64,000 bases of DNA from Pyropia yezoensis (Eukaryota > Rhodophyta > Bangiophyceae > Bangiales > Bangiaceae): contig CM020619.1 of NCBI GenBank assembly GCA_009829735.1, positions 25,941,554 through 26,005,553 on the forward strand. The letters are read 5' to 3'. The notes below the pieces were generated by a model. That model was not told where the DNA came from and searched no databases. It was given only the letters and a program-made list of their open reading frames with translations. Positions 1 to 64,000 of this stretch are shown here, one piece after another. Each line of letters begins with the position of its first letter. Position 1 is the stretch's first letter. Position numbers and translations under genes: made by a program.

Positions 1-1
1 C

Positions 2-3000
2 GCCCTGGCCGCCGCGTGGGCCGCGTCGGCCCGATCGCCGCCGCCGTCGCCGGGCGGGGCGGACGACGCGGCGGGTGCGGCGGCGGCCGGGGGGGGGGCC
101 GCCGCGACCGCCGCCCGAGACGCCCGTGCCCTCCGCGGGCGCCTCGCCACCGCCCTCTTCCGCGTGCACCGGCGCATCTTTTACGCGACGGGGGTGCTCA
201 AGTTTATCGACACGGTGCTGGGGTTGCTGCAGCCCATTGTCCTCAACCTGCTGCTGCGCTTCCTTGCCCGCCGCACCGCCAACCCGTCGGAGAGTGCCGG
301 CGAGGGCGTCGGCCTGTCCGTGGCCTTTTTGGCCATCCTGGTCGCCAAGACCATTGTGGAGAACGTCTACTTCCTCAACGTGTTCCGCATGGCCATTCGC
401 GTGCGGTCGGGCCTGCAGTCCAACCTGTACCGCAAGGCGCTCACCATCTCCCCCGCCGCACGGTCGGGCACCACCGTCGGGGAGGTTGTCAATTACATGC
501 AGCTGGATTCCCAGCGCATTGGGGATCTCGCCCAGTTTATCCACGCCACGTGGAGCTCCCCGGTGGCGGTCATCGTTTCGGTGGGGCTGCTGTACCACTA
601 CATTGGGCCGTCGGCCTTCATCGGCGTTGGTGTCACGCTGATGATGCTACCGGTGCAGGGCAAGCTGATTGGGCTGCAGTCTGGCTTCCGCAAGTCAGTC
701 GTGGTACGTGGTTCTGAGAGGTGGTGGCCGTCTTGGCTCGTCGCTGCCTGGCGGTACATACTCAACGTTGAGATGCGTGTGTGTTGGGGTCTGGAACTCG
801 TTTGCGGTTGGACGCTTGCGTATGCTTGTTCCGTCGCTCACTCTGCCGGTTGACTTGCCTTTGCCACTGTCTCTTTTTTTTTTTTTTCTTCTTCCATGTC
901 ACGCCGTCGCTGTGGTCTTGCTGGTACCCAGGGTATCACTGACACTCGTGTCAAGCTAATGAGCGAGATCCTTCAGGGCATCAAGGCGGTCAAGTTCTAC
1001 GCTTGGGAGCGGCCGTTTGTCTCCAGTGTCGTTGACGTGCGCGCCAAGGAGGTGTCGGGTTTCCGGCGGCTCGTCCTGGTCTCCTCGGGCTCTTTCGCCC
1101 TCATCTTGTTCGTGCCCGTCTTCACCAGCATTATCACCTTTGCCTTCTATCGTGGTGTGTTTGGCAACCCGCTGGTTGCTTCCGACGTCTTCACTGCCGT
1201 CGCCCTCCTCAACGCGCTGCGGTCGCCTATTATCGTGATGCCAGCCGTGGTGACGGCACTCATTGACGCCCGTGTCGGCATTAAGCGGCTGCAGTCCTTC
1301 TTTGGGCTTGAGGAGACGTCGAACTATCACCGTGGGGGGGTGGCGGGGGACTACGCGGCGGAGGAGGAGGCGGCCACCGACGGGGGCGAGGACGAGCCAG
1401 CGGGCCGCGGCCTGGTGGAGGTGGTCGACGGCACGTTTTCCTGGGGCACCCCCACCGCTGCGGCGAATGGCGCCGATGCCGCCGCTGAGGGCGCTGTTGT
1501 GGACGGTGCGAGTAGTGAGGGGTCGTTCCCGGCGGTGCCAGCCTTGACAACGGCTATTGCCACGCCGGCAACGGCGGTGGCCGTGCCGTCCGATGACACG
1601 CCGGCAGTGTCCTCGGCGACGCTACCGGCCGACGAGCCGGCCGAGGCGGCGCCGTCCACCGCTTCGGTGGTCCTCCGCAACATTTCGGTGCGTTGCGAGC
1701 CGGGAAAGCTGACGGCCATCATTGGCCGCGTCGGTGCTGGCAAGTCATCCCTGCTACAAGCAATGCTGGGGGAGTTAAACAAGCTGTCTGGCACGGTGCG
1801 CATGGTTGGCTCCTGCGCGTACGTTGCGCAGACGGCGTGGATTCTCAACGGCACCCTGCGGGAGAACATCACGTTTGGTACCCCCTTTGACGAGGCGCGC
1901 TACAAGTCGGCGGTCTACGCGGCGGTGTTGGCAGACGACTTGGCCGTCCTCCCCGCTGGCGACGCCACCGCCATTGGGGAGAAGGGCATCAACCTGTCTG
2001 GGGGTCAAAAACAGCGGGTTGCGCTTGCACGCGCCATCTATGCCGACGCGGACGTGTTTCTCCTCGATGACCCGCTGAGCGCCCTCGACGCGCACGTAGG
2101 CGCCGAGGTCTTTCGGCGGTGCATGGGGCCCGGCGGCGTCCTTCGCAACCGCACGACCGTGCTCGTGACCAACCAGCTCCACGTCCTCCCCGAGGCGAGC
2201 TTGGTGGTTTTTCTCCAGGCGGGCCGCGTGAAGAACGTGGGCGGCTACAAGGAGCTGATGCGCGGGGACGCGGACTTTCGCAAGCTGATGGAGGAGACGG
2301 CAGGCACCGCCGACGCTGCAACCCGCAGCACCGGTAGCGCCGGACGCTCCCGTTCACGGTCGATGGCGGCATCGGTAGGAGGGGCTGTGACCGCGTCTGC
2401 CGCTGCGGCGGTGGCTACCGCGTCGCGCGGCGGCAGCCGGACGACCAGCGTGACGGCCACTGCCGCATCACGGGGAGGGCGGCCGTCGGTGCACGGCGGC
2501 AGCGTAACGGGAGAGGTTGACGATGCCGACGACGACGTGGCCGCTGGGAGCACGCTGATGGTGGCTGAGGAGCGCCAGACGGGCAACGTGCTGGGCTCTG
2601 TGTACCTACAGTATAGTCGGGCGGCGGGTGGGGTGGTCGTCTTTACGCTGGCGCTCATCTTCTTCCTTCTCTCAACCGCTGTCCCGATTGTTACGACGTG
2701 GTGGCTGAGCTTTTGGACGGAGCAGGAGGCACCCGGGGAGGTACCCCGATCGCTGGGCTTCTACTTGGGCATCTACTTTGCCCTTGGCGTGGCGTACCCT
2801 GTGGTCACCTTTGCGTGCTCGGCGTGGTTCTACCTGTCAACGTTGCGGGCCAGCCGCAAGCTGCACAACGCCGCGCTTGCGAGCGTGATGCTCGCACCGC
2901 TCTCCTACTTTGACACGACCCCGCTGGGTCGCGTCTTGGCGCGCTTCTCCAAGGATACCGACGGCGTCGACTCCCTGTTGCCCACTTCCATCTACACGGC

Positions 3001-5145
3001 GATGCTGACGTGCGGCAACCTCATTGCTGCGGTCGTCCAGATCTCCATTTTCTTTCCCGTATTCCTGGCGGTCGCCGCCCCCGTGTCAGCGTGCTACGTC
3101 GGCTTGCAGCGCTTTTTCAAGCGGACGTCCCTGGAGCTCAAGCGCCTCGACGCCATCAGCCGATCCCCCATCTTTGCGCATTTCAGTGAGTCCTTGAATG
3201 GCCTCTGCACTATTCGTGCGTTTGGCCGCCGGGCAGCGTTTGAGCACTCGTCGCTGCGCAGGGTGGACGAGAACACGCGGGCCTACTGGCTGTGGGTGGC
3301 TGGCAACCGCTGGTTCAGCCTTTCCCTCGAGCTGCTTGGCGCGCTGCTGGTGTTTTCCATCGCCATCTTTGCCGTCACGTTTGCGGACGAGCTGCCGTCG
3401 GCGGTGGGACTGTCGCTGACGTCGGCGCTGCAGGTACGTGGGCGCAACGGGGGGGGGGGGGGGGGGGGGCGGGGAGGGGACAGGCGCCGCTGCGGGGGGA
3501 CCGCTGGCGGGAGGCGGTCACCTCGGGTGCTGGCGGCCGTTTGTGGGGAGCGCGGCAGACCTGGGGCCCTCGCTGCGCGGGGCTTCATCATCTCACGCTC
3601 CCACTCTAGCTCTTTTCCAACTTGCTACGGTATTCCTCTGTCCTTGCTTTGTCCCCTGTACTCTTTCCGTCGCCCTCCGCTCCCCTTTCTTGCACGTGCC
3701 CCCCTCACGCAGGTGACGGCCATTCTGGGATTCACCGTCAGGTCTGTGACAGGTACGTGGGCGTAACATGGGTGGGGGGGGTGCGGGGAAGGGGACAGGT
3801 GCCGTTGCGAGGGCACCACTGGCGGGAGGCGGTTGCCTTGGGTGCTGGCGCATGCTGCGCTCATGGGGAGTGTGGCAGACCTGGGCCCTCTCTGCGCGGC
3901 GCTTCATCAACTCACCATGCTCCCACTCTCGCTATTGTCCAATTTGCTACGGTTTTTCGCCCGACAGAGGTGGAGAGCAACTTTTCTTCTGTCGAGCGGC
4001 TCTTTTACTATGCCGACTCTATCCCGCAAGAGGCGGCCTACGCGCCGCCAGGGTCGCTGGGCGGCAGCGACAGCGGCCGTAGCGGCGTCGGTAGGACCAA
4101 GCGTGTGACCGCAGGGGACGCTGCGCTTGCGGCACGGCTCGAGCGGTCCCTCGCGGCCGCGCCGCCGGGTCCGACGGTCGTGGCGCCACCGCCCAACTGG
4201 CCCACCGCGGGCGCGGTGGAGTTCAAGAACGTGTCGCTGCGCTACCGGGAGGGCCTCGACCTGGTCCTCCGCGGCGTGAGCCTATCGGTCCCCGGCGGCT
4301 CCCGGGTGGGCGTGGTTGGCCGCACCGGCGCCGGCAAGTCGTCGCTGATGATTGCGTTGTTGCGGTTGGTGGAGGTTGCGGGTGGGCAGATCTTGGTGGA
4401 CGGCGTGGACCTGGCGACGCTGGGCCTCGAGGCGGTGCGGGGGGGCGTCTGCATCATTCCGCAGGACCCCGTGATGTTTAGCGGCTCGTTGCGCTTCAAC
4501 GTGGACCCGTTCGAGGAGCACTCGGACGCGGACATTTGGGCTGCCCTCGAGGCGGCCCACCTGAAACCCTTTGTCACTGACTTTGAGGGCGGCCTCCACG
4601 CGCGCATCGCCGAGTACGGGGAGAATCTTTCGGCGGGCCAGCGGCAGCTGGTGTGTCTCGCGCGCGCGCTGCTGCGGCGGCCGCGGCTGCTGCTTCTAGA
4701 CGAGGCGTCGTCGTCGCTCGATGTGGAGTCTGACACCCTCTTGCAGGCGACGCTCCGCCGCGCCTTCCGTGACTGCACGGTGCTGACCATTGCGCACCGG
4801 CTGTCAACGATTGCCGACTATGACAGCATTGTCGTCATGGACGCGGGGGCGGTGGCGGACCACGACTCCCCAGAGGCGCTGCTGGGTCGCCCCGACAGTC
4901 TGCTGTACCAGCTGGTGGATGCGATGGGCCCGCGCGGGGCGGCCGCGTTCCGGGAGCTCGTCCGGCTGGGCCGCGCGGGGCGGGAGGCGGGCGGCGACCC
5001 GGGGGCGAGCCTGGAGACCTTCCTCGAGCTCCAGCAGCGCCTCGCCGCCGAGGCGGAGGACGAGGCCGACGCGGCGACGGCAGCCGCGGCAGCCCCTGCC
5101 GCGGCGCTGACCGATGGGGCAGGATCTGCCGGGGAGGAGTCGTGA
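2..5145 (+). CDS. ABCC/MRP-type ABC transporter, 5'-partial, four exons
   Basis: Full-type ABC exporter of the multidrug-resistance-associated (ABCC) class, expected to pump conjugated or amphipathic anions across a membrane with ATP. Exons read 2-703, 932-3433, 3713-3752 and 3968-5145; all junctions are GT-AG and the reading phases agree, giving about 1473 residues, and the frame is open to the window edge so the N-terminus lies outside. Order: TMD1, NBD1 (Walker A GRVGAGKSS, signature LSGGQ, Walker B VFLLDD), a Ser/Arg/Ala-rich linker, TMD2, NBD2 (Walker A GRTGAGKSS, signature LSAGQ, Walker B LLLLDEASSSLD). The ABCC hallmark VKFYAWE follows the first intron. NBD1 carries an unusual roughly 80-residue Ala/Thr/Glu-rich insert between the FSW strand and LRNIS. 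The class is secure; the substrate is not known. Confidence 0.95.
704..931 (+). other. Intron 1 of the ABC transporter gene
   Basis: A 228-bp phase-0 intron with donor gtacgtgg and acceptor cccag, containing a T-rich tract before the 3' end. Splicing joins the end of TMD1 helix sequence to the ITDTRVKLM segment that is well conserved in ABCC proteins. It is not obviously related to introns 2 and 3. Confidence 0.85.
3434..3712 (+). other. Intron 2 of the ABC transporter gene (paralogue of intron 3)
   Basis: A 279-bp phase-0 intron starting gtacgtgggcg and ending acgcag. After the donor it has a run of about 19 G, then a stretch of about 190 bp that aligns with intron 3 almost throughout, including GGCGGGAGGCGGT, GCAGACCTGGG and TTGCTACGGT. 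The last 65 bp or so are unique to this intron. Confidence 0.85.
3753..3967 (+). other. Intron 3 of the ABC transporter gene (paralogue of intron 2)
   Basis: A 215-bp phase-1 intron that also starts gtacgtgggcg and ends cgacag. It shares most of its length with intron 2 in the same order and orientation. Only a 40-nt exon (3713-3752) separates the two introns. Skipping or retention of either would break the reading frame before NBD2. Confidence 0.85.
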
Positions 5146-7889
5146 TAGACTGCGCGCGTGTTGTCAGCTGACTGGGGCGCGCTTCTTTCTTTTTCGTCTC
5201 CCGTTACTCTTTGACTGCTGTCCCTGCCTGCCATGACCTGTGGGTCTATCCCGTATTTCTATGGTTCCCCTTTTTCTTCTTTGTCCCATCGACGAAAAGT
5301 ACGACTTGCGCATGGCTTCCTCCTCTTTGCACTGCCCCTCCCCGCCGTTTCAGGCAGCCCCCCTAATTGCGTGCGCCACTCAAGCCGCCCCCGCCGCCAC
5401 ACAAGACCACTCTGCGGTGCTGCGGGCCCCAATGGCGGCTAATGAGCTTGCGTATCTGTTCGTTAACCGTGACGACGTTCAGAGGAGCTTCGCTGTTTAC
5501 ATATTAAATACATATGTGTATTTTTCCAGGAACAAATGAGGGAACAGCCCCGTGCGGCAACGCATCGCTTCAAGGGCATGTCATGCCCAAAAGGGGGGGG
5601 AGACTCCGGGGTCACGGCGGCATGGTGACCGCGGCGCGTGCTCCGTCGCTTAGAGAGCGAGGAGCTGTTCCGCCACCGCCGCTCATCTGGGGTGAGTGCC
5701 TGCCACCGGACAGGGGCAGGCGCTTGCTGTCCCTCTCCTCCTCTCTGGGGCACAGACCGAGAGATCAAAGTGGCTGTGCTGTGGCTTTCTTTCAAAGGCC
5801 GGCCGCCCGGCGGCGGCAACCGCCACCCAGTGGGCACGGTCTAGAAGCAATCATTTATGTCCTGGATCTCGAGACTGCTTGGCGTGGCACCCACCTCCGC
5901 GCGACTTGATCTCTGGACCGAACCTTGCGGCCGGTGGGTGCGAGGGGGTGCGGGCGTCCCAGCCTGCTGCCACCTGCACCGCAAGTGCCTCGCCCGCGCA
6001 CCTGCGGTGAGAGAGAGCCGCAGTCAGAGAACCCGCTAGACGTGGCCACTGCGCTTGCGGGCAATAGCGTTCGCAAACTGGACCCACCACTGAACGAGGA
6101 GGTGCGAGCCATGAAACGCTGAATCGCCCACACGCTGACATGCCTCATAACCATGCTTTGCTCGGTCCTGCGGAGGCTATTTGAGGCAGTCTATCCACTA
6201 CAGTTCACGATGCGCGGGTCGGGAGGATCAGATGCGTTTCCCGTGGGCGAGCGCGATCGCTCACTGCAACGCCGAGAAGATTCAAACGACCTGAATAACC
6301 ACAGTATAAATGTTCACGTGAAAATATTTGTGAAAATCTTCCATAAGTAGGTATGTCGGTTGGTACAGTACAGTACGTCCGCACATATCTAGTATCTATG
6401 TCGCGTGAGGAACACCAAATTATTTATATATTCAGAGGGAAAACACTTGACCTTCTTGACGGAATGCCCTACCTTCCCATCCGAGCGCTGTCGTGCCGCG
6501 TACGCATGGTGATCGACACGGGCTTACACACAGACGGTGCGTGGACTGTGTTTTATGTATGTGCAACAGGACGAAGCGCTTCAGACGCGCTTCAGGCGCG
6601 AGTGAACGTTTTTGTTTAATCAGTAGAAGCGCTTCTTTGAAGCAGCCATGCCTGACGGAGCAACTGCTGGGTTTCTTGGACGGAGATGGTGCAAGCGCTG
6701 GCTGGGGGTGTCGTCCCGTCGTTGTCGCCGCCGTGACCGCCGCCGCCGCCGCTGTTGCGGTTGCCACGGTCGCCGCGGTCGGGCTGTCGGCCAAAGGCGG
6801 GCTGCACCGCCTCCCCGATGGGCTGCAGTTCAAGGCGAGCATGGTCCGTAGACGGTCTTGCCCTTGTCGATGGCCAACCCCATGGAGCCCATAACGTCAG
6901 AGAGGGGACAGTCGCCGAGCACCGTACTGAAACGAAAGCTTCGCTGCTGCCGACTTAAGTGACCCATTGCTTTTGAAACTTTGTAGGGTCGTGGTGTGCG
7001 GGAGCGAGCAAGAAGTCATGAGGGGGGGGTGAACAGAAAAGGGAGGGTGAGGGAGGGTGGGGGGGGGGGGGTGCGAGAGGCTTGATTCAGCGGGTGGGTC
7101 TATTGAAGCCGGCTGCATTGAAGCCGGCTTCATTGATCCGGCTTGCTTGGTCCAGCTACAACGAAGTCGGCTTTGTCAAGCCGACTTCATTGAAGCCGTC
7201 GACTCATTGAGGCTTCAATGAAGCCGCCGGCTTCATTGACGCCAGCTTCAAAAGCCAGCGGCTTCATTGAAACCGGCTTCATTCAAGCCACCAGGAGACC
7301 CAGCCCAAGGAAGCCAGCTCTTCTAGTACTTCATTCGCTACCCACCATGTGAGCGACCCGGGGTGCGTCTAATTGTTGCCGCTTGTCAGGAAAAAGTGAA
7401 TTTACCATGACAAGCATAATGTATCAATTCACATGAAATATTGAGCGACACACAAGAGAAGAGGAAGTCACATATTCCACCGAAATGCAGCTCTGCAACC
7501 CAGTCCGACTTGCCTCGCTACAGTATGGTGTATGATGCTCTCAGCCACGCCACCTATCGGTTTTTCGGGAGAGGCCAACCTGAACGGCGGGGTGTCCTGG
7601 CCAGGCACAGTCGCGAGCTTGTCGACGGCCAGTCGCACGAGAACGGTTTGGGCGCGTTGGCCACGCGACGTCGTTCGCACGGTTGGACGAACAGGCCATT
7701 TCTCAACCGCCGCCCGGGGCGCTCGAGCGATTTAGCAGAGTCGCCTCCTCACAGTATGCCAGTGGTACATTGCCGGCTGCGTGTGAGAACGCAGAAGCGT
7801 CGGGGTCAGACCGCGTGTTGAGGCGGGCGGGTAGCGGGCGAGGGCAGGACTGGAGGGAGTTGGGGGGGGTCACCTCGCCTTTGCTGGCC
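5146..7889. other. Intergenic region without a confident gene
   Basis: No reading frame here resembles a known protein. The stretch 5480-5530 is AT-rich and may hold the transporter's 3' end signals. At 6570-6640 the palindrome GAAGCGCTTC occurs twice. On the minus strand 6616-6807 there is a short Gly/Arg/Asn-rich frame ending QLLRQAWLLQRSASTD that could be a 3' exon remnant, too weak to call. The palindromic field at 7105-7292 is listed separately. Confidence 0.5.
7105..7292. repeat. Palindromic GAAGCCGGCTTC repeat field
   Basis: About ten imperfect copies of GAAGCC/GGCTTC half-sites, often fused into the palindrome GAAGCCGGCTTC and usually followed by ATTGA. Spacing is irregular and both orientations occur, so the region can fold into several alternative hairpins. 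Function unknown; it lies about 600 bp upstream of the CRTAC1-like gene. Confidence 0.7.
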
Positions 7890-9674
7890 ATGGGGCGAAT
7901 CTGGAGAACCGGTGCCTCGCCGCGGGCTGCGGCGCTACTGGTCTTTGCCCCCGTTTTGGTGTTGCTGCTATCAACCCTTCATTGCGCTGATGCTGCTACA
8001 CCTGCTGAGGCGGGCCACCAGCGAGCGGTGGCGGCACAGAGGAGGCGAGACGCTCGCGCTAAGGTGCCCAACCGACTGGTCGAAGGCCGCCGCGCTCAGC
8101 TGTTGGGGGACGAGGGCCCTGTCAATGCCAACGAGGCGAAAGCATTGGCAGCAGCGGCGGCAAAGGCGGCTGCCTTGAAGGCGCGGAAGTTCCTCGGCAC
8201 TCAACCGTCGTGGCCACGGTTTTTTGACGTCTCGGCTCGGTCCGGGCTGTCCCAGCTGCGTACCCTCAAGTTTGGAGGACCCGTTGTTGCGGATCTGGAC
8301 CAGGACGGGCACTACGACCTCGTGCTGCCGCAGCACAATGACCCCAACGCGACGCGTGTGTATTGGAGCAATGGGGATGGCACCTTTCGTATGGGCCCCC
8401 AGGTGAAGCCTGGCTGGACTGACGTGCACGGCATCACAGCTGGGCAGCTGCGGCTGTCTGGCCAGCAGTCGCTGGACTTGCTCGTGACGCTGGGGGGGAG
8501 CAACGGTGAATCCCCGTCGTCGCCAGTAATGTACCGGTTCGGCAAGGACAACAGTTTGGTGGAGGAGAGCGCCGCAACTGGTGTGAACGCGCGGGCCATG
8601 CGTGGCCGGTCTCCACGGTTTATGGACTTGAACCAGGACGGCAAGTTGGACGTGGTGTTCGTCAACTACGAGCGCACCGGCTCCTACAAGGGCGCCCGTC
8701 AGATGGTGTACCGCAATACGGGTGGTGGACGGATGCGTGTACAGGCCAACACTCGTTTTGAGGCTGCCGATGCTGAGCAGGCGCTGGTGTGTGATGTGGA
8801 CGGCGACGGCATCCCAGACCTTCTCACTTGGCCTTGGCCGCGGCTCTATCGCAGCTCGGGCGATTTCAAGTTTGATGACGTGACCGAGGAGATGCTGTGG
8901 ACCTTTGGCGGTCCTCCCGCGCTGGCGGCTGGTCTTAAGGGCATCCGCGCAGTGGCAGAGCTTGACTACGACAATGACGGTAAGATGGACCTGTACATAG
9001 CGCGGGAATTCGGGTCGAATGACGTGCTGCTACGAAACATGGGCGGATACTACGCGGATGTGAGCCGAGCAGCAAAGCTTCCCTATCACGGAGACCATCG
9101 GGGCGTCACTGTGGGGGATGTCAACAACGACGGCTTCATGGATGTCATGGTGTTTCGGTACGGCCCTGCCAGATGGGCAGACCTGATACTCATTAATCAG
9201 GGGGACGGCACCTTCCAGACCACAAAGGACCACGGGGCGGTGGTGTCGGGGACCAATGGTCGCGGAGACATGGGCCAGTTCTTTGTCGCCGATGGGGATG
9301 GCAAGCTGGACTTGCTCATGGGCAATGGGGACCACGACAGCGTGTGGGCCAAGGGCACCTGGTCTATGTTCCGCAACGCACTGCCGGATCGTTGGAGTGG
9401 CAACTACCTGATTGTGCAGGTCGGCAAGGCGTGGGGAGATTCTGCAGCCGCACTTGGCGCCGTCGTCAAGGTCGACATTGGCGGCGAGGTGGTACTGACC
9501 CGCCGGGTGGGGTCGGCTGGCGCGAGCTACAGCCAGAGCCGTCTCAACATTGTGCACTTTGGCGTCGGGAAGGTCGGCGAGGTGCTCTCTGTCGAGGTCA
9601 AGTGGACAAACGGCAAGACGGCCAAGAAGCTCAAGGTGAAGGCCAACTCGCGCATCAAGATGGGGAAGTTTTGA
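7890..9674 (+). CDS. Secreted VCBS/FG-GAP repeat protein with C-terminal ASPIC/UnbV domain (CRTAC1-like)
   Basis: A 594-residue protein of the CRTAC1/ASPIC family, which has an extracellular beta-propeller of calcium-binding repeats. The chosen ATG at 7890 opens a signal-peptide-like N-terminus (basic start, then LLVFAPVLVLLLSTLHCADA); the frame is open further upstream but without a better ATG. Repeats with D-x-D/N-x-DG calcium loops are visible: DLDQDG near residue 135, DLNQDG near 246, DVDGDG near 302, DYDNDG near 359, DVNNDG near 410, and DGDGKLD near 468. Residues from about 504 match the ASPIC/UnbV module (NYLIVQVGK, LGAVVKVDIGG, SQSRLNIVHFGVGK, VEVKWTNGK). No intron is needed. The family is widespread in bacteria and eukaryotes; its ligand is unknown. 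Confidence 0.9.
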   Translation: MGRIWRTGASPRAAALLVFAPVLVLLLSTLHCADAATPAEAGHQRAVAAQRRRDARAKVPNRLVEGRRAQLLGDEGPVNANEAKALAAAAAKAAALKARKFLGTQPSWPRFFDVSARSGLSQLRTLKFGGPVVADLDQDGHYDLVLPQHNDPNATRVYWSNGDGTFRMGPQVKPGWTDVHGITAGQLRLSGQQSLDLLVTLGGSNGESPSSPVMYRFGKDNSLVEESAATGVNARAMRGRSPRFMDLNQDGKLDVVFVNYERTGSYKGARQMVYRNTGGGRMRVQANTRFEAADAEQALVCDVDGDGIPDLLTWPWPRLYRSSGDFKFDDVTEEMLWTFGGPPALAAGLKGIRAVAELDYDNDGKMDLYIAREFGSNDVLLRNMGGYYADVSRAAKLPYHGDHRGVTVGDVNNDGFMDVMVFRYGPARWADLILINQGDGTFQTTKDHGAVVSGTNGRGDMGQFFVADGDGKLDLLMGNGDHDSVWAKGTWSMFRNALPDRWSGNYLIVQVGKAWGDSAAALGAVVKVDIGGEVVLTRRVGSAGASYSQSRLNIVHFGVGKVGEVLSVEVKWTNGKTAKKLKVKANSRIKMGKF

Positions 9675-9923
9675 TTATATATATACGTAGCTGCGTTCGG
9701 AGCGGCAATGGGCACTACACCCGAACTGGGGGAGCCTGATGGGCGGCTCTGTTCTGACTTTCGCTGCGCCAAGCTACCGGCGCAGTGTGTACACTGAGAT
9801 ATACATTTTTTATTATCACTGAACCGTAGCGCCTGTAGTCGAGAGATGCTATTGCTCGGGTCGGGAGTCGAACAACAAGACACACGCACAACATCAACCT
9901 AAAACAAACACGTAAAACCCAAA

Positions 9924-10871
9924 TCAAGTACGGCCCACCACGTGTGCCCCGGCAGGCCGAATGCCCGCCCCTGGCGCCCCCTCCTTGGGCTGCGCCCACT
10001 CCACGCGTAGGATCAGGTGGTCATACCCGTACCCATCCAGCTTCTCAATACACCGCGCCGCGTCGGCAATCTCCCGGAACGCCATGAACGCAAACCCGCG
10101 GCTCTCCCCCGTCACCCTGTCCCGCGACAGGTAGGTGCGGCGGATCGGTCCAAAGTTACTGAACAGCTCCTCCAGGTCCGCCTCAGTGGTGCTTGGGCTG
10201 ACGTTGCTCACCCGTACCGTTGCCGAGTCGTCGCGCTGGTACATACTCTCCCCCACGGCATCCGCCCCCGCCCCGCCGCCACGCTTGGACGGAGGCACGT
10301 ACTTGCCGCCCGCCCCACCACCGCCACCGCCGCCTTCCCCTTCCCCGCCCAAAGACGGCCCCGCCTCACCGCTGCGGGCCGCCGCCTCAAGGGACATCAG
10401 TTGGGCCCAGTTGTTCACCCCCCGACGCCGCTCCTCCTGCTTGATCTTAAAGCGCTCCATCTTCAGTCGCTTCTGGATGTCCATGTCCGCCTTGGCCCGC
10501 TCGTCGTCCGAGTTCTCCTCCTCCGAGTCCCCGGCTGGAGTCACCCACTCCATGTTGATCTCCTCCAGACTAATCGCCGAGATACCATACTCCCGCCCAG
10601 GTGCCTTCCCAGAGCACTCCCCAAACTTGGCCCACGACTTGCGAGCAGCCACCCCGCGAGACACCTTGCGCGTCTTTTGGGTAGTCCGCGTCAGTGTTGT
10701 CGTCTTGACAGCGTAGGCGTCCTCATTAATGGACCACTCCACCACGTGCTTGACTCCATCGCCGTCGACAAACTCCTCCCGGGGGGGAAGCTCCTTGTCG
10801 TCAGCGTAGCCGTCGTCGGCGCCCCAGTCAGTGGTGCCGCCGCCGCCAGCGTCAAGGTCGTCTTTCGCCAT
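9924..10871 (-). CDS. EIF3G: Translation initiation factor eIF3 subunit g
   Basis: A 315-residue subunit of the eIF3 complex, which binds the 40S ribosome and promotes scanning and reinitiation. The start ATG at 10871 opens MAKDDLDAGGGG; the frame continues upstream without a plausible start. Conserved features in order: acidic N-terminus with DGVKHVVEW, the RKSWAKFGEC segment diagnostic for eIF3g, a KYVPPSKR motif, then a C-terminal RRM (about residues 219-297) with RNP2 VRVSNV and RNP1 RGFAFMAF, closing GYDHLILRVEWAQP. A Gly-rich run lies before KYVPP. The CCHC-type zinc knuckle normally found between the WAKFG segment and KYVPP is absent: there is no CxxC in that interval. Intronless; tail to tail with the CRTAC1-like gene, about 250 bp apart. 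Confidence 0.95.
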   Translation of the reverse strand: MAKDDLDAGGGGTTDWGADDGYADDKELPPREEFVDGDGVKHVVEWSINEDAYAVKTTTLTRTTQKTRKVSRGVAARKSWAKFGECSGKAPGREYGISAISLEEINMEWVTPAGDSEEENSDDERAKADMDIQKRLKMERFKIKQEERRRGVNNWAQLMSLEAAARSGEAGPSLGGEGEGGGGGGGAGGKYVPPSKRGGGAGADAVGESMYQRDDSATVRVSNVSPSTTEADLEELFSNFGPIRRTYLSRDRVTGESRGFAFMAFREIADAARCIEKLDGYGYDHLILRVEWAQPKEGAPGAGIRPAGAHVVGRT

Positions 10872-12617
10872 AGTACAAAGAGAGAGCGGGGGACGGAGGG
10901 ACAGCACACGTGCAGAAGGCGGTTGTGACACGGCCGACGCAGAGCGAGGGCGGTTGGCAGTGCGGGCGACGCAGAGCGCCAGTCGACGGGGAGGGGTGGG
11001 AACAGATGTCTGCAGAGGGGCGTGTTGATTTCGTCCCACCGCGGCCGTCGTCACGTGCACAATCCTTTCGGACAGGAGACTTGGCCGCACAACTGCATGT
11101 GCAATGATGCCATTTGCAACGTGTAGAATATTGTTGTACCGACTGCTTTCGGTAAATCATTACATGGTCTGTGCCCCATTTCAATCACATCACCTCGGCA
11201 CGTATTTGTGATCGCCCGAACATTGGCTGGATGCCAAAAAGTCGCGACTGTACTGTACTGTGTGTGTGCTCACCTCCTCCCACCCCTTTTGGCGGCACCG
11301 CCACAGCAGTCGCGGCGACGTCGCCTGCGCCGCCGGTTCCCCACGTGCGCGGAAGCGTGCACGGTCATCCACCCTCATCAGTAAAATGCGCCACACCATT
11401 GAGGCCCCCATCTAATGGAACCATTATGAGGAATTCCTTTATGGGATCCCATGGTCCCATTACGAGGGGTACCTACATGGTGCACTGACGGCTCGGTGCA
11501 TTGGCACCTGGTTTTTTTTTTTTAGATCGTCACGTTTTTCGGAACGGGCAGATGTTTCATGGCCACGGACACACTTTTTGATATCCTACCCAGCACACCC
11601 TCACCTACGGTTAGACTCCAGTCTCTAAGGTCCCTACCGCCGCTCCGCCGATAGCAAAATGTAGGCGCTGCGAGAAGCAGCCGGCTGCGCGGAGGTGGGG
11701 GCACCGCCGACCAGCAAGCTACACGCGCGGCGCCTCCATCAACGGGTCCAACATCGCATCCACCGTCACTAACGCCAGTCTTACCGTGCTGCTGTCCGTG
11801 CAGAGCCCTCCCCTCCATGCTTCCCTCCCCACTGCCGCATGCGCCCATAAGAATTCACTGCCGCAAACGGCGTGCCCGTCATAGGTAGTTCCGCACCAGA
11901 CCCTCGCCGCCCCCACTTACGTACCTGTATCCATGCCCATCAACCACTCCGGGCGCTGTACCTCTGGGAAGGTTTCATTAGCATGACCACACCAGCGTCC
12001 ACCGTACCAATAGGTGAAAAAACATCCGTAGCCGCAAGCAGCGGCGGAGCGTCAGTGGTAGATGACGCAGACTCTCGGAACAACGATGGGATCTGCAGCG
12101 TTGGCAGCTGCTCCAGCCGCCTCCCGTGCCACCCCGGTCACCTCGGCCGCAGACATTTTATAATGAGAGACCCACCCACCCTTCCACACGGCCCCCACCG
12201 CGGCCGCCGCCAGAACCCCTCTCTTGTCCCCGCGCACCCCCCTTCTACCTTCTCCACACCACATCCCTTGCCTCAACGTCCTCGACCATCTTCACACCCC
12301 TCGCCCTCCTCACTTTCCCCTCCGTTACCGCTTCCCTCCTCGTCACCATCCATGTGGTCGTCCCTGCCCGTGCCCCCCTCGCTGTCCCAAGGTCCCTCGC
12401 CGTCCACACCCCACGCTCCTCGAGCCGACGAGCCTGTGGCAGTATTGACCCCCAGGTAGGGGGGCAACACGTGCCATGCAAGGGGCGGCAGGCCACTAGC
12501 CTGATCCGTTCCTCCCCCTGCATTTGGGTCCATATTCCCTAAGTTTGGGATAGTTAGCTTAGTAGTAAATCCAACTTGGATTTGAGGGTTTTCTGCATTT
12601 ATCGTCTTGAATTTTCG
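10872..12617. other. Intergenic region between eIF3g and retrotransposon El-1
   Basis: Contains the presumed divergent upstream region of eIF3g. No gene is recognisable. 11400-11500 has short repeated GGATCCCAT/GGTCCCAT words, and 12180-12430 is a CT-rich low-complexity tract. A minus-strand frame 12273-12617 with an acidic tail runs into the El-1 LTR but has no recognised domain. Confidence 0.5.
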
Positions 12618-12903
12618 TGTGGCCCGGTGGGCAGGTGCTGGGGTGGGAGATTCTGAGTGGCGAGATTCTGAGTGGACCCTGGGGGGATAAGGGGAGGGAC
12701 AGCGGGGCTTGGCCCTGCGTCCCCGTCCCGACCAAGAAACTGTTGGACCACACACCATCCTCTTGTTTGTCCGTGGGGGGTTTGCCCCACAACAGGGACA
12801 GAGTGTGTGCGACTTGCACTTCTTCCGGTTCCCCCGACACGGGAGGCAGCCCTTGCACACCGCCCCAAGTTGGGTGCCGTGTGTGCAAGTGGTTTTTGCC
12901 ACA
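12618..12903 (+). repeat. Putative 5' LTR of El-1
   Basis: The right border is set by the primer-binding site at 12906. The left border is inferred from the terminal inverted hexamer TGTGGC...GCCACA, giving 286 bp. No second copy is present because the 3' end of the element is missing, so the left border is less certain than the right. Confidence 0.5.
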
Positions 12904-12905
12904 TT

Positions 12906-12923
12906 TGGTGGAGCAGCAGGGGA
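12906..12923 (+). other. Primer-binding site of El-1
   Basis: TGGTGGAGCAGCAGGGGA, two bases after the LTR end. The identical 18-mer follows the 5' LTRs of El-2 and El-3. It would pair with a tRNA 3' end of the form CTGCTCC-A-CCA; which tRNA that is was not identified. Confidence 0.75.
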
Positions 12924-13022
12924 CAGAGGTAAACTTTACCTCCGGGTGCACCCGGGTGTAGGGGGCCCTCTGTCTCAGAGGAACGGTGGACTTGGACCGT
13001 GTCATACGGATCGTCAGCCAAC

Positions 13023-14969
13023 ATGGCTAGTTCGGACCCCCCGTCGTCCGGGGAGTACACGGGTGACGCACGTACTTCAGTGCCTTTGAATACTGGTGAG
13101 ACACAGGTGGGTTTACCTGGGGTCGCAGAGGGACTAGAGGTCCCTCAAGCCAGCAGGACTGGAAGTGCGGGCGGGCAACAGGCCACCCCGACTCAGTCGG
13201 GAGTTCACTCGGGTGACCCTTCTGATGCGGATGGGCCGAAGTCTGGCCACCGTGTGGTATACTCAACGGGAACGTCCCAAGGGGTGAGGACTGTCCCCGC
13301 GGGTTCCACTCGGGTTGGAGCCAACTTTGGCTTGGAGCAGTCGCCAACAAGGCTTTCGGAGGACGGCGGACCTCCGTTGGTCGGCGATGGGCTCGCGCCC
13401 ATGCCCCCGGTTGAGACCCCTGAGGAACGTGGTTACCCCTCAGGTGGACTCCCGGGGGCGGACCGAGACTCAACTGGAGTCGTCAATCCACTCCTCGCGG
13501 AAACTGTCCGTCGGGAGGCGACCAATGTGTTGCGGCAGACTTTGCCGGACCTGGTGGTGACGATGACAAATACCATTCTGAATCAGATTGTGGCGAGTTT
13601 GCCAGATGGCCTTAATGTCCAGACCGGATTGGGGCTTTCGAGCCCGCAGGCGCCGGGGGAATCCCCCCTCACGCCTATCTCGGGTCGCCCCGAACTGGGG
13701 GCGACACCTGTGACTCCCAACGAGGGAGCCACACCATACTCGGTGGGGCGTACGCCCTTCATGGGGGAGTTCCCCCCGGAAACGCCGGCGGCTACACCAA
13801 GCGCGTCGTGCCGGATTACAGGCACTGAGGGTGAACTTACCCCAGTGCCACAGCGGCTGTTCCCTCAACGTGGGCTGCCGCCCAAGATCCAGGTAGCCAA
13901 CCCGGTCTACCAGAGGATTTTCGACTGTGAGACCTACGCCCTCCACAACAAGTCGGTGGTGTATGGTCCTGACCAGGCCCGAGCCATGGGCCGTGCCAAG
14001 TAGAATGCACTTCATTCTTTTGGGCACAAAGCGGAGTGGGACGGAACTCCCCCCCTCCGTGTCTTTGAGTTCCTACGTCGTTTCACAAAAGCCTGTGACG
14101 ACAATGCCATAAGTGAAGGCATGGCTTTTTACATGCTACAGGAGTTTACGAAGGGCGACCTGCGGACAGAACTTATGTCCGTCATGCCAAGCTCCTCAAG
14201 TGGAGGCGCTGGGGAGGTGACGTCCTATTTGGAGCTCGTCAACTGGTTTTTGAGAGCCATGGTTGATGAGGCAGCGTTGGCTTCTCAAGTCGAGGAGTTT
14301 ACGCAAGCCCATCAAGAAGAGGCGGAGGACGAGTTGTCCTTTGCGGAGCGAGTCCGTAAGCTCAACAATCTTTGTGGGTTTCTTCATCCACAAGCCGTGG
14401 CGAAGAGTCGGTTTGTGGAGGGACTCCATTGGTCAGTCCGGATGGAGACCCGGGAGCATAACACTGCCCGGGCGACCCTGGCCGAGTTGGCTAGGTTCAC
14501 CTACCGCAGAGGCGAGGCCTACCGCAAGTTGCGGGAGGAACAACGCCAGGAGCGTCAGGCCGAGTTGGCCAAGGAACGTGAGGAGGCGCGCCAGGCTAGA
14601 GAGTTGAGAGAGGCACGCCAAATCCGCAAGGAGAGGGTGGTAGCTGCCGTGGGAACTTCCCAGGGTATCTCTTCGTCTTCCCAAGTAGGGAAGCCCCCTC
14701 CGGGAACTGACAATCGGTGTTGGAACTGCAACTCCGATGGACACTGGGCATATGATTGCCCCAAGTTGAGTAAACGCATCCAACAACTTGTTAGGAATGC
14801 GAGTAAGAAGTCGGCTACGAACGAAGTACGTTCACGCCGCGAGGGTGGGTCTCAACCGGTCGTGGCGGTCGCTACACCCTCGGCGGAGGAGGCGGACACG
14901 TCGTCCTCGGACTCGTCGTCTTCCTCCCCGCCCTCAGATTCGGACGCCAAGTCGGCGGGAAACGAATGA
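13023..14969 (+). pseudogene. gag: gag of El-1, split by one in-frame TAG
   Basis: Starts at ATG 13023 (MASSDPPSSGEYTG), 23 codons shorter than nothing upstream that has an ATG. The first part is a long Pro/Gly/Thr-rich region, followed by the capsid-like segment alignable with the Gags of El-2 and El-3 (EFLRRFTKACDDNAISEG here, AFLRRFVKACNDNDVSEG in El-2). A CCHC zinc knuckle CWNCNSDGHWAYDC lies near 14720, then an acidic Ser-rich tail. A TAG at 14001-14003 interrupts the frame; sequence on both sides is in the same frame and continues the homology, so it is a single nonsense change or an unproven readthrough site. The stop TGA (14967-14969) overlaps the pol ATG. Confidence 0.85.
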
Positions 14970-15002
14970 CCGTTGGAGCTGGCCGTCCGAAGCTCACAAC
15001 GG
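14957..15002 (+). promoter_or_regulatory. -1 ribosomal frameshift signal at the El-1 gag/pol junction
   Basis: GGGAAAC at 14957-14963 lies in the G GGA AAC register of gag. A 6-nt spacer follows, then a stem: CCGTTG at 14970-14975 with CAACGG at 14997-15002, and GAGCT with AGCTC inside, leaving a 10-nt loop and one bulged A. Pol is in the -1 frame. This is the standard layout of a slippery heptamer, spacer and stem-loop. An overlapping ATGA would also permit reinitiation. Confidence 0.75.
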
Positions 15003-18000
15003 CAGCCTCGGCCAAGTGGGCCAAGAGGACGAACGAACCGTGCCGGATACTGCGGCGACCTAAGGGAGTCCGCCCACCTCGGGTAGGACTCCCCAAGAAC
15101 GTAAACCCACGTCGGGTCATCGCGGTGCTGACGGGTGAGAACTTCCAGGAGGCTGGACGGGTGCAACTTGCCCCCGGCCGCGCCTGTTGTGCCCGTATCG
15201 TACTTGATACCGGGTCAGGAGCCTCCTTGATACGCGAGTCGCTATTACCAAAGGAGGTGAAGCTCCAACGCTGGAGGTCCAAGGCTGACCATATGATTGA
15301 CATCAATGGTGGGGTACTTCCCATCGTTGGTGCCGTGACCCTACCAACTAGGTTGGGGACCCATGAGGTCGACGTGACCTATGGTGTAGTTGAGAATATA
15401 TCGGTACCCCTGCTTCTGGGTACCCCTTATGCCGTTACACAAGTGCCTTTGATTTGTGGCCCTGAGTACTGGGTCAAGTTGATGAATGGGGAGACTATCC
15501 CCATCCTTGGTAAGGGAAAGTCTGTGGCTCCTGTGACAGTCTCACAGTCGAAGCCTGTTTGCTCTGTGAGGGAAGGGTTTACTGCTACCCTGCGTTTAGC
15601 CCGTAAAGTCACGTTGCCCCCCAACTCGGTGGCGCACGTGGACGTTGTAACTGATTATACGGGGAACGGGTTGGTGCACCCTCACCCCCGTCTTGCTCGC
15701 AAGCACCAAGTGCATGTTGCCCTTGGCACGATGGACTCCAAAGCCGGAGTCCCGTGGAGGATACAGGTGATGAACCTGAGCTCGTCGCCCCAGTACTTCA
15801 AGTCGGGAGCCAAGTTCGGCTATATCGACCAACACGAGGGACCGGTAGTAGCGGTCACCCTCAACGCGGGCGCAAGTAGCGACCCGAAGTCCGGAAAGGA
15901 GAAGCACCAAGCCAAGACGGCCGCCTCTCCTCGGCCCCATGTGAACATGGAGGGTGTTCCACCCAGGTTGAGGGTTCAAGTTGAACGCCTCTTGGACCAA
16001 TATCACAAGTTGTGGGATGGTCAATTGGGACTCATGAGAGCTACCCAACACCGGATCGAGTTGAAGCCCGGTGCACCCCCTATACGCCAACAACCGTATA
16101 GGGGAGGACCCCGTTCAAGGGCCCTCGTTAAGGAGCAAGTTGCTCGCATGGAGGCCCTCGATGTGATCGAGGCCAGTAACGCCGAGTGGGCGAGTCCGGT
16201 GGTTATCGTCCCCAAAGTTGATGGGACCCCCCGGTTCTGTATCGACTACCGTAAGCTCAACGAGAGCACCGTGAAGGACAGTTATCCCCTACCTAGGATG
16301 GACGACTGTCTGGACTCTCTGGGGGAGGCGAACGTGTTCTCTACCCTGGACTGTAACGCGGGGTACTGGCAAATTCCCATTGCCCCGGACGACAGGCATA
16401 AAACTACCTTTACCTGTCACTGTGGTACCTATCAGTGCAAGCGTCTACCGTTTGGTCTGTGTAACGCGCCGGCAACTTTCCAGCGCGCTATGGACATGAT
16501 TCTGGCCGGAGTACGGTGGCAGATCTGTCTCGTGTACCTAGACGATATCATTGTGTTCTCCCGAAGTCCGGAGGAACACATTGGCCATCTTGGCCAGGTG
16601 TTCAAGCTACTTGCTGACGCCGGTGTGTCACTGAAGGCGAGTAAGTGCCACCTCTTCACTCAAGAGGTGGAATACTTGGGACATGTTGTCCGTCCGGGGC
16701 GTCTCAGTGTCAACGAGAAAAACTTGAGGGCCATCCGTAAGGCTCAGTACCCCCGGACCCAGACCCAGATGAGGAGCTTCCTCGGGATGTGTAACGTGTA
16801 CCGACGTTTCACCAAGGGCTTCGCCAAGGTGACGAAGCCATTGAATGAGCTAGTGAGCTCAACGCTACCGAAGAACCTGCCTCCCCCAAGTCGGGTGGAG
16901 CAGGAATCCTTTGAGACTCTTCGGGACCTTCTGCTGAAGCCCCCCATCTTGGCTATTCCCAGGTTGGGAGGCCACTACATCCTGGATGTGGACGCTAGAT
17001 ACGACCAACTTGGTTGTGTGTTGCTTCAGCAGCAGCCGGACAAGGAGTACTTGCCGGTGGGATACTTCAGTAAGGGGCTGAACTCGGCCGAGAAGAACTA
17101 CGGAGTCACCGAGTTGGAAGGACTCGCAGTGGTGTGGGCGGTGACGTCACTTCGTCACTACCTAGAGGGTGAGAAGTTCGTCATCCGCTGTGACCACCGC
17201 GCGTTTCAGTTCATCTTCAAGACGGACTGTACGAACACTCGTCTCAACCGGTGGAGGGTGCGACTAGCACCCTTCAACTTTGATATTGAGTACCGACCTG
17301 GCAGGCAACATGCCCTGGCCGACGGCCTCTCTCGGGTACCTACCGAGGGGCTGGACACTACCCCAGTCGATGAGGACATCCCCATCGTGGGGGTAGTCAC
17401 GCGCTCGGGTCAGGCGTTGAACCCCGAGGCCCCAGGGAACAAGAAGTACTTGCCTGTAGCAATATGGTTGGCCGTATTGTAACCCTAATATTAGGGGGGC
17501 TACTTCTAACCCTTAACTTTCAATTTGATAGTTCGTACTGGTCACGGTATCTACAAGTTACGTATGAGCAGAGGGACTTGCATCTTGGGGTGGAGGGTAG
17601 TTAGTAGTGTCTCCGAGGGTTTATAACGTGGGGGCCGGCGGCGAATCCACCGCCGTCCAAGGTAGAACAACAGACCCCTCCCATTTGGGCTCCCATCTTG
17701 GTCCCGTGGCTTGCGCTCCAAGGACAGCAACCTTGGCCTCCCGGTGACGTTGGTGCCGATCCCCCTTAGTGAGTGTTCCCTGAGAGTGGACGTGCGACGG
17801 ATCCCTATTGTGCTACATTGCCCCTGTCCCTGGACGAGGTGGTGAAGGCCCAGGCCGAGGATCCCTTCTGCAAGTCGCAGAGGGATACCCTGGATACAGT
17901 GGTTGAGACGCGCTTCTTTCTGGGAGACGATGGCCTCCTCATGAGGAGGGGGGTATTCCAGGGGACTGAACAACTTGTCGTCCCCGCATCCCTCAAGGAC

Positions 18001-18815
18001 AGTATCCTTGAGAGGGAGCACAACGCTCCCACGGGTGGACACCTGGGGTCTAGTAAACTGTACCAGACCCTGAGGACCAGGTCCTACTGGCCGTCCATGG
18101 TGGTGGACATCTACAGTTGGGTGGCTGCCTGCACAAGCTGTGCACAGAACCGTCTGATGGAACGGCGGCCTAGTACGGCTATGCTCTTGTTCCCGGCCAA
18201 GAGCCCTTCGCCGCGTTGGCGATGGACATCCTTGGGCCACTGCCAGTGACCGAGGAGGGCAACCAGTACCTCCTGGTCATCTCTGACCGCTTCACGAAAC
18301 TTACGCGAGCGATCCCACTGGCGGAGATCACGGCCATGTCGGTCGTGTCAGCCTTCCTAGATCACTGGGTTGCCGCGTATGGCATCCCGGATAGTACACT
18401 ATCGGACAATGGACCGCAATTTGCGTCTGTACCGTTTCAGGGAGTGCTGGATATGTTGGGGGTTAAGGCAAACTATGCCACCCCCTACCACCCACAAACT
18501 AATGGGCAGGTGGAGCGCTTCAACAAAACTATTGTTAGGCAGTTGCGCCACTATGTGAGTGAGCACGTGAAGACGTGGGACCAATACATTTCTATTCTTA
18601 CTACTGCCTACAATTCACAGGTTCACTCATCTACCGGGGAAGTACCCCTCGCTTTTGTGACCCCCCGTCGGGTGCGGTCTATTGCTGTGCGGCGGCCGCT
18701 TCCAACTAGGGAGGATGGTGGCAGGACGCCTACTCCTACTGAGAGTAAGGCGGAGTTCGCTGCTAGGCTTGAAAACCTCATCCCTAAAGTCAGGGCTGAG
18801 ATGGACAAAGCACAA
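14963..18815 (+). pseudogene. pol: pol of El-1 (protease, RT, RNase H, integrase), interrupted
   Basis: Polyprotein of a chromovirus-type element. Protease active site LDTGSGASLI near 15210; RT with FCIDYRKLN near 16240 and the catalytic box YLDD near 16540; RNase H DVDARYDQ near 16990; integrase zinc-binding HxxxH...CTSCAQNR region 18020-18150, then DDE core MDILGPLP, SDNGPQFAS and NGQVERFN. A solo LTR (17455-17817) with its target duplication interrupts the linker between RNase H and integrase. A one-base deletion near 18200 shifts the frame just before the first integrase aspartate. The coding sequence ends at about 18815 where the element is cut off. Non-functional in this copy. Confidence 0.9.
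17455..17817 (-). mobile_element. Solo LTR of the El-3 family inserted into El-1 pol
   Basis: A 363-bp sequence, reverse complement of the El-3 LTRs and the same length, bounded by TGTAGC...GCTACA. It is flanked by the 5-bp direct repeat TTGCC at 17450-17454 and 17818-17822, the target duplication. This is the expected product of insertion followed by LTR-LTR recombination, and shows the El-3 family moved after El-1 had inserted. Confidence 0.95.
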
Positions 18816-20565
18816 AAGCCTCCGACGGGTTTCCAGTGAGACTCAGGCCCTCCACGTGCACGCGCGCGCACACGAGGCGCATCACCTTCTCGTTCAGCTT
18901 CTTGTAGTACCTCTGCACGCCGGTGGCCTCCCGCAGCACCCGCGCAGGGAGGCCCTCCATCGGCATCTCGACGTCGACGCGATCCATCCGCGCCTGGAAG
19001 TTGGCCGTCACGACAGCAAAAAACTCCTTGCTGTTCTGGTCCGTACCTACCACGGCATCCTCAGACGTCTCGAGCCACGCAGCGCTCAGCTGTACTCGCT
19101 CGACAGCGGAGTACGGGACCCCGTTGGTGTGGACGCGAGGTCCCACTCCATCTCGAGAGCCCGCCTCGCCGCCTCCACGGCCGCGTCCTCGGCCGCGCAG
19201 AGGGCCGCTTCGCCCGGCACGGCCGCGTCGCCCTGCGCCAGGATTGGTGCGCGCGCCGGCGGCTGCTGCTGCGGCCTCTGCTGAGGGATCCCCATCGCCG
19301 TCGGTGAGGCCGTCGTCGGCCCCGACGTCAAGGCGGCCTCCACTTCGCGAGGGCCGCCGCCCGCCTCGTGCACCTCCATGGGCGCCGCGTCCGCGGGGGG
19401 CTCTAGCCGCGCGGCCGCGAGCCGGGCCGCGCGGGGGGACGGTGTAATCTGTTCTGCTGCTGCCGGGGCTGGCGGCGCCGCTGCCGTCGCTGGCGTAGCC
19501 AAAGGAGCGGCCGCTGGGGCTGCCACCAAGGGAGCTGCGGCCGCTCGGCCCCCCTCCCCGATTGGATGGGGGGGAGAACATGGCCGTGTGGTCTGCGATG
19601 GCCCCCCCCACCCACGCGGGCTCAGCGGCCGCAGCTGGGCTTGGTCGTTGCCGCCTCTTGGCCCCGCCCACCCACGCGGGCTCGGCGGCCGCGGCAGGAC
19701 TTGGTCGTTGCCCCCGCTTGGCCCCCCCCACCCGCGCGGGCTGAGCGGCCGCCGCTGGGCTTGGTCTTTGCTCCGGCTCGGCCCCGCCCACCCGCGCGGG
19801 CTCGGCGGCCGCGGCTGGGCTTGGTCGTTGTCCCCGCTTGGCCCCCCACACCTAGGCGGGCTCAGCGGCCGCCGCTTGGCTTGGTCGTTGCCCCGGCTCG
19901 GCCCCGCCCACCCACGCGGGCTCGGCGGCCGCTGGTCGTGTCCGGCGTAGCCGGCCGCCCCGGCCGGGCCACCGCAACGCGGCGGCCCCGTCCACCGACG
20001 TGGGCTTGGCGGCCGCTCCCAGTCCAGGTTCTGCGGCTGCGGCTGTGCTGCCCACGGACAGCGGCAGGTCCAGCGGCACAGACCGTGCTGTGGCCCCGCG
20101 CGGTCCGCCAGGCGAAACTGCCAGCACAGCCGCCGAAAGCCTCGGCGCCGTTGCGTTCTCGTCGGCTCCGTCACGCACCCCCACCACCGGTTCACTGGCT
20201 CTCCTGGCGGAGGCCGAGCCGCCCACGGGCAGCCGCACGTCCAGTGGCACAAAGCAAACTCGGGCATCGTGATTTGGGCACGCCGACAACGTGCACAAAG
20301 CCGCCGACAGCCGCGACGCCGCTGGTCCTTGCTTATCTTCCGTGGGGGCGGCCCGCCTCCCGGTGGCGGCCGCCCCCCCCCCCCCCCCCCCCCCCCCCAG
20401 CGCCTCGTCTACCCCAACTCGCCCCAGAACGGCGCTGATCCCCGCCCCGGTTGGCGTGGCTGACGCACATTGCGCTCGCTCGAGGGAAAAGGCGGTACGG
20501 GAGAGGACAGGCAGCCCAACAGAAAGGGGAAAGGGGTGTCGCGGGGGCCGACTTGCGGCCCGCAA
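18816..20565 (-). pseudogene. SANT/Myb-like DNA-binding protein remnant with 20-residue tandem repeats
   Basis: On the minus strand one frame runs from about 20565 to 18816 with a single TAG at 19852-19854. The N-terminal part has two related segments (VCFVPLDVRLPVGG and ARSVPLDLPLSVGS). It is followed by 20-residue repeats rich in Pro and Ala, and then an RG-rich stretch. The C-terminal part resembles the SANT/Myb-like domain found with PIF/Harbinger-type elements and in plant and oomycete GST-T3-like proteins: AWLETSEDAVVGTDQ, an FF..V...F segment, RYYKKLNEKVMRLV and TGNPSEA. The reading stops at the El-1 break point, so the rest is missing. Family assignment rests on motif pattern only. 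Confidence 0.5.
19601..19930. repeat. 60-bp GC-rich tandem repeat
   Basis: Five to six copies of a 60-bp unit with the core GCGGGCTCGGCGGCCGC followed by GGCTTGGTCGTTG. The length is a multiple of three, so every copy encodes the same 20-residue unit in the SANT-like frame. One copy (near 19850) has CTAGGC where others have GCGCGG, which creates the TAG. Confidence 0.9.
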
Positions 20566-23186
20566 TCACGCCCACAACCGCGCGCGCAAACAGCTTGAAG
20601 TATGCAAACGCGTGCCCCGTCGTGCCAGCCGTTCATGGCCACCACACGCGGGGCTGGATACACCGCGACGGGGCCGATAGTGATATCCGACCCCCCCGCC
20701 CCGCCAGTAGCAAACGCTCCCCCCCCCGCCAGCAGCAGCAAGTGCCCCCCAACAGCAGCAAGCGCTCCCCGGCAGCAGCAAACGCCCCCCTCCCCCCACC
20801 AACAGCAAACGCCTCTCCACCACCCCCCCCCCGACGTGCCCGTTACGACACCAGCTGCGAAATCCTTGCGGCCGCGACACTTGCCGGGGGGGAGGAAGCC
20901 GCCCCCTTCGGCGCGGCCGCAAACAGCGGGGGGGACACCAAGAGCACCACGGGGATGCGCCTTCACCGATGAGGACAACACAACGGGGGATGGCGGCCAG
21001 CCACGTGAACAATGTGGCCGCCCTGGGGGACCAGCCGCATCAACCGTGCGGCCGCGAGAAGAACCAGGCGGGGCGACACTCCCGCAGCGCCGCGGCAAAC
21101 AGCGTGGGGACGGCCAACGGGGGGGGGGGCCCAACCCGCGGCCGCCACGCGGCCGCCAAGGGGGGGGCGACCGTCGCCCACGAGCGTGACACTCCCCCAG
21201 AGGGGGGACGCCACCACCAAAAAATCCGGGCAAGGCGCCTCTGCCCATGCGGCCCGACAAGGGGGATGGCGGCCAGCCACGTAGACAATGTGGCCGCCTG
21301 ACGGACCAGCCGCATCAACCATGCGGCCGGGAGACAACCCAGGCGGGGTGACGCTCCCCCTCCGCCGTCACAAGCACTTCCGAGACGCCCCTGGCACCGG
21401 GGGGGGGTGTCTCCCAAGCGCGGCGGCGACGATCCTCTGGGGCCGAAAAAACAGGGTGGGGGGGGCCGCAACATAGGGTGTGGGGGGGGAGGCGCGACGA
21501 CCCCTGGCCGTGCCGGACCCGCCAAGGAGGGGGGGCAAGGGGGGAAGGGCGGCGACCTGTGTTCCGAAGGAGACCCGTCTACGCACGGACGGGGGCCGAT
21601 CGGCAGGGGTGCGGGGTCGGCGACGACCCGCGGCGACAGCGCGGCCGCAGAGCGTCAGAGGGAACATCACCCATGACGGGAGAGACCCGCGGCCGTCGAG
21701 CGGCTGCGGGCCATCCTTGCCATGTACGGGGCGCCGAGGGGGGGAGGAGCCCGCGGCCGTCAGGCAGCCGCAAAGCATTGTGGAGGCCGGTCTCGGGGGG
21801 GCCCGCTCTGGGGTGAGCCACCTGGGGGGGCTAGAGGCGGCCACTTGGTAGTGGGCCCGCCAAAGGAGAGGGCAACCACGAGGCGCCCCCAAATTTGCAA
21901 AGACCATCATGGTCATGGTGTCTGTGGAGGCGCCACGCTGGGCCACGCGGGGATAGTTGGGGGGGGGGGGGGGATCGCGGCGGACCCCGCGTGGCGGCCC
22001 CACAAGCACCCTTGCTGGCACGACGGGGGGTGCTGGCAGGTGATAGCAGGTGATAGCACAGGGAGGGGCCAGGGCCAGAACAGTCAAAGTCGGAGGGGTG
22101 GAGGGGGGTCGAGGGGGGGTTGGGGCGTCACTGGTCCCAGCCTCGCGCGGGCCGGCCGACACCGACCGAGAGAGGAGCTGCTGTCCACACACCTGGGGAA
22201 CTTGTGCTGGCAGGGGGGGATATCCCTTTGATTTGGTGCGCGCTGAGCCTAGACACGCACTTTCCTCCCTCGAAGGGGTGGGGGAATGCCGTTGGGGGCG
22301 CACGTGTGGTGGCTGTGTGACAAACCAATGGGGAACGCAATTGGGCCGGAAGGGGCGAGGGGGGGCGGAAGAGCACGAGGGGGGGGCGGGGGGGGTCGGG
22401 GGGGGTGCGACGCGGGGAGCGGGGTGGGAGGAAGGGCGCAAGGGAGGCGTAGAAGCACGCGCGAGAAAAATTCGAGGCCGAATACCGCGGGAGGCCGCGC
22501 CGAAGGGGCCGCCGAGGGCCGGGGAAGGGCGCTCTGGAAGAAATCGAGAAACAAAAACTTGGGCGACATCCACTGCAAGCGCGCCGTCGGAGGCGCGGGC
22601 CGCACCGCCAAGGCGGCGTCCGGGTGTACGCGACGCAGGGAAACGACGTGCGCGCGGTTGACAGTCTCGCCGGACATCCCAGAACGACTGAGAGCCACAG
22701 AGACAAGGCCGACTCGAGTCGGCCCCCCCCGACGGGAGACAGTCATTTGGCATGCGTTGCTGTGACCGGTCGTCCGTCCCAAGAAGTGCGACGAACATAG
22801 CAAGATCATTGGCTGTCATCACGCAACGACCACAAAAATATGCGAAACCGCCATACTTGCGCATGTAGACGCGTGAATGTCGCATATGGCACGCATTTAT
22901 GCCTCAAATTACTCGTGTACGTGGCACCCTATTTCGTCTTCCATGCCCAATGCATCCCCATTCCTGCCAAAGGAGGGCAACATTTTTCCACAATGACTCT
23001 CTTTGCGCTGCGTGTCTCGCTACTTTGCCGATACGAGGAACCATTCGGACGGTCTTTCCACGTCCCGGGCAGTCCAGCAGGGGGGCTAGTGCATGTTATC
23101 GCGTATTGTATGAACGCGTGCGAACTCGGACAATACATTCAGCGAACACAGGAATTCCGTAACCACATCCGAATCGCCGTCCGAGA
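20566..23186. other. GC-rich gene-poor region left of El-2
   Basis: No recognisable gene. It holds many G or C runs and a direct repeat pair listed separately. A poly-C run of about 29 lies just to its left at 20370-20398. 22440-22790 has an open plus-strand frame with basic composition and no known domain. From about 22830 the base composition becomes balanced and looks like a promoter-type region, now cut from the gene at 33163 by the El-2 insertion. Confidence 0.5.
20990..21360 (+). repeat. Direct repeat pair of about 105 bp
   Basis: Copy A begins near 20990 and copy B near 21261. Both read GGGGGATGGCGGCCAGCCAC, then CAATGTGGCCGCC, GACCAGCCGCATCAACC, TGCGGCCG and CCAGGCGGGG in the same order, with scattered substitutions. 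No coding meaning is apparent. Confidence 0.8.
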
Positions 23187-23191
23187 GACCC

Positions 23192-23764
23192 TGTGGTATA
23201 AAACTCGATCCTCTCAGACACGTGTCAATATCCCTCGGGGGAAAGGGACAGGTAACGCAGAAAGGGGAACTACGAGAATGGTATGCCTGTTGCCTCACGT
23301 GCCTGCTCGCAGGGCAAACAGATACGCACGGTAGTGCACACGGGGAAGAGGAAAGCAAACGCGCAGTTGTCTTTTTCCCTGAGGGCGCGGGCCGAGGGCG
23401 CCTCGCTGTCCCTCTTAACGTGCATCTGGGGGAACCCCGGCACGTTGGCCCGGTAGCCCCCCCCATAACCCCGAGTGGCCCCGACCCGAGTCTAACCTCG
23501 TCAGGTCGGGGGCCACTATCACTACTAATTCTATTCCCACTCACTAATCTCACACTCAAATTCTCTCAAATCAAGTCCCTCACAAATATGCAAAAACACA
23601 TCAGAAATCCCTCTCTCGCGTGTGGATAGCGTAGTCCACCGCATCCCAGTGCCGGGCACGGGCCACGGCCGCCAACCATCGCCACACGGCGGGCGTGTTC
23701 TGGCACCTGGTGCCCTCTGGTTGCAGTCCCGGGTCGGCGCCAAGTCGGGGCCAGGGATGCTACA
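23192..23764 (-). repeat. 3' LTR of El-2
   Basis: 573 bp, bounded TGT...ACA in either orientation. On the plus strand it begins TGTGGTATAAAAC. It differs from the 5' LTR at one site. Confidence 0.97.
23197..23203 (+). promoter_or_regulatory. TATAAAA at the outer edge of the El-2 LTR, antisense to gag-pol
   Basis: A consensus TATA box on the plus strand, six bases inside the LTR border; the same motif occurs in the other LTR at 32282-32288. From the left LTR, transcription would run into the antisense gene at 23956. From the right LTR it would leave the element toward the gene at 33163. Promoter activity is inferred, not shown. Confidence 0.45.
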
Positions 23765-23776
23765 TAGCTCCCTCCC
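23765..23776 (-). other. Polypurine tract of El-2
   Basis: On the minus strand AGGGAGGGAGCTA immediately precedes the 3' LTR, in the position needed to prime plus-strand DNA synthesis. Confidence 0.75.
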
Positions 23777-23955
23777 TAGTCCGGCACGTCCTCGGGCCGA
23801 ACCAGGTGCCACCGTGCACAGCCTCGAGCACGTCCACACCGGTGCCGAGGTCGAGCGTCTTCACCCCGGTCACGATCACCTGCCCCGATTCTGCCCCCCC
23901 CCCCCCCCCTCCGCTCCTTCACCTTGGCCCTCTCGTTCCCCGGAGTCTGGACGGT

Positions 23956-26073
23956 ATGTCCAGTTCCGAGATCCAGGCTGGGCCCGTGGTTCCGGCGGCG
24001 AGTGTTGTGGAGGAGAACTCGGGTAGTCGCGCCCCTCTCCTGCCTCCGGTTCCTCGGATGTCGGTGCCGGCGCCGGTCGCTACGGCGGGGACGGATCGAG
24101 TTCCCCCGGCTTCCGCGATGCACCCGGTCGAGGCCCCCCCGGAGGGTCTCCCGGAGATGCTCCTTGGGCAGGACCCTCTGGCGGCCCGGCGTTACTCCAC
24201 GGTGGTCGGCAACGCCGGCGCGGCCCAGTGCCAGCAGGATTGCATGGACCTCTGGCGCAAGGAACTCCAGCGCGGGGTCTTGACCGAGATGGACAAGGCA
24301 CGTCTTCATACGGCGGACCAGATGCGCCTGGCACAAGACCGCTCCCAGAGCTTCTCGGGTTCCTCTTGGGTTGCTCGTCTGGAGGATCTCCCCTTCGCGC
24401 TGGTACTGGATCTACCCTTGACCGAGCGTCGCGTGTACGCGTCCGTTCTCCGGTGGCCGGAGGAGGAAGGGTACGTCCACCGGGCGCTCAAGGTCTGGGA
24501 CGAGGCGCTCAAGGGGTCGGGAAGCTTGAACTGCGACCCCCGTCCGAGCATGGTCGCTCTGGAGCCGCCTTTCTTGACCCGGAAATACTCCAAGTTGTCG
24601 CCGGCACGGGAGCAGGGTGAGCGACGCGGGCGTCAGCGTGACTTCCTTGTGAGCTGCAACCACCAGGAGTTCTGGAAGCTGGACAAGGCTAACCGGGCGG
24701 CATACTACCCCAAGGTCATCCCGCAGCAGCAGGAAGTCGAGATCCCGGTCGGGTTTGCTCCTTCCAGCATCCCTTGCACCTGGTACTTCTTGGACGCCTT
24801 GACTCAGGCGTCGATCAAGGGCTTCTTCCATTCAATCCCGTACATGATGTACACGTCCGAGATGACAGTCTTGGCGGCCAACCACTGGCTTCATGAGGTC
24901 TTGGTGTCCAACCGGCTTTGGTTTCTCCCTGACCTCCTGATGGTCTGGATTGTCGACAAGTTGACCGTCGACTTCCTGTGCAGCCAGGACGAGGAGTACA
25001 AGGAGCTCTTCCAGGCGATGATCGACTTCCGGCGTCTGGTGCCGGTGCATGACCGGAACTTCTTGAACGCGATTGCCGACCAGAACCGCCCGCGTCGGGA
25101 TGGCTTCGGTTGGGCGCAGGTGGTCTACCAGTCTTCTCCGGCCAAGGTGCAGCTGGCGACGCCGCTTCCGGCGTGGCCGCAGCTAGGTAGCTTTCCTGCT
25201 CCGGCCGCTCTTGATCTTCTGCCAGTTGGGCCGCCGGTGCAGGAGTCGGGATGGGCCGCGGCGGTCGGTCGGGCGTCTGCGGCGGCTCCGCTTCCTCCGG
25301 TTGCCCCTGTCGCCCCGGTCGCCTCGCCTGAACCGTCACCGGCACGTCCGCGCCCTGTTCCGGCTGTGCCAGTACTTCAAGCTCCTCCGGCACCGCGCTT
25401 GTCTGCGGCGAGTCTGGGAGTGGCCGTGCGGTCGCCGATTACTCCGGCCGCTCTACCCCGGACGCCTTCTTCCAACGCCGGCGGCGCGGTGCCTCCGCTG
25501 GAGTTGGGTACTCCGGTCTCGGGGGCCGTTGTGGACCGTCCGGTAGTGTCATCCTCGGGCCGGTTCGAGATTCCGGCGCCGACTCTGCGCCTTACCCGCT
25601 TCCGGGTGCCTGACTGGTACCTGAACCAAGGTGGTCCAACATGCGACCAGTACGACGTCGGCATGATTGAAGACCAGCTGGGTCGTCTTCCGGTGCAGGT
25701 TGAAGGCGTCGGGTCCTCCCTGGTGATGGGCACCTACGCCAGTGTCTTGAACGACGTGGTCGACCGGGTGTTTGCTTGCGCGGACAGCGGCCAGATGTCG
25801 AACAACCCGGTGGTTGGCGAACTTCTGACGACTTTGACGCGGCATGGCTTGGCCCAGCAGTGGTCAGAGACCTTCACGGGCTTCCAGCGGCGCCGACGGA
25901 CATATCTGGATGAGCGGGAGCCACCGGCAACTACTGGTACTACTCCGATGGCGTCATACCGGGATGCGCCGCGTCCACCGCACTACGTCATCCCGTCTTC
26001 CTCCGGTTCCCGTCGTACCGCGGGGGCAGCGCCGGAGGACACTCCCTCGGCTCAGCGTCCGCGCCGAGAGTAG
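23956..26073 (+). CDS. Antisense gene of El-2 (705 residues, unknown function)
   Basis: An uninterrupted plus-strand frame between the 3' LTR and the 3' end of pol, converging on pol with 145 bp between the stops. ATG 23956 opens MSSSEIQAGPVVPAA. Residues about 70-400 look globular, with motifs such as LVLDLPLTERRVYASVLRW, EFWKLDKANRAAYYPK and WFLPDLLMVWIVDKL; about 410-535 is Pro/Ala/Val-rich; about 535-650 is helical with LNDVVDRVFACAD and QQWSETFTGFQRR. No zinc knuckle, protease, polymerase, signal peptide or clear membrane anchor, so it is neither Gag nor Env-like. The C-terminal helical part resembles that of the antisense gene in El-3. Antisense genes in this position are known from some plant Ty3/gypsy elements; homology to those was not seen. 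Confidence 0.75.
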   Translation: MSSSEIQAGPVVPAASVVEENSGSRAPLLPPVPRMSVPAPVATAGTDRVPPASAMHPVEAPPEGLPEMLLGQDPLAARRYSTVVGNAGAAQCQQDCMDLWRKELQRGVLTEMDKARLHTADQMRLAQDRSQSFSGSSWVARLEDLPFALVLDLPLTERRVYASVLRWPEEEGYVHRALKVWDEALKGSGSLNCDPRPSMVALEPPFLTRKYSKLSPAREQGERRGRQRDFLVSCNHQEFWKLDKANRAAYYPKVIPQQQEVEIPVGFAPSSIPCTWYFLDALTQASIKGFFHSIPYMMYTSEMTVLAANHWLHEVLVSNRLWFLPDLLMVWIVDKLTVDFLCSQDEEYKELFQAMIDFRRLVPVHDRNFLNAIADQNRPRRDGFGWAQVVYQSSPAKVQLATPLPAWPQLGSFPAPAALDLLPVGPPVQESGWAAAVGRASAAAPLPPVAPVAPVASPEPSPARPRPVPAVPVLQAPPAPRLSAASLGVAVRSPITPAALPRTPSSNAGGAVPPLELGTPVSGAVVDRPVVSSSGRFEIPAPTLRLTRFRVPDWYLNQGGPTCDQYDVGMIEDQLGRLPVQVEGVGSSLVMGTYASVLNDVVDRVFACADSGQMSNNPVVGELLTTLTRHGLAQQWSETFTGFQRRRRTYLDEREPPATTGTTPMASYRDAPRPPHYVIPSSSGSRRTAGAAPEDTPSAQRPRRE

Positions 26074-26218
26074 TAGTTGGAGGCAAGGAGGGTGAGGGTC
26101 TTGGGAGAAGCGAGGAGGGAAGAGGCGGAGAGAAGGGTTGCTCGAGCGGGTGCTTGGTTTCCTTGATTGTTCCATGCTTGCATTGCGTGTTCTCCTTGAT
26201 ATACCCGTTCCCTTCTTC

Positions 26219-29200
26219 TCAATCCTCTTGTTCCGCATCCGTTGCGGGTGAGCTCGTCTCGTCCCGAGGGTCTTGGTTGGCCCCGTCCTCTTGGTCCTCC
26301 TCCGTGTCCGCCTCCAGAATCTTGCCGGCTCTGGCCACGGGAGTGCCCTCAATCCCGTTCCGTCGCGTGTAGGCACAGACGTCCGCGATGGGTAGCCGGT
26401 TTGAGGGTTCCCATGTATCATCTGCCGGTTTGAAACCGAACCAGCGTACTCGCAGGTACAGGCGTCCATCTCTCCAGGCATGGTCGACAAACTTGACGTA
26501 GACAAATTCCCGACCTTCTTCTTGGGATAGCCAGGGTATCGCAGTCCGCTTACGCCGGGTCAAGTCCCGTTGGCTTGGCGGTGGAGCTCGGGTGACATGG
26601 TCGCTGCTCACCCGGTACGGAGAGCCATCCACGTCTAGAAGGAAGGTCCAGCCATCCGTATTGAGAATCTCATAAGGTCCATCCGTCTTAGAGTCCAGCT
26701 TCCCCCGGGTCTTGCTATGGTTGTCCACAAAAACCCAGTCGCCACCACCCAGTTCCTTGTTCTTTTCCCGGACACCCTTGTCATAGTCCCGCTTGTATCG
26801 CTCCTGGGTCTTTGAAATTGACTCCTTGACTCTTGGGAGCAGGAGCTTTAGTTGTTCCAGGAACTCATCCTTTGCCTTGGGACCTGACTTCAGTGCAGGC
26901 TGGAGACCATCCGGTATTCTTTCCAGGGAGAAGTTGGTCAGCCGCCTCGGGGTGACAAAGTCGAGTGGAGCGACTCCCGTTGTCCGGTGAACTCGGGAGT
27001 TGTAGGCTAGAGTGAGGACAGCCAGGAGCTCGTCCCAGTCTTCTTGGTGCTCCTCCACGTAGTGCCGTAGCATGTCCACTAGGGTCCGGTTGAATCGTTC
27101 CACCTGGCCGTTCGTTTGAGGGTGGTACGTCGTGGTGTACAAGTTCTTGATGCCCATCAGGTCACAGACTCCTTGGAAGAACAGGGATGCAAACTGGGGA
27201 CCGTTGTCGGTTAAGACGGAGTCTGGAGGGCCGTAGGCAGCTATCCAGTACTCGCAGAAGGCCGACGTGACATCCAGAGCCGTGATGGTTCTCAACGGGA
27301 TTGCTCGAGTGAACTTGGAGAACCGGTCACAAATGATGAGCAGGTATATGTTGCCACTGGAGGTCTCAGGTAGGGGCCCCAGGATGTCCATGCTTAAGCT
27401 TGCAAAGGGCTCCGCCGCAGGGAATAGGCGTAGCTTAGAAGTCTTCTTCCTCTGGGACAACCGGTTCCTTGCACAAGAAATACAAGCCTCCAGGCACTTA
27501 TGGACGTCACTGGCCATGGTTTCCCAGTAATAATGTCGTCTCATGGAAGCATACATCCGATTGATACCAGGATGCCCGGCCTGGGGAGACGAGTGCTCCA
27601 GGCGTAAGATGTCAGTCCGTAGGCTCCGGGGTACGTAGACTTGAGTTGCCCCATCGAAGGGTGACACCCGTACCAGGAGTCCGTCTGTAGACTCGGAGAA
27701 GCGACTGTTCCGGTTCAGGTCCATTTGGTGGCGAAGCTCCAAGCATTGAGGGTCCGTCAATTGTGCCTCCAGCATCCGGTGAATGGTTACCGGTTGATGA
27801 GCGTCAGGTGTCTCGTACAGGGGAGCGTGCCAGCCACGTCCGACATTCGGGAGGATGAAGCAAGGTATTTCCTCCGGGATAGGACCGGTATCGGCTGCAG
27901 GAGTCTCCAGCCGGGACATGGTGTCGGCGCAGTGGTGCTCCCTCCCTGCTCTGGTGCACACCTTGTACTTGAACTCCGAAAGGCGTAGGCGCCACCGGGC
28001 GACCCTTCCTTGACTGCTGTCCATGCATAGCAGCCACCTTAGACTGGCGTGGTCCGTCCGGATGAGGAACTCTTGTCCTTCAAGATATGGACGTAACAGG
28101 AAGCAAGCCCAGACGACCGCCAAGCACTCGCGCTCGGTCGTGGAATAGTTCTTCTCGGCTGGAGTCAAGACGCGACTGTAGTAGCCTATCGGGAGGAAGT
28201 GCCCATCAGGTTGCTGCTGGAGTAGTGAGCACCCCACCTGGACGCCACAGGCGTCAGTCTCCAGAACAAACTGACCCTCCCGCTTGGGTAACGCCAGTAC
28301 TGGAGTGGTGGTCAGGCGCTTCTTGAGCTCTTCGAAGGCTGCTGTCTGCTTCTCGTCGAACACCGGGAGTTGTGCTGGAAGCTTCTTGCTAGTAAGCTTG
28401 GTCAAGGGCCGGGCAATCAGAGCGTAGTCTCGTACGAACCGGCGGTAGACGTTGCACATACCCAGGAAGCTCTTGAGTTCCGTCTGGGTTTTAGGTTGCC
28501 GTGCATGCCGGAGGGCCTTGATGTTCTTCTCATTGACTCGGAGCTCCCCCGGACTCAGCACGTGCCCCAGGTACTCCACCTCAGTCTCAAACAGGTGGCA
28601 CTTCTCGGCCTTGAGGGTAACTCCAGCCTTGGACAGGAGGGCCAGGACCTCTCGAAGGTGCTCCAGGTGTTCCGCTGGGGTCTTGGAGAAAACAATGATG
28701 TCGTCCAGGTAGACCAAACATGTTCTCCACCTTAGCCCCGACAGGATGATGTCGATGGCTCTCTGGAAGGTTGCCGGAGCATTAGTGAGACCAAAAGGGA
28801 GACGCTTGCACCGGAACAGTCCCATGTGGCACGTGAAGGTAGTCTTGTCCTTGTCCTCGTCAGCCAGAGGGATCTGCCAGTAACCGGCATTACAATCCAG
28901 CGTCGAGAAGAGGGTGGCATCACCAAGAAAGTCGAGGCAATCATCCATCCGGGGTATCGGGTATACATCCTTGACTGTCATCTCGTTCAGGCGTCTGTAG
29001 TCAACGCAGAAACGGAAGTGACCGCCAGGTTTCGGGACGACTACCACCGGGAAAGCCCACTCGCCATCAGACGGCTCGATAACATCCATCTTGAGCATCT
29101 TGTTAACCTGCTTCTCAATCTCATCCCGGCGATGAGGTCCAGCCCGGTATGGGTGCATGTGCACTGGTTTGGCATCTGGCTTGAGTTGAATCCGGTGTAG

Positions 29201-30313
29201 GGTGGCGTCCATCTTGCCCAGCTCTCCGGACCACAGGTGCCGATGTTCCTGGAGAAGCTTCTCCAGTGCCTCCTTCAAGTCGAGAGGGACGTTTTCTTGG
29301 TTGACCTTCGGCATCCCGGGCGGTGCTTGTTCGGGCTTCGGAGTAGTACGGCCAGCCTGCTCTTGTTCCGGAGATACGTCTAAGGCCGTCAAGTTGGATG
29401 CCAGCTCTTGTTGCAGGTTGAAGAGGTCTTCCTTGCTCATAGCGCGGGCGGACCCCCGGTAAGGCTCTGCTGTACCAACTCGAGTGCCCTTGGCGAGGGT
29501 TATTGGCTTCCGGCTCACGTTGACGATCAGCACCGAGAACGGGGTGTGCCTCTCCACCTTCTTGTGGTGTCCGTGGGCTAGGTATAATCGGTGTTTCGCC
29601 AGAAATTCCTTGCGTCCGTAGATCAGGCATTGACCTGCAGTCCGGGTCGTGACTTGAACCTTGGTCTCCGAGCGAGGCGGTAGGAGCACCGGTTTGATGA
29701 GGGTCAAGGTAGAGGGTGGGATGCGTTCCTTCTGGTTCTTGGCCACACGAACCTTGGTGTCCAGGTGCTCCAGCACTGGTGACACAAACCCATGGTTGAA
29801 CTGCACCTTTCCTTCTCCGGGTAGGATGCTCTTGACATGCTGCTTCTGGAAGTCCCAGCCTAGGATGAGGGGGACTGATAAGGTCTTGACTACTAGAAAG
29901 GGAAAAAGCATTGGTTCATTGTTGACATAGATGGCGACGGGAAGACGGCCAAGCGGTCGTAGGGTTTGACCTGATGCGTCTACAATCCGGGTCTTGGTAG
30001 GCGCTCTCCAGGCATGTCGACGCCAGCCCGGAGGTAACAGGTTCTCAGTGATGACGCTTGGTCCGGCTCCCGTGTCGACCACCGGCGTAACAGCTTGGGG
30101 GAGGCTATCCCCCACACGCATACGAGCATTAATCTTGAGGTTTTCCTTACGCAGGACGAGCAAGGTCCCCTTGAACAAACAGGGTGTCCAGGCGGCTACC
30201 GGTTCAGCAGGTAACTGCCGTCCTTTCTCCCGGCACGCAAGGGGAGAACAGGTAGAAGTACCCTGCCGTTGGAGATTCGGGAAGACACTTGGGGAGAGCG
30301 CCTGCCCTACTCG
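26219..30313 (-). CDS. pol: pol of El-2 (protease, RT, RNase H, integrase, chromodomain)
   Basis: An intact polyprotein frame, read in -1 relative to gag from codon CGA at 30313; 1364 residues follow the shift site and there is no ATG near the junction. Protease VVDTGAGPSVI near 30085; RT FCVDYRRLNE near 29000 and YLDD near 28705; RNase H ETDACG near 28260; integrase zinc motif ending CISCARNR near 27460, then DDE core MDILGPLPE, LTDNGPQFAS and NGQVERFN; and a C-terminal chromodomain with YLRVRWFGF and DDTWEPSNRL near 26440. The chromodomain suggests chromatin-guided integration. Lacks any stop or frameshift, unlike the other three elements in the window. Confidence 0.96.
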   Translation of the reverse strand, partial: RVGQALSPSVFPNLQRQGTSTCSPLACREKGRQLPAEPVAAWTPCLFKGTLLVLRKENLKINARMRVGDSLPQAVTPVVDTGAGPSVITENLLPPGWRRHAWRAPTKTRIVDASGQTLRPLGRLPVAIYVNNEPMLFPFLVVKTLSVPLILGWDFQKQHVKSILPGEGKVQFNHGFVSPVLEHLDTKVRVAKNQKERIPPSTLTLIKPVLLPPRSETKVQVTTRTAGQCLIYGRKEFLAKHRLYLAHGHHKKVERHTPFSVLIVNVSRKPITLAKGTRVGTAEPYRGSARAMSKEDLFNLQQELASNLTALDVSPEQEQAGRTTPKPEQAPPGMPKVNQENVPLDLKEALEKLLQEHRHLWSGELGKMDATLHRIQLKPDAKPVHMHPYRAGPHRRDEIEKQVNKMLKMDVIEPSDGEWAFPVVVVPKPGGHFRFCVDYRRLNEMTVKDVYPIPRMDDCLDFLGDATLFSTLDCNAGYWQIPLADEDKDKTTFTCHMGLFRCKRLPFGLTNAPATFQRAIDIILSGLRWRTCLVYLDDIIVFSKTPAEHLEHLREVLALLSKAGVTLKAEKCHLFETEVEYLGHVLSPGELRVNEKNIKALRHARQPKTQTELKSFLGMCNVYRRFVRDYALIARPLTKLTSKKLPAQLPVFDEKQTAAFEELKKRLTTTPVLALPKREGQFVLETDACGVQVGCSLLQQQPDGHFLPIGYYSRVLTPAEKNYSTTERECLAVVWACFLLRPYLEGQEFLIRTDHASLRWLLCMDSSQGRVARWRLRLSEFKYKVCTRAGREHHCADTMSRLETPAADTGPIPEEIPCFILPNVGRGWHAPLYETPDAHQPVTIHRMLEAQLTDPQCLELRHQMDLNRNSRFSESTDGLLVRVSPFDGATQVYVPRSLRTDILRLEHSSPQAGHPGINRMYASMRRHYYWETMASDVHKCLEACISCARNRLSQRKKTSKLRLFPAAEPFASLSMDILGPLPETSSGNIYLLIICDRFSKFTRAIPLRTITALDVTSAFCEYWIAAYGPPDSVLTDNGPQFASLFFQGVCDLMGIKNLYTTTYHPQTNGQVERFNRTLVDMLRHYVEEHQEDWDELLAVLTLAYNSRVHRTTGVAPLDFVTPRRLTNFSLERIPDGLQPALKSGPKAKDEFLEQLKLLLPRVKESISKTQERYKRDYDKGVREKNKELGGGDWVFVDNHSKTRGKLDSKTDGPYEILNTDGWTFLLDVDGSPYRVSSDHVTRAPPPSQRDLTRRKRTAIPWLSQEEGREFVYVKFVDHAWRDGRLYLRVRWFGFKPADDTWEPSNRLPIADVCAYTRRNGIEGTPVARAGKILEADTEEDQEDGANQDPRDETSSPATDAEQED

Positions 30314-32067
30314 TTTCCCGGCTCCGAGGAGTCCTTAGAGGTTTCGGTCTCCAGGTCAAAGTCCGTAGGAGCTTCCCTTGCCAGAGCCTCCGTGATGCTC
30401 TGTAAGGTTGCCACTCGGATGGCATGTACCTGTGCCTTGTCCATCTTGGAGGGTGCCCGCCGGTCAGCCCAGTTGACCGCCTTTGCAAACACCAGTCCTT
30501 GACGCTTGAGTTTCTCCTGGAGATCCTCGGGAATGGTCGGGCACTGGTAGGACATATGATCCTCCTTCTGGCACAGCCAGCAAGACCGGAACCGCTGGTT
30601 CCTGATCTGCTTGGGGGCGACCAGGGAAGGTTGCTCCTTAGAAACGAAGCCGCCCCACTTGTCCCTTGACTCCATGGGTGAGGCCTCGCCAACTGCGAGT
30701 ACCGGTACAGGGTTATCACCTCCCTTATACTTGTCGGGTCCGGGACGAACTCGCGACAACGGCTTGGGGGTTGATACCATAGGAGCCTGGAGGGCCTTGG
30801 CTTGCCGGTGCTTGCCCTGGGTATAGGCCATCAACTGCTGGAAGGTATGTTCTTGATGTTCCTGGTTGTAGTTCTCCGCATCCACTTGAAGATATTCAGG
30901 AAGCCCCTCCGAGAAGATCATCTTGAGCCTGTCCTCAGGGTAAACGTTGCCACAAGCATCGCTCATCTCCCGGACACGACGGGCGAACGCCTCTGGAGTC
31001 TCTTGTCTCTCCATGGTTGCCCGGTTCAGCCTACCGACTGCCTTACGCAGGGAGTCCGCGTCTGCGTAGTTGGACAGGAGCCAGTTGACCGCCTCCGGAT
31101 AACTCGCGACGGTACGTCCAACAATGTGCCCGGCAGAGTCTGGTAGAACCTGTGCAAACCGCTGTTCCGCTTCTCCGGTCATGAAGTTAACCAGGAGATA
31201 GAGAGCCTTGCCCTCGGACACATCGTTGTCATTGCATGCCTTGACAAACCGGCGCAGGAAGGCAAAGATAAGCGCCGGTCTCTTCCCGGAAAACTTAGGA
31301 TGTCCCCCAAAGCTCGGCTGCATTCGCCGGTTCAGGGATGCCATCTTCTTGGCCATCTTCCGGGTGTAACCTTGGTCTTGGTTCTCCAGCCGGTAGTTAC
31401 CCCAATACGTGACCTTGTTCAGGGTGGCATCTCCCACTTGGTGGGCAGGGAAGTCGAACTCGACTAGCCTGCGCCGGGTAGGACCGGGAGATGCATCCCA
31501 GTCATATCCCTCCTCAGAGCTGGAGGAACTGGTCTCGCTGGTGCTAGAGCGGCGGCGACGACGCCGACGCCTACGGCTGCTCCGGTCACCGGTCTTGGAG
31601 CTCCCCGCCCCATAGGACGCAAGGGGAGGAAAAGCTTGGCCGGTCCCAGGAGTCGAAGTCTCAGGAAGACCCGTAGAACCAGTCATAGCGGTGCCTCTGG
31701 CACTGCTAGTGCCCACAGGAAGAGGTGTATACACCCAGCTGCCATGTGTGGGTCCAGGAGTAAACACACCAGGGGCTATCCCTGGAGGTTGAAGAGTAGA
31801 ACCGACAGGAGGGAGACGTCTGCTGCGAGCGGACTCAAACGCCGTTGACCCCGGGGTGGCTCCCACAGGAGGAACAGCCGGAGGAACGGGAGCAGGCGGT
31901 ACTTGGCCGCCTGTAGACTCCAATCCACTACCGGATGTCACGCCCAGGTCTGCTTCACCCGTAGGGAGAACGCCGGGTTGGGCACCGTCCCCCGCGGTGA
32001 CCAGGGATGCGTCAAGGGACGCGGGGTCTACCCCTTCGGGCACCGTCGTGCCAGGGAGGGTAGCCAT
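30307..32067 (-). CDS. gag: gag of El-2
   Basis: An intact 586-residue structural protein with start ATG at 32067 (MATLPGTTVPEG). The N-terminal 170 residues are Pro/Gly/Thr-rich, followed by a run of arginines and serines, then a capsid-like helical region (AFLRRFVKACNDNDVSEG, EAVNWLLSNYADADSLRKAV). A CCHC zinc knuckle CWLCQKEDHMSYQC near 30570 should bind RNA. The C-terminus ends EPGNE and stop TAG; the last codons contain the slip heptamer. Homologous to the El-1 and El-3 Gags. Confidence 0.93.
   Translation of the reverse strand: MATLPGTTVPEGVDPASLDASLVTAGDGAQPGVLPTGEADLGVTSGSGLESTGGQVPPAPVPPAVPPVGATPGSTAFESARSRRLPPVGSTLQPPGIAPGVFTPGPTHGSWVYTPLPVGTSSARGTAMTGSTGLPETSTPGTGQAFPPLASYGAGSSKTGDRSSRRRRRRRRRSSTSETSSSSSEEGYDWDASPGPTRRRLVEFDFPAHQVGDATLNKVTYWGNYRLENQDQGYTRKMAKKMASLNRRMQPSFGGHPKFSGKRPALIFAFLRRFVKACNDNDVSEGKALYLLVNFMTGEAEQRFAQVLPDSAGHIVGRTVASYPEAVNWLLSNYADADSLRKAVGRLNRATMERQETPEAFARRVREMSDACGNVYPEDRLKMIFSEGLPEYLQVDAENYNQEHQEHTFQQLMAYTQGKHRQAKALQAPMVSTPKPLSRVRPGPDKYKGGDNPVPVLAVGEASPMESRDKWGGFVSKEQPSLVAPKQIRNQRFRSCWLCQKEDHMSYQCPTIPEDLQEKLKRQGLVFAKAVNWADRRAPSKMDKAQVHAIRVATLQSITEALAREAPTDFDLETETSKDSSEPGNE
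30313..30319 (-). promoter_or_regulatory. Slippery heptamer GGGAAAC at the El-2 gag/pol junction
   Basis: In gag it is read G GGA AAC, followed by GAG TAG. Pol is open in the -1 frame right up to the heptamer, and no ATG occurs in that frame near the junction. Frameshifting is therefore the simplest way to make pol. No strong stem within 5-10 nt was found by eye. Confidence 0.75.
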
Positions 32068-32254
32068 GTTGGTCTCTTGACAGCCACAGTCCAGTTACCT
32101 GCGTGTCCAAAGATCGCAAGACCACAAGAGAGGGGTTGGAGAGCCAGGAATGGGGTTCCCGTGAACGGGTGCAAATAATTCCCAAACCACAGAAAAAGAC
32201 AGAATAGGAACAACGCAACCGCTGCTCCCAAATGTCTCTTCTCAAACACTCCAA

Positions 32255-32272
32255 TCCCCTGCTGCTCCACCA
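32255..32272 (-). other. Primer-binding site of El-2
   Basis: TGGTGGAGCAGCAGGGGA on the minus strand, four bases inside the 5' LTR end and identical to the sites of El-1 and El-3. Confidence 0.8.
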
Positions 32273-32276
32273 AATA

Positions 32277-32849
32277 TGTGGTATAAAACTCGATCCTCTC
32301 AGACACGTGTCAATATCCCTCGGGGGAAAGGGACAGGTAACGCAGAAAGGGGAACTACGAGAATGGTATGCCTGTTGCCTCACGTGCCTGCTCGCAGGGC
32401 AAACAGATACGCACGGTTGTGCACACGGGGAAGAGGAAAGCAAACGCGCAGTTGTCTTTTTCCCTGAGGGCGCGGGCCGAGGGCGCCTCGCTGTCCCTCT
32501 TAACGTGCATCTGGGGGAACCCCGGCACGTTGGCCCGGTAGCCCCCCCCATAACCCCGAGTGGCCCCGACCCGAGTCTAACCTCGTCAGGTCGGGGGCCA
32601 CTATCACTACTAATTCTATTCCCACTCACTAATCTCACACTCAAATTCTCTCAAATCAAGTCCCTCACAAATATGCAAAAACACATCAGAAATCCCTCTC
32701 TCGCGTGTGGATAGCGTAGTCCACCGCATCCCAGTGCCGGGCACGGGCCACGGCCGCCAACCATCGCCACACGGCGGGCGTGTTCTGGCACCTGGTGCCC
32801 TCTGGTTGCAGTCCCGGGTCGGCGCCAAGTCGGGGCCAGGGATGCTACA
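32277..32849 (-). repeat. 5' LTR of El-2
   Basis: 573 bp, one mismatch to the 3' LTR. It should carry the gag-pol promoter, but no clear TATA box was seen in the gag-pol direction. Confidence 0.97.
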
Positions 32850-33162
32850 GACCCCTCGGTCGTGTGTCAGGTATGCTGTAGTCCATGAAGACCATGTAGC
32901 CCCCGTCCCGCAACAACTCCTTTATAATTCTGAAGAGCGCTTGTTCTCAGCCAGTCAGAGGCGCCCACGTTGCGTTTAAAATATATATTGCGGCAAGATG
33001 GTATACGAGATGGTCGGGACCCGTGGAAACACTCTAAGGGGCAATGCGCAGGGGGCTGGGAAGGGCGGGGCTGCCGCTTCTGATGGCCGTTGTGCGGGCG
33101 GCACCCTGTCCAAGGTGGCAGGGTACGACGACATTGTGGGCATCCCCGTCGGCGTCAAGTGA

Positions 33163-36100
33163 ATGATGTACGTTCCGGTGGTGACACCCGACGGCGCCAC
33201 CGTCTTAGGCGTCTTGGTTGCTCTCGGCTGTCCGCGGACAGTTACTGGCATCGGCGGCCCCCTACCGCCCCAACGTGCAGCCGGTGCCGCCTTTGCGTGG
33301 ACATCATTCATCCCTCGTGGCTGGCTCAACCATTCGGGCTGCGCGTGCCTGTGCGGCACTCGGCCCGCTGGCGTCGTCGCTTCGGCGAGGCGATCGGCGC
33401 TGCATCGTAGGGCATCCCACTCGCATGGCCTGGCTTGGCGGCGTGCGGCATCGGGTGTCCCCACCGCGGTGCCGTCCGTGTCCATGAGTGTGGACACTGT
33501 GGGGGGAACCGACACGGAGCCGCTTCCGATGTACGCGGAGCAGCCCGAGGATCCGGCGTTGGCATCCTACTGGACGCAGACCATCGAGTTGATGAACTTT
33601 GTTGATGACATGTTCCTGATCGTCGAGGAGGCGCTTGAGGCGGGCGACGGCATCAGAATCTCGCACTTCCACAGTCAGGTTGCCAATTTTAAGAGGGTCG
33701 CCACCGTCGCCGTCGATGGCATGCGTGCCGAAACGGCGTCCGTCCTGAGCCAGTGCTCGCGCTTGTCCTCTTGCGCCCTGCCGGCGCTGAAGCTGGTGGT
33801 GCTGTGGAACCGCACCTTCCGGAAGAAAAAGCAAGGCTTGATGCGGATCGTGTCGGCGACTGTGCGATTCAACTGGCGGGAGTTGCCCCCGGCCGAGAGC
33901 GAGCTCCTTGCCCTCACTAAGTCGCTTATGATGGACGTGATCGATCTGCTGGCCGTCTATTCCGCCTCCCTGCTGTCTTTTGAAGAGCACTTGCGGCAGC
34001 TGTTTGCGGGGGACTACCCAGTTGCGGCGATGCTGAACGATCATGGGGCGCTCCTCTCGGCGGGTCGGCAACGCTCTGCGAGCAGTGTGCTAGCGACGTT
34101 CCCGGTAAGGGAGGAGGACCTGGCTATCCCACGCGACGTCGAGGTGGTTCAGACCTGTGCGGACCTGTCAATGCTGAGGCGGCCGAGAGGCACCCGAGCT
34201 GCCTGGTACCTGGTGTCTTCACCGGGCATGGGTAAGACGCACTTCCTGGAGGACTTATCGGTGGTGTGGGGGGCTCTGAGCGACATCCGGTACGCCGAGG
34301 CTGCGGCTCGAGCCAATCTGGCCTCCTGGGAGAACACCGTCTCGAACCTGAAGGGCACCCGCTTGTGCTTTGTGTCGTTCAACGGTGCATCCGTGTGGAG
34401 CGAGTGGGACCAGAAACTCGTGAACGACCTGGCTGCTCATCCAAAGAAGACCTTTCTCCCTCTCTACGTACGTTTGCTGTGGTGCCTGCGCTGTGCGGAG
34501 CGGGACTGGGACTGGTTCGTTGATGAAGTCCATGATCTCCTGGCCGTGAACCCGAGTCTCGTCGACACTATCATCACTGAGGCTGTGCGCACGCTTCGTG
34601 GGAAACCCACTATTGTGGCCATCGAGGAGCTAAACAAGGTGACGCCGTTTCAGTTACCTTTTATCCAGACGAGTCCTGCAGAGCTGGAGTGCGGCCTGAC
34701 CTCGACAGACACCACCAAGTCCCCCGTCTCGCCTCCGGCAACTGCTGATGCAACCCCCTCTGCCTCACTGTTGAACGTGTACCGCCATGAGGTTTGCACC
34801 TGGACAAGGCTCGAGGGCGTCACTGTGCTCCTGACGGCGCCGTTTCCAGGGCTCGTGCTGGCGGAAGTGCGGAAGCTGATGTCCAAGGACCAGAGTGCCG
34901 CTCTCGACACCGAGGTTGCCGAGTTTTTGCGGACAGCGCCGACGAGCTTGGATTTGCAAAACCTGATGCTCACGTCCTTGTCAAGCCGCCGGAAGGGCTC
35001 TCCCTATTTTCTTTTACCCGCTGCCAAGATTGGCTTCCTGGACGTGGACGAGATTGCGGACGTCTACTTCCTTCCCATCTTTCGGGAAGCTTTTGTGATC
35101 CGGACGTCGCATGCGTGGCGGTCGTCGTTCCAGCAGCCCTCCAACCTGTCGGCTCGTGCCTTTGCCAGGCTGAGCTGTGGTCATCCGCGGAGCGCAGCTC
35201 TGTTGCTGCAGATGCTGCGTGAGGTCTCTGCGTCCTGCTCGGTGTGGTCGTCTGTAGTCAAACCTGCTGGCGTCCTCCTGTCGCAGAACCTGTCCCTGTC
35301 CAAGTTACTGTCTGACCTTTTGGTCGTGCCTGCCGTCCTTCTTGCAGCGTTGCACAACTGCACGCTCGACAGCGAGCAGCCGCTGGTCCTGGGCATCATC
35401 GTGCGGGGTTTGACGTTCAAGTCATGGGATGATGTTGTTTCGTACAACGTGCTGGTGGGTGCCGTCCGGGTATCTGACGGCAGGTATGAGAACCCGTGCA
35501 TGCCCCCGCTCTTCCTCGTAGCGCTTATGGCTCAGTGGAAATCTGCACCCTCCATTGAGGTCGGTGCGACTGCTACCGAGTATCTGCGGTTGAAGGGTGT
35601 GTTTGATGCTTTATCCACGATGCTTGACGCCGCCGACAATGGCGGAGCCGCTTCTCGGGTCTGGGAGCTCGTGTCCCTGTATGCAGATGTGGTCATAACG
35701 CGTCTGCGCGCTGCCGCGCCAGCTTGGACAGCCTCGTCGCCGGGTGTGTCACTACCTCACGACTACCGGTCGATCACCCTAATGCAGCTGTACCCAGGGA
35801 GCACGGCCATCTACTCTGCTGGTGAGCGGCCTCTCCTAGACAAGGTTCTTCTCGACGCCGTGCCCGATGCCGTGATGGTCAATGATAGCGAGTCTACGAA
35901 CACAGTCCTCAAGATCCTGGAGCGCGACGCTGTGGAGCTCGCATCTACCGTGTTTAAGTGCGCACCAGAGCATGCTGGCTTCGACTCGATCAAGTTTTTG
36001 CGTCGCAGCTGTGCTGCCGGCAAGGTGAGGAAGGAGGACCTCGTGGCTGTTTGCAAGTCGGCCAAGGTCACCGGAAATGCACGCTCCTACTTGAATCTGA

Positions 36101-36399
36101 ATGGGCATGTGCGCAAGAGCCTGCAGCTGATGGAGAAGGTCTTTGGTAAGTGGTGGGACCAGTGGAAGGGGCGCGTTGTCCTGGTTGTGGAGTCCAACCA
36201 CAAGATTGCCGGGAAGCCCACGCGCCGGCTGACCAAGGAGGAGGGCAACATGGTGATCGTCATTGGGGTGAACGAGCACCTGGCTGTCTATGGAAGGACG
36301 CTGAGCGGCTTGATGGGTGATGGGCCGTCGCTCTACGATGCAAAAGTACTGCCTCGAAGGAGAGCTTCTGTAGCGCCCCGCGAAGTGCGCCGGCGGTGA
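33163..36399 (+). CDS. Large P-loop NTPase resembling Crinkler/RHS-type proteins
   Basis: A 1078-residue intronless frame from ATG 33163 (the next codon is also ATG). The same frame is open from ATG 32998 for 54 codons but a TGA at 33160-33162 intervenes. Walker A SSPGMGKTHFL lies near residue 351. A degenerate Walker B with paired glutamates, PTIVAIEELNK, lies near 482. A long helical middle follows, and the C-terminal part (ending about residue 1060) contains WKGRVVLVVESNHK and could be a worn nuclease-like fold. The layout, an N-terminal variable region then an NTPase with a C-terminal module, recalls Crinkler/RHS proteins of oomycetes, chytrids and trypanosomes; that link is by pattern only. 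A TATA-like AAATATATATT is at 32979. El-2 inserted just upstream. Confidence 0.7.
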   Translation: MMYVPVVTPDGATVLGVLVALGCPRTVTGIGGPLPPQRAAGAAFAWTSFIPRGWLNHSGCACLCGTRPAGVVASARRSALHRRASHSHGLAWRRAASGVPTAVPSVSMSVDTVGGTDTEPLPMYAEQPEDPALASYWTQTIELMNFVDDMFLIVEEALEAGDGIRISHFHSQVANFKRVATVAVDGMRAETASVLSQCSRLSSCALPALKLVVLWNRTFRKKKQGLMRIVSATVRFNWRELPPAESELLALTKSLMMDVIDLLAVYSASLLSFEEHLRQLFAGDYPVAAMLNDHGALLSAGRQRSASSVLATFPVREEDLAIPRDVEVVQTCADLSMLRRPRGTRAAWYLVSSPGMGKTHFLEDLSVVWGALSDIRYAEAAARANLASWENTVSNLKGTRLCFVSFNGASVWSEWDQKLVNDLAAHPKKTFLPLYVRLLWCLRCAERDWDWFVDEVHDLLAVNPSLVDTIITEAVRTLRGKPTIVAIEELNKVTPFQLPFIQTSPAELECGLTSTDTTKSPVSPPATADATPSASLLNVYRHEVCTWTRLEGVTVLLTAPFPGLVLAEVRKLMSKDQSAALDTEVAEFLRTAPTSLDLQNLMLTSLSSRRKGSPYFLLPAAKIGFLDVDEIADVYFLPIFREAFVIRTSHAWRSSFQQPSNLSARAFARLSCGHPRSAALLLQMLREVSASCSVWSSVVKPAGVLLSQNLSLSKLLSDLLVVPAVLLAALHNCTLDSEQPLVLGIIVRGLTFKSWDDVVSYNVLVGAVRVSDGRYENPCMPPLFLVALMAQWKSAPSIEVGATATEYLRLKGVFDALSTMLDAADNGGAASRVWELVSLYADVVITRLRAAAPAWTASSPGVSLPHDYRSITLMQLYPGSTAIYSAGERPLLDKVLLDAVPDAVMVNDSESTNTVLKILERDAVELASTVFKCAPEHAGFDSIKFLRRSCAAGKVRKEDLVAVCKSAKVTGNARSYLNLNGHVRKSLQLMEKVFGKWWDQWKGRVVLVVESNHKIAGKPTRRLTKEEGNMVIVIGVNEHLAVYGRTLSGLMGDGPSLYDAKVLPRRRASVAPREVRRR

Positions 36400-38746
36400 C
36401 GGTCGTACGGTGGACTAGGAGGGAGAGAGCGCTGCTGTCGGCGGTGACTGTCACAGCCCGGGATCTTGCGGAACGGACGAGGGCGAGCGCGTAACGCGCG
36501 CACTTCGGCGCGGCCTGCTGACACTGGGCGGCACGGGGGCGCGCGCACGGACGCGCGCGCCGCTGCCGCGGCGGCCGCGCACTGGCGCCTGGGGCGAGCC
36601 GGGCACACTTTTTGCGGCGGCGACGACCTGGAGGCGCGACGCGGCCACGACTACAAGGGCGCCGCGGGGAGCTGCCCGCCGCCGACCGCCTCTGTCGGCA
36701 GCGTTCATCTCTTCTCGCGCACCCACTCAACCCGCACTGTACGCACAAGCAGCCCGGCAACTCGAGGGTCAACACGCTCATCATCTTCTGCTTTTTACTA
36801 CTTGCTTCCGCCTTCGCGGTGACACCGCAGGCGCCGCCAGCGAACCACGCCGCGCACTCTTCTTCAAGGACACATGAAGTCAATGAACGGCCGGAAGCCA
36901 ACGTCGACCGCGTCAAGACCTGACGGCCGAGGAAGAGCGCACCTGAACTGCCCACGCGGTGATCATCTGTACCTGTATCTTACGTTTATATGCTTAGTTC
37001 CGTATGACCGCCTTGCTGGTCAGTCGGCAGCCCTGGGGGGTGCCTTCCAAGCCTACTTTGGAACATAAAAAGTCACGTTACTGGCGTCTCTTCCCCTCTC
37101 TCCGCCTTGGTACAAGGGGAGGGGGCCGCGTATGCCAACAAGCCTCTATCTTTCATAGTCGGGCCCCAAAAAAGGAAAGATGCAATCAATAGGGGGGGGA
37201 GGACGTCCCAGCCCGTCTCAGGAAAAAAAAAGCTCGTGCGTGGCACACAACCCTTGTGACCTCATGGGAGGTGGGCGTGGCGGAAAAACAACGGACGTGC
37301 CGGACCCGGCGGCCAAGGAGAAAGACGCGGCGACGTCGCCTCTTATGGCGTTGGGCGGGTGGAAGGGGCGCGCGGACCCGCAGCGGTGTGGCGACCGCAG
37401 CGGCGACAGCGGGGCCGTCGGTGCCCCAGCCAGTGGCTGTGGGGTAAACTGGATATCAAGCGCCGGGGCGGCGACGGGCACCCACCCCCAGCCGCCCGCG
37501 CGTACTTGCCGCCAAAGATTGAGGTCCCCCCCCCCGCCAGAGCAGCGGCCACCTGCAGGGGAACGGCAACAATCCCCCGCCTCTCGTCTGCCTTGCCCCC
37601 CCACCCACCCCCCCCCCCCCCACCTCCTTGGCCCCTGCACCGCCTCACCCCCGCCGCCCCCCCCCCGCCCGCCTCAATTTTTCCGTCGACAGCAGGGCCT
37701 GCCACGCGGCCGCCAAATTGGGCCGCCGCAGCCGCCCCTGCGTCAGTACCTCCACCCCCCCCGGCAGGCGCACCCCCCGGCGGTCGACGAGCGCCCACCC
37801 GCCCGGGTTGGGGTGGGCGGCCACCACCCACCCCCGCCCACTGATCGGCCTGATGGCATACGCCGGCGCCCACGGGCAGAGGCCGCTGCACAGCTGTCCG
37901 ATGACGATAATGACGGCGAAGGCGCCGTGGGGGGCAACCACCGCCGCGGCGAGGGCGTCCCACGCGGCCTCGCCGGCGGGAATGATGGCCACCACCACCC
38001 CGCCACGGGGGGCGTCGCCCAGCCGTGACAGGGTGGGGGCGGTCGCCGCTGCGCCGCCGCCTGTGGCCGCCGCGACCGCCGCATGCGTCGCGGCGTCGCA
38101 GGGGAGGAGGCAGGCGACGCGGCCGGTCGCGGCAATGCCCGCCGCCACTGCCGCCGCCACCGCGACTGACGCGGCGGCGGCGGCGCGGGCGCTGGCCGCC
38201 GACCCGTCGCCCGACGCGTTGAGACCCCCGGAGCGGGGACGCTCAACTCGAGGAGCGGGGAGGTGGCGGCGGCGGCGGCCAACAGCAGGTGCACCACGGA
38301 CGCGGTGGCGGCGGCGTGGAGGGCCGAAAAAGTGGGTGGGATGAGGCTTGGGGTGGAGGAGGGCGCCTGCGTGGACCATGCAATGGACGGGGGGGGAGGC
38401 AAACGTCGCCGCGCGACAGAGCGAAGGGGGCGGCGGCCGCCGCAGGGAGTGAAGCGGGGAGGACAACCGAGCAGGGGGCGCCCGAGAGGGGGGGGGGGCG
38501 CCAACGTCATGGCCGGCAGCGTTGGGGGGGGGAGTGCGAAAAGCGCGTACGCGCAGCGGGCAATGCCCGGACCGAGTCGAGGAGGAGTGTGCATGAAGGG
38601 AAAGCGTCGACGGGAGACGGCGGACCATGGAGCCTACAGCTGCACGACCAGCGCTCTGGACCAGACCGCGTTGCCAAGGAGCGAGATCGTGGGAGATACA
38701 CACAAATGTGTTGTATTTGTTGTGTGCAGTATTGCTTGGAATGCAC
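36400..38746. other. GC-rich region without a confident gene
   Basis: Very GC-rich with poly-C and poly-G runs and overlapping open frames in several phases. The most protein-like is a minus-strand frame within 37645-38330 containing GVVVAIIPAGEAAWDAL and AVIIVIGQLCSGL, followed by WVVAAHPNPGGWALVDRRG; it has no recognised family and no good start. It is noted but not called as a gene. Confidence 0.4.
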
Positions 38747-39075
38747 CTAGTGTCTATTCTACAGCAAAAAATGCTCAAACGATGCTGTCCCGTGGCTCAA
38801 ATGAGGCTGTTTCCAAAACCCTGTTCCTGACCCCTTGGAAGGCCCCCCCCCCCCCCATCCCTGTCACCTCCTCGCGCCCTTCCCAAACACACAATTCCGC
38901 CCGCACTGGTGCCGTTTCCGCGTCCCTCCCCCCAGGGCAAAGAGACTGCACTGAGTCCATTTCTGATGTGAAAAATGACAGGGGACCACGGGAAGGTCAA
39001 ATAAACAGGACCTCGGAAACAGCATCATTTGAGCAAAAAAGCATCATATGATGCTGCCGGTACAATAGACACTAG
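38747..39075. mobile_element. MITE-like element with terminal inverted repeats
   Basis: A 329-bp unit bounded by the perfect 12-bp inverted repeat CTAGTGTCTATT (38747-38758 and, inverted, 39064-39075). The inverted similarity extends with gaps to about 65 bp, including GCTCAAATGA.GCTGTTTCC on both sides. The interior has no coding sequence. No convincing target duplication is visible. AT-richer than its surroundings. Confidence 0.55.
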
Positions 39076-39589
39076 CAACGTCAGGAACATCCTGAATATG
39101 TACACGTTGCACCGAATGTACACGTTGCATCGAATATAACACAACTGGTCCGCAATGTGGCATTTGTGATTTGTAGGGCACTGTCGACAACGTCAAGCTG
39201 CCCAACGGCCGCTTATATATGTTTAATCTGAGACGCAAACATAGATAAGTTCTTCTTAATATTCAGTATGAGAATGGTCTTTGTCGGGCGTAGGACCCAT
39301 TCTCTGCGAGAATGGGGGCCGAGCCCGTCCCACTCCGACGCATCGTTGTCCCAGGGACCACAGCCTCTCCCGCCAAGCTGGAAAGCCTTCCCCACCCCTC
39401 CCCGCCCCCGCCCTGCCCCCGCCACAACCGATGCCGTGCAGCATCCGGGCTATCTTCCCTGGGCGACGATGGGCCGTTATGAGCAACCCGTCGGTGCTCG
39501 GCGCGCGGAGGCGGCAGCAGCGTGCGGAGCGGGAGACGAGGGCGGCGCGCGTGAGCTCCGGCGTGGGGCGACGAGCGTGCGTGCGGTGC
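39076..39589. other. Spacer between the MITE-like element and El-4
   Basis: A short AT-richer part (39080-39260) with a duplicated TACACGTTGCA.CGAAT word, then a GC-rich part. No gene was recognised, and no primer-binding site, gag or protease sequence of El-4 is present. Confidence 0.4.
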
Positions 39590-41482
39590 CCCGGGGCATT
39601 GGCGCAGTCCTCGAACAAGATGACGGAAAGGGGCGGCGTCCTGTGGCATTCTTCTCACTGACCCTGAACATTCACGAGCAACGCTACAATATCCGCGAAC
39701 GTGAGCTGCTCGCAGTTGTCCAAGCCATCCGGCACTGTCGCTGCTACCTCCACGGAAGACCCTTTGGGGTCCATACCGACCACGAGTCCCTTAGGTACCT
39801 GCGAACCCAAGAAAGGCTGAACGACCGCCAAGTCAAGTGGTTGGAGCTTCTGGATCAATTCCAGTTCAAGATTGTCCCGATCAAAGGCACGTCCAACGCC
39901 GTAGCTGATGCCCTTTCGAGGCAATCCCAAGATACCCCAGACAAGCACGTACCCAACCAAGATCTCCTTTGTCGCGTGCCGACCAAAACCATTGACGGAT
40001 CCCCCAAGAAAACGGAAATGAACAACCTCATGACCATCAACCAAAGTGATTAAGACCTTGCTACCCTAGAACAAGAGTACAAAGTGGACCCCGAGTTTGC
40101 CGACCTAGCCAAGGACCCGGTATCTCCCTACCGGTTACATACGACGTTGTTGAAACGAGCTGACCGTACGGGCATCCCCGCTGGTACTCTACGCCAAAGA
40201 CTACTCCACGACTACCACGACGTCCCGTGCCAAGGGCATACGGGAGTGAAAAAAACCACAAAGGCCATTGCTTCCAAATACTACTGGAAGACTATGCGGC
40301 AGGACATCCAAAGATACGTACAATCATGTGATTCGTGCCACCGGAACAAGGCCAGCACTCATTCACCTCTGGGCCACCTCAAACCACTCGAACCCCCAAG
40401 CCAATGATGGGCAAGTGTCTCCATGGACTTTATCACCCCACTGCCACTGACACAGCGAAACCACAACGGCATTTATGTCGTTGTTGACCGACTCACCAAG
40501 ATGATTCGCCTGGCACCGATGAAGCCTGAATGTACAGCGCCGGTCACAGCTCAGCTCTACCACGATCACGTCTATCGCAACCACGGCCTACCTCAAGAAG
40601 TCGTCTGCGACGGCGACCCAATCTTTTTCTCCAACTTCTAGCGGTCACTGACGGACATTCTCAAGGTCAAGATCAAGGCCTCCTCGGCCTACCACCCGCA
40701 GACGGACGGCCAAGCTGAGATTATGAACAAGAAGATTGAAGAAATCCTCATAAAACTTTGTCAACCATCATCAAGGCGACTGGGATCTCTTTCTCGTTGC
40801 CGCGGAAGTTGGGTACAACCGGTCGCCTAATGCCGTAACCACGTACTCTCCATTCTTCTTGAACCACGAATTCGAACCAAGGGCCGCGCCTAAGGACATC
40901 CTCGGCAGCAGGAACTCAAATCTACCTGCCGTGTCGGATTGGCTAACCAGCCTCCACGATGCTCAAAAAACGGCTATCGCCGCTATACAGAGCGCCAATG
41001 AGTCGCACTCGGCGTACGCCAACCGTCATTGCCTACCATGCACGATCACTGTGGGCGACCTCGTGCTCCTTAGCACCAAAAGACTTTTGCCCGACGCCTT
41101 TCAAGGCGCTCGGAAGCTGATGCCCAAATACTCCGGACCATACAAAGTCACGGAGAGCATCAATGACGTCACGTTCCGTCTCGATCTTCCTCAAGCTGTC
41201 CTCGATCGCAAAGTTCACAATGCGTTCCATGCCAGCCTCCTGAAGCCGTACCGCGCTGATCCGTATGGTCGACTTCCTCCCATTCCACCCCCGGGTGCAT
41301 TTCCGGATGGCTCGGTCGAGTCTGAAGTAGACTCCATTGTACGGACACGAAAGCACCGTGGACGCCTGTAGTACCTCATCAAATGGAAAGGATACGACGT
41401 CAGCGAGAACTCCTGGGTGACGAAGTAAGACCTTGCGCACGCCCCTGAAGTTTTGGACGCGTTTCTTCGACGCGCGTCCTAA
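39590..41482 (+). pseudogene. pol: pol 3' half of El-4 (RNase H, integrase, chromodomain)
   Basis: RNase H fragment with EQRYNIRERELLAVV and VHTDHESLRYL; integrase zinc-binding HDYHDVPCQGHTG and CDSCHRNK near 40340; integrase core SMDFITPLP and, past a stop, AYHPQTDGQAE near 40700; chromodomain YLIKWKGYD near 41375. In-frame stops are TAA 40051, TGA 40405, TAG 40639, TAG 41369 and TAA 41426; a frameshift lies near 40756. Every stop can be explained by one C-to-T or G-to-A change in a Gln, Arg or Trp codon. The natural terminator is TAA 41480. Confidence 0.9.
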
Positions 41483-41492
41483 GGGGGGGAGG
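41479..41492 (+). other. Polypurine tract of El-4
   Basis: AAGGGGGGGAGG directly before the 3' LTR. It overlaps the natural pol stop codon. Confidence 0.8.
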
Positions 41493-42457
41493 TGTAAGGA
41501 TTTGCCATTTAAATCCACACCTGGAACCCAGGGGATATGGACTGGGACCTCTATTTACATGTCCTGCCCCGCTAACTCCTCCCGAGACAGATCAACTCCC
41601 CATTACCCTAGGCGACACCAAGCTGTACTCCTGACATTCTGCAAGCGTCGGCTGGCGGCACAAAGACCGTCGTCAACTCACTGTCGGAACGTGGTCGTGG
41701 ATGTCGAAACTCGACAAAGAGGAACGAGTGACATCGTCGACCAATCACGGGAGGACATCCCTGTCTGTGACTGCCAGAACTTTATTCTCTACGCTGGCCG
41801 AATGCTGGCAATCAAGGACGGGTCACATGATTAACCGACACCGAGGACACCACATATCCTCGCTGGCGGCTGAGTGTGATATGACTGGCTCGCCGGCTTC
41901 TGGATTGACTGAATTCGGCCAGCTGGCTGGTGAATGGCTGGCCGGCCAAGGGATTGATTGAATTTGGCCGTGCTGGCCCTTACAGACCTCCCAGCCGACC
42001 GGCGTGTGGAGCCGGCTGGTGGGGCGCGCTGGGCGCCATCCACGGGACCCCCTTCGTCTCGGGCAAACTGGGGCTGCACTCGTTCAGTGCGCACGCCCGC
42101 CCATGCTTTGTTTTGAGCGTCATGCTTTGTTTTTGGGCCGTTCTGTGCCTACCGGCGGCGCGACGGGGAAACACATGCTTTGGGGCACCTCGGGTGCCCC
42201 GACCCGAGTATATAGTGCGTGGGTGTCGGCGCCACCGGGGGAGAGAAGAGGGGCAACCACAGACACAGCCGAAGAACCCCACTTACGCTTTGTACGCTCG
42301 ATCGTCGCCGACGTCGCGCCAATCTTCCTCCCCAGACCCACCCCCGTCAAGACCACCGTCCTCTTCCCCGTACCCTGCTGCCCTATTGGCTGGCAGGGCC
42401 CGCTGACACCCCCACGAGTACGTTGAGGGCTCCTCCGGTTGTGGGTGGGTCCTTACA
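41493..42457 (+). repeat. 3' LTR of El-4
   Basis: A 965-bp LTR bounded by the inverted octamer TGTAAGGA...TCCTTACA. A TATA-like GAGTATATAGTG lies near 42207, with the transcript start expected a little downstream. Only one copy is in the window. Confidence 0.75.
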
Positions 42458-43140
42458 TTCTGGGCTCGCACGCATACGTCATTGACGCGGTAGACCGGCT
42501 GGCGGACGAGATGTGGAAGCTGAGCGACGCGATTGTGGCGCTGCCGTCGGCCGCGCTCCAGGCGCAGCTGCTGCTGTTGCGGCTGACGGCTGCGCCCCGC
42601 TCCAAGTACTGGACGCGGGGGCTGCCCCTCGTGGCTGGCGCGCGGCTTGCGGCGCCGGTGGACCGCGACGCGCCCCGTGCGCTGGTCGCGCTGCTGTGCG
42701 ACGCCCGTGACGAGGAGGCAACGCGGAAGGCGCTGTGTGCGCGGGCGGCCCTGCCTGCCTCGATGGGGGGCCTTACAGTGGGGGGGCTCGCCCGGGTGCT
42801 GCCCGCTGCCGCACGTGCGTCGTTGGTCAGCGGGCTGCGGGCGGGCCGCCTGGTCTTCAAGGCGCTGGCCGCCATCTTTCTGGCCTTGGGCGGCATGCTG
42901 CCGCCGGCCGCCGCAGATGCTGACGCACCCCGCCTGGCGTCGGCAGCCGGCACACTGGCTACGATCCCTCCTGGCGCCCAGGGCAACGCCACCTTCCGCG
43001 CTTACGCCGTCGGTGGCGCATGGTCCGCAAGCGCCGGCTACTCTGGCAGTCGCAGCGGGGGGAGCCCAAGACGTGGCGGCCAGTCTTGTGACGCGGGTCG
43101 GATCCCCACGCCCCCGACCCCCCACGGGCGTCGCGTTTAA
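42458..43140 (+). pseudogene. Non-LTR reverse-transcriptase-like C-terminal fragment
   Basis: A plus-strand frame that begins directly at the El-4 border without its own start. It reads like the segment after the RT catalytic core in LINE-like proteins of algae and protists: LGSHAYVIDAVDRLADEM, then an ALPSAALQAQLLLLRL helix, then ALPASMGGLTVGGLARVLP. The RT catalytic motifs themselves are missing. The frame stops at 43138. GC-rich sequence continues to the El-3 insertion at 43549 and resumes at 54349. Assignment is by pattern and moderate at best. Confidence 0.45.
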
Positions 43141-43548
43141 GCCCACGCTAGAAGTACTCACTGGCCGCCGACGCCGTGGAGCTGGACGCGCCCGCAGCGT
43201 CCCCGCTTGCGCTTCAGCTCTCAGTGCGACAGACGCGGGGCATGCCGCGCGTGGGCGGGCCCAGGTGCCGCGGCCACCACCGTCGCTGTTGCGGCCGCCG
43301 CCGCCGCCGCCGCTGACAGAGGCCAGGGCCCCGAGCGGGAGGCCCAGCGGTGCGGGACTTGGTCGGGGGAGGCAGCCGCGGCTCTTCCTATGGCGAGGGC
43401 GCGATGGGAAGTGGGTGGAGGAGCAGCAGCCCCCCCTCGTCGACGACGACGACGACTGCGAGCCGCCGCCAGCGCGCCCCCCCCTGCCCCCCTAGCCGCT
43501 TTGTCTGCCGCCTTCGGGCGCGCACGAGCTCATGCGGAACCTGGTAAG

Positions 43549-43911
43549 TGTAGCACAATAGGAATCCGTCGCACATCCACTCTCAGGGAACACTCACCAA
43601 GGGGGATCGGCACCAACGTCACCGAAAGGCCCAGGTTGCTGTCCTTGGAGCGCAAGCCACGGGACGAAGATGGGAGCCCAAATGGGAGGGGTTTGTTGTT
43701 CTACCTTGACCGGCGGTGGATTCGCCGCCGGCCCCCACGTTATAAACCCTCGGAGACACTATTAACTACCCTCCACCCCAAGATGCAAGTCCCTCTGGTC
43801 ATACTTAACTTATAGATACCGTGACCAGTACGAACTATCAAATTGGAAGTTAAGGGTTAGAAGTAGCCCCCCTAACATTAGGGTTACAATACGGCCAACC
43901 ATATTGCTACA
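43549..43911 (-). repeat. 3' LTR of El-3
   Basis: 363 bp, TGTAGC...GCTACA. TATAAA occurs on the plus strand at 43741 and a TTTATAA reading on the minus strand at the same place, so direction cannot be decided from it. Confidence 0.97.
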
Positions 43912-43913
43912 TA

Positions 43914-43925
43914 TCCCCCCCTTAG
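43914..43925 (-). other. Polypurine tract of El-3
   Basis: On the minus strand AAGGGGGGGATA immediately precedes the 3' LTR. Confidence 0.8.
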
Positions 43926-44495
43926 ATTCGGCCCGTCCTCGGGTCGAGTTGCATTCGGGTTACCGAATGGAAGTGGGTCGCGTGACCGTTTACCAGTCGG
44001 GTGGGGCTTTGCGCCCCGTCGCGACAGACACCCCTTTTCGAGGTTGTCTGAGGGGGGTGCCCCCCTTTGTGTGGTACACACACGATCCGTTGTCCGGTCC
44101 GTTAAATTCCCGATGCGGGTTCTGTTCTCGACCCCCCCTTCCGAGGGGTGGTGCAAGCGGATCCGCCACCAGGTGTCTGGTGGTAGGGGAGCCCCTCTCG
44201 TGTTACCGAGTGAATGGGGGCGGCCGCTCCCGCTTTTCGCGGGGGCGGTTTCGGGGTGAACCCCTCTTGGTTGCCCCGTACGGGTGTGTGGCCCCGGCCC
44301 GCCCAGGTGCCCGGGTGGAGCCCGTTCGTAGCCTCGCGGGGCGCGGGTTGACCCGCGTGCCTGTGGCGCTTCTCGTGGCCGTTTGTGGTCATAAGCGCGG
44401 GTGTCCGCGCTTCCCTGGCTCGTCCCGGTTATCCCACCGTACCGGGTCGTAGCCGTCGACGGCTTGTGGGCGCGGGGGACTCCGCACCCGTTATC

Positions 44496-46841
44496 ATGTC
44501 TCATCCCCAGGTGCTTGAAGAGGAGGAAGACCTCCTGATCGGTGAGGAGATGGAGGACGACGCGCCTGTCGGTCCTGACGCCGCGAGTTACGGGGTGAGC
44601 TCGTCTGAAGACGACGAGCCTGCGGTGTCCGTCCGTCTGTCGGCCGGAGGACTGTCGTCCGTGTGCAGCGGCACGACGGTGCCGTCGGCCGGAGGTCAAC
44701 CCGGCGGTCAACCGCGCGTGGCGGCTTCTACCCCCTCTCTGCCGGCTGCCCGGATGGAGCCTGGTGCCGGTGCCGGCTCACCGCAGCTACCCCAAGATGG
44801 CCCGCCCTGCGGCGGAGGTGGCGATTCCCGGCCGAGTCCGGCTGGGCAAGGTGGTCCGGGTGTCCGGGCGGTGACTCCTCAAGGCGGTCCCGACATTGAC
44901 GCGGGTGGTGGTGGCGGTGCGACACCCGGTGCGGTGGGTCAAGACGGTGCGGGTGTCCGCGCGGCCGGTGCTTCGGCTCCGGAGGCTGTCCAAGTGCCTT
45001 CCACTTCCGAGGCGGGGGCTACGTCGACGGGTGGTGCCGGCGCCGGTACCCTACCCGCGGTGCCGCGGGCGTCGAGCGGTCAAGACGCTCCTTCCCCCAT
45101 GGCGGTTGACACCGGGAGCTACTCCGGGCGGGCGCCCGCCCTTCTTCTTCCTTCTCGGCCTCGTCCACCTCCGGCGTCGGCCCCTCTGCCGGTGGGCCAT
45201 CCCCCGGCGCCCCCGATTCTTCCTGGTCCTGCCCGGGTTGCCCCGTTGGGTGGCGGCGTCGCCGTGGCGGCGGGTCAACCCGCCATGTCGATGTCCGACC
45301 TGGTGGCTCGGGTTCGAGGCCTCACTGTGCGAGAGTCAATGGAGTCCGGTGGGCGGATGCGGGTGGACTTCCACCCGCCGCATCCCCGTGGAGAGTCCTC
45401 CCGGCGCGTCAAGGTGGACCCGAGTTGGGAGCGGGAGCTCGTGCGGCTGGTCAACCAGCCGAACGCGGTCCGGGTGGAACACCATTGGATACTGAGTCAG
45501 CCGGATGACCGGCATGCGCAGCTCTGGCGCACCCGGGTGGGACGGGGTGAGGTCTACCTCGACCCCAACTTCGGGGTATGCGACCTGATTGCTCCCGCGT
45601 TGCCGCGGGAGGTTGACTACCCGGCTAGTGCTCGGGGGATTGCGGCGGCGGCGGCGCCGGTTGCGTTCGGGGAGACGGTGGGCGATACCGGTCGGTATCC
45701 CGACTTTGACTACTACCCGGGGGTACCCCCGTATCTGTCGTTGGCTACTCCCTACCCGCCTATGGCAGGTTTGAAGTCGGCGTCGAGCTGGCGACGTAAC
45801 CATGGTGTCATGGCGGATGCGTTCCGCACCGATATAACGTGTGCGTTGCAGACCGGCAACGGTCGTGCGCCTGTATACACTCCCGTGCGCCCGCCTCTGT
45901 GGCAGGAGGGGTGGGAACCCGCCCCTGCTTTCCGGTTTGACACCGGCCCTTGTCTCCGATACTTCGGGAGTGTGTTGGTCTCCCGGCCGGTCCACCCGTT
46001 GCAGGGTACCTTTACCCTTGAGGTTACCCTCGGGCAGGCTTCCTCCTTCCTGCTGTCCGTCCGTCGGCAGGGGCGCCTGTTCCATCTTCCGACGGGTGTC
46101 CGTCGGCACATCGCGCAGTTGGGCGTGGACCTGATAGCTGCCAAGACCGGGTTGGCCCGGGAGTTCGAGGCCCTGCTGGCTGTTCACGATGCCGTGAACT
46201 GGGTTGGGGTGTTGGCCCTTCCCCCGTACCGGGACCCGCAGGCTGGGGCTACCCCCTTGCCTCGTCACTCGTTGCGTATCCGGCGTACTCAGCCGGGTGA
46301 GCCTAGTTGCCATGGGTGGGCGTCCACCGAGGCCGTTCCTGACCTGGGTATTCCCATGGTTATCCATGACCCTCTTCAGGTCCTTGCCCCGTGGTTCGGT
46401 AACCCGATACCGGCGGCGGTTGGCCGTCGTCCCCGAGAGTGGGGCTCTGCTGGTGGGGAGCGTGAGGTGTCCCGTCGTCGGGCGGAGCCCCGCCGGGGTT
46501 ACGGTGGAGCCCCTTCGGTAGGGTCCTACCGAGCCTCGTATCAGGTGCCACCGGCTCCGGTGGTAGCCGTGTCGGCTCCTTTGGCTCCTCTGGCTGCGCC
46601 AGTGTCCCCTCCCGCCCCTGTCATGAATGACGGGGGTCCCCGTCTCTGGTATGAAGGCGTTGACGCCCTAGTTACCCGCGCAATGCGGGAGGGTCTCTCT
46701 GTTAGCTGGGGGGATATCCCCCCAGGTGCTGCGCTGGTTGGGTCAGCGCGTTGCTTCGGTGGCGTGCTGGACCGCCTCCAGAAGCTCTGGAGGACGTGGA
46801 GGCTGGCCGCAGCACCCTCGTCCAGCTATGCACCGAGGTAA
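44496..46841 (+). CDS. Antisense gene of El-3 (unknown function)
   Basis: A plus-strand frame of 781 residues from ATG 44496 (MSHPQVLEEEEDLLIGEEME), convergent with pol. The acidic start is followed by a Gly/Ala/Pro-rich region to about residue 265. A globular region follows to about 635 (RMRVDFHPPHPRG, HHWILSQPDDRHAQLW, PVHPLQGTFTLEVTLGQ, HDAVNWVGVLALPPYRD). Then come a Pro-rich linker and a helical C-terminus. After about 46780 another frame (to 46942; STLVQLCTEVTRVIDRRDIA) continues the similarity with the C-terminus of the El-2 antisense protein, so a frameshift near the end is likely. No known domain. 455 bp separate it from the pol stop at 47397. Confidence 0.65.
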   Translation: MSHPQVLEEEEDLLIGEEMEDDAPVGPDAASYGVSSSEDDEPAVSVRLSAGGLSSVCSGTTVPSAGGQPGGQPRVAASTPSLPAARMEPGAGAGSPQLPQDGPPCGGGGDSRPSPAGQGGPGVRAVTPQGGPDIDAGGGGGATPGAVGQDGAGVRAAGASAPEAVQVPSTSEAGATSTGGAGAGTLPAVPRASSGQDAPSPMAVDTGSYSGRAPALLLPSRPRPPPASAPLPVGHPPAPPILPGPARVAPLGGGVAVAAGQPAMSMSDLVARVRGLTVRESMESGGRMRVDFHPPHPRGESSRRVKVDPSWERELVRLVNQPNAVRVEHHWILSQPDDRHAQLWRTRVGRGEVYLDPNFGVCDLIAPALPREVDYPASARGIAAAAAPVAFGETVGDTGRYPDFDYYPGVPPYLSLATPYPPMAGLKSASSWRRNHGVMADAFRTDITCALQTGNGRAPVYTPVRPPLWQEGWEPAPAFRFDTGPCLRYFGSVLVSRPVHPLQGTFTLEVTLGQASSFLLSVRRQGRLFHLPTGVRRHIAQLGVDLIAAKTGLAREFEALLAVHDAVNWVGVLALPPYRDPQAGATPLPRHSLRIRRTQPGEPSCHGWASTEAVPDLGIPMVIHDPLQVLAPWFGNPIPAAVGRRPREWGSAGGEREVSRRRAEPRRGYGGAPSVGSYRASYQVPPAPVVAVSAPLAPLAAPVSPPAPVMNDGGPRLWYEGVDALVTRAMREGLSVSWGDIPPGAALVGSARCFGGVLDRLQKLWRTWRLAAAPSSSYAPR

Positions 46842-47250
46842 CTCGGGTGATCGACCGTCGTGACATTGCCGACCGGTGGAGCACGGAGGTCTACGCGCTT
46901 ACGCGTGAGTGGCCTCCCTCGGGCAGTGGGTCTACCCACTGAGGAGTGTTATTGTTTGTACGGGAGAGGGACCCGGTGGCCCTTATGGTCGCCGGGTAGT
47001 AGTGAGTGTAAACTCATCCCCTTTGGGGGCATTGCTTGCCTCTGTTTGCTGCTCTGGGGAGTACCGCTTCTGGCTCAGTGGTGCCTTGCCTCCCGTCCAA
47101 CTTCTTCCGGTTGGTTCATGCTTGGGGAGGTTATCCTCCCTCACTTTGTGTCTTGGCTTTGGGAGGTCATCCTCCCGTGTAAGCCCCCTAGTTACTTCGA
47201 TATAATCGAGGTTAGTCTTTAACTTTAAGTTAACTTATTAAGGTTCAGGT

Positions 47251-47320
47251 TTTACTTAGTTACCTAAGCTTGGTTCGACTTAGAAACCTAAGTCTGATTT
47301 GACTTAGAAACCTAAGTCTG
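47251..47320. repeat. Hairpin repeats between the convergent genes of El-3
   Basis: GACTTAG-AAAC-CTAAGTC occurs twice (47277-47294 and 47301-47318), preceded by a related ACTTAG-TTAC-CTAAG at 47254-47268. Each is a perfect 7-bp (first copy 5-6 bp) stem with a 4-nt loop. It lies between the stops of the antisense gene and pol. Confidence 0.8.
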
Positions 47321-47396
47321 CCATAACCATGTCACACCCTACTTAGTAGGTATAAGCCTCACCCCCCAACAGCCGAAGTCGGTGTCGGTTGGGTTG

Positions 47397-50300
47397 TTAC
47401 AGTAGGCGTCGTCGCCTCATGTAAGGCATGAGTAGTTGGCGGGGTATATTCGCCGCCTGTTCCCAGGTGGGTGAGTCGTATCCGACCCACATAACCTTGA
47501 CGTACCAGGGTCCTGGTAGGTCCGGGTCGGTGTGTCCGACCACGCTCTCTACTTGGTATGGGATCCCATCCGGTCCCACCGGGTCATCTGACCGGTGGGT
47601 TGTAAGAGCTTCATGTAGCAACCCAGCCGGTACCGGTTGAGGCTGTTCCGGCATCGGAGCAGGTGTGACATCATTCACACTGATGCGTTGGATCTCCGTA
47701 TCGGAGTGTAAGATAACAGAGTGGTCATCTCTGTGGAGAATCTGGTACGGTCCCTTGACCGGTTGCATGAGCTTATTGCCCCGGAACTTCTGGTGTCTGA
47801 TGTAGACCCAGTCACCTGTTATCAGGGTAGCGTTGCGCACCCGTAGTCGGGCGTCGAAGTTCTTCTTGTAACGAAGTTGTGTTCTGTCAAGGGCACCCTT
47901 GAGCTTCGGTATCATCCACGATAGCTTGGCCAACCAAGCTAGGTGGATACGTTCGGCCGGTCGGCCTTTCGGTGTATCATACCGAGTGCACCTGCCTGGT
48001 GGCAGCGTCAGGTTACCGACGCCTAGTGGCATGACCCACTCCAGCGGAGCGATGTTTGTGCTCCGATGTGGCCTGGCATTGTATGCCAGGGTGAGTACGG
48101 ACAGAAGCCTGTCCCAAGTGTTCGTGTGTTCGGCCACGTAGCACTGTAGCATCTTGACGATGGTGCGGTTGAACCGCTCCACCTCCCCGTTGGTTTGCGG
48201 GTGGTAGTCGGATGCCCGACGTGGTTCGATACCGAACATGCCCAGGACCTTAGTGCAGAATGCCGACGTAAGGTTTGCTCCGTTGTCGGAGAGGAGTTGC
48301 TTCATGACTCCGTATGCACTGATCTAGTGGTCAACCACTGCGTTCATGATGGTGTATGCCGTATCATTCGGGATGGCTGCCGCTCGTGACAGCTTAGTGA
48401 ACCGGTCAGACATGACCAGGATGTACCTGTTCCCTTCTTCCGTTACCGGAAGTGGCCCGAGTATGTCGATAGCGACCTGCTCGTTGGGCCCATCAGGTGG
48501 GAATAGCTTCATGGCAGACGCCTGCCTATGCAGACTCATGCGGTTACGTGCACAGGGGTGGCATCCCCTTACGTGGTCGACCACGTCGACGGCCATTGCT
48601 GGCCAGTAGAAGAACCTTCGCATTGCTGCGAACATACGTGAACCCCCCGGGTGTCCGGCTGTGGGGTTCTCGTGTTCTCGTTCCATGACGGCTTGCCGTA
48701 AGGACACGGGAACCACGACTTGATGTCGTCCATCGGCGGGTGCCCGCCGGTATATGAGTCCGTCTTCGTTCTCGGAGAAGATGCCGGCCGTACCGGCCAG
48801 GAGGTTAGCGCGATGACGTCTCCAGTCGTCGTCATTGGCTTGTGCCTCGCGGAAGTCCGCGAGGGTTAGTGGGCATGCTCGGTGTGCCATGGTATGGTCA
48901 ACCATACCTTGGGTAGCGTTACCCACCATGCAGACCGGTACCACCGGGATGTCCTCGTCCACCGGGCGGGTATCCCCGCTCGGGGTGTCGAGTCGAGACA
49001 ATGCGTCTCCGAGATGGTGGGTTGACCCAGCCTTATACACGGTACGGTAGTCGTGCTCGGCCATTTTTAGCCTCCATCGGGCTAGCCTCCCATGGCTATC
49101 GGAATCCTTGTCACCAAGGTTGAGGAGCCATCGTAGGGGTTCGTGGTCGGACCTCACGATGAACCTGGAGCCCTCCAGGTATGGACGGAGCAGTTGCACT
49201 GCCCATATAACTCCGAGGCATTCACGCTCGGTGGCACTATAGTTACGCTCAGCCGGGTTGAGTGTCCGGCTGAAGTATCCTACCGGACGTAGGTCCGGGA
49301 TAACGTTATCGGTACCGATCAACGTCTCCCCCTGTAGCAGGGTGCATCCCACTTGGGTGTCGCACGCATCGACATCGATGACGAAGGTACCCCGTCGGTG
49401 CGGTAACGCAAGGACGGGTGGGGATAGTAGGGCTCGCTTCAGCGACTCGAATGCCTCCTCTTCGCTAGGCGAAGGGGGTTGGAGTACCTTGGGCAGGGTA
49501 CTGCTCGTAAGAACCGTTAACGGTTTAGCTATCCGAGCGAAGTCCTTGACGAACCGTCGGTATACATTGCACATTCCCAGGAAGCTCTTGAGCTGCGTCT
49601 GGGTGTTAGGGAACCGGGCATCCCGGAGTGCCCGGGTATTGGCTTCGAGTACCCCTAGTTTACCAGGGGTTATCTGGTGGCCCAGATACTCGACCGTCTG
49701 TTGAAAGAAGGCGCACTTCTTCAGACGCAGGGTTACCCCGGCGATCCTCAAGAGGGTGAGTACCTCGTCAACATGTTGCACATGGTCATCCATGTTACGC
49801 GAGAAGACGATGACGTCATCGAGGTACACTAGGCAGTTACGCCACTTCACCCCCGACAGTATGTTGTCGATATCCCGCTGGAAGGTAGCGGGGGCGTTGG
49901 ACAATCCGAAGGGCATCCTTAGGAACTCGTACACTCCACTGTGACAGACGAATGCTGTCTTGGGGATATCCTCGTCCGCCACCGGGATCTGCCAGTATCC
50001 GGCATTGCAGTCGATGGTGGTAAACACCGTAGCTTCCCCCAGGGAGTCGATGCATTCATTCATCCTTGGTAAAGGGTAGGAGTCCTTCTTGGTAACCAAG
50101 TTGAGGCGTCGATAATCGATGCAAAACCGAGGGGTTTGATCCTTCTTCGGTACGATAACGACTGGGGCACCCCACTCCGACATCGAAGGTCGTATCACCT
50201 TCGCTTCACTCATCCTCTTCACTTCTCCATCAACGATCTCTCGTTGCATAGGTCCCGCTCGGTGCGGTTGTGACCGGGCGGGGCGTGCGCCTGGTACCAG

Positions 50301-51578
50301 GTCAATACGATGTTGGGTTGCCCCAATGGTACCCAGGGCTCCGCCTGTCCACATGACGTCATGCTTTCTTAACATCCGTCGTACCCCTTCGGCTACGGAA
50401 GGGGGAAGGTGGTCGAGGTCAGCCTCGGCCAGTGCCTTCAATGCTTCTTAGTCCTTCGGCCGAATATCCGCCGGTAATGATGGTCGACTAGGCTTCCCGT
50501 CATCGGGTTGCTGTCGCTCGGTGGCCTCGGCGACCGCCAGCACCTCAAGTGGGTCCACTTGACCTTCCTTGTCAGGGGTAAGGATATCTCCTTCGTAGAG
50601 CTCGGCAATCCCGAGGATAGTTCCCTTCGGGAGGGTGACTGCCTTACGGCGATAGTTCGCCATCACTAGGAGGGACGACCCTCCTGATGGGAGGTCTATG
50701 AGACCGTTGGCCATGGTCAACCCATGGCGCTTGTACGTCCGCAAGTTGGACTTGACTCTGCAGATGCCTGCGAGGTCACAGTTAACCGGGAGGACTGTCT
50801 CCGACAACGGCTCAAAGCGAGTTCGCTTGGCCAACAGAAGTGTCTTCGGCTCGACACTTGCGTACACCTCAGCCACGTTAACGTGGCTCCCTTGTAGCGT
50901 CAGGTCCCTGACGATAGCCGTGTGTCCTCGCTTCGTCCCGTCGGCTTCTTGAAGCTCGACGGTCCTCCGGCCTGGCCGGATTGCATCAACGTGGACGTTG
51001 ATAAAGGTGCACCCCAGTATGCAGGGCACCGATAGCGTCTCACTTACCAGGAAGTCGACTTCCGTGGTGAGTTCCCCGATGGTAACCCGCAGCGACATCG
51101 CTGCGGTCGTACGAATGAGGCGACCATTCGCGTTCTTGATGGTGGGTCCCCGAGTCACTCTGACTCGCGGAAGCCACTTGTCCGGGAGGGTATCCTTCCG
51201 GATAAGGTTGGGTCCAGCCCCTGTATCCAGTACAGGGTAGTACGATCGTGTCGACTGGGGGTCAACCCCCAGTGTGGCTGATACCTTGAAGTTCTCCAAG
51301 GTAAACAGCACGTGGCCTACACCGATATCCGGTGTAGCGCGGGCATCCTGGACAGGGCCCTTGGCTGGTTCAACTTGACGGGGCATCCCGTCCTCTCCTC
51401 CCAACCTTGGTGGTTGGTCATCAATCCCCTGACGCCGTGTCGTCGGGGCCGGAAGGTGTACCCGGGGGTTGATGCGGCGTCGGCTCAACCGCGCTCTCCG
51501 TGGGGCCTTCCCCGCGGCAGTCCGGGGTGGCTTGCCTGGGTTACCCCAGCGCCCCCCGGTCATCCTTCCTCTTACTCG
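47397..51578 (-). pseudogene. pol: pol of El-3, two in-frame stops
   Basis: Read in -1 relative to gag from codon CGA at 51578; the first ATG is at 51563. Protease VLDTGAGPNLI near 51230; RT FCIDYRRLN near 50120 and YLDD near 49825; RNase H DVDACD near 49370; integrase zinc motif CHPCARNR near 48555, core IDILGPLPV, LSDNGANLTS and NGEVERFN near 48190; chromodomain VKVMWVGYDSPTWEQ near 47490. A TAA at 50448-50450 separates protease from RT. A TAG at 48324-48326 replaces the tryptophan of the conserved DHWxxAYG motif. All parts remain in one frame. Inactive as it stands. Confidence 0.92.
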
Positions 51579-51584
51579 TTTCCC
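51522..51584 (-). promoter_or_regulatory. -1 frameshift signal at the El-3 gag/pol junction
   Basis: GGGAAAC at 51578-51584 in the G GGA AAC register, then GAG TAA. 18 nt downstream a stem can form: CCGGGG with CCCCGG, GGC with GCC and CTGGG with CCCAG around a GTAA loop (51522-51559), about 14 bp in all. The spacer is longer than the usual 5-9 nt. Confidence 0.65.
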
Positions 51585-53755
51585 GCCCTTGGTAGGGTGC
51601 TGTCCGCCGGGCCATCCGGCTGAGGAGGTGCCTCCTCGACGGCCAGTACTCCACCTGGAGCTGGCTGCCTACCCGGTGCGGGTCCGGGTGCTCTGGCGGG
51701 ATACCCTCCTGTGGATGCCTTGCGTTGCGCCGCTGCCCTCCGAGACTCCTCGGGGATAAGTGGGCAGGAAGACACCCAGTGCTGGGGATCCCCGCACAAC
51801 ATACATCCGGACGTGCCGGTCCCTCCTTGAGTTCGCATCGGGGTAGCCCCGTAGCTGCGGTTGCCTCCCTCGGGCGCCCGAGTGCCTGCTCCCTGGTAGG
51901 CCTTGGATCCTTGGGTCAACCGGAACATGGACTCCCCCAACCGGTTGGGTCGGCCCGCAATCTGCGGAGGTGCCTCCGTGCGCACCGCCCATGTTGGCAA
52001 GGGTTGGTGAGGGTTACCCGTCACCGGGGAGTACCCCGTAGTCCGCACATACGGGACGCGCCGTCCCGTTCCTTCGTTGACCTGGAACTGGGTTCCAGCC
52101 GGGGCGATGTACGCTACCGTACCATGTTCATCAATCACCGGCGTCGCCGGTAGCAACAGGTGGCCCTGTTGGTCGACTAGAGGTTCATCCTCACCAATAG
52201 GGGTATGTTCGGTCGCCACCAGTACTGGTGCGGCCTTACGTTCCACCTTCTCTTGCCTCGGTACCGGGGTAAGCCTGGGTTTGCCTCCCTCACCCTTGGG
52301 CTTCGGGGCCAAGGTACATTCCGGGTGTAGCACCCGGTAGGCGTCCCCTAGGGACTTGCACATGTGCATCAGTCGACTGAAGTTCGTCCGGGTCGTATTG
52401 GCTCCCCGTGCGGATATCCGCACGTAGTTGGGTACTCCTGCGAACAGGATGGCCCGTAGTTCCCCTTCACCGAGGAGCTTCCCCAGCTCGTAGTCGAGCT
52501 CTTGGATCCGGCGTCTAAACATCTCCTCATCCTCCCAGCTCTGGGCGGTGGCAGTGCGCAGGGCCCGGTAGTGGTCCTCGCACTTTTCCTCACTGAGGTA
52601 ACTGCTCAGCAGCTCCTTGAGAATCCCACGGTAATCCATGGGGGTGGCTGCGACCCTCATTCCCGGCATCGGGGATGCCTGGCGAAGAATGCCTCGCACC
52701 CGTTCATCAACAAAGAACGGGAGGATCTCCAGTGCCAGCCCCTCGTTAACGAGGGCCTTGTCCGCGGCTGCCTTGAAACTAGTCAAGAAGCCGATAACTG
52801 CCAACGGGCGTCCGTTGGGGCCTCCGAACATAGGGAATCCCTTCATAAGGGTCTGCACAGAGCGGATCGCCCTATGCGACGTATTACGCATCGATTCCGA
52901 TACGGTGGTAGATCGGTCTTCCAAACGATAACGTTCGGGAGTCAGTACCGACCTGAAGACTTCGTTGACGATCTCCGGGTCAGCGTCCTGGATATCCAGT
53001 CGCTTAGCCAGTTGATGAGCAAACTCATCGGACTCCATCCGCTTCAGTAGGCTCGCAGTTACCTGCGCGGTCATAGCTTCCACCACTGAAGATGGTACTT
53101 CAGGCGTCGGCACTTCGGGAACCCGAGTTGCCTGGCCTCCTTCGTCGTGGGGATACTGTGAGAGGGTACCCCCTCCGCCAATAACCGACTCTCCACCGGC
53201 GTAAGTATCCGCCGGGTCGTGTCCGCGGAGTCCGCTTCGGGTGCTCCGAGCGTATCGCTCCGTGTGGCTCCGATCCAACTCTGCCGGCGAGTCGGATCCA
53301 TACCCCATTGTGTCCGGGGGTTGTCCAGGAGTAGCAACACCGGGGTTGACCCTGGTGGACTCCGAAAGTAGTCCGGCCGGTTCGAACCGTACTGGTGTGG
53401 GAGGAACACGACGGGGTCCCGTCGTGTGGCGTGTTGACATCAACACTGCCATCGCGTCCTCCGTCCGCTCCTGGCGAGCGTCGAGTCCGGAAAACCGGGC
53501 CTCGATGCGGGCCAATGATGCCATCAGGGAATCCCCTGGTGAAGGAGGCGGCGGAGTGAGGTCGGTCGACGACAGTTGAGGCGGGCCCCCGCCTCCTGCC
53601 GTCCGAGCCGTGCCAAACGTCGATCCGGCACCTGAGAGCATTGGCGTCTCAATGTTGTCGATCGGGTTCCCGATCTCGGTTCCCGTAGTCACCTCCGGGG
53701 TCGGCGTCGACGCCGATCCGTCATCTTGAGCGTTCCCCGTCTCTTGGGTAGACAT
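51572..53755 (-). CDS. gag: gag of El-3
   Basis: A 727-residue intact Gag with ATG at 53755 (MSTQETGNAQDD). A long N-terminal Pro/Ser/Thr/Gly-rich region holds a possible coiled segment (SLARIEARFSGLDARQERTE). A helical capsid-like part follows (GFPMFGGPNGRPLAVIGF, KALVNEGLALEILPFFVDE), aligning with El-1 and El-2. The zinc knuckle CMLCGDPQHWVSSC is near 51800. The end is RAGNE and stop TAA with the slip heptamer just before it. It is longer than the El-2 Gag because of an insertion before the zinc knuckle. Confidence 0.92.
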   Translation of the reverse strand: MSTQETGNAQDDGSASTPTPEVTTGTEIGNPIDNIETPMLSGAGSTFGTARTAGGGGPPQLSSTDLTPPPPSPGDSLMASLARIEARFSGLDARQERTEDAMAVLMSTRHTTGPRRVPPTPVRFEPAGLLSESTRVNPGVATPGQPPDTMGYGSDSPAELDRSHTERYARSTRSGLRGHDPADTYAGGESVIGGGGTLSQYPHDEGGQATRVPEVPTPEVPSSVVEAMTAQVTASLLKRMESDEFAHQLAKRLDIQDADPEIVNEVFRSVLTPERYRLEDRSTTVSESMRNTSHRAIRSVQTLMKGFPMFGGPNGRPLAVIGFLTSFKAAADKALVNEGLALEILPFFVDERVRGILRQASPMPGMRVAATPMDYRGILKELLSSYLSEEKCEDHYRALRTATAQSWEDEEMFRRRIQELDYELGKLLGEGELRAILFAGVPNYVRISARGANTTRTNFSRLMHMCKSLGDAYRVLHPECTLAPKPKGEGGKPRLTPVPRQEKVERKAAPVLVATEHTPIGEDEPLVDQQGHLLLPATPVIDEHGTVAYIAPAGTQFQVNEGTGRRVPYVRTTGYSPVTGNPHQPLPTWAVRTEAPPQIAGRPNRLGESMFRLTQGSKAYQGAGTRAPEGGNRSYGATPMRTQGGTGTSGCMLCGDPQHWVSSCPLIPEESRRAAAQRKASTGGYPARAPGPAPGRQPAPGGVLAVEEAPPQPDGPADSTLPRAGNE

Positions 53756-53961
53756 AGTCACAATTAGTCAACCGACGTAACAATCACCACGAATAAGAGA
53801 GCGAGGGGGTAGATTGGGGAGAATAACAGTAGATCACAGTCACAGGTAAAAACTGAACACAATCGATCAGGTCGCAACACCACGAGTACAAGAAAAGGAC
53901 CGGATCCCTATCCGTGTGCCAGGGCCGAAGACGGCGTCACCACAAGGGTGACGGAAACCCG

Positions 53962-53979
53962 TCCCCTGCTGCTCCACCA
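53962..53979 (-). other. Primer-binding site of El-3
   Basis: TGGTGGAGCAGCAGGGGA on the minus strand, one base from the 5' LTR. Confidence 0.8.
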
Positions 53980-53980
53980 A

Positions 53981-54343
53981 TGTAGCACAATAGGGATCCG
54001 TCGCACGTCCACTCTCAGGGAACACTCACCAAGGGGGATCGGCACCAACGTCACCGGGAGGCCAAGGTTGCTGTCCTTGGAGCGCAAGCCACGGGACCAA
54101 GATGGGAGCCCAAATGGGAGGGGTTTGTTGTTCTACCTTGGCCGGCGGTGGATTCGCCACCGGCCCCCTCGTTATAAACCCTCGGAGACACTACTAACTA
54201 CCCTCCACCCCAAGATGCAAGTCCCTCTGGTCATACGTAACTTATAGATACCGTGACCAGTACGAACTATCAAATTGGAAGTTAAGGGTTAGAAGTAGCC
54301 CCCCTAACATTAGGGTTACAATACGGTCAACCATATTGCTACA
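53981..54343 (-). repeat. 5' LTR of El-3
   Basis: 363 bp. Closer to the solo LTR at 17455 at several sites where the 3' LTR has A in place of G. Confidence 0.97.
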
Positions 54344-54369
54344 GTAAGGCTGCTGGACACGCACATGAC

Positions 54370-54615
54370 TCACGCGGATGGCCCTGAGCAGGGGGTCCTG
54401 TGGCGGACGCTGCCTGCCGGGAGCGGGGGGAGCTTGAACTGACGGTGGCGCTTGGCCACCCTCCGACGGCAGCGGTGGTACGCCGCCCGCAACGACGAGA
54501 AGGACCGGCTGTTGCAGGCCGCCATTTCCTTCAACTCCTCCTCCAGCGTGCCAAAGTTGTCCTTGTCGCCATCAAGGAGGGCCAGTGCAGAGGCGAGAGA
54601 GTCTGGGGTCGCCAT
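54370..54615 (-). CDS. Small HTH-like protein fragment
   Basis: 81 residues from ATG 54615 (MATPDSLASALALLDGD), stopping 26 bp short of the El-3 border. The segment EELKEMAACNSRSFSSLRAA with a following Arg-rich helix resembles N-terminal DNA-binding parts of pogo/CENP-B-like transposases, but only in general character. The C-terminal 20 residues are low complexity and may be out of frame. Could be a transposase remnant; low confidence. Confidence 0.35.
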   Translation of the reverse strand: MATPDSLASALALLDGDKDNFGTLEEELKEMAACNSRSFSSLRAAYHRCRRRVAKRHRQFKLPPLPAGSVRHRTPCSGPSA

Positions 54616-57600
54616 GGCGCTGTCCCCGGAGGAGAGGGGGGGGCGAGACGGCTGTGGCAGAGGGCCAATTGGTGCCCCCTGAGAAATCAGCCAGATACCA
54701 AATCCGGCCACAGATCGCCCGCCAAAATTTGGCGGACTCCGAACAGGCGGGAAGCTCGGATGCGATTCGACGCACCCTCGTGCGATTCCACGCTTGCGCC
54801 TCAGTGCCTTCCCCAGCCCCCCCCCTCCCGCCTACACCCCTGCGATCCCTCCACCATACTACACCTCTTGCGACTGCCCGCGGCCTGCCCACGTCCCCCT
54901 CCCCCGCGCCCTTCTACCACCCCCGCGCCCACCGCTGGCCAGAGTGCGCGACGAGCTGTCGCTTGCCGACGTGCTCAGTCTTCTGTAGCTCCTGTGCAGG
55001 GGTGCGCCAAGCGCCGAGCGTCATATGTTGTATCGCTTTTTCCCAGGCCTGCGAGACCCCCTCTTTTAGTGTTACTGAAGCCACCTACACCTGTTGTTGA
55101 CGGCTGGGTGCGTCTGGATGAGGTAATGGCCCCCTGCGGTGGGACGTGGGAGCCCAACTTCCTGTACGTCGCGCCTGAGATCCGGTGTGCTGGGGTACCG
55201 CATCCTCAAGGGATGTTTTTATGGGCATACGGCCGTACGCGCGTGGGGCGGGCTGGTGGCGCACCGCATAGAGGCGTACGGCGGGCCGAACACCTATGCC
55301 TTTGGTCGCTGTACGCAAGCATGGCGCCGTTGGGGCCTCGGGGATGATGAGTTGGCGGCGCTGGGCGTGGCACATTGTGCATGTCGGTGATCCCTACCGT
55401 GTGTCCGATTGCGTGCCGCAGATGGACATGAGCGCGGTGGTGCAGGCGTCGGTGGTCTTTTTTTCTGCCGCGGCGTGGGACCAGGCCCTGGACCGCGTCA
55501 TTTGCGCTCTGGTGGCGATTGCCTCTGCGATTGAAGCGCAAGTGGGTCAAGCGTGGATGGCCTGTTGTGGCCATGGAGCAGCTGCGAGAACGCGGGTTGC
55601 ATGTCGGGGGTTGCTGTCGGACACGCATGTGTGGTTCACCTGCTGTTATGAAAGCCGGCCGCTCGTGCATCTGTATCTTTTGTTTTGCATTGAGCGGGGT
55701 GGGAACATAGTAAGGGGGATGCAGAGCTGCCTTTGTGTTGTTCCTTGCAGGTACACACACTGGTATGCTTAGTCTTTGTGTATGCTCCTGCGATTCGTTC
55801 TCCTTTGTGCAGATGGCAGTGGCGCTTGTCTGCGGGTATTTTTGGTGCCTCGGTGAGAGATCGGGATGGATGCTGCAGGGTGCACATGGACCCGTGCGGC
55901 GTTTGTGCTGTTACCTTTGTCTGAAGTTGGGTAGGGCGGCTGAGGGAGCCGCGTCGGCAGCGTTGATTGAGCCAGCGTGAAAGCTGACCGCAGTGTATGT
56001 GTGCATGGATTGGTGACGGGGACGGTGGCTTGGCCACCTCATGGTCTTTTGGTCCTCACTGCCGTCTCGCATCGGCCGCCAGGCCAGCCTCTTTTCGGGC
56101 TGGTTCGTCTCGAGCTGCGGGTCGGTGGGTGTTCGCTGCCTTGCTCAGAAGCCCGCCATTGAGTCCCCGCGTGGGGGACCGTCTCACACCAGCAAGGCCA
56201 GGGTACTTCCGCGCACGCGTTGTCAGTTGAGTCAACGGTAGACGCGTCTTGGAGTGCCCGAGTCACCACATGACCCCGGTCCTCCACCTCTCGCAGCGGA
56301 CATCGACGCTAGCAGAGGCGGCGGGGCACGCGGCGGCTCGTCGCAAGATGCGGTTGACGTGGTGGCCACTGGTGGGGCAGCGCGGCGGACGAGCGCTTGG
56401 ACGCAGGGCGGGGGAGGAGGATGCTTCGCTGTGGGGTTGCAGCGACGTCTGTGCTGCGGGAGCGGAGTTGGATACCTTCGACAATAGGGCCGGCGCCTTT
56501 TCGGGGCGTGCTGGTGTGATGGGCCGGTCTGGGGCGGACCGTGCTGTCAATGGAGACGGGGGTGGCGGCCGCAGCGCCGCCACCGACGCTGTCACCGGGC
56601 GTCCGCGTGACCAGCGGGGCAAAGGCTGGCATTCCCTCAGCGACAGCGCTGAAGACCTCCGCGGCGGTGGCGGCGGCGGCAGTGGCTGGCCGTCAGCCGA
56701 CGGGTGGGCAGGTAGTGACGGCGGTGGCTTGGGAGGTGACGGCACTGGCGGCACCTGCGGCACCGGCGGCATGACCGCTGGTGCCGTCGCCCCAGCGGGC
56801 GACGCGGACGCCGACGGCGGCGGTGGCTGTGGCGGCGGCGGTGGTGGCCACCGCCGCTGCTTCTCCCATCTTCTCGCGTCCCGCCCTTGATGTGGCGGTG
56901 GCCCCTGCGGAGGGCGGCGACGACGGCGACGACAAGCATAACTGCGACGGCGAGAGCGACGGGAAGGATGCCGGCGCGGCGCCCCCTCCCCCTGCCCCCG
57001 GCTACTCCCCGCCCTTTTTTATGACGCAGAGGCCGCCTCGCCCCTTCCTATTTGACGTCGGCGTGCGCAGGTGGTACCCCTGGCTGGAGGCGCGGCCCCT
57101 CCACCCCACCGTTCACACCCTTCACCCCTCTGACACGCAAAGCAGTGGCCCAAAGCAGTGGCCCTGGTGACCACTGACTCCCCTGCCCCGGGTGCTTCCC
57201 CTCCTCGAAGCCCTTTTGGCGGCGCTCACCGCCACCTCTTACCCTCCTCACGTGTCGACGTTGGCGGCGCTTCGGGCGCTGGCTCGGGCTATGGGCTCTT
57301 TCGTCGCGGGGCGGGCCGCGGTGCCGACCACCCGGCGGGCCTGGCCTTGACTGCAACCGCGACGGTGGGGTCTTCACATGCCCTAGCTGGCGTGGGTGGT
57401 GGCGGCGGCGTGGGGGTGGCTGGGAGGTGGGCTGGGGGCGGCCCTGCGGTGTGGACCTGGTTCGGCCATCGCCCTGAAATGGCAGTGGGAGGCGCTGTTG
57501 CAGGTGCAGGTGGGGGTGGTGAGGTCCCCGGTGCGCTCCGCGACCGACCGCCACGCGCCCGCGCGGGCATCGGTGCTGGGTCTGCTGGTCGCTCGTGACG

Positions 57601-59257
57601 GGGCTGGGCGGGCGGCGGTGGTGGCCTGGGTCGGCTTTGTGGCCCTGTGAGGGGGGCCTTGCTGTGCCGCCGCGGCGGTGGTTCTTGACGGCTCCCCCCC
57701 CTGTGCCCGTCCCTGTCGGGACCTGACGCAGTCCGCGGTCGGGAGATCACGTCGGCTGCTCTGACCGCGGCCATTGGCAGAGGAAGTGGTGCGCCCGCGG
57801 CGGACGCCGAGGAGGCAGCCGCCGCCGCGGCGGCCCAGGTGCCGCTGCCGCTCGTGTGCCCGGGCGGGCCACCCCCCGTTGGCCGTGGACCTGCTTGCCG
57901 GGGACGCCAAGGTTGGCGTTGGGGCGGCGGTGGTGGCCGCGCTCGCCTCCTTGGCTAGGCGGCCCCGGTCGGCCGCGAAGAAGGCGGCAGTTGCAGCGGT
58001 GGCACTCTCGCCCTTACCCCTTCCCCCCCCTTCCCCGCAGCGGCCTCTGTTTGACCCACAGCGCTATCCACGAGCAGGCAAGGAGCTCCGCCTCCGACCA
58101 CCGGCGCGCCGGGTACGCACGCAGCCGCCGCCGCTCCACATCCGTCGCCCCCATGATTTGTCGCCCCCGTCGACAGGCCCGTCCCAAGAGGCACGGCTGG
58201 CGCGCGTAAGCCGCGCCGACTGTGAGCACGTTTTCGACGCCTACCTCCACCCGCTACTGCCGCGTGGAAAGGCGGAAGGGGGGGTGGCGTCAGACGCCGC
58301 CCCGCCGCCGTCGTCGTCGACCATTGTGCTGGTGGCCGTTGTGGCTCCGTCCGAGGTGGCCTCGACCGCCAAGGAGGTAGCCGCCGCTGCCGTCCCGGTG
58401 CCGTGGACCACGCTCAACTCGCCGTCGGGGGGGGCGGCGGCGGTACTGCCGAGCGTGGTTGGTGCCCTGGGCATAGGCGAGGGCCGGCGCTGCCGCCCCG
58501 CCACCCACGCGCTTACGGCAGAAAGCACGGCCGCGTCGGCGCGACCGCCTCAACGGTGCGAGACAGCCACCGACGCCGCGTCCCTACCTCAGACAGCATC
58601 ACCCACAAGGGCTTCAAGCCGCAGGCCGCGGCTAGCCGCCCTCGCTGTCCAGCCGGCCGCCGGGGGCCACCCAGCCAAAGGCCGCCCCGCAATTTCGAGC
58701 GGCTGTTAGCCGGCGGAGACCACAAAAGGAACACGCTCCACGACTGTCTCTTGATGCGGCCTGCCAGGCGGCGGCGGCCGAGATCGCCCCCTCCCCCGTC
58801 CTCCCTATCACAAGGAGTCGCTCCCACTGGCGGGTGCAGATCGGGGCGGCCGCCCCGGAGTCGTCCGACAAATCGCCGTGCCACCATCCCGCCCAACACT
58901 ACTTTTCCGCCTCCCTCCACCACGCGTTCTCCGGCTTCAGGTCTCGGTGCGCCTCCGTGTTGGCGTGCGCGTACCCACAGGCGGTTCCCACGTGGGCGGC
59001 CAGCCGGGACTCGTTCGCATCTTCCAGCCAGCCCTTCGGAGACCGCCGCGCCATCCGCGCCGCACAGCGGCGCACACAGCGACACGGTCCGCCGGTGGGT
59101 AGTGGCGGCGCCCTCCTTCACCAGGTCATACACAGGGGCAACGGCGGCCAGGCTGAAGATGGCCTTGACAGCCATGGGGGTGTATGACGGTGTGTGTACC
59201 GCCGCCGACACCCCGTCAAGGCCCCTCGCAGGAAAGTCCCAGGTGTGGAAAACCGAA
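54616..59257. other. GC-rich decayed region
   Basis: Several stretches look formerly coding but are broken by frameshifts. Plus strand near 55090-55350 has VDGWVRLDEVMAPCGGTWEP and a frame ending LGDDELAALGVAHCACR. 57170-57350 reads LPLLEALLAALTATSYPP and TLAALRALARAMGSFVAG before a stop. A frame 57774-58709 contains RLARVSRADCEHVFDAYLHP. Minus strand 58513-59211 has a frame opening MSAAVHTPSYTPMAVKAIF. None matches a family I recognise, and none has a complete gene structure. Confidence 0.4.
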
Positions 59258-59264
59258 AAAGTAG

Positions 59265-59342
59265 ATATCGGAGAGTCGGAATCGAAACCGGGCCCTTGAG
59301 AAGTAAGCGGAATGGCGCGCTCAAGCCACTAGGCAACCGGGC
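59265..59342 (-). ncRNA. tRNA-like sequence (possible SINE head or pseudo-tRNA)
   Basis: On the minus strand, TTGCCTAGTGGCTTGAGCGC resembles a Pol III A box and GGTTTCGATTCC, about 45 bp on, a B box. A full cloverleaf does not close: the acceptor and T stems are poorly paired. It may be a tRNA-derived SINE head or a decayed tRNA. Confidence 0.3.
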
Positions 59343-59664
59343 GAAATCCCTGACGTCTTGAGCCACATTTGGGGTTTTGTCCCCATCTCATTACGAGTAC
59401 ATACCTTTTAGGTAAGCCGATCGGTGATCATGTATTATGCTACACCAGGCCTTGGAAATTCACGCCATCGGCCAGGAGCTGGTCGTGCAGGTGCCGTGCA
59501 GCGACCGCCCGTCGGGGGCGTAATGGGGCGTGGCGCCGGGTTGACGTTCGGCCAGAGACCGGGTGGGACCAAGTAAAGAAAATTGCCGATAGGAACGTCC
59601 GCTCGGCAGTCTCGCAGCGAGCGGTCTGTACAACACACAAAGCACTAACGGCCCACAACAACAC

Positions 59665-61160
59665 CTACTTGTACAACACATCAGTCTCGCGGCATGCGCC
59701 GTTGCAGAGGGCGAGGAACTGCTCTTGGATGTCGGATATGGAAGCCACGGCCACCTCGTCCACTTGAGCGCAAGATGGTAGGTCGTCAATCTCTTTCAAG
59801 TCGGATTTCACGTCACTGTAGAAGACAGATCGCAACAAGTTTAGCTCCTCGGCACTGTTGACAGCACTTGTCACGTTATTGCGCACCAAAGCGCGCAGCC
59901 GCAAAGCGTAAGTCAGAATGTGCAGCTTCGTCATCGCCTCGAAGTTGGACTGTGTGACCGCCTTGAGAGTGAGGAGGACGAGCGCTCGATACGCTATTGG
60001 GTAGCGTGCAGACGTTGTATTGGTTGTTGCCAGCTTGCCCATCTGCATGATCGTCTTCTCCGCCTCAGCTGCATGAACAAAAGCGTAGGCTGGGAGGTCA
60101 TCGTCCTCGCCGTGTTCTGCTTCATTGTCGGCCGGCCGCAGCAGCGCGTCCATACGAATCACCACCTTCATCTGCGAAACACCGCGACTAGCGCCCGAGA
60201 AGGCGTTGCTAAGCTGCTTGTCGTCCGCCCCAGCGTCTGGGTCACTCCTGTCGAAGGTGGTGTACGAGCACATGTCCGGAATGCCGCGCAGCATCAAGCG
60301 ACAGCAAAGACGCAGGTGAGCCCGTCGCACCCAATCACTGGCTGGCGTCTGGACAGCAACCTCACGCACGTCCGGAAGACCGCGGGCCGACAGCCAGTCT
60401 GTCACCGTCGTCAGCAGAAAGTCGTTCTTCAGGTCCGTCAGCAGCAGATCGGCAAAACATGCGGTTCCTTCACCGGGGCGAGGTGCTTCCACATCAGGTC
60501 CACTTGACGGTCCAGTCCACCAGCGTCAGCAGCAATGAGGTTGTGCAACGGCTATCCCGGCTATACACCCGGCGTCTTGACCTTCTGCACCAGCTGCTTG
60601 ACTACCTCCCGCCTCGCTGCCAAGTCCTTAAGCTGCTCCTTCTTAGCTTGCCGCAAGCGCTCCTTCGAGAGCATCATGGGCTTGGGGACGGAAAAAGTTT
60701 TGACGACTGGCAGCATGCAGGCTCCCGCCAGAGCCCCGATGCGCGCGTACGACAACGAGGCGTCCAGATCCAAGATGGACCAAGAAGTCAGCTCCTTAGA
60801 CGTTATCACCATCTGGATAGACATCTCAGACACCCACCTGTGGTGTGCCTCCTCCAACACGCACGTGTTCTTGAACAGCAAGCGCCTCAGGAGCCGTAGG
60901 GACGACCGCGCGGTCAGGACTTGCTCGGAGCGCTGGGCAAACACGCCCAATAGCTCCAGAGATGGTGGCCTGTCCTTGTCCCGGACACAGGCCAGCGCAA
61001 ACTTGTCCATGCGTGATTCAGCATCGTCGATGGCACCCAGTGCAGCGTCGCGCCCAATGATAAGACGGGCGGCCAAGGGAGAGGCGGCGTCGCGTTCCGT
61101 GTACCCACCAGATGGATCGAAGAAGTCTCGCGGCAGGAAGGGCATCGTCATGGCGGGCAT
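59665..61160 (-). CDS. Unknown two-exon protein (about 470 residues)
   Basis: Minus-strand gene model: exon 60569-61160 from ATG 61160 (MPAMTMPFLPRDFFDPSGGY), an 83-bp phase-1 intron 60486-60568 (GTGTAT...GGAAG), then exon 59665-60485. The two open frames abut in different phases and the splice restores one frame, but the intron is inferred and a frameshift is the alternative. The protein is Leu/Ala-rich and helical, without signal peptide or membrane segment. Noticeable pieces are LLGVFAQRSEQVLTARSSLR, a basic coiled stretch LSKERLRQAKKEQLKDLAAR before the intron, and RRAHLRLCCRLMLRGIPDM after it. No family recognised. Confidence 0.5.
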
Positions 61161-62221
61161 GGACGGAGAGGACAGTAGTAATCTTTGGAAAGGTAGGGAT
61201 GACACCAAAGACCTTGGGGATGCACGTGAGCGCGTCGGGCAGGTGAGAGCGAATGCAACAGTAAGGATTTTGCGCCCTCGCATGATTGCTGCCACGGGAG
61301 GTGCGTACAGGAGATGATGGAAAGCTGATGGTGATGGCTCGGTACACGCACAGTTAAGCCGGCTCTTCTGGCTTTTTACATTACATCTCGCCTTTGAAAA
61401 GTGTACTTGCAACGTGCTAAAATATCAGTGGTCGAGGGATACGAGCCCCTCTCACAGAGATCGCGAACCAGGGTTGTGATACGATAATTATACATGTTAT
61501 AAGCAACCAATAAATCATTAATAATTATATAGGTCGGGGAAAAGCAGGTTGATAAATATCGCCACGAGCTTACACGTGTCTGTAATACACATGTAACGTT
61601 TCTCCCCAGGAAAGCGCCCAGGCTCCGCTGGATGAGGACGGCGCGTGCCAGGACAGGGGGGGGAGCAGCCTTTCACGCCCCAGCTGGACGCAATCGCCGC
61701 ATTCTGCGCGCGCGGTGCGTGTCTGTCGCGCCGGTGGTGTGACGCTCCCGGTCCGCCGCATCGGGCGGCGCCACGCCCTCACACGGACGCTATTATGAGT
61801 GATGACGCAACAAGGCCGTGCGCACCTTGTCAACCGCAGTCCGTGCATGCTCGCAGCCGCCCGTCGAAAATGAGCTGTCCGGGAATGAGCTGTTGTGCGC
61901 CCAGTGCTGGTGCGTGGAGCAGTCAACGCCTGGCAAGTGCCGGGCCAGTAAACGGGACGTCACATCAACATCGCTGGGAATACGGGGTACGTGGCAATCC
62001 ACGTGGCACAAAACGTTACAACCTTGCTTAGTCAAGTTATTAATAGTTATCACGATAAGAAATCAATAATTTACTGCGGTGGCTCTACACTGTTGCTCGC
62101 TCCAAGTGGAACCGGTCGGGCAACAACGATCCAATCAAGCGTTGCGTCCGCGGCGACCACTTCTTACTCTTTATCCACTGCCTGCTCGAGGCCAACGCGG
62201 CCATGGACTCTTTTTGTGTAG
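61161..62221. other. Intergenic region, partly AT-rich
   Basis: 61480-61540 is AT-rich (runs such as AATAATTATATAGG). No gene or RNA was recognised. It probably contains the upstream region of the two-exon gene on the minus strand. Confidence 0.4.
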
Positions 62222-62563
62222 CGCACCATCTCGCATGCTTCCCAGTGCGAGCTGGGTCTGGCCAGCAGCAAGGAGGTCCCCATCGCCTCACCATCCGGGC
62301 GCAGGCGCTCTCGAGCCGCCGAGGTCTCCATGGCAGGTATTAGCGGCTTGACCAGCGTGCTGTCCAGTGTGGTGCAAGGTATGGGCGCCGGGCGCGTGCC
62401 ACGCACTGCTGCTACCGATGTCTTTGACAATGCTGAGGCAATTGGTGCCGTCTGCAAGCAGCGATGGGACGCACGGAACGACCTCGAGGCGGATCCATAT
62501 GACGCGACGACCGCCTTGGTCGTCAGCCACCTGCAGCGGCAGCTGGTTGCCTTGATGAAGTAG
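62222..62563 (+). CDS. Possible 3' exon of an unknown protein
   Basis: Open from just after a TAG at 62219 to TAG 62561; the only in-frame ATG is at 62330, giving 77 residues (MAGISGLTSVLSSVVQGMGA). Composition is balanced and the C-terminal part looks like amphipathic helices (TALVVSHLQRQLVALMK). It could be a small protein or a last exon with an acceptor near 62245. No homologue recognised. Confidence 0.35.
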   Translation, partial: RTISHASQCELGLASSKEVPIASPSGRRRSRAAEVSMAGISGLTSVLSSVVQGMGAGRVPRTAATDVFDNAEAIGAVCKQRWDARNDLEADPYDATTALVVSHLQRQLVALMK

Positions 62564-64000
62564 TACGCGCGCAGCGGGCTGTATTTATTGAGATAAAGAA
62601 TGTATCACTTGCTCGCTATCTCTCTGCCGTACCGTTGCCGGGCGCCCGAAGTCGACTCACAGTCCCGACCCCGCCCCCTGCCCCCATCCTACGGGCCGTC
62701 AGCCTTTCTTCCGCTTTTCTTCCCTGGCGAGCGCCCGCATGTCTGTGTTCCGGCGCCCGTCCTACCGCGCAGTGACATGCTGCAGGGGATGCCCATCCCC
62801 CTCGTCCTCTTTCTGCGTCCTCCCCCCTCCTCCACCTGACATCCAGCGGCTCTTCCCCTCATTCTTCGACATGGCTCACCCCCCTTCCCCAGTATCCAGC
62901 CATGCGCCCCCCGCGACTACCCAACGCACCACATTATCTCCCATCTGCTGCCTCTCTCGCGGTTAAAGTTCGTGATCGGCGGGAAGCCAGGGCGGCGTGC
63001 GCGGCCGAGCGGCAAGTGGCGCCCCCGACGCGCATGTCAAGCACGCAGGCGTGCGCGTTTCCATCCACCTCAAGGGACGCGACGCCAAACGCAGCCACGC
63101 GGGAGCCGCCAAAGAGAGAGCTTGGTAGGAGGAGGGAGAAGGGGGCCTCGAAGCGGAACCCCCGCAGCAGCTTTTTTGTGCCTTTGGCGGGACGACAGAC
63201 GGCGTTGGAGGACCGAGGACGTCAGTAGTCGCGAGAAACTTGGATTTAGGCAACTTCCGCACGAATCCAGGTACCATACCCATGTACTCATACACTTGCG
63301 TATCACTCTCGTCAAATACTCTTTGGCATGGTTGGGTCAATGATATACCCACTCGCCATACCCGCAAGGGCGCTGACCCGATCAATACTCTATCGTGCTT
63401 TTCTATAAAATGCCCGGACAAGGACGTGCGGCGTTTCCGGTGTCTGTTCAGACACTGTTCCATTGGCCTGGGCGGGGGTGGTCCGGACACGACGTCTGAC
63501 TGAGGCAAAACGTTCCAGCCACCAGACCCGTGAATTCGAATCATCTGTATTGCCTCGCGTGGAAAAGCTCGCGATTTGTATCTCCCCGCCGGACGTGTCA
63601 CCCGCTAGCCCAAAAAGATGGCCTCTCCGTTGCTCCTGGTGGGCCTCTCTGTGACCCACTTATTCGCTGAAAATACCTGCGCACCGCGCCGGGTGGCCCT
63701 CTAGAATGGGGTGCAAACGCCGCCCGTTACGATTCCCCATTTCGGCTTCCGGCCGATCCATCTGCTAACTGAGGCACTGGGGGCGCGCCTGCCCCCAATT
63801 GGCTGGAACGCTGCAGCCGCAGACACCAGCCACGCTTGAAATGGGCTTGGAACGCCGCAGCCTCCTGACCGCGTCAGGGAGCTTTGGACGCTGCCCCCCA
63901 CAAGTTGGAGTTTCATGGCGGCTTGCCATTGGACAAGCAAAGAACAGTCGATCAACAGAGGATCTCCCATTCTCTCGTGTTATGGGAACCTCGGGGACGT
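62564..64000. other. Right end of the window, no gene recognised
   Basis: 62640-62960 is a CT-rich low-complexity tract. 63240-63700 has balanced composition and scattered short frames in both directions. No domain, tRNA or repeat was supported. Confidence 0.4.

Follow-up and report, generated by a model that had tools for sequence, protein, structure and literature searches.

We analysed a 64,000-nt stretch (the window) of the genome of the red alga Pyropia yezoensis (assembly GCA_009829735.1, contig CM020619.1, positions 25,941,554-26,005,553 of the forward strand), to which the coordinates below refer. The published description of this genome gives a GC content of 65% and a repeat content of 48%, LTR retrotransposons being the main class (PMC7423979, excerpts). 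In keeping with a red algal source, one phycobilisome-domain match lies in the largest contig. One of the retrotransposons in the window, denoted El-2, lies on the minus strand and carries, between pol and the 3' LTR, a long open frame that reads against gag and pol. The features of El-2 are as follows:

23192-32849, minus: Ty3/gypsy element El-2 (LTR pair, gag and pol)
23192-23764, minus: 3' LTR, 573 bp, directly upstream of the antisense gene (LTR comparison)
23765-23955, plus: leader of 191 bp from the 3' LTR to the antisense ATG (indels of lengths not divisible by 3, 20 copies)
23956-26073, plus: antisense gene, 705 codons from ATG to stop (open frame; codon-level selection, 30 copies)
24553-25041, plus: conserved core, residues about 200-362, also present in the antisense proteins of El-1 and El-3 (comparison with the El-1-family protein by BLASTP and shuffling)
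25681-25947, plus: C-terminal region, residues about 576-664, a possible counterpart of the El-3 C-terminus (weak)
26074-26218, no strand: 145-bp spacer between the convergent stops of the antisense gene and pol (no indels, 20 copies)
26219-30178, minus: pol (protease, RT, RNase H, integrase, weak chromodomain-like match; Pfam)
30307-32067, minus: gag with a weak zinc knuckle (Pfam zf-CCHC, E 0.018, below cut-off; BLASTP to the El-1 and El-3 gags)
32277-32849, minus: 5' LTR (one of 573 sites differs from the 3' LTR)

With gag followed by protease, RT, RNase H and integrase on a single strand, El-2 is a Ty3/gypsy LTR retrotransposon. The Pfam domains of pol are arranged in the order RVP (just below its cut-off), RVT_1, RT_RNaseH, Integrase_H2C2 and rve, and the end of the integrase gave a weak match to the chromodomain PF00385 with an E value of 0.001 and 19.4 bits, below the cut-off of 25.1. 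The LTRs have TG..CA termini, the element is flanked on either side by GACCC, a target-site duplication, and the purine-rich tract AGGGAGGGAG adjoins the 3' LTR on the element strand. El-2 (32240-32276) and El-3 (53945-53980) also have in common a near-identical sequence immediately internal to the 5' LTR, TTGGTGGAGCAGCAGGGGA in El-3, which is likely to be a shared primer-binding site. Adjoining El-2 is a 1078-aa ORF (33163-36399, plus strand) with host-like codon composition and the P-loop SSPGMGKT, for which Pfam and NCBIfam gave no match and PHROGs weak matches only, and which we take to resemble Crinkler/RHS-type P-loop proteins.

The antisense frame is open from a GTG at 23695 (792 aa), has its ATG at 23956 (705 aa) and ends with the stop at 26073. 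Within 23956-26073, it contains no stops, whereas each of the other five frames has 8 to 20 of them and never stays open for more than 207 codons. The coordinates and stop counts thus agree with an earlier note, made from the sequence of the window, that described an uninterrupted frame of 705 residues opposite gag-pol and LTRs that differ at one site. The GC content of about 65% and the young age of the copy, as judged by LTR identity, might be taken to favour a chance open frame, but in none of 1000 order-2 Markov simulations did any of the six frames reach 705 codons (the longest open frame was 585 codons, with a median of 271). Together with the selection and the cross-family homology described below, these simulations refute a chance origin, the probability of which we consider negligible. 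Among 20 copies of El-2, the 191-bp leader shows indels of 1, 3, 5, 6 and 14 bp and the gene itself has no such frame-breaking pattern, so the coding constraint starts at the ATG. At the distal end of the El-2 LTR, the antisense strand reads TATAAAA, which is offered as a lead only. Tandem Repeats Finder detected no arrays in the El-2 region 23192-26300.

A protein search of the P. yezoensis genome with the El-2 antisense protein yielded 57 candidates in 58 rows, the last two rows being pieces of one copy, with 93-100% identity and an internal stop in two rows. The 100-residue core of the protein was found in at least 150 places, with 98-100% identity among the matches listed; 122 of the 150 listed lie in frames of at least 704 codons with no stop in the match, 27 in frames shorter than 700 codons, and a further match is itself interrupted by a stop. 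The gene and pol have the same relative orientation as in the window in all 20 fetched 7-kb copies, the window copy included, a count outside which gene-less copies fall because these copies were found via the antisense gene itself.

Alignment of 30 copies (L009-L038) revealed 322 variable sites of 2118, distributed over codon positions 1, 2 and 3 as 76, 69 and 177. Indels are confined to three 9-bp insertions and one compensated +1/-1 pair, and in L038, where a stretch is missing, the antisense frame is still open. Comparison of the window copy with eight others (L029-L031 and L033-L037; the list omitted L032, L038 and L010-L028) gave Nei-Gojobori dN/dS values of 0.15 to 0.24, well away from 1, and only two of the 30 copies contain an internal stop. 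The proposal of the earlier note that the gene is selected, rather than a mere open frame, is borne out by these values, and the frequent stops named there as a counter-indication are not seen.

When changes in the 30 copies were divided, with the window copy as reference, into those shared among copies and singletons, the shared changes comprised 43 nonsynonymous and 99 synonymous ones (0.19 of the neutral ratio), and the singletons 110 nonsynonymous and 86 synonymous ones (0.57 of neutral), along with two stops. The same division for pol in 20 copies gave 17 and 55 shared changes (0.15 of neutral) and 46 and 55 singletons (0.40 of neutral), again with two stops. This contrast between shared and singleton changes is the pattern of a protein that is needed by the copies that multiply and that drifts after insertion. 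An extra copy adjoining L013 differs from the column majority by 14 synonymous and 8 nonsynonymous changes and has no stop. Because most copies were chosen by protein score, the sample is biased towards conserved ones, a bias that affects the shared-singleton contrast, the search with the core only and the homology across families to a lesser degree or not at all. Thus, purifying selection at the codon level keeps the antisense gene along the multiplying lineages. Six of the 20 copies (L012, L015, L017, L018, L019 and L021) carry single-base indels in pol, four of these copies having many, and none in the antisense gene; the pol indels possibly reflect assembly errors or older damage.

The two other elements of the window belong to different families:

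12435-18836, plus: El-1 remnant (LTR 12435-12903, gag, RT-RNase H, integrase; Pfam, BLASTP)
43549-43911, minus: El-3 3' LTR, 363 bp (12 mismatches to 53981-54343)
44499-46841, plus: El-3 antisense gene, window copy, in the same place as in El-2 (open 44385-46841, ATG 44499)
47397-53761, minus: El-3 gag, protease, RT-RNase H-integrase and integrase end in separate frames (ORFs and Pfam)
53981-54343, minus: El-3 5' LTR (LTR comparison)

The El-3 antisense frame of the window is shifted near its 3' end; all seven other copies that were compared continue to a common terminus, and one further row of the 55 El-3 matches agrees with the window frame to its end. The core of the El-3 protein was found in at least 150 places, with 95-100% identity among the matches listed. 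Those seven other copies of the El-3 gene, two of them identical, show 65 synonymous and 72 nonsynonymous changes and one stop (0.48 of neutral), and single pairs range from 0.24 to 1.22, two young pairs being above 1 (1.04 and 1.22), so that selection is visible in El-3 and is weaker than in El-2. A lone LTR of the El-3 family (17454-17820, 97% identical to El-3, in opposite orientation) separates the RNase H part of El-1 from its integrase part.

The El-1 remnant is cut after the integrase, and the window copy gave no match to the antisense gene of its family, which is known from one fetched sequence, L052. This full-length relative of El-1 has a pol frame of 1380 codons and, antisense to it and 111 bp from the pol stop, an open frame of 724 codons. 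The core of the encoded protein was found in at least 150 places, with 98-100% identity among the matches listed; 22 of the 150 listed are in frames shorter than 700 codons, one more has a stop, and 127 remain. The integrase and the antisense core of this family are 2223 bp apart on opposite strands in four pairs checked by eye. Downstream of the El-1 remnant, at 19539-19958, there are direct repeats with 60-bp spacing, in six register copies that are 60-100% alike.

The El-1-family protein connects the antisense genes of the other two families. BLASTP aligned it with the El-3 protein at E 1.4e-9 and with the El-2 protein at E 1e-7; the scores of 124 and 93, respectively, exceed the maxima of 63 and 70 obtained with 1000 shuffles each, and the El-3 and El-2 antisense frames rank first and second for this protein among all window ORFs of at least 150 aa. 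The direct comparison of El-2 and El-3, in contrast, is too weak to serve as the sole proof of homology: BLASTP gave E 0.04 for a gapped alignment that partly covers a low-complexity stretch, hhalign a probability of 8% (P 0.004), and the C-terminal match, with a score of 47, was reached by 7 of 2000 shuffles and equalled by a low-complexity window of the El-3 protein. The El-1 bridge decides the matter, and sequence comparison demonstrates that the antisense gene is homologous in the three families. The earlier note was right to treat the El-3 gene as the counterpart that makes the case for El-2 strong; the similarity of the two is, however, not clear directly and is linked through the El-1 family alone. 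The RT-bearing frames of the three families are 44-54% identical and the gags 25-30%; the antisense protein diverges about as Gag does, so it probably descends with the element, and the gene would predate the split of the three families.

These data also bear on the idea that the antisense RNA itself is functional, forming double-stranded RNA that tunes the silencing of the element. Such a role has been suggested for plant antisense ORFs (PMC7264820, excerpts), and the convergent layout would produce overlapping transcripts given read-through of either. Nevertheless, the constraint tracks codon positions and the protein similarity spans families, neither of which is predicted by an RNA-only role; as the sole role it is disfavoured and, in our estimate, very unlikely.

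Outside the P. yezoensis genome, close relatives of the antisense proteins were P0003 and P0004, both 97-99% identical (one in each of three protein searches, P0003 in two of them and P0004 in the third, among the candidates listed), and viral contigs contained no match to the antisense protein, with 84 pattern matches lacking a relative. Within the genome, two places with other Ty3 pol families (frames of 1186 and 1255 codons) seem to end soon after pol with no antisense gene, on the basis of 5 kb read per place; one of these, L050, abuts an El-3-like copy that marks its end, and a third place, L051, gave no readable element. Tentatively, then, the gene is not universal among Ty3 families. 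In L049, two frames (247-1308 and 1344-2144, plus strand) that adjoin a short-tailed Ty3 element resemble a DDE transposase.

The frequency of A at third codon positions is 0.06 in the El-2 antisense gene, 0.07 in that of El-3, 0.06 in the ABC frames and 0.10 in the El-1-family frame, compared with 0.13-0.19 in gag and pol. The host-like values of El-2 and El-3 could suggest a captured host gene that became cargo of an ancestral element and was kept for its benefit to the alga or the element. However, there is no homologue outside the elements among the matches listed; a single-copy host relative could lie beyond the first 150, coverage of eukaryotes being uncertain. On balance, we regard host capture as improbable.

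The sequences of the antisense proteins offer few clues. The El-2 protein and the El-3 protein of the window have no match in Pfam (E 0.1) or in PHROGs or NCBIfam (E 1), and the full-frame El-3 protein, the El-2 C-terminus and the El-1-family protein have none in Pfam at E 10; the same Pfam searches found no TRP28 domain (PF04195) in the proteins of any of the three families. All three share a common core and contain 11-12% proline. Two of the three have a basic tail, which in El-1 is rich in R and S; the third, that of El-3, ends in an acidic region (pI 5.3), which means that a basic tail is no general property of these proteins. Five weak matches to solved structures, every one a cytochrome b-c1 Rieske entry (best E 0.0036), involve a proline/alanine-rich stretch and were judged to reflect composition. 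Single-sequence structure predictions were poor (pLDDT 33.6 and 32.0), and the function proposed below therefore rests on analogy. HBZ of HTLV is a bZIP protein, and a retroviral bZIP identity of the El-2 product was rejected for want of a Pfam match.

The position of the gene and the fast evolution of its product between families invite comparison with an envelope-like or other structural protein that came to lie on the opposite strand by chance and aids particle exit or entry. In plant and insect LTR elements, env-like genes do occupy the interval between pol and the 3' LTR but are sense-oriented, some with transmembrane segments (PMC7264820, excerpts); the El-2 gene has neither property, being antisense, and the three proteins examined contain no typical membrane-type hydrophobic stretch (best window 1.54) and no Pfam match. 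An Env role was accordingly rejected, and we would give any structural role of this kind a rather small probability. The earlier note likewise described the frame as having no Gag, Pol or Env features.

Antisense genes in this interval are not without precedent. The plant aORF-3R genes (Silene Retand ORF4, maize Grande gene23 and rice RIRE2) are likewise long and antisense, lie between pol and the 3' LTR and, like the P. yezoensis genes, are present in most copies of a family, are as conserved as other element proteins and have no clear outside relatives (PMC11963269, PMC7264820, excerpts). The P. yezoensis proteins, unlike those of the plant Retand lineage, lack TRP28/PF04195 or any other Pfam domain, and the host is a red alga, whereas among 617 Viridiplantae assemblies, Retand elements occur only in eudicots and monocots (PMC11963269, excerpts). 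The absence of TRP28 fits the expectation of the earlier note that this would be an independent or very divergent case. Its statement that antisense genes are known in a few plant groups holds as well, but the range is wider: a 2020 review adds Boty of the fungus Botrytis cinerea, in which an antisense ORF occupies the same interval, a likeness drawn here by description only (PMC7264820, excerpts). In the excerpts of the open-licence literature at hand, which include the red algal genome papers PMC7423979 and PMC8752119, no red algal antisense gene of this kind is reported.

Taken together, these observations make it quite probable that 23956-26073 is a genuine accessory gene of Ty3/gypsy elements in P. 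yezoensis that is under selection, is homologous in three families and has, via an antisense transcript, a regulatory or nuclear role. Such a role seems the most likely one by analogy with maize Grande gene23, which has a nuclear product and its own promoter (PMC7264820, excerpts), and with retroviral antisense genes. The HTLV genes HBZ and APH-2, expressed from an antisense promoter inside the 3' LTR (PMC11963269, PMC7264820, excerpts), may serve as a model for El-2; the El-2 protein differs from HBZ in having no Pfam domain and belonging to an unrelated lineage. Presumably, transcription starts at a promoter within or next to the 3' LTR and reads toward pol, and the product would act within the life cycle of the element, regulating it or working in the nucleus rather than serving as an envelope. 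It could affect Gag or RNA handling, nuclear import of the integration complex or control of sense transcription, in line with proposals for plant antisense genes such as Grande gene23 and for retroviral antisense genes. We would put at about even the chances of the more specific scenario in which red algal Ty3/gypsy elements evolved an antisense gene independently of flowering plants, fungi and retroviruses, before the split of at least three families, and in which this gene is expressed from the 3' LTR and required for transposition, in the manner of HBZ but with a protein family of its own.

What antisense accessory genes do for LTR elements is an acknowledged puzzle, in flowering plants as well. 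The red algal example, clearly under selection and found in three families, suggests that this layout, with a gene reading from the 3' LTR in the direction opposite to pol, has arisen more than once and fulfils a task for which gag and pol are not suited. With hundreds of copies and three divergent families in nori, the conserved residues of the protein can be mapped and the need for the gene can be tested.
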